IMG/VR virus record: IMGVR_UViG_3300033571_011451
Span: 1-22,742 of that record
Length of the DNA stretch: 22,742 nt
Strand: one strand, 5' to 3'
From: a virus
A program made the position numbers and the translations under genes. Below the pieces are notes generated by a model. That model had not been told where the DNA came from. It saw only the letters and a program-made list of their open reading frames with translations, and did no database searches. This document shows, piece by piece, positions 1 to 22,742 of the stretch (positions are counted from its first letter, which is position 1; each line of letters opens with the position of its first letter).

Positions 1-1
1 T

Positions 2-850
2 TCCATATTTCTAAATATGGAAAACGAAGTACTTCGTCGTCTAGTTGTTGCTCCTACACTACGTGGCATCAACATTCAGACCAACGTAATGAAGATCCCT
101 CTAAATCCAGAAGCAACTGTTGCCTCTTGGGTTCAGAACAGTCAGTGGGGTTCTTCAAACAGCGCCGGTAACAATGCTACCCACGCTCTAAAGGAAATCA
201 CTTTGAGTGCATTCAAGGTAGCTACCAATGAGTACGTTGCTTTCGAAGAAGAAGAAGACGCTCTGTTGGCAATCATGCCTGTTATCCGTGACGCCATGGT
301 TCGCCGTGTTGCTCGCGCTGTTGACCGCGCTATGCTACGTGGTGAAGGCACAGGCTCAGACCCAGTTAAAGGTCTAGCAGGTTATGACGCAGTAAGCGCC
401 GTTACTCTAGATATCAGCGATTCTGACAAAATGACAGTTGCCAAGCTACAAGCTATGCGTCGTGACCTAGGTGCTTGGGGTCTAGATCCTTCAGAACTAG
501 TTTACATCGTAAGCACAGAAGGTTACTACGATCTACTAGAAGACACAAACTTCCTAACAGTTGACAAAGTTGGCACAATTGCTACATTGTTAACAGGTCA
601 AATCGGTGCAATTGGTAACACACCAGTTATCGTAAGCGCTGAATTTGCAGACAAAGCTGCTGGCGCTGTTGGCGCTATCTGTTTTGCACCAGGTAACTTC
701 TTGGTTGGTAATCAACGCGGTCTACGTGTTGACACACAAGACCTAGTAGAAACACAACGTCGTGTTATGGTAGCTAGCCTACGTACTGGCATGACTCAAG
801 TTACAACTAACCTAGGCCCAGCAGTTTCGGCCCTACGTTTCGTAGCTTAA
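2..850 (+). CDS. Major capsid protein, HK97 fold (5' end cut by the window)
   Basis: Shell-forming subunit of the phage head. The frame is open from the first full codon of the window. The first ATG (17) has no ribosome binding site and the visible 277 residues are short for HK97-type capsid proteins, so the true start lies upstream. Visible from the ATG: an E-loop/P-domain-like start (VLRRLVVAPTLRG, then ATVASWVQNSQW), the long 'spine' helix region around residues 60-115 with an EEEEDALLAIMPVIRD stretch and RAMLRGEGTGSDPVKGLAG (typical 'GdGtG..p.Gl' pattern), and the C-terminal A-domain ending NFLVGNQRGLRVDTQD and GPAVSALRFVA. Leucine is coded by CTA in 19 of 26 cases from the ATG, unusual and suggestive of tuning for high expression. 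A strong terminator follows directly, as is common after capsid genes. The assignment rests on family patterns recognised by eye; it is confident. Confidence 0.9.
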   Translation, partial: SIFLNMENEVLRRLVVAPTLRGINIQTNVMKIPLNPEATVASWVQNSQWGSSNSAGNNATHALKEITLSAFKVATNEYVAFEEEEDALLAIMPVIRDAMVRRVARAVDRAMLRGEGTGSDPVKGLAGYDAVSAVTLDISDSDKMTVAKLQAMRRDLGAWGLDPSELVYIVSTEGYYDLLEDTNFLTVDKVGTIATLLTGQIGAIGNTPVIVSAEFADKAAGAVGAICFAPGNFLVGNQRGLRVDTQDLVETQRRVMVASLRTGMTQVTTNLGPAVSALRFVA

Positions 851-860
851 TCTACATAAG

Positions 861-884
861 CAAGACCCTTCGGGGTCTTGTTTT
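861..884 (+). terminator. Rho-independent terminator after the capsid gene
   Basis: CAAGACCC (861-868) pairs with GGGTCTTG (873-880) around a TTCG loop, giving the very stable C(UUCG)G tetraloop, followed by TTTTAT. It probably limits read-through from the highly expressed capsid gene into the neck genes. Its right arm is shared with a second hairpin (876-917). Confidence 0.88.
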
Positions 885-917
885 ATAAATGTACTCTGGT
901 GCATTTATAAAACAAGA
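876..917 (+). promoter_or_regulatory. Long perfect hairpin overlapping the terminator and reaching the next gene's ribosome binding site
   Basis: TCTTGTTTTATAAATG (876-891) and CATTTATAAAACAAGA (902-917) are perfect reverse complements (16 bp) around the 10-base loop TACTCTGGTG. The left arm contains the terminator's TCTTG and its U-tract. The right arm ends inside the purine-rich AGAAAGG (915-921) that serves the gene starting at 930. The two stems cannot form fully together. Possible roles are a read-through control, an RNase III processing site or translation control; none is shown. Confidence 0.6.
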
Positions 918-929
918 AAGGTATGCTAA

Positions 930-1496
930 ATGGGACTAAATTTAATCACAAAAGCGGAATATAAAACATACGCTAGCATCACCAGTACTAATCAAGATGC
1001 AGAAATCGACTTATTGATTCCAAAAGTAAGCGAACTAGTAAAAACATATTGCCGCCGCACATTCGTAGACTACTACGACGAAGCAAAAACTGAAGTATTT
1101 GACGGCGGCTACGGCTCACTGATCTTAAAAGAAACACCTGTTACACAAGTTATTTCAGTACAGCGTAGTACAGACTATGGCCAAACTTACACTAAGCTAA
1201 CAAAGTTCGCAGACTGGGTACCCACAGGAGACTTTGTAGTAGCAATTGATCCCAGCGGATTTAAGCCAATGATCAATGGATACAAGGTAAGTTATTTTGC
1301 TGGATACGAAACAGTACCAGAAGACCTGCGTTTGGCAGTACTAGACTTGGTTACATACTATCGCAAAAATGATGGTGCTATTCATTCAACTAAAGCACCT
1401 GGCACAAATGCGGTGCAAATCGAATACATTTCAACTACTAGCTTACCTGCACATATTAAACGCGTCTTAGACTTTTATGTGGCGGATTATACATGA
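930..1496 (+). CDS. Head-tail connector (gp6-like adaptor)
   Basis: This 188-residue protein fits the phage gp6-like head-tail connector (adaptor) family, which forms a ring under the portal to join head and tail. The N-terminal helical part (LITKAEYKTYA, then DAEIDLLIPKVSELVKTYC) is followed by a beta region (KETPVTQVISVQRSTDYG, YKVSYFAGYETVP) and a helix EDLRLAVLDLVTYYRKND. This helix-beta-helix order, with 'GY..vPeDlr.Av.dlv.y', is characteristic of the family, and the length is usual. The start at 930 has AGAAAGG about eight bases upstream. The stop overlaps the next start (ATGA at 1493). Its place between capsid and tail terminator supports the call. No substrate or enzymatic role is expected. 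Confidence 0.78.
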   Translation: MGLNLITKAEYKTYASITSTNQDAEIDLLIPKVSELVKTYCRRTFVDYYDEAKTEVFDGGYGSLILKETPVTQVISVQRSTDYGQTYTKLTKFADWVPTGDFVVAIDPSGFKPMINGYKVSYFAGYETVPEDLRLAVLDLVTYYRKNDGAIHSTKAPGTNAVQIEYISTTSLPAHIKRVLDFYVADYT

Positions 1497-2947
1497 GTGT
1501 ACAAGAGTTTAATCAAGCACTGCAATCAGAGGTGTATAAGAAATGGTTTAACTCATTAGAGAAAAATATAGTCAGTTCAACTGTTGATAAGTTACGAGCA
1601 TCCCAACAGCGAGCAACTAAAACAGATTTTTTAATCACTGCTAAAGACGTTTCCAATATATTTAAATCAATTACTGGCTCTTCTAGTACGGAAGATGTGC
1701 AGGCCATGTTACAAAAACTTGCTGATAATTCAGGTATTGACGGTACAAAAGGCTCTTTACAAAAAATAGCTGGGCAAAATGCTGTTTTATATAAAGGAAT
1801 TGCTTTCGATACAATAACCGATGTATTAAACAGAGCCTTTACTAGTCAGGAAATAGAATATTACTTAGATCAACAGACCGAAATACACAAAGATAGATTA
1901 AAGCAAGAATTAAAAGATGACCCTACTCTTACTAAGTCTGAATATAGAAGAGAGTGGCAAAAAATTGACTCTATGCCAAAGTTCTCTATCGGTAGTTTCT
2001 TTGACAAAGGTCACGTAGTATCTGTAGGCACAAACTTAAGTAAGTCTTTTAGAAATGAGATTCAAAAATCTTCACAATTAGCTGACACAATAAAACAGAA
2101 TTTGTTACATGCTCTAGATATTTATATCAAGCGTTTAGAAGAGGACGATCTACAGTCAGCAAACCTATCAAAAGAAATATATCAAAATATTGATAATATA
2201 GACTATACTAAATCGGTAGATAAGTATTTAGTAGAGATGCAGTATAGCATTTTAAATAGGTCGTCAGGACGTGCTAGTAAAGCAATTATCGAAGAGCTTA
2301 GAAAAGTTTTTACGCCTGATTCAAGAGAAATAGAAAAGGCCGTTAATAATAGCTCAACAGGTATGATGCTGCTAGAGAGCAAAAGTTCTCCTAGCTTTAT
2401 CGACCTTATTGCTATTAACTTAGTTAGTGTGCTATCTACTGGCAAGGAAAATAAAAAAGTATACAGTGGTAAACTTAAAAATCCTATTATTAAAAAGTTA
2501 CCTGTAAAATTAAAAACTAATCCTAATAAAAAATTAATACAGGATGCAAAGAAGTTAAAAAACAAGATAAAGGCAAATAAGCCTAAGCCAGAAAAAGCTA
2601 AACCTAGTATAGATGCCGGCATTAGTTTAGTCAATCTACAAAACCTAATCAATCAGCAACTACAAGACGTAATTAGCGCCAACATGGGCGACGGAAATCG
2701 ACGAGACTTACTAAACTACCGCACAGGACGATTTGCTAGCTCAGCCAAAGTAGAGTACATAAGTGAAAGCCGAGCAGGAATGATTACCGCTTTTTATTCG
2801 TACATGAAAAATCCTTATGCAACTTTTAGTGGTGGTGGGCAGCAACAGTACCCAAGGTCACGTGACCCTAAGCTGCTGATATCAAAGTCAATTCGTGAAA
2901 TTGCAGCAACCCAAGTAGGTAACCGTTTAAGGGCAGTAAACGTATGA
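1493..2947 (+). CDS. Putative neck / tail-completion protein with large N-terminal extension
   Basis: This 484-residue protein sits where head-closure or HK97 gp10-like neck proteins are usually found. It overlaps its neighbours by ATGA on both sides, so it is translationally coupled. Two parts differ. Residues 1-375 are helical, polar and rich in Lys, Ser, Asn and Ile, ending in a lysine/proline linker at about 317-374 (for example KKLIQDAKKLKNKIKANKPK). Residues 380-484 look like a compact conserved domain with NYRTGRFASSAKVEYISES, FYSYMKNPYATFSGGGQQQ and KLLISKSIREIAATQVGNRL. Neck proteins of this class are usually 120-200 residues, so the size is odd. Arginine codons also change: AGA/AGG 8 against CGN 4 before about 2630, and 2 against 8 after. 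The C-terminal part is probably the neck function; the N-terminal role is unknown. Confidence 0.5.
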   Translation: MSVQEFNQALQSEVYKKWFNSLEKNIVSSTVDKLRASQQRATKTDFLITAKDVSNIFKSITGSSSTEDVQAMLQKLADNSGIDGTKGSLQKIAGQNAVLYKGIAFDTITDVLNRAFTSQEIEYYLDQQTEIHKDRLKQELKDDPTLTKSEYRREWQKIDSMPKFSIGSFFDKGHVVSVGTNLSKSFRNEIQKSSQLADTIKQNLLHALDIYIKRLEEDDLQSANLSKEIYQNIDNIDYTKSVDKYLVEMQYSILNRSSGRASKAIIEELRKVFTPDSREIEKAVNNSSTGMMLLESKSSPSFIDLIAINLVSVLSTGKENKKVYSGKLKNPIIKKLPVKLKTNPNKKLIQDAKKLKNKIKANKPKPEKAKPSIDAGISLVNLQNLINQQLQDVISANMGDGNRRDLLNYRTGRFASSAKVEYISESRAGMITAFYSYMKNPYATFSGGGQQQYPRSRDPKLLISKSIREIAATQVGNRLRAVNV

Positions 2948-3381
2948 GTCGTAGAACATCCATTATAAAAGCACTCACAGACAAACTAAAACTGGTTGAC
3001 GGTAATACTCCCTACCAAGTCAACCTAAGTGGCAATGCATATGCAAAGCTAAAATTCTGGGACGAAGTAGAAGATTTTCCTGCTGTGTATCTTACACCTG
3101 GATCAGAAATGCGCGAGTATCATCCCGGCGGATTTACTTGGGGTTACCTGGGAATCGCAGTCAAAGTATACTGCCGAGGCGAAGAAGCTCAACTAGAACT
3201 TGAACAGTTGCTAGAAGATGTGGAAACTTGCGTAGATGCAAACCGTGTGTTAGTATACGACCTGGACAAAAACTACGAAACTACTGAAATATTGATTCAG
3301 TCAATTACTACTGACGAGGGGCTATTAGCACCTTATGCAGTCGGTGAAATTAACTTACAAGTGCGTTACGCCATAATGTAA
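2944..3381 (+). CDS. Tail terminator protein (gpU / tail-completion-like)
   Basis: This 145-residue protein has the size and layout of tail terminator proteins, which cap the finished tail tube as a hexamer and set the joint to the head. An N-terminal helix (TSIIKALTDKLKLVDG) is followed by a beta region (FPAVYLTPGSEMREYHPGG, LGIAVKVYCRGEE), a helix with EAQLELEQLLEDVETCVD, and a last strand ending GEINLQVRYAIM. The pattern 'v.vy.rge.a...le.lledve..l' and a closing beta strand is typical of minor tail U-like proteins. AAGGG lies 11 bases before the start, and the start overlaps the preceding stop (ATGA at 2944). It is followed by a 79-base gap and then the tube gene, the usual order. Confidence 0.72.
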   Translation: MSRRTSIIKALTDKLKLVDGNTPYQVNLSGNAYAKLKFWDEVEDFPAVYLTPGSEMREYHPGGFTWGYLGIAVKVYCRGEEAQLELEQLLEDVETCVDANRVLVYDLDKNYETTEILIQSITTDEGLLAPYAVGEINLQVRYAIM

Positions 3382-3460
3382 GCTCTTGCGTTACAGTACC
3401 TGCAACAGATAAAAGTCTAGTTAATGTACTACAACGCCAAACTAAAAAAGGAAATGAAAT

Positions 3461-4597
3461 ATGTCATTTAATTTAATTCGTAATAGTCGCGTATTCTTCA
3501 CGACTAACGTAAATGCTGAAACAGGCGTAGTAGCTGCTAGCGGATTTTTGCCAGCAAACACTCGTGAAATCCAAGTTTTGGACGGTTTCAGTTTTTCACA
3601 AAACACAACAGCTGAAACAGTTACACTAAACGAAGGCGGTGCTGCACCAGTTCGTGGCCAGCGTAGCTTTAACACAGCACTAGAGCCAGTTGATTTTTCA
3701 ATGTCAACTTATATGCGTCCTGCTGATGGTGGTGTTAACATTACCTGTGAAGAAAGTGTGCTATGGAACGCAATGTTTGCCACAGACTCAATTGGTGACA
3801 CAAATGCTGCTTGGGTAGAAGGTACTACATCAGCCACATTGGTTGCCGGTAACTCACAATCACACCAACTACAAAAGTTTGGACTAATCATTGTTATTGA
3901 CGGCGTAAGCTATATTATTGATAACTGTGCCTTGGACACTGCTACAGTTGACTTTGGCTTAGACGCTATTGCAATGGTTGCTTGGACTGGTCGTGGTGCT
4001 ATTTTACGTCAACTAGCTGGTTTAACTGCTACAACAGGCACAACAGTTACTTTTGGTGGCGGCTTGACCGGAAGTGCCAAAGGCAAGAATACTACTGCAC
4101 CGTTTATTGCCAATAAGTTGAGCACTCTAACACTGAAAAAAGGTATCGATGGAACTGGCGCTACTTTCAACGTAGCTATTACTGGTGGTTCGCTAACAAT
4201 TGCCAACAACCTAACATACTTAACACCAGCTAACTTGGGTGTTGTTAACCGTCCGTTTACCTACTTTACTGGTACTCGTGCTATTACTGGAAGCTTAAAC
4301 GCTTACCTACGTGCAGGTGCCTCAAACACAGCGGGTCTACTAGCTGACTTGCTAGCAGGTTCTACAACTGATGTTGACCCAGCATTCTCTGTGCAGTTTG
4401 AAGTGGGTGGTATTTCAAACGCAACTCGCGTTGAATTCGAAATGCCAGCAGCTGTGTTAACAATTCCAACAGTTTCAACTGAGCAGGTTGTTAGTACAAC
4501 AATTAACTTTACAGCTCAAGGTTCCGCAACTGGAGCATTTGATATTGGTGTAGCAAACGAACTAGAAGTTCGTTACTTCACAACTAACGCAACTTAA
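3461..4597 (+). CDS. Major tail (tube) protein
   Basis: This 378-residue protein is likely the tail tube subunit that polymerises as stacked rings around the tape measure protein. It lies between the tail terminator and the chaperone pair and is enclosed by its own 79-base leader and a strong terminator, as expected for an abundant structural protein. It is beta-rich with few charged clusters. Visible stretches include FNLIRNSRVFFTTNVNAETG, EIQVLDGFSFSQNTTAETVT, RSFNTALEPVDFSMSTYMRP and a late VSTTINFTAQG strand followed by DIGVANELEVRYF. These resemble tube proteins in which the N-terminal half carries the 'F..t...lEpvdfs.sTY.rP' pattern. AAGGAAA (3448-3454) precedes the start. It is long for a single tube domain (about 150-250 residues), so an extra surface-exposed domain is possible. 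Confidence 0.78.
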   Translation: MSFNLIRNSRVFFTTNVNAETGVVAASGFLPANTREIQVLDGFSFSQNTTAETVTLNEGGAAPVRGQRSFNTALEPVDFSMSTYMRPADGGVNITCEESVLWNAMFATDSIGDTNAAWVEGTTSATLVAGNSQSHQLQKFGLIIVIDGVSYIIDNCALDTATVDFGLDAIAMVAWTGRGAILRQLAGLTATTGTTVTFGGGLTGSAKGKNTTAPFIANKLSTLTLKKGIDGTGATFNVAITGGSLTIANNLTYLTPANLGVVNRPFTYFTGTRAITGSLNAYLRAGASNTAGLLADLLAGSTTDVDPAFSVQFEVGGISNATRVEFEMPAAVLTIPTVSTEQVVSTTINFTAQGSATGAFDIGVANELEVRYFTTNAT

Positions 4598-4613
4598 TTT
4601 GCGTTAATTTCAA

Positions 4614-4644
4614 GGTACCGGCTGATCCCCGGTACCGCTTTTTT
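4614..4644 (+). terminator. Rho-independent terminator after the tail tube gene
   Basis: GGTACCGG (4614-4621) pairs with CCGGTACC (4629-4636) around a 7-base loop, followed by GC and TTTTTT (4639-4644), then CTTT. It lies 16 bases after the tube gene stop. It would reduce the chaperone transcript relative to the tube transcript. Confidence 0.88.
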
Positions 4645-4675
4645 CTTTGTTTGATAACCATAAATATTACATAAT

Positions 4676-5083
4676 ATGTCAATTTCATTAAAAACCCTGT
4701 TAGTTCCTTCAAAATCTCTAGAGGTAGAATACCCAGGGATGCCAGATTTTAAAATTCAGGTTGCTTTCCTAAGCCGCGAAACGCTGCAAAGCATTCGTAA
4801 AAAGTCTACTAAAACAAGTTTCAAGAACCGTCAACCAGTTGAAGAACTAAACGACGAACTATTCCTTGAACTATACGTTAAAAGCGCCATCAAAGGTTGG
4901 GGCGGACTAAAGCTTAAGTACTTGGAACAATTAGCACCAGTTGACTTAACTGGTCAAGATGCAGAAGCAGAGCTTGAGTACTCAGAAGAAAACGCACTGT
5001 ACTTAATGAAGAATTCCACAAACTTTGACAGTTTTGTAAGTGAGCAGGTAACAGACCTGGGAAACTTTTCAGCCAGCAAGTAA
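4676..5083 (+). CDS. Tail assembly chaperone, short form (gpG-like)
   Basis: This 135-residue protein is the short partner of the chaperone pair that loads tube subunits onto the tape measure protein and is absent from the finished virion (lambda gpG role). The call rests on position between tube and tape measure genes, the small acidic helical product, and an overlapping second frame reachable by a canonical -1 slippery site at 5059-5065. Visible: an N-terminal strand region (VEYPGMPDFKIQVAFLSRET), a basic stretch (IRKKSTKTSFKNRQP) and an acidic C-terminal half. There is no evident Shine-Dalgarno sequence before this ATG; the 31 bases between the terminator and the start are AT-rich, so initiation may be weak. 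That would fit the modest amount of chaperone needed compared with tube protein. Confidence 0.75.
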   Translation: MSISLKTLLVPSKSLEVEYPGMPDFKIQVAFLSRETLQSIRKKSTKTSFKNRQPVEELNDELFLELYVKSAIKGWGGLKLKYLEQLAPVDLTGQDAEAELEYSEENALYLMKNSTNFDSFVSEQVTDLGNFSASK

Positions 5084-5454
5084 CCAACATACGCGAACAG
5101 CTTCGCAGGTATTTTCAAAATTCGGATGTACGCATGACAAAGGACGCTTACTTTGAAATGTGTGAAATGTTGGCACAAGAGCCAATAGAAGAAGAAATAC
5201 CTGTGGAAGTCAGTGACTTTCCAGACCTAGTTCAGCAGTGTTTTGTGCTATACGGAATACTAGCAGACTGCTGGGATTCGATGGGTGGTGGTTATCTTGG
5301 CAAAGATTACTCAATAGTTTTTAACTTATTTCAAGTATACAATATACTAGATGCTGAAGAAATCCTGTTATGCTTGGATTTCTTACAGCACATGGACGGT
5401 GTACGTCAAAAACTAATCAGCGAAAAAATAAAAGCAAAAAGCCCGCAGCCGTAA
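4676..5454 (+). CDS. Tail assembly chaperone, frameshifted long form (gpGT-like)
   Basis: Predicted -1 frameshift product. Ribosomes read frame 2 to the AAC at 5063-5065, slip back one base on G GGA AAC, and continue in frame 1 from 5065 (CTT) to the TAA at 5452-5454. That gives about 259 residues: the first 130 of the short form, then LFSQQVTNIREQLRRYFQNS and the T-like part. In lambda, gpG and gpGT are made in this way from GGGAAAG, and the ratio of the two is important for tail assembly. Frame 1 is open from 5044 (after TGA at 5041-5043), so the two frames overlap over 5044-5083 and the heptamer sits inside that overlap. The slip itself is inferred from sequence, not measured. Confidence 0.75.
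5059..5065 (+). other. Programmed -1 frameshift slippery site GGGAAAC
   Basis: The heptamer fits X XXY YYZ in the zero frame (codons CTG GGA AAC) and lies in the 40-base overlap between the two chaperone frames, 15 bases before the zero-frame stop. Lambda uses GGGAAAG at the same functional place. A short stem GCGAA/TTCGC (5093-5097 with 5102-5106) lies 27 bases downstream; its relevance is unclear. Confidence 0.82.
5134..5454 (+). CDS. T-like chaperone segment (second frame; probably translated only by frameshift)
   Basis: The first ATG of the T frame is at 5134, but no good ribosome binding site precedes it and the frame extends back to 5044. This 106-residue part is therefore best seen as the C-terminal domain of the long chaperone. 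It is acidic (EEEIPVEVSDFPDLVQQ) and helical (YSIVFNLFQVYNILDAEE, EILLCLDFLQHMDGVRQKL). In the lambda system the T domain binds the tube protein. The last codons run into the left arm of the terminator at 5441. Independent translation from 5134 cannot be excluded. Confidence 0.4.
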   Translation: MTKDAYFEMCEMLAQEPIEEEIPVEVSDFPDLVQQCFVLYGILADCWDSMGGGYLGKDYSIVFNLFQVYNILDAEEILLCLDFLQHMDGVRQKLISEKIKAKSPQP

Positions 5455-5473
5455 AAAGCTTGCGGGCTTTTTT
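5436..5473 (+). terminator. Rho-independent terminator overlapping the end of the T frame
   Basis: GCCCGCA (5441-5447) pairs with TGCGGGC (5461-5467), flanked by AAAAA on the left and TTTTTT (5468-5473) on the right. The A/T flanks mean it could also act on the opposite strand. The stop codon of the chaperone frame (5452-5454) lies in the loop. Confidence 0.87.
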
Positions 5474-5492
5474 GTAGCTAAAAAAATTTGGT

Positions 5493-5521
5493 TTGACAAA
5501 TCCGTGCCTGTGTGCTATAAT
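5493..5521 (+). promoter_or_regulatory. Perfect sigma70 promoter for the tape measure/tail-tip operon
   Basis: TTGACA (5493-5498), a 17-base spacer and TATAAT (5516-5521), with an extended -10 TGC just before. Transcription should start near 5528, giving a leader of about 59 bases. The spacer shares TGCCT-N-TGTGC with the promoter at 21416-21444. It lies directly behind a terminator, so the next genes form a separate transcript. Confidence 0.9.
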
Positions 5522-5538
5522 CGTGTAAACTATAAATC

Positions 5539-5559
5539 CCAGTTTGATTTTTAAACTGG
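5539..5559 (+). promoter_or_regulatory. Small hairpin in the tape measure leader
   Basis: CCAGTTT (5539-5545) and AAACTGG (5553-5559) are perfect complements around GATTTTT. It lies near the predicted 5' end of the transcript and before the AGGAG ribosome binding site (5577-5581). It may stabilise the long mRNA; this is an inference. Confidence 0.4.
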
Positions 5560-5586
5560 AATGGTGTACAGCTATTAGGAGAACAA

Positions 5587-8500
5587 ATGGCAACACAGAA
5601 TATAAACATTGGCGTAAATGTCAGTGACAATGGAACAGCCAAAAAGACTGTTAAAAACTTCCAAGAAATAACACAGGCAGCAACCGAAGCCCAACGCGCA
5701 GCTGCTGGCATTAATGTGCCAGTTAAAAGCACAATGGCACCTGGTGGTACTCCTGGATCGCGCAAAGCAGCAGCGCCTACTGGCTCGCAACAGATGCTAA
5801 GCGGCGAAGAATACGGCCGCGCTCGCGGCACCGCTGGTACTACTGGTGCTAGTGCTCGTGACTTTGCAAACCAAGCACAGGGTCTTGGTGGATTAGTTCG
5901 CCTATACGCCACACTAGCTGCTAACGTATTTGCGGCTAGTGCTGCTTTTACTGCACTTAAAAATGCTGCTGATACTACCAACCTTATACGAGGATTAGAC
6001 ACGCTTGGCGCTGCCAGCGGTCAATCACTGGGCTCACTAAGTAAGCGACTGGTTGAAGTAACAGACGGGGCTATCAGCATGCGCGAAGCAATGACCGCAA
6101 CTGCTCAAGCCAGCAGTGCAGGCATGAGCGGAAAAAATATTGAACGTTTGGCCCTGGTAGCAAAAAACGCGAGTTTAGCTCTTGGTGTGGCTATGCCGGA
6201 TGCCCTAAGTCGCTTAAGCCGTGGTATTGTTAAACTAGAACCAGAATTGTTGGACGAACTAGGTTTATTTACAAAAATCGGCCCAGCTACTGAACGTTAT
6301 GCCTTAGAAATTGGCAAAAGCGTTAATGCACTAAGTGACTTTGAGCGTCGCCAGGCATTTGCTAACGCAGTATTAGAGGAAGGCGAAAAGAAATTTGGTG
6401 CTCTTGCAGAAGCAGCAGCAAACCCTTATGACAAGCTATTAGCCACATTAAAAAATGTAATACAATCTGGACTAGAAGTAGTTAACAAAGTTCTAGTACC
6501 AGTGGTTTCTTTGTTAGCAGAATCTCCTGCTGCACTTGGGGCTGTGTTAGCTGGTATAGGGGTAATACTGCTAAAGCAAGCACTACCTGCAATCGGGCAA
6601 CTTCGCGCAGGTTTACGCAACAGCGCCGAAGAAGCTTTAAAAACCGCAGAAGCCTTTAAAGCGTCTTTTGGAGACAAATTCCAAACAATCCTAGAAAGAC
6701 GCTTTAAAATACCAGACTTAGAGGCAGGCGTTAAAAAAGCTCAGGCTGACCTAGACAAATTAAAAGCACCAAAGAATTTAGTTTCTGTACAAAAGTTAGC
6801 TGCAGGTGATGCAGCTAGCCTTACAACTGTTAAAAACGTTTTGGCAAATAGAAATGATATTGTTGAAACAGGCATGCGCGGCAGTAAAAAAGCTTCTGAA
6901 GCGCAAATCGCTTCAGCCAAGCAGGAAGCTTTGTACATACAAAAAACAATTGATTTATACCAGCAGAAACAAGCACTTGCAACTGCGCGCGAAGGTACTG
7001 AAAATGTTGCTAATAAACCGCTAAGTAGATTTGATCCTGAAGTTATTGCGCTACAAAAATACGACAAACTACGTAGTAAAGTAGACCAAACTAACGCTAT
7101 ATCTAATGCTGCTCAAGTAGCTCAAATTTCTGGAATTAGAGTAGCGTGGCAGTTATTAAATCAGGAGATAGCTGACAAAGGTATAACTGGGTTTGCTAGA
7201 TTTAGTACCCTTGCACAAGGCGGGTTAGCTGCTGTGGGTACTCGCATAATGGGAGTATTAAGTAGTTTAGGGCAAGTTGGGCAAGTTATTGGTATTGCAG
7301 TTGCCGCTTTCACACTATTAGACTCTTGGTTTACAAAAAATGCTAAACAAGCAGAAAAGCTAAACTCAGCTTTAACAACTGCTCAAGAAGCTATGGCTAA
7401 CGTTGCACGTACAATAACAGCAGCCTCAACTATTGATGGGTTTGCTACACGCACTATTGCTAATACTGTTGCATTCTCTAACGCATTAAACCAAGTATCT
7501 GGCAGCCTATCTGATATCATAAAACTTTCTCGCGAAACTGATAAGGCATCAAACGGCTGGGATAACTTTTGGGACGGCGTATTTTCATTTGTTGGCAAGG
7601 ACAGAGCATCAAAATTAGCAAAAACTGTATCAGGTCAGATTCAGTCTAGCCTTGACCTACTAAAACGTGAAGGTTTAGCTGACGAGTACAAAGCTCAAGT
7701 ACAAAAGATACTACAAATAGATGATATAGAAAATGTAGATAAAGTAGCCGCTGCATTTAAAAAGCTAAGCAAAGAGCAGCAAAATGCGCTAATATCTATT
7801 CAAAATAATTCTAATAGACTGCTTGGAAACGCAGGTTCTGCACTGCAAAGTTTCAAAGATAAAACGGATGAAGCATTAAAAGCACAAAAAACTTTAAGCA
7901 ACTCATTCTTAGATACCAGCCCTGCATTTAAGTACGGTGAAAGTCTAGTTGCGGTAAGCAGTAGCTTAAACGCCTTAATTGCACAAGGGCCAGACAGAGT
8001 AGCACAAGCACTGGAAGAAATTTCTACTAATATGGAAAAGGCCGCAATGTTTGGGCCAGAGTTTGTAAACGCGTTTGGAAAGATCAGCGCAGAATTTGGC
8101 AAGCAAAAAGCAGTTATAGATGGTTTAAATAGCGCTCTAGTAACTTATCAAGAGCAACTAAGCCTAGCAAATACTAATGCTGGTACACGTGGTGCTTCTT
8201 TTACAGAAACCGAAGGTGCTCCCTCTGCAATGCGTGGAACTTCCACACAAGATTTAGCAAGTGGTCAAGGTCCTAGACAACAAGCAAGCATTGCTAACAG
8301 CAATGTTCGCGAAGTTCAAAAAGCCTTGCAGGCAGCCCCCCGTGATGCTGTAGACAAAAGTATTGCTTTAGTAGAAGCTGCCTCTAAAAGTTTATTTGAA
8401 CGAGGAATGGCTTTTATTGGTAAAGCAGTACGAGAAGCTCAGACTGCAGCATCAGTAGCAATTGGTAAAGCTTTAACATCTAACTTAACAGGTCCGCAAA

Positions 8501-11500
8501 AACTACAAGCAGACGCAGCATATGCTCAGCAAGAAATAAAAGCGCGTTTGGCTGATATTAAAATATCCGAAGAAATGCTGGATACGCAAACTAGTCTTGT
8601 AAATGAGATGAAACTAGCAAATGCACTACAAGCAGAAGCTAATGCCTTACAAAAAAATGCAGGTAAAGCAGACCAATCCGCAGTTACAGCTGCTTCTAAA
8701 GACGTACAAAAAGCTAGATTAGGTGCAAGTGGAGTTGGTGCAGCCGGAATGCTAAATTCAGACTTATTAAGCGATAAAGAAAAAGCTAATATCAAAGCAG
8801 ACATAGCTCGTCAGAAAAGTATACAACAAGCAGCACTTAAACCGGCAAAGACACTTGCTGGCGGACAATTAACTGCAAGTCAGCTTGGTCTAAAAGGAGA
8901 CCTACCTTTAGCTCAACTAGCTCAAGAAGAAGAATTGAAGAAAATAGCGGATAAGACCACTGCTAGTTTACTTGCAAGGCAAGAAATAATGTCAAACATT
9001 GCAAGTGTAACAACAGCAGAAATTATTGCCAACAAACAAAGCCTAGATTTAAAAGAAAAAGCCAATCAACAAGCAAGAGAGCTTGAAGAAATTACTGCAA
9101 GAATTCAGCAAGCAGAAAGCAAATATGCAGATGCTGTTAACTTACAAGATCGCGTTGCTCAAGACACTCAACTACAACAAATTAGCTTTTTAAATAAAGT
9201 AAAAAAGGGAACTGAAGAAGCACAAAAAGCAGATACGTCTGTAATTGATGCAAAAAATAAACAACAGTTAATCGTTCAAGAACTATCGGATCTAGATAAA
9301 CGATATGAAGTATTAAAGTCTACCAGCGAGTTAGAAAATCAAATAGCTGTTACACGATTGGATACTAATAGTCAAGTATTAAATCTGCAAGCCTCTGTTA
9401 ATGAGTATTCACAAAAATACGTTATTGCATTGCAAACATCCCTGGACAAGGAAAAGGCTTTATTAGATAGTAATATTGCTATGCAACAAGCCCAAGATAC
9501 TTTAAACCAAAAACGTGAAGCTGCTGAAATAAGAATACAGGCACTTACGGCTGATGGGGCGGAAAAAAATAAAGCTTATATTGACGCAGAAACCTCAGAG
9601 TTAGCTAGACAAGAAACACTAACTAATAATGTTATAGCCGGGTTAACTAATCAATATAACTCAAAAGTGTCTTTGCTAGATCAAACAAAAAAGATCAATA
9701 CTCAGCAAGCTAAATATAACGAGCTATTACAAAACAGTAGCTTACTCGCCACATCTTTAGCAGATGTTTTTGGAGACATGGGAGCCAAAATCGGTGCTAT
9801 GACTAGTGCAATCACGGAATTTGCGGTAGCAAGTGAAAAGAATGCAAAAAGTTTACTAGATTTAGAAACAAAACGTGCAGCAACAACTGACCCTAAATTG
9901 CAGCTGGCACTAGACGAAGAAATTGCAACTCAAAGAACTAAAAATACCCGTACGGAACTAGCAGGTAATGCAAAGCTAGCCGGATCGGCCAAAAATTTGT
10001 TTAAGGAAAAAACTGGTGCTTACAAAGTGTTTGCAGTTGCTGAAAAAGGTTTTCAACTAGCAAGCTTAGCTCTTGAAATAAAAACCAGTTTAACAAAACT
10101 GGGTTTGTGGGCAGCTGAAGTTCCTGCTAAAGTTGGAACCGAAGCTGCGGTAACCGCAGCAGCAACCGCAGGTGCAGCTGCCAGAGCGCCAACTACATAC
10201 GGTGAAATCGTTGGCAACTATCTTGCAAAAATACCCGCCCCATTTGGTATGATTGCTGGTGTAGCTGCTGGTGCATTCTTTTTAAGTTTACTTGGTAAAA
10301 GTGGTGGAGGCGGGGGTGGCGGTTTTATACCAAACGCTGAACAACGTCAAGAAACTCAAGGCACTGCAATGGGTTATAATAGTGAAGGTGCTAAAGTTCA
10401 AGTACGTCGCGGCGTATTTGGGGACACAGACGCTAAGTCAGAGTCAATTGCTAATTCGTTAGAAATTATCAAAGATAACTCAGTGGACGGTTTAAGTTAT
10501 AACAACCAAATGGTTGATTTACTAGCTAGTATTGATAATGGTATTAATAATACTGCCAAAGGTTTATACGGTATCCAAGGTTTACGTAGCGGAAGTATGT
10601 TTGGTACTGTCACTGGTTCACAAAGCGGTGGTGGATTACTTGGCTCAGGATTTTTAGCCAGCAAAACTTCGCGTAGTATTACTGACAGTGGCTTAATAAT
10701 CGAAGGTACTTTCGCACAACTGGCCAGCGATACTAATGCAGCAGTTATCGACTTCTTTGAACAAGTAACTGTGTCAAAGAAAAGTTGGTACGGCAAAACC
10801 AAAACTTGGGTTGAAGAGCAGCGCACAGAAATTGACGATGCTACTTCAGATTTCTTTCAAGACATATTTGGTAATGCTACTAAGCTGTTTGTTGAAGTAG
10901 GTAAAAAAGCCGGTATAGAAAAAACAGCAGTAAATCAAATTCTTGGCACCTTAGACATAGGTAAAAACTTTACCAGCTTACGCGGTTTAAAGGGTGAAGA
11001 CTTCCAAAAAGAACTAAGTGCCGTCATTGGTACCGTACTAGACGACGCTGCTCTAGCAGTATTTAGTAATTTTAAAAGTTTTGCCAATTTTGGTGAGGGC
11101 ATGTTGGAAACTGTTGTGCGTGTTGTAGACACAAACACCAAGATAAACCAACAAATTAAAAATATTGGAATAAACTCTGGCGAATTAAGCTTTGCTATAA
11201 CTGAAACACTTGCCGATATAGCTGGCGGGCTAGAAACCTTCCTAGAACAAACTAACTTTTTCCGCGAAAACTTTTTAACTGAAGCCGAACGTTTAGCTCC
11301 GGTTCAAAAAGCTGTAACAGAAGAAATGGCCAGACTGGGTTTTGCAAGCGTAGATACCCGCCAAGAGTTTAAACAACTAGTGCAAAACTTAGATTTAACT
11401 ACTGATGCTGGTCAGCAAAATTATCAAGCACTAATAACTGTTGCAGAAGGATTTGATCAGGTAACTACCGCAGCAGAAGATTTTGCGGCAAAAACCAAGT

Positions 11501-12789
11501 CTATGCGAATGAGTATCCTAGAGCTAACAGGCACTCCAGAACAGTTATTGGCTGCACAACGCACCGAAATATTAGGCGAAACCGATGAACGCTTACGTAC
11601 AACGCAACAATACATTTTTGCGCTAGAAGATGTTAAAGACGCAGAATCCAACCTAACAAAAGCTCGTGAAAATGAAGTTAGTAGCTTAAAGCAGCAAAAA
11701 TCCACAACAGATTCTACTATTAATTCACTTAAAAATTATATTAATTCTCTGAAAAAATTCAAAGATTCTTTATTGCTTGGTTCAGCGTCACCGCTAACTC
11801 CTGCACAAAGATATGCCGAATCTAAGAGCCAATTTGATGCAATTTTAGCAACTGCAATGGGCACGGCTGTAACGCCAGAAGAGCAGCGTACAAAAGACGC
11901 TGCGTTAAGCCAACTGGAAAGTTCCGCAAGTGCTTTCTTGGATGCAAGTCGTATATATAATGCAAGTTCCGCACAATACACAGAAGACTTTAGCTTAGTA
12001 CAAAGCGCTTTAAGTAATACAGAAAGTGCACTAATCTCGCAGTTAAGCACAGAAGAAAAATCACTACTAGCTTTAGAATCCCAAATATCGGCACTAGAAT
12101 CTCAACTTTCAGTTAGCAAGAGTATTTTAACTGTGCTAGAAGCTACACAGGCTTTAATTGCAGCACAAGCCACAGCCTCACAACTTAAGTCTGTGGATTT
12201 ACGTCAAACTGCTATGAACACAAAGCGTGCTGTTATAGACGAAGGTAATATATTTGGCGCACAAGGCGAAGTATCTACTCAAAATATTCTTGGACAAAAT
12301 TTAAACGCTTGGATGGGCAATGCCAAAGCCTCAGGTACTTGGGCAGATGTCAATCACTTTTATGATAACTTAGTAAATAAGTGGGGCTTTAACTCCACAG
12401 AAGTTGAGTGGTTATTGGGCGTACCTAAGTCGGAGCTACTAAGCTTTTTTGGTAGTTACAACTTACCGGCTTTTGCTATGGGCACAAACTTTGTTCCAGA
12501 AGATATGGTTGCACAAATTCACCAAGGTGAACGTATTATACCGGCAGCGGATAATATGGAACTAATGGCAAGTGTTGGTAACCGTAATAAAACCAATGAA
12601 ATACTTGTTGCCGAAATTCGCAAACTAAATCAAAAAATCGACTCACTGGAAAAGACTGTGGCTAATGGTTCAATTATCAACGTAGAAGCCACTAACCGCA
12701 ACACAGTTGAAATTACAAATAGTGTAAAAGACACAAAAACAACCGCTTCGTATTCAGAAGCACTTCGTAGGAGAACTCAAGTAGTATGA
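5587..12789 (+). CDS. Tail tape measure protein
   Basis: This 2400-residue protein is the ruler that sets tail length and is later ejected toward the host membrane. TAGGAG (5576-5581) precedes the start. Visible in order: an N-terminal NINIGVNVSDNGTAKKTVKN leader; hydrophobic segments at about 316-335 (GAVLAGIGVILLKQAL), 536-582 (GQVGQVIGIAVAAFTLLDSW) and 1552-1572 (GMIAGVAAGAFFLSLLG); long Ala/Gln/Lys-rich coiled-coil stretches between about 880 and 1480; a run of seven glycines near 1573; and the conserved GDTDAKSESIANSLEIIKDN region just after it. Near residue 2297 comes the FAMGTNFVPEDMVAQIHQGE and RIIPAADN motif common at tape measure C-termini, then a closing coiled coil. At about 0.15 nm per helical residue the upper limit for the tail is about 360 nm. 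No lytic enzyme motif was recognised. Confidence 0.93.
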   Translation: MATQNINIGVNVSDNGTAKKTVKNFQEITQAATEAQRAAAGINVPVKSTMAPGGTPGSRKAAAPTGSQQMLSGEEYGRARGTAGTTGASARDFANQAQGLGGLVRLYATLAANVFAASAAFTALKNAADTTNLIRGLDTLGAASGQSLGSLSKRLVEVTDGAISMREAMTATAQASSAGMSGKNIERLALVAKNASLALGVAMPDALSRLSRGIVKLEPELLDELGLFTKIGPATERYALEIGKSVNALSDFERRQAFANAVLEEGEKKFGALAEAAANPYDKLLATLKNVIQSGLEVVNKVLVPVVSLLAESPAALGAVLAGIGVILLKQALPAIGQLRAGLRNSAEEALKTAEAFKASFGDKFQTILERRFKIPDLEAGVKKAQADLDKLKAPKNLVSVQKLAAGDAASLTTVKNVLANRNDIVETGMRGSKKASEAQIASAKQEALYIQKTIDLYQQKQALATAREGTENVANKPLSRFDPEVIALQKYDKLRSKVDQTNAISNAAQVAQISGIRVAWQLLNQEIADKGITGFARFSTLAQGGLAAVGTRIMGVLSSLGQVGQVIGIAVAAFTLLDSWFTKNAKQAEKLNSALTTAQEAMANVARTITAASTIDGFATRTIANTVAFSNALNQVSGSLSDIIKLSRETDKASNGWDNFWDGVFSFVGKDRASKLAKTVSGQIQSSLDLLKREGLADEYKAQVQKILQIDDIENVDKVAAAFKKLSKEQQNALISIQNNSNRLLGNAGSALQSFKDKTDEALKAQKTLSNSFLDTSPAFKYGESLVAVSSSLNALIAQGPDRVAQALEEISTNMEKAAMFGPEFVNAFGKISAEFGKQKAVIDGLNSALVTYQEQLSLANTNAGTRGASFTETEGAPSAMRGTSTQDLASGQGPRQQASIANSNVREVQKALQAAPRDAVDKSIALVEAASKSLFERGMAFIGKAVREAQTAASVAIGKALTSNLTGPQKLQADAAYAQQEIKARLADIKISEEMLDTQTSLVNEMKLANALQAEANALQKNAGKADQSAVTAASKDVQKARLGASGVGAAGMLNSDLLSDKEKANIKADIARQKSIQQAALKPAKTLAGGQLTASQLGLKGDLPLAQLAQEEELKKIADKTTASLLARQEIMSNIASVTTAEIIANKQSLDLKEKANQQARELEEITARIQQAESKYADAVNLQDRVAQDTQLQQISFLNKVKKGTEEAQKADTSVIDAKNKQQLIVQELSDLDKRYEVLKSTSELENQIAVTRLDTNSQVLNLQASVNEYSQKYVIALQTSLDKEKALLDSNIAMQQAQDTLNQKREAAEIRIQALTADGAEKNKAYIDAETSELARQETLTNNVIAGLTNQYNSKVSLLDQTKKINTQQAKYNELLQNSSLLATSLADVFGDMGAKIGAMTSAITEFAVASEKNAKSLLDLETKRAATTDPKLQLALDEEIATQRTKNTRTELAGNAKLAGSAKNLFKEKTGAYKVFAVAEKGFQLASLALEIKTSLTKLGLWAAEVPAKVGTEAAVTAAATAGAAARAPTTYGEIVGNYLAKIPAPFGMIAGVAAGAFFLSLLGKSGGGGGGGFIPNAEQRQETQGTAMGYNSEGAKVQVRRGVFGDTDAKSESIANSLEIIKDNSVDGLSYNNQMVDLLASIDNGINNTAKGLYGIQGLRSGSMFGTVTGSQSGGGLLGSGFLASKTSRSITDSGLIIEGTFAQLASDTNAAVIDFFEQVTVSKKSWYGKTKTWVEEQRTEIDDATSDFFQDIFGNATKLFVEVGKKAGIEKTAVNQILGTLDIGKNFTSLRGLKGEDFQKELSAVIGTVLDDAALAVFSNFKSFANFGEGMLETVVRVVDTNTKINQQIKNIGINSGELSFAITETLADIAGGLETFLEQTNFFRENFLTEAERLAPVQKAVTEEMARLGFASVDTRQEFKQLVQNLDLTTDAGQQNYQALITVAEGFDQVTTAAEDFAAKTKSMRMSILELTGTPEQLLAAQRTEILGETDERLRTTQQYIFALEDVKDAESNLTKARENEVSSLKQQKSTTDSTINSLKNYINSLKKFKDSLLLGSASPLTPAQRYAESKSQFDAILATAMGTAVTPEEQRTKDAALSQLESSASAFLDASRIYNASSAQYTEDFSLVQSALSNTESALISQLSTEEKSLLALESQISALESQLSVSKSILTVLEATQALIAAQATASQLKSVDLRQTAMNTKRAVIDEGNIFGAQGEVSTQNILGQNLNAWMGNAKASGTWADVNHFYDNLVNKWGFNSTEVEWLLGVPKSELLSFFGSYNLPAFAMGTNFVPEDMVAQIHQGERIIPAADNMELMASVGNRNKTNEILVAEIRKLNQKIDSLEKTVANGSIINVEATNRNTVEITNSVKDTKTTASYSEALRRRTQVV

Positions 12790-14270
12790 AAACAATAGCC
12801 GAAATAATTAGTTGGTTAAAAGCAGCTGATAATATTCGAACTATTTTAGTTGAGATAGATGATGTGTTAGTACAAGGTAGCCAATCGGCTACCTTGTATC
12901 TGGCTAATAGACCATTTGTAACTAACAGTTCTGATATACCAGTTAATACTACTTACGATCCTTGCTTAGTAGGAGGGGTAAGTTTTAGTGAAAACTTATC
13001 GTTAGATAACTCTATTAGTATTGGTTATGGAGATCTTGAGATTGACAATACCGATGGTAGTAAGGACTCTTGGTTAAATTACGTTTGGACAAATCGTAAA
13101 CTGCGAGTGTACATTGGTGATGCTAGCTGGAGCAGAGATGATTATACACTTATTTTCTCGGGACTAGTTTCCGATATTGTAAGCAGAAACAGAGATCGTA
13201 TAAATTTAGTACTTGTGGATAAGCTACAAAGACTAAATAATCCTATATCAGAAACACTGTTAGAAAGCTCTGAATTGGGTAGCGAAACACTTATACCAGT
13301 TATTTTTGGTGAATGTTTTAATGTAACACCACTTGTTGCAAGCAGCAGCGCGCTAACATATCAAGTACACACCGGACCGATTGAAGACATAATTGAAGTC
13401 AGGGACAATGGCGTGCCTGTGAGCTTTACTAAAAATGTAGCTGCAGGTAAGTTTACGCTTAATCAAACTCCCTATGGGCAGATAACATGCAGTGCTCAAG
13501 GTGCCAAAGATGTGGGTATTTATTACAATACCATACCAGGTATAATTCGTTTGATAGTAAAAAGTTATGGGCCAGTAAACACACGTTTAACTGACTCCGA
13601 TATTGACCTAGCAAATTTTCAACAATTTGAAACGCTGTATCCATATCCTGTAGGCGTTTACTGTACTAGCAGAGAAAATATACTTGAAGTATGTAATCGA
13701 CTAGCAAACAGTATTGGTGCGCAACTTACTTTTAGTAATTTGGGTTTGTTAAAATTAGTACGACTGGATATGTCTGGTACAGGTACTTCTCATACCGTTA
13801 ACTCTGTGGACTTAGAGTCAAAAAGTTTAAATATTGCGGATAAGTCTGTGGTGCGGGCTGCAACAAAATTAGGCTACTGTAAGAACTGGACAGTGCAACC
13901 TAGTGGACTAGCTGCAGGCGTTAATCCTGCAAGTATTCCGCTGTTTAACACAGAGTATTTGTTTGAATCTGTTGCTGACACAAGTGTTGCCACTAGGTAT
14001 GTGCTAACAACGGAACCTGAACCAGAAAATACATTGTTAATAACTGTTGCAGGTGCTCAAGCAGAATGTGCACGCCGCAATAATTTGTTTAAAGTTCCAA
14101 GAACAGTTTATTCAATGACAGCATATCCTCACCTGTTGTTAGTGAATTTAGGCGACACAATTAATTTAAATAACTCTCGTTTTGACTTAGCCAATACTAA
14201 ATCTGGTATTATAGTAAGTATTAACAGAGACTGGATATTGGGTAGGGTAACTTTAGGAGTGCTTGTATAA
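12786..14270 (+). CDS. Tail tip / baseplate hub-like protein
   Basis: This 494-residue protein begins in the tape measure stop (ATGA at 12786), with AGGAGA upstream, so its translation is coupled. Position straight after the tape measure gene is where distal tail or hub proteins lie. Visible: an N-terminal YLANRPFVTNSSDIPVNTTY followed by GYGDLEIDNTDGSKDSWLNY and RVYIGDASWSRDDYTLIFSG, a pattern shared by a group of phage tail-tip proteins; a middle VIFGECFNVTPLV; and a mixed alpha/beta C-terminal half ending MTAYPHLLLVNLGDTINLNN and a GIIVSINRDWILGRVTLGVL strand. The last part resembles a hub-type beta barrel. No Tal-like peptidase or lysozyme motif was seen. The function is inferred mainly from context. 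Confidence 0.55.
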   Translation: MKTIAEIISWLKAADNIRTILVEIDDVLVQGSQSATLYLANRPFVTNSSDIPVNTTYDPCLVGGVSFSENLSLDNSISIGYGDLEIDNTDGSKDSWLNYVWTNRKLRVYIGDASWSRDDYTLIFSGLVSDIVSRNRDRINLVLVDKLQRLNNPISETLLESSELGSETLIPVIFGECFNVTPLVASSSALTYQVHTGPIEDIIEVRDNGVPVSFTKNVAAGKFTLNQTPYGQITCSAQGAKDVGIYYNTIPGIIRLIVKSYGPVNTRLTDSDIDLANFQQFETLYPYPVGVYCTSRENILEVCNRLANSIGAQLTFSNLGLLKLVRLDMSGTGTSHTVNSVDLESKSLNIADKSVVRAATKLGYCKNWTVQPSGLAAGVNPASIPLFNTEYLFESVADTSVATRYVLTTEPEPENTLLITVAGAQAECARRNNLFKVPRTVYSMTAYPHLLLVNLGDTINLNNSRFDLANTKSGIIVSINRDWILGRVTLGVLV

Positions 14271-17200
14271 TGGCATCAATAACTAACGCAAGAGATTTAC
14301 TATTACAACAAACAAATCCTAGGCTAGTAAGTGTTTCAAGTAACTTTATTGCACTTACTCCAACAGCTAACTCTTTTAGTAGTACGGCTTCTGGCACTTC
14401 GCCTAGCAGTATACTTGTTACAGCTAATTTATCCGGCGAACTTAGGGGGGCGGTTACTTGGTCTACAACCCCTGCAGTAACTTTTACTACAATAGGTAAT
14501 AACGTACTAAGTCTACCATTTGCTTCTGTTGCTGCAATTAGTTCTGTTACAGTAACTGCAACTTTAGTTGCATATGGCCAAACATACACTACTTCTACGG
14601 TTATATCAAACGTATCTGAGTCCGTTGTATCCAGCCTAAGTCTGAATAATACTACTGTAGCCACAGATGCCCTAGGGGCTGGCGGAAATTACGTATCCGC
14701 AACCACTACTATGAGTATTTTGATAGGTAGTGTAGATAATTCCAGCGCCTGGGCGTATTCTTGGGCAGTGCCTAGCGGAGTAACTGCAGCAGATGCAAAT
14801 ACTAGAACTGTGTCTGTTTCAGCCATGCAACAAGATACGGCTAGTTTAACTTGCACTGCTACTCGTACTGGTTGGCCGACTCAAACAAAAACTTTTACTG
14901 TTACAAAAGCAAAACAAGGCTTTACTGCTAGCTTAGTTAGTTTAACTACCACTGAATTAGTGTTTATTAAATTTAAAAATGGCACACACAATACTAATAG
15001 TGTTACTATTAGTAGCAGTATTCAAAATATACCAAATCCTGTATATACTTGGACAGTAAATGGCGTAGCTCAACCTAGTGTAACTACCCCAAATTTTGGG
15101 TTTAATCGCCCAGCCGCAGTGGGCGTATACACAATACGTCTAACAGTAACTTCTAGCACCAATGCAGCCATTAGTATATCTGATGTTATATCTATTGCAT
15201 ATCTTGAAGAAGGCAGTGATGCACTAACATTTTTATTCAAAGATCCGCAAATTTTAGTAAGTGCAAATAATTTGGGCGTTGTTGAAAATAGTATCACACA
15301 AATAACCAATCACATTATTGGAGCTCGCGGAATTGCACTGCTAACTCCTGGTACAGACATAACATATACTGTTGCCAGCGCTGAAAACTGTGTTGCTACT
15401 ATTACCTCAGTAACTGGTACGTGGAATCAAGAGTTTACAATAACTGGTAGTATTTTCTCTGATGTTAATATTACAAATGCTAAGGTAGTTATAAGATGTC
15501 AAACACCTGGCGGAATTAATGTACTACAAACGTGTTATATTGCCAAAGTAAAAGCAGGGGCTAAAGGTTCTGATGGAGCTCCTGGTAAAAATGCAGTAAT
15601 AGTTGATCTGATTAGTGAAGCCGATGTAGTAGCATCAGCTGCCGACGGTAAAGGGTATACGTTACCTACCGGAAATGCAATAAGACTGTATTCCGGTAAT
15701 GCATTGGTTACTAGCGATGTTACTTATGGCGGAACAGCTACAAAAAATGGATTAACAGCAACTGTTAATCCAGCAACAGGCAGTATTGCACTTAGCGGCA
15801 CTAATTGGACAAGTGATTCCGAAACTTTCAACATTACTGCTTCAGTTGGTTCTGCTTCCCAAAGTATTATTAGTGTGTCCCCCACACAATTTGACGCCAG
15901 AGCTTTAGGTCCTGTTATATCTGTGGATACTATTGCAGCACACCCAACAGCAAGTGTTTTGGCAGCTTCTGGCTTCTTAAAGTACTTATTAGCAACCGCA
16001 AACGGCTCACAAGAAGTTGTTGTTTCCTATAAAAAAACAGGAAGCACAATTAGTCAAAGTGCTTTTACGCTAGCAGACCAGCCGTTGACGTATACTGCAC
16101 CTGTTTCTTCTATTTTGTTTGGTTCCAACGACGATCACGACACATTATTTGTAGATGCTGATGGTGCTGGCATACTGTCTCTAACTAATACTAGTACTCT
16201 TACACAAGGCAATTATCGTAAATTTAGGGGTAGCCAAGAACTTACAAGTGCGCAAACACTTAGTGCTACTACTAAGTATGATGTAACTAGTTTAGTATCT
16301 GGAATAAATTCTACAGTTGTTAGTTTTCCTCTTACTGGTAGCTCCATAGCACTTAATTTTGCTACTGTAGCTGCCAAAGTAAATAATGGTACTGCATTTT
16401 CTTTCAGCAACACACTTCTTGCAAATTTTACAGGCATAGGTCAAGCCGTTAACAATCTGTGGACTATTAGTGATGGAGTAAATCAGTTTATTATTGGCAG
16501 ATATGGTAATAATACTGCCTGTATTGTAACTGTTAATTTAACCAACGATACTATTTCTTTAATGCAAGAATTGGTTTTAAGTACTGCACCAATACAGACT
16601 AATTTTACTGAAGAAGACGCAATAGGAACTCAACTGTTCTCTGTTGATGGGGCAACAACTTGGTGTTCTAATACTCTGTATTATTATGGCGGCACTACAG
16701 GTTGGAAATCTAATACCAACGTTTTTAGTACCACAGGAAAGTTAAGTTTCTCAGCAGGAACATTAGACACCCAAACTGATATGGATATCTGGGGGTCTGT
16801 TGATACTGCTGGATTTGTTTGGTTTGCTGATTGGGGGCACGATGACGGGGGGCTATTTAATCTTGGCAATGATGATAGACTTGGTACTCGCCCTACTAAT
16901 ATACGTTATACCCCTAGTTTTATTAGTTCGATAGGGGATATTTATAGTGCTGACTATTCTATTGCAAAATCTCGTGCTGGCAGTGACGCCATACTTATTG
17001 ATTTGCTAAGCGAATCTGATATAGTAGCAACAAATGCAGAAGGCCTGGGCTATACACTACCCACAGGCAATAGTTTAAGACTATTCAGGGGCGGTACACA
17101 GCTAACCTCTGGTGTAAGTTATATTGGTAACAACACGCAGAATGGGCTGCTGTTAATTATTGACGCTAACAGTGGTGCAATCACCCTAAGTGGAGCTAAC

Positions 17201-20200
17201 TGGACAAGCAACAGAGAAACTTTTCTACTAACGGCTACATTTGGCGGTATATCTTACACATACACCTACAAAATTGCCAAGGCCAGACAAGGTGTTCCAG
17301 GATCGAATGGCAACAATACAGCTACAGTAGCATTATACGCGGTAAACTCAAATTCTACTACACCTCCTGAAACATTTACAGGCACATTTACCTACACATT
17401 TAGTACTTCCGTATTAAGTGGTGGCACCCTTAACGGCTGGAGCCAAACAGCGCCTAGTATAAGCAACGGCCAGTTTTTATGGGTTCGCTACGCGGTTGCT
17501 AGCGGTATTGGCACAACAGATCTTATTGCTAGCACTGAATTTAGTGCAGCTGTGGTAATGTCTATTGGGGGAACAAATGGCTCTAATGGTATTAATACTG
17601 CCACCATTGAATTGTTTGCAAAAAATACCAGCGCTATTACGCCGCCTGCAGCATTTACTGGCACATTTACTTATACGTTTAGCACCTCAGCACTAGTTGG
17701 CGGTACATTAAACGGTTGGGCACGTAGTGCTCCAAGCATTGGCAATGGTGAATATTTATGGGCTCGTTATGCTGTAGCTGCTAGTAGTGGTGCAACTGAC
17801 CAAGTTACCGATGCAGAGTTTAGCACAGCAGTGGTTATTAGTATTGGTGGCACAAACGGCACAAACGGCATAGTTACAGACTTGATTAGTGAGTCGGATG
17901 TAGTTACTACATTGGATAATGGTACTGGATATGTGCTGCCAACGGGCAATGCACTAAGACTATATAGTGGAGCCAATACACTAACCTCTGGAGTTACTTA
18001 TGGAGGTACGGTTACTAAAAATGGTTTAACTTTAACTATTGACTCAGCCGGATCAATTACACTAAGCGGCGCTAACTGGTCAAGCAACCAAGAAACTTTT
18101 AGAGTAACAGCTACTTATAGTGGGGTAGTGTATACTGCTGACTATTCTATTGCAAAATCTCGTGCTGGCAGTGATGCTGTGTTTGTTGACTTGCTAAGCG
18201 AAGCGGATGTGATAACAGCAGCCTCAAACGGTACTGGCTATACACTTCCCACAGGTAACTTTTTGAGACTGTTCAAAGGCGGAGTCCGACTAACTACTGG
18301 AGTTGTTTACAGTGGTAATACTGTAAAAAATGGATTAACGCTAGCTATTGACGGCAGCACGGGTGCAATCACCTTAACTGGTGCAACTTGGACAAGCGAT
18401 AGAGAAACGTTTACACTAACAGCTAGGCTTGGTACGGTAGATTACACGTATACCTACAAAATTGCTAAAGCCAAGCAAGGTACAAGTGGAGTATCTACAG
18501 CAACTGTAGCACTGTATGCTGTAAACTCAAGTTCTAGTACTCCGCCCGATACATTTAGTGGTACTTTTACCTATACATTTAGCACTTTGGCATTAAGTGG
18601 CGGTGTCTTAAATGGCTGGAGCCAAACACCTCCTAGCGTAGGTGTTAATCAGTTTCTGTGGGTTCGTTATGCGGTTGCTAGTAGTACAGGTACCACAGAC
18701 ACTATTGAAGCTTTTGAATTTAGTGGAGCGGCCATAAGTTCGGGCGGTGGAACACCTGGAACACCTGGTATTAATACTGCCAGAGTTGAACTTTTTAGAA
18801 AAAACATCAGCGCCAGTACGCCGCCTGACGCCTTTAGTGGAACTTTTACCTATACATTTGCAACTTCAGCACTTAGTGGTGGTACGTTAAACAGTTGGAC
18901 AACAACAGCCCCAAGCATTGGCAATGGAGAATATTTATGGGCCAGATATGCAATGGCTGCCAGCAATACAGCAACTGACTCAGTCCTTGCCTCAGATTTT
19001 AGTCAAGCCGTTGTTATTGGTATTGGTGGTAAAAATGGGGATCCTGGTGCTCCTGGTGCTCCCGGTGCCCCAGGTGCTCCCGGAACACCAGGGTCAAATG
19101 CAGTAAAATCTACTAGTGGTTATATTTACTATACTAGTTCAACTGGCAACAACCCAGGTACGCCAAGTGCTAGTAGTTTTAACTTTATCGACGGTAGCTT
19201 TAGTAATCTAACTAGTGGTTGGAGTACAGGAATTACCATGACCAGTAACGGAACTTACTGGGCAACACGATATGTGGTAACAGAAACAGCTTTTGGTACC
19301 AATCTGGGAGCACCTACTTTTAGCACCCCATTTAACCACCAAAACTTTAGTGGATTAGTGACTTTTACAGATCAAACTAATGCATTAAGTAATTATGCTA
19401 CTATACTTGGATTAGGTACACAAAATTATACTTCTATTCACGGCGGTAATATTACTACAGGCACACTAATTGCTGATAGTATTAAGTCAGGGACAATTTC
19501 AACTCAATCCAACCTTACTTTTGGTTTTGGAATGGGCTCTGCTCTTCAGGGCATACTTACAGCAGGGTTTTTTAAAAGTGCGAGAGCAGATGCAGCTGGT
19601 TTAGGCTGCTCTGGGTTACTTAACGTCGGTTTTGCCGCCTCTACTGCTAGTCAAGTCAGCGCTGCAGCATTATTTGGAAATACGTATAAAAATATACCAG
19701 GCCAATTTCCAGTAACAGAAAGCGTTAGTGGTGTAGATGTTGTAGTAGGGGTTTCACTAGCACATGGAGCAAACCAAACCGCTATTTTTGGACAACGCCG
19801 AGATCCCGCTAATGCTTTGGGCGGTAGCGCTTCAGAAACAACTGCTACTCGTGGTACCTCAACATATGTTAGATTAGCCTATTTAGAAGGAGCTAATAGC
19901 TTTGGTGGTAAGTTAATGACTACCAATATAGACGGTATAGATACTCGCGGGATTACTATTGGAGGCCCTAGCTATGGTGCAACGGTGCTAGGGGGTTTGG
20001 CACCTTTTACTGGATGCCACGACGGCCTACTGGATAAAACAGCGACGCCAGAACCAGGGGACATACTAGTGGATACAGGTATTGTGGTTGCCAAAGTTGG
20101 TATTGGTGATACAATAACACAAGTAACACTTAGCTCAACTGCAAATCAAAAAGGTGCTATTGGAATATATGTAGATAAAAACACAGAAATCCCATATATT

Positions 20201-20530
20201 TTAAAAGTTCCTACTACACGCGAAACTGTGGAACAGGGTGTTACAATAGAAGTAGTAGACTACAAGCTAGACCCTAAGTTTGAGCAAGTTGTCGCAGCCC
20301 ACGATTTTGTTGCAATAAACAGTCTTGGCGAAGGTCAAATTAACGTATGTGGAGAAAATGGTACTATTGAACTAGGTGACTTAATTGTTACAAGCTCAAT
20401 ACCTGGCAAAGGTATGCGACAAAGCGATGATATTGTACGATCAATTACAGTTGCCAAAGCTCGTGAAACCGTAGTATTTGACTCGCCTACTCAAGTAAAA
20501 CAAATTGCGTGTATTTACATGTGTGGATAA
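14270..20530 (+). CDS. Giant modular tail-tip (central fibre / receptor-contact) protein
   Basis: This 2086-residue protein is probably the tip protein that contacts the host. The start overlaps the previous stop (TAATG), with AGGAG at 14255-14259. Residues 1-430 hold Ig-like or PKD-like beta modules (YTWTVNGVAQPSV, AVGVYTIRLTVTSS). Residues 443-1593 are built from four A modules (LPTGN..RL...L.SGV.Y.G, SGA.W.S..ETF) and four B modules (ELFxKN or ALYAVNS, TPP..F.GTFTYTF, GTLNGW, LWARYA). Collagen-like GXY stretches lie at about 430-441 and 1587-1607. Residues about 1721-1744 (IHGGNITTGTLIADSIKSGT) resemble the segment after fibronectin-like modules in lambda J-type tip proteins. The C-terminal domain has CHDGLLDKTATPEPGDILVD and GDLIVTSSIPGKGMRQSDD followed by TVAKA, known from phage fibre ends. 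Receptor binding is inferred, and no enzymatic site was recognised. Confidence 0.7.
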   Translation: MASITNARDLLLQQTNPRLVSVSSNFIALTPTANSFSSTASGTSPSSILVTANLSGELRGAVTWSTTPAVTFTTIGNNVLSLPFASVAAISSVTVTATLVAYGQTYTTSTVISNVSESVVSSLSLNNTTVATDALGAGGNYVSATTTMSILIGSVDNSSAWAYSWAVPSGVTAADANTRTVSVSAMQQDTASLTCTATRTGWPTQTKTFTVTKAKQGFTASLVSLTTTELVFIKFKNGTHNTNSVTISSSIQNIPNPVYTWTVNGVAQPSVTTPNFGFNRPAAVGVYTIRLTVTSSTNAAISISDVISIAYLEEGSDALTFLFKDPQILVSANNLGVVENSITQITNHIIGARGIALLTPGTDITYTVASAENCVATITSVTGTWNQEFTITGSIFSDVNITNAKVVIRCQTPGGINVLQTCYIAKVKAGAKGSDGAPGKNAVIVDLISEADVVASAADGKGYTLPTGNAIRLYSGNALVTSDVTYGGTATKNGLTATVNPATGSIALSGTNWTSDSETFNITASVGSASQSIISVSPTQFDARALGPVISVDTIAAHPTASVLAASGFLKYLLATANGSQEVVVSYKKTGSTISQSAFTLADQPLTYTAPVSSILFGSNDDHDTLFVDADGAGILSLTNTSTLTQGNYRKFRGSQELTSAQTLSATTKYDVTSLVSGINSTVVSFPLTGSSIALNFATVAAKVNNGTAFSFSNTLLANFTGIGQAVNNLWTISDGVNQFIIGRYGNNTACIVTVNLTNDTISLMQELVLSTAPIQTNFTEEDAIGTQLFSVDGATTWCSNTLYYYGGTTGWKSNTNVFSTTGKLSFSAGTLDTQTDMDIWGSVDTAGFVWFADWGHDDGGLFNLGNDDRLGTRPTNIRYTPSFISSIGDIYSADYSIAKSRAGSDAILIDLLSESDIVATNAEGLGYTLPTGNSLRLFRGGTQLTSGVSYIGNNTQNGLLLIIDANSGAITLSGANWTSNRETFLLTATFGGISYTYTYKIAKARQGVPGSNGNNTATVALYAVNSNSTTPPETFTGTFTYTFSTSVLSGGTLNGWSQTAPSISNGQFLWVRYAVASGIGTTDLIASTEFSAAVVMSIGGTNGSNGINTATIELFAKNTSAITPPAAFTGTFTYTFSTSALVGGTLNGWARSAPSIGNGEYLWARYAVAASSGATDQVTDAEFSTAVVISIGGTNGTNGIVTDLISESDVVTTLDNGTGYVLPTGNALRLYSGANTLTSGVTYGGTVTKNGLTLTIDSAGSITLSGANWSSNQETFRVTATYSGVVYTADYSIAKSRAGSDAVFVDLLSEADVITAASNGTGYTLPTGNFLRLFKGGVRLTTGVVYSGNTVKNGLTLAIDGSTGAITLTGATWTSDRETFTLTARLGTVDYTYTYKIAKAKQGTSGVSTATVALYAVNSSSSTPPDTFSGTFTYTFSTLALSGGVLNGWSQTPPSVGVNQFLWVRYAVASSTGTTDTIEAFEFSGAAISSGGGTPGTPGINTARVELFRKNISASTPPDAFSGTFTYTFATSALSGGTLNSWTTTAPSIGNGEYLWARYAMAASNTATDSVLASDFSQAVVIGIGGKNGDPGAPGAPGAPGAPGTPGSNAVKSTSGYIYYTSSTGNNPGTPSASSFNFIDGSFSNLTSGWSTGITMTSNGTYWATRYVVTETAFGTNLGAPTFSTPFNHQNFSGLVTFTDQTNALSNYATILGLGTQNYTSIHGGNITTGTLIADSIKSGTISTQSNLTFGFGMGSALQGILTAGFFKSARADAAGLGCSGLLNVGFAASTASQVSAAALFGNTYKNIPGQFPVTESVSGVDVVVGVSLAHGANQTAIFGQRRDPANALGGSASETTATRGTSTYVRLAYLEGANSFGGKLMTTNIDGIDTRGITIGGPSYGATVLGGLAPFTGCHDGLLDKTATPEPGDILVDTGIVVAKVGIGDTITQVTLSSTANQKGAIGIYVDKNTEIPYILKVPTTRETVEQGVTIEVVDYKLDPKFEQVVAAHDFVAINSLGEGQINVCGENGTIELGDLIVTSSIPGKGMRQSDDIVRSITVAKARETVVFDSPTQVKQIACIYMCG
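15861..16945 (+). other. Inserted domain of about 360 residues inside module A1 of the tip protein
   Basis: Residues about 531-892 interrupt module A1: the ETFNITASVG strand before it and the YSADYSIAKSRAG strand after it are contiguous in A3. The insert is beta-rich and has acidic loops (NDDHDTLFVDADGAG near 620-634; WGHDDGGLFNLGNDDR near 854-869) and several Trp and Tyr residues. It could be a carbohydrate-binding or calcium-binding domain; no family was recognised. Confidence 0.6.
16948..16986 (+). repeat. 39-base identical direct repeat, copy 1
   Basis: Identical at nucleotide level to 18136-18174; it encodes ADYSIAKSRAGSD at the A module border. The surrounding modules have diverged more, so the identity suggests recent recombination or gene conversion between the units. 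Confidence 0.85.
17870..19027 (+). repeat. Four-module repeat unit 2 (A3, A4, B3, B4)
   Basis: Second copy of the A-A-B-B block: A3 at 17870-18169, A4 at 18179-18481, B3 at 18497-18769 and B4 from 18776. A and B modules are each about 90-100 residues. Unit 2 is close to 390 residues and lacks the insertion of unit 1. It is followed at once by the longest collagen-like stretch. Confidence 0.82.
18136..18174 (+). repeat. 39-base identical direct repeat, copy 2
   Basis: Partner of 16948-16986, at the A3/A4 border of unit 2. Confidence 0.85.
19028..19090 (+). repeat. Collagen-like Gly-X-Y stretch (tandem 9-base repeat)
   Basis: Seven Gly-X-Y triplets: GKN, GDP, GAP four times, GTP. The DNA is a 9-base tandem repeat of the type GGTGCTCCN. 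A shorter stretch of four triplets (GAK GSD GAP GKN) is at 15557-15592. Such linkers are common in trimeric phage fibres, which supports a trimeric tip protein. Confidence 0.88.
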
Positions 20531-20544
20531 AATAAAGGAACAAT

Positions 20545-21378
20545 ATGCCAAATATGCGCATAGTTTATGATAATATAGCAAGCTCAACCAGCCAGCTAAC
20601 CGCCAGTACTACTAGCGGAACTCTTGCGGTTGCTAACTTGTTAACTAATCTAAAATCTCAAGTCCATCGTAGTACAGGTACTAGTGTTACTTATACACTG
20701 CGTTGGGCCAGTAATCAGATTATTGGTTGTGTAGCACTGCCTTGTACTAATTTAACTGCTACTGCTAGTATGCGTGTACGGTTATATAGCGATACAAATG
20801 CTACAGCACTAATAACAGACTCAGGAACCGCTTTGGCAGTTCCTGGTTTTAATCTCGACCCTAAGCTGTGGCCAACGGCCAGGAATGTTAACAGCTTTGC
20901 CTATGGCGGAGGTGTTAAAGCAGTCCGTTGGTTTACTGCTAGGCCCACAAACGTTCGCGCAATTGTTGTTGATCTTGTGGATACCTCAAATCCAGCAGGG
21001 TATATTGATTGCAGTAGTATTGTAGTAGGCGACTATTGGTCACCTACTTATAATATTCAAAACGGCATACAGTTTGATGTTGTTGACGATTCAGAAACCA
21101 CCAGACGCGACAGCGGCGACTTGGTCACAGATCGCAGCTTTATGTACGATACGCTTAGTTTTGATTTTAGTTTACTACCTGACAATGATAAAAATACCTT
21201 AATAAAAATCATTCGCAGTGTTGGCACACATGATTATTTATTTGTTAGCTTACTACCTCAAGATAACTCAGCTATAACTGAAAGCGAGTCATCTATTTAT
21301 GGTAAAAGGTCTAATTCTTCTGTTACTTACCAACTGTACGGCTACTATGCTCACCAAATGCAGCTAACAGGATGGTAA
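20545..21378 (+). CDS. Tail protein downstream of the tip gene (function unknown)
   Basis: This 277-residue, beta-rich protein has AAGGAA (20535-20540) just before the ATG at 20545. A second ATG at 20554 is too far from that site. Visible: MRIVYDNIASSTSQLTASTT, then NLLTNLKSQVHRSTGTSVTY and ALPCTNLTATASMRVRLYSD, patterns I associate with a group of phage tail-tip accessory proteins. Hydrophobic strands (VVDLVDTSNPAGYIDCSSIV) suggest a jelly-roll or discoidin-like sandwich fold. The C-terminal half has a strand-rich region with DSETTRRDSGDLVTDRSF and a TLIKIIRSVGTHDYLFVSLL stretch. It is the last gene of the tape measure operon, 14 bases after the tip gene and 4 bases before a strong terminator, so it likely joins or decorates the tip. 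No catalytic motif is visible. Confidence 0.55.
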   Translation: MPNMRIVYDNIASSTSQLTASTTSGTLAVANLLTNLKSQVHRSTGTSVTYTLRWASNQIIGCVALPCTNLTATASMRVRLYSDTNATALITDSGTALAVPGFNLDPKLWPTARNVNSFAYGGGVKAVRWFTARPTNVRAIVVDLVDTSNPAGYIDCSSIVVGDYWSPTYNIQNGIQFDVVDDSETTRRDSGDLVTDRSFMYDTLSFDFSLLPDNDKNTLIKIIRSVGTHDYLFVSLLPQDNSAITESESSIYGKRSNSSVTYQLYGYYAHQMQLTGW

Positions 21379-21382
21379 CTTT

Positions 21383-21412
21383 AATACCTGCCCAATGGGC
21401 AGGTATTTTTTT
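21383..21412 (+). terminator. Rho-independent terminator ending the tape measure/tail-tip operon
   Basis: AATACCTGCCC (21383-21393) and GGGCAGGTATT (21397-21407) form a perfect 11-bp stem with a 3-base loop, running into TTTTTTT (21406-21412). It is the strongest terminator in the window. Confidence 0.92.
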
Positions 21413-21415
21413 GTG

Positions 21416-21444
21416 TTGACAGTTATATGCCTCTGTGCTATAAT
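21416..21444 (+). promoter_or_regulatory. Perfect sigma70 promoter for the fibre-region operon
   Basis: TTGACA (21416-21421), a 17-base spacer and TATAAT (21439-21444), with extended -10 TGC. The spacer contains TGCCTCTGTGC, almost the same as TGCCTGTGTGC in the promoter at 5493-5521. Transcription should start near 21451. It lies 4 bases after a terminator. Confidence 0.9.
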
Positions 21445-21450
21445 ATACCA

Positions 21451-21566
21451 AAATGTCCACGAGTTCCCAATTTTTAGGTTAAATAAGGGTTACGTTGAAT
21501 AAAATCAGTTAAATATACTAAGTGGCGGTAAGTATTACAGCCAGTAATAATAGGGAGTACTAACTT
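21451..21566 (+). other. About 116-base untranslated leader before the membrane coiled-coil gene
   Basis: No gene of usual size is present. The leader holds a nine-codon frame (21453-21482, MSTSSQFLG) that starts almost at the predicted RNA 5' end, a small stem TATTAC/GTAATA (21533-21538 with 21544-21549), and the ribosome binding site AGGGAG (21552-21557). The leader is twice as long as that of the tape measure transcript. No known riboswitch was recognised. Confidence 0.5.
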
Positions 21567-21929
21567 ATGTTGGAGTCTAATTTTGAGCAAACCTTACAAG
21601 CCGTCAGCCTGGTAGCATTAGCAGTAATGGGGGTTTTTATTGGTGTGCAAAAAATCTTAAAGAATTGGCGAAGTACTGAAGCAGAGACTTCGATTATAAC
21701 ACTTATGCACACAGAGCTAGAGCGCATGAGCGAGCAGAATACTAAGCTTAGCGTAGAACTAGGCAGGTTGCATATAGAAATAATTGCTTTAAATAAAGAA
21801 TTGCAGAAACTAACAGTTGAAAATCAACACCTACGAAACGAGGTTTGCGCCCTTACTCAAGAAGTAAGCAACTTCAAACAATTGTCGGTGGCACAGAAAG
21901 GCAAAATATATGCAGCCAGCAAAACTTAA
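21567..21929 (+). CDS. Small membrane protein with one TM helix and a long coiled coil
   Basis: This 120-residue protein has one hydrophobic helix at about 9-31 (TLQAVSLVALAVMGVFIGVQ) and then a heptad-patterned coiled coil over about 45-105 (LERMSEQNTKLSVELGRLH, ELQKLTVENQHLRNEV). The N-terminus is acidic (MLESNFEQ) and the residues just after the helix are basic (KILKNWR). By the positive-inside rule the coiled coil should lie in the cytoplasm, which speaks against an inner-membrane spanin, whose coiled coil is periplasmic. AGGGAG is nine bases before the start. It is the first gene of the second promoter's transcript, and its end overlaps the next gene by 20 bases. Function unknown: a holin-like, assembly or superinfection role are all possible. 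Confidence 0.6.
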   Translation: MLESNFEQTLQAVSLVALAVMGVFIGVQKILKNWRSTEAETSIITLMHTELERMSEQNTKLSVELGRLHIEIIALNKELQKLTVENQHLRNEVCALTQEVSNFKQLSVAQKGKIYAASKT

Positions 21930-22506
21930 TTATAAAATTTACCAAGGCAGCACCTTTGAAGAAATGTATCGCTGGGAATCTGAAACAAAAGTTTATGTAC
22001 CCATTCAAGCAGTTTCAAAAAGCGCACCTTGTGTAATAACTACCACACAACCGCACGGACTACCACAGGGTTGGAGATTCCGTGTGGTAGGTGCAGGCGG
22101 TATAAAAGAACTTAATAATGTGGGAGACAGCTTTTACTTAGCCACAGATGTAACCGCAAACACTATTACTATTAATCAAACAAACAGTTTGCAGTACACA
22201 GCTTACACAAGTGGTGGCGTCATAGAGTACAATCAACCTGTTCCACTAAACAACTACAGTGCACGTATGCAAATTCGTGAAACTGTGGAAAGTACTGAAG
22301 TGTTGTACTCCGGCACAAGCACCGCAGGCGGGCACCTGCTGTTTGACAACACTGCAAAAACCATACTGGTTAGAATCCCTGCCACAGTAACAGCCACATT
22401 TAGTTTTACAACCGCTGTTTACAGCATTGAATTATATGATCCAAATGGTATAGTAGTTCCATTTTTGGTAGGTAATCTAACACTAGTTCCGGAGGTTACA
22501 CGATGA
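21910..22506 (+). CDS. Upper baseplate (BppU-like) protein with inserted FCCH-type domain
   Basis: This 198-residue protein likely links fibres to the tail tip. Residues 1-25 (KLNYKIYQGSTFEEMYRWES) and about 112-198 (PVPLNNYSARMQIRETVES, then VYSIELYDPNGIVVPFLVGN and LTLVPEVTR) match the pattern of BppU-like N-terminal domains found next to phage fibre genes. Between them, residues about 37-108 (VITTTQPHGLPQGWRFRVVG, GIKELNN, TANTITINQ) look like the FCCH domain described from ubiquitin-activating enzymes and also present in phage structural proteins. GAAAGG (21896-21901) lies upstream of the ATG, inside the previous gene. The stop overlaps the next start (ATGA at 22503). No enzyme activity is implied by the FCCH name. 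Confidence 0.6.
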   Translation: MQPAKLNYKIYQGSTFEEMYRWESETKVYVPIQAVSKSAPCVITTTQPHGLPQGWRFRVVGAGGIKELNNVGDSFYLATDVTANTITINQTNSLQYTAYTSGGVIEYNQPVPLNNYSARMQIRETVESTEVLYSGTSTAGGHLLFDNTAKTILVRIPATVTATFSFTTAVYSIELYDPNGIVVPFLVGNLTLVPEVTR

Positions 22507-22742
22507 GCAGAACTGTAGTAACAGGCTCGCATCAAACAGTGGTTACTCAAAGCTCACAAAGCCGTATAGTAGTAACTGGCCAGCTAGGGCCTCCAGGACC
22601 TGCAGGGGCAGGAACTTTTGCTGAATTGCGTGATATTGATGTATCGCAGCTTGGGTCGGGCAGCACCTTGGTATACAATACCACAACAAACAAATGGACT
22701 GCAACTAATTTGCTTGAACAGCAAACTGTTGAGTGCGGACAA
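22503..22742 (+). CDS. Tail fibre protein, N-terminal part (3' end cut by the window)
   Basis: The frame starts at 22503 (ATGA overlap with the previous stop) behind a perfect GGAGG (22491-22495) and stays open for all 80 codons to the window end. Visible: SRTVVTGSHQTVVTQSSQSR, then VTGQLGPPGPAGAG, a short collagen-like stretch, then FAELRDIDVSQLGSGSTLVY and NTTTNKWTATN. The 'L.DiDvs.l..gs.LvYn.tt.kW.a' pattern is common in phage tail fibre and fibre-adaptor proteins just after a collagen-like start. The short N-terminus before the collagen part probably attaches to the preceding BppU-like protein. The host-binding part would lie outside the window. Confidence 0.75.
   Translation, partial: MSRTVVTGSHQTVVTQSSQSRIVVTGQLGPPGPAGAGTFAELRDIDVSQLGSGSTLVYNTTTNKWTATNLLEQQTVECGQ

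Follow-up and report, generated by a model that had tools for sequence, protein, structure and literature searches.

A repeated four-module block with probable mosaic ancestry in a putative phage central fibre

In the prototypical crAssphage, a BACON array is reported to have grown through several duplications of one domain each, and explicitly not through joint duplication of multiple domains (de Jonge 2019, PMC6949934). Domain repeats in 24 proteomes often expand by several domains at once, in the middle of the array (Bjorklund 2006, PMC1553488). In central fibres, fibronectin III repeats occur in lambda gpJ and T5 pb3/pb4 and have been proposed to be linkers (PMC7291167). Here we describe a 2086-aa ORF in a 22.7-kb piece of a viral record (IMGVR_UViG_3300033571_011451; the whole stretch analyzed, 22,742 nt, is called the window). 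The ORF resembles the crAssphage array in being tail-associated and containing eight domains, and also in apparent growth by duplication together with horizontal domain transfer, which the BACON domains show in other lineages (PMC6949934). It differs in that two module families, comprising four modules, are repeated as a unit. As in the cellular domain repeats, several modules are involved per expansion, but the present case is a phage fibre in which inter-phage recombination is added, whereas the published survey concerns proteomes and not fibres (PMC1553488). As in lambda gpJ and T5 pb3/pb4, sandwich domains lie between a tail-bound part and a receptor-binding end, though the modules in the window have no match to a fibronectin family. 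No earlier report of block copying in phage fibres was found in the open-access literature searched.

Tail-gene order is kept throughout the window: a capsid fragment, connectors, a tail terminator, a major tail protein, chaperones, a 2400-aa ORF occupying the tape-measure position, a 494-aa protein, and the 2086-aa ORF (Table 1). The C3 end of the 2086-aa ORF is 42.7% identical over about 176 aa to a protein of Colwellia phage 9A (NC_018088) annotated as central tail fiber J, and "tip protein" is a good working label because of this homology. The homology to proteins named J is confined to the C3 domain; tblastn with the low-complexity filter on matched only C3 in the phage 9A J, and no A or B modules were detected there. 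Colwellia phage 9A has L/K/I-type minor tail genes. Unlike the lambda locus, the window has no separate lambda-type L, K, and I ORFs beside the 2086-aa ORF: the ORF in the tape-measure position is followed by one 494-aa gene and then by the fibre, and the neighboring genes are not lambda-like. A classical hub domain was not detected in the 2086-aa ORF, within which neither Pfam nor PHROG gave a match to a hub (Tal-like) domain. The upstream 494-aa protein may hold the hub domain, and it is possibly the hub that carries the fibre. Relatives were found by scanning viral contigs and are designated by L numbers. The relative of the 494-aa protein in L121 is 65% identical, and the next gene in L121 begins with N1-N2. 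The 494-aa protein had no sequence match in the PDB.

Table 1. Coordinates of the 2086-aa ORF, its modules, and the gene upstream in the window
Feature	Position (nt)	Strand	Residues	Remarks
Upstream tail protein	12786..14270	+	494 aa	marks tail lineage; phrog_8917 (unknown function), E 2e-66
Central fibre/tail-tip-like protein	14270..20530	+	2086 aa	intact ORF; after the 2400-aa ORF and the 12786-14270 gene; C3 match
N1-N2, N-terminal modules	14270..14917	+	1-216	nearest L121 (51%, 65%), L023 (44%, 50%)
N3-N4 modules	14918..15589	+	217-440	nearest L006 (70%, 76%); clade with L006/L106 100/100
A1, first part	15590..15862	+	441-531	65% to A3; nearest L006 first A, 70%
INS, at turn of A1 long beta-hairpin	15863..16933	+	532-888 (357 aa)	absent from all A1 relatives
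A1, last strand	16934..16984	+	889-905	GDIYSADYSIAKSRAGS; aligns with A3 VVYTADYSIAKSRAG
A2	16985..17311	+	906-1014	64% to A4
B1	17312..17587	+	1015-1106	71% to B3; B1+B3 clade 99/90
B2	17588..17866	+	1107-1199	74% to B4
A3, start of block II	17867..18172	+	1200-1301	nearest L017 first A, 74%
A4	18173..18487	+	1302-1406	nearest L017 second A, about 79-80%; clade 98/95; 64% to A2
B3	18488..18766	+	1407-1499	71% to B1
B4	18767..19045	+	1500-1592	74% to B2
Collagen-like Gly-X-Y linker	19028..19096	+	1587-1609	GDPGAPGAPGAPGAPGTPG; weak Pfam Collagen match, E 0.0076, below cut-off
B5, conserved C-side module	19094..19339	+	1609-1690	81-84% identical in L002, L003, L012
C3, C-terminal domain	20000..20530	+	1911-2086	with stop codon; 81% in L002, clade 97/100; also Colwellia 9A J

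The eight modules are arranged in the order A1 (carrying the insert)-A2-B1-B2-A3-A4-B3-B4. One A-A-B-B block measures 393 aa, close to the 390 residues estimated in the first-pass annotation. Structure predictions were those of monomers. The model of block II consists of four all-β domains with a mean pLDDT of 86.3. In the model, the A modules adopt an Ig/cadherin-like β-sandwich fold, matching an S-layer Sap domain (Z 9.0, 2.8 Å over 94 residues) and cadherins (Z 7-9). The Foldseek TM-scores for the whole block were low, presumably owing to joints between the domains, and the comparison was read per domain. No named sandwich family reached the cut-off in Pfam, the best for the A modules being BT_3044-like_C (E 7e-4, below the cut-off), and PHROG matches of the A and B modules were marginal only. 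B5 is weakly B-like (26-30% identity to the B modules), a similarity that is not significant by shuffling. We are inclined, with modest confidence, to view the gene product as a long central fibre, a string of β-sandwiches with short linkers between them, of which some are Gly-rich and collagen-like. A string of spacers in the fibre fits the sandwich folds and the Gly-rich linkers. The extra modules are most likely spacers keeping the terminal adhesive parts farther from the tail, and it is plausible that the extra block makes the fibre longer.

The first-pass annotation had paired A1 with A3, A2 with A4, B1 with B3, and B2 with B4. The identities of these cross-block pairs in pairwise alignments are 65%, 64%, 71%, and 74%, respectively, and those of the remaining same-family pairs are 51-66%. 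Similarities within each family give z values of 37-54 against shuffled sequence. In column bootstraps with four sequences, the 13|24 grouping was obtained in 9763 of 10,000 replicates for A (97.6%) and 9976 of 10,000 for B (99.8%). Of the trees named beforehand as refuting this pairing, those with A1+A2, A3+A4, or B1+B2 as clades were rejected when many relatives were included (AU p 0.024, 0.005, and 0.035, respectively), and the pairing was borne out. The block is supported as the unit of growth, rather than single neighboring modules. DNA repeats are found in the same register, with 300-nt matches of 72% identity spaced by 1188 nt (A2/A4) and 1179 nt (B2/B4). At the fourfold sites that can be compared, the two blocks share only 44-54% identity (saturated), indicating that the block doubling is old.

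L017 and L018 have the architecture N3-N4-A-A-B-B-B5-C1, in which a single A-A-B-B block is present and the insert is missing. L002-L006 and L012 have the architecture N3-N4-A-A-B5-C, with one A-A pair, no B pair, and no insert. Two blocks occur only in the window among the relatives found. Of the relatives with one, two, or three blocks that the first-pass annotation proposed to look for, the scans of viral contigs thus provided one-block and zero-B forms, but neither a second two-block nor a three-block form. A narrow search of IMG/VR for another two-block phage, based on a degenerate pattern of the B-to-A junction, gave L177 as the sole match; the L177 ORF resembles a terminase and contains neither A nor B modules, indicating a chance match. 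L006-like phages with B modules were not found either. In the relatives, the A in first place is similar to A1/A3 and the one in second place to A2/A4, and A-A is therefore an old positional pair. L106 repeats another unit, N3-N4-A-A, the second copy of which is diverged. In named phages, there was no match to A, C3 was found only in Colwellia 9A, and weak B-like matches were found in Vibrio phages at 34%, though low-complexity filtering may hide some. In bacterial genomes, B-B was found in one Sphingopyxis MAG. Searches of the PDB by sequence gave nothing for the blocks or the insert, and only a chance-level match for C3 (a ribosomal protein, E 0.94).

The large insertion previously assigned to the first copy is located within A1, not between modules. 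In the model of the counterpart A3, the insertion site is a tight turn that connects the long strands at aa 1274-1283 and aa 1286-1298. Judging from this model, the hairpin turn is a site where a domain could ride without breaking the A1 sandwich. Domains 35-50% identical to INS are found alone or in other proteins (L007-L011, L014-L016, and L172). The INS-like domain is a stand-alone 382-aa protein in L007 and a 400-aa protein in L172, whereas it is a C-terminal domain behind TIG and He_PIG Ig domains in L014 and lies within a 2145-aa protein with Laminin_G domains in L010. INS is a mobile phage domain, with no family assigned. The low-confidence model of INS (pLDDT 64) gave many matches to β-propellers (Z up to 7.4), which are within the background. 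INS is most likely an adhesin displayed at the side of the fibre.

The nearest relative shifts along the ORF, from L121 at N1-N2 to L006 at N3-N4 and A1-A2 (70/67%), then to L017 at A3-A4 (74/80%), L003 at B5 (84%), and L002 at C3. Grouping of N3-N4 with L017 or L002 in place of the L006/L106 clade was rejected (p 5e-24 and 4e-6, respectively), and so was grouping of C3 with L006 in place of L002 (p 1e-4). Since N3-N4 go with L006 and C3 goes with L002, the stretch between N4 and C3 contains at least one recombination breakpoint, located either within the double block or next to it. The two flanks of the double block therefore derive from different phage lineages.

Sisterhood between the two blocks holds for the B-B pairs but is doubtful for the A-A pairs. 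The B-B pairs of the two blocks are joined as sisters by 11.3 log units and in 187 of 200 bootstraps. This signal comes mostly from B1/B3; B2+B4 were not recovered as sisters, yet not rejected. Exhaustive likelihood on six rows of A-A pairs gave ((block I, L006),((block II, L017), L002)) as the best tree. Joining the A-A pairs of the two blocks as sisters is worse by 17.0 log units, a value reached in none of 300 parametric simulations (maximum 2.4), and they were joined in 9 of 200 six-row bootstraps. However, a mixture-model AU test with 11 rows did not reject the A-A sisterhood (p 0.26). Because of this value, and because parametric tests are liberal, the evidence for split A-A ancestry is moderate, with the A-A pair of block I tending to group with L006 and that of block II with L017. 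The ratio of L006 to L017 states at diagnostic sites is 22:15 in A1-A2 and 6:26 in A3-A4 (Fisher p 7e-4, the sites having been picked after the trend was seen).

The claim that one A-A-B-B block was duplicated as a unit stands with respect to block-wise growth, as indicated by the pairing and by the zero- and one-block relatives, but not as two simple copies within one lineage, since the A-A pairs and the flanks differ. Duplication in one step is suggested rather than observed, because the A-A pairs and the flanks have different nearest kin. We consider it somewhat probable that the block was duplicated in an L017-like lineage, and that recombination with an L006-like phage then replaced N3-N4-A1-A2, with INS being inserted in addition. 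A shared ancestor would have had one A-A pair, the state shown by several relatives, and a B-B pair would have been added behind it to give A-A-B-B, the state seen in L017/L018. This block would then have been tandemly duplicated in the L017-like lineage, as suggested by the B-B sisterhood and the link of A3-A4 to L017, probably through unequal recombination in repeats or Gly-rich linkers. Later homologous recombination with an L006-like phage would have swapped N3-N4-A1-A2, judging from the switches of the nearest relative, and INS, a separate mobile domain, would have entered the hairpin turn of A1. The order of these events is read from one sequence, because neither an L006-like phage with B nor a second two-block phage was found.

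A tentative alternative is plain in-place duplication of one A-A-B-B block, in which uneven rates make the A-A pair of block I look L006-like. It retains some probability because the AU test does not reject A-A sisters, and both the sisterhood of the B-B pairs and the existence of a one-block relative agree with it. However, A-A sisters are disfavored by the six-row exhaustive likelihood and by the parametric and column bootstraps, and the L006 states in block I are not expected to be gained by a decaying copy. The switch of the nearest kin along the double block, where L006 gives way to L017/L002, could also be produced by unequal crossover of two phages, with block I and N3-N4 from an L006-like A-A-B-B phage and block II and the C end from an L017/L002-like phage, without duplication within one genome. 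This is improbable, since in the B-B pairs each block is closer to the other than to L017, and the L006-like parent with B modules that it needs is missing from the scans.

Assembly of two phages into one metagenomic contig would give a mosaic of nearest relatives, and the window is a single contig of a fragmentary record. Such an artefact is nevertheless highly improbable: one open frame extends across 6.3 kb, the blocks, at a DNA identity of about 65-73%, are too different for repeat collapse, and the relatives show protein identities of only 51-84%, so that none was literally spliced in. The least probable explanation is that of successive local duplications, from A to A-A and from B to B-B separately in each block. 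Local pairs are known in other phages, e.g., L103 (85%) and L105 (80%), but the local clades A1+A2, A3+A4, and B1+B2 were rejected as described above, and the first and second A positions are conserved from phage to phage.

For a wider pattern, modules were compared in other phages that have at least four of the A or B type. Modules two apart are often the closest, as in the B modules of L034 (85%, 96%), L021 (96%, 91%), and L047 (74%, 79%) and the A modules of L115 (66%, 78%) and L112-L114 (57-71%, 50-62%). Single-module copying is also found, in L103, L105, and modules 7-8 of L034. The two-apart pairing in several phages suggests that block copying in phage fibres is a real, recurring mode, and this two-module copying is unlike the growth by single domains described for crAssphage. 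It is doubtful that phage fibres grow mainly by multi-module block copying, through unequal recombination, at repeated modules and Gly-rich linkers, between phages that infect the same cell; if they do, one such event would both lengthen the fibre and swap its ends. The chief value of the present locus lies in the series of zero, one, and two blocks, a readable record of phage fibre lengthening, and in duplication mixed with recombination. Block number, fibre ends, and the inserted domain appear to be exchanged separately, which bears on the evolution of host range and reach.

In proteins of the other phage contigs L034 (ORF 2553-9941), L021, L115, L112-L114 and L047, the modules most alike lie two positions apart, as expected if the modules were copied two at a time. 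The protein of another contig, L106 (ORF 4731-11129), carries the four-module unit N3-N4-A-A twice, the second copy being more diverged and interrupted. This repeated unit differs from that of the window protein, A-A-B-B.

The insert in module A1 is a mobile domain of approximately 350 residues, for which neither a Pfam nor a PHROG family was found. The motifs NDDHD, SDGVN, TEED and WFADWGHD are strongly conserved in this domain, which occurs in other phages alone, behind Ig domains, or within a giant Laminin_G protein.

Features of the window
Feature	Position	Remark
Major head protein matches	2-850	begin at left edge of contig
Insert domain of fibre protein	15863-16933	
Coiled-coil-like protein, 120 aa	21567-21929	downstream of fibre gene
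198-aa ORF	21910-22506	downstream of fibre gene; no Pfam match

The coiled-coil-like gene and the 198-aa ORF overlap by 20 bases. Since the open frame contains no stop upstream of the major head protein matches, the capsid gene is probably cut by the contig edge.

The fibre of L017 (ORF 5298-9998) ends in a Peptidase_S74 chaperone, whereas the C3 domain forms the C-terminal end in both the window and L002. This difference among related fibres indicates that the fibre ends are exchanged as well.
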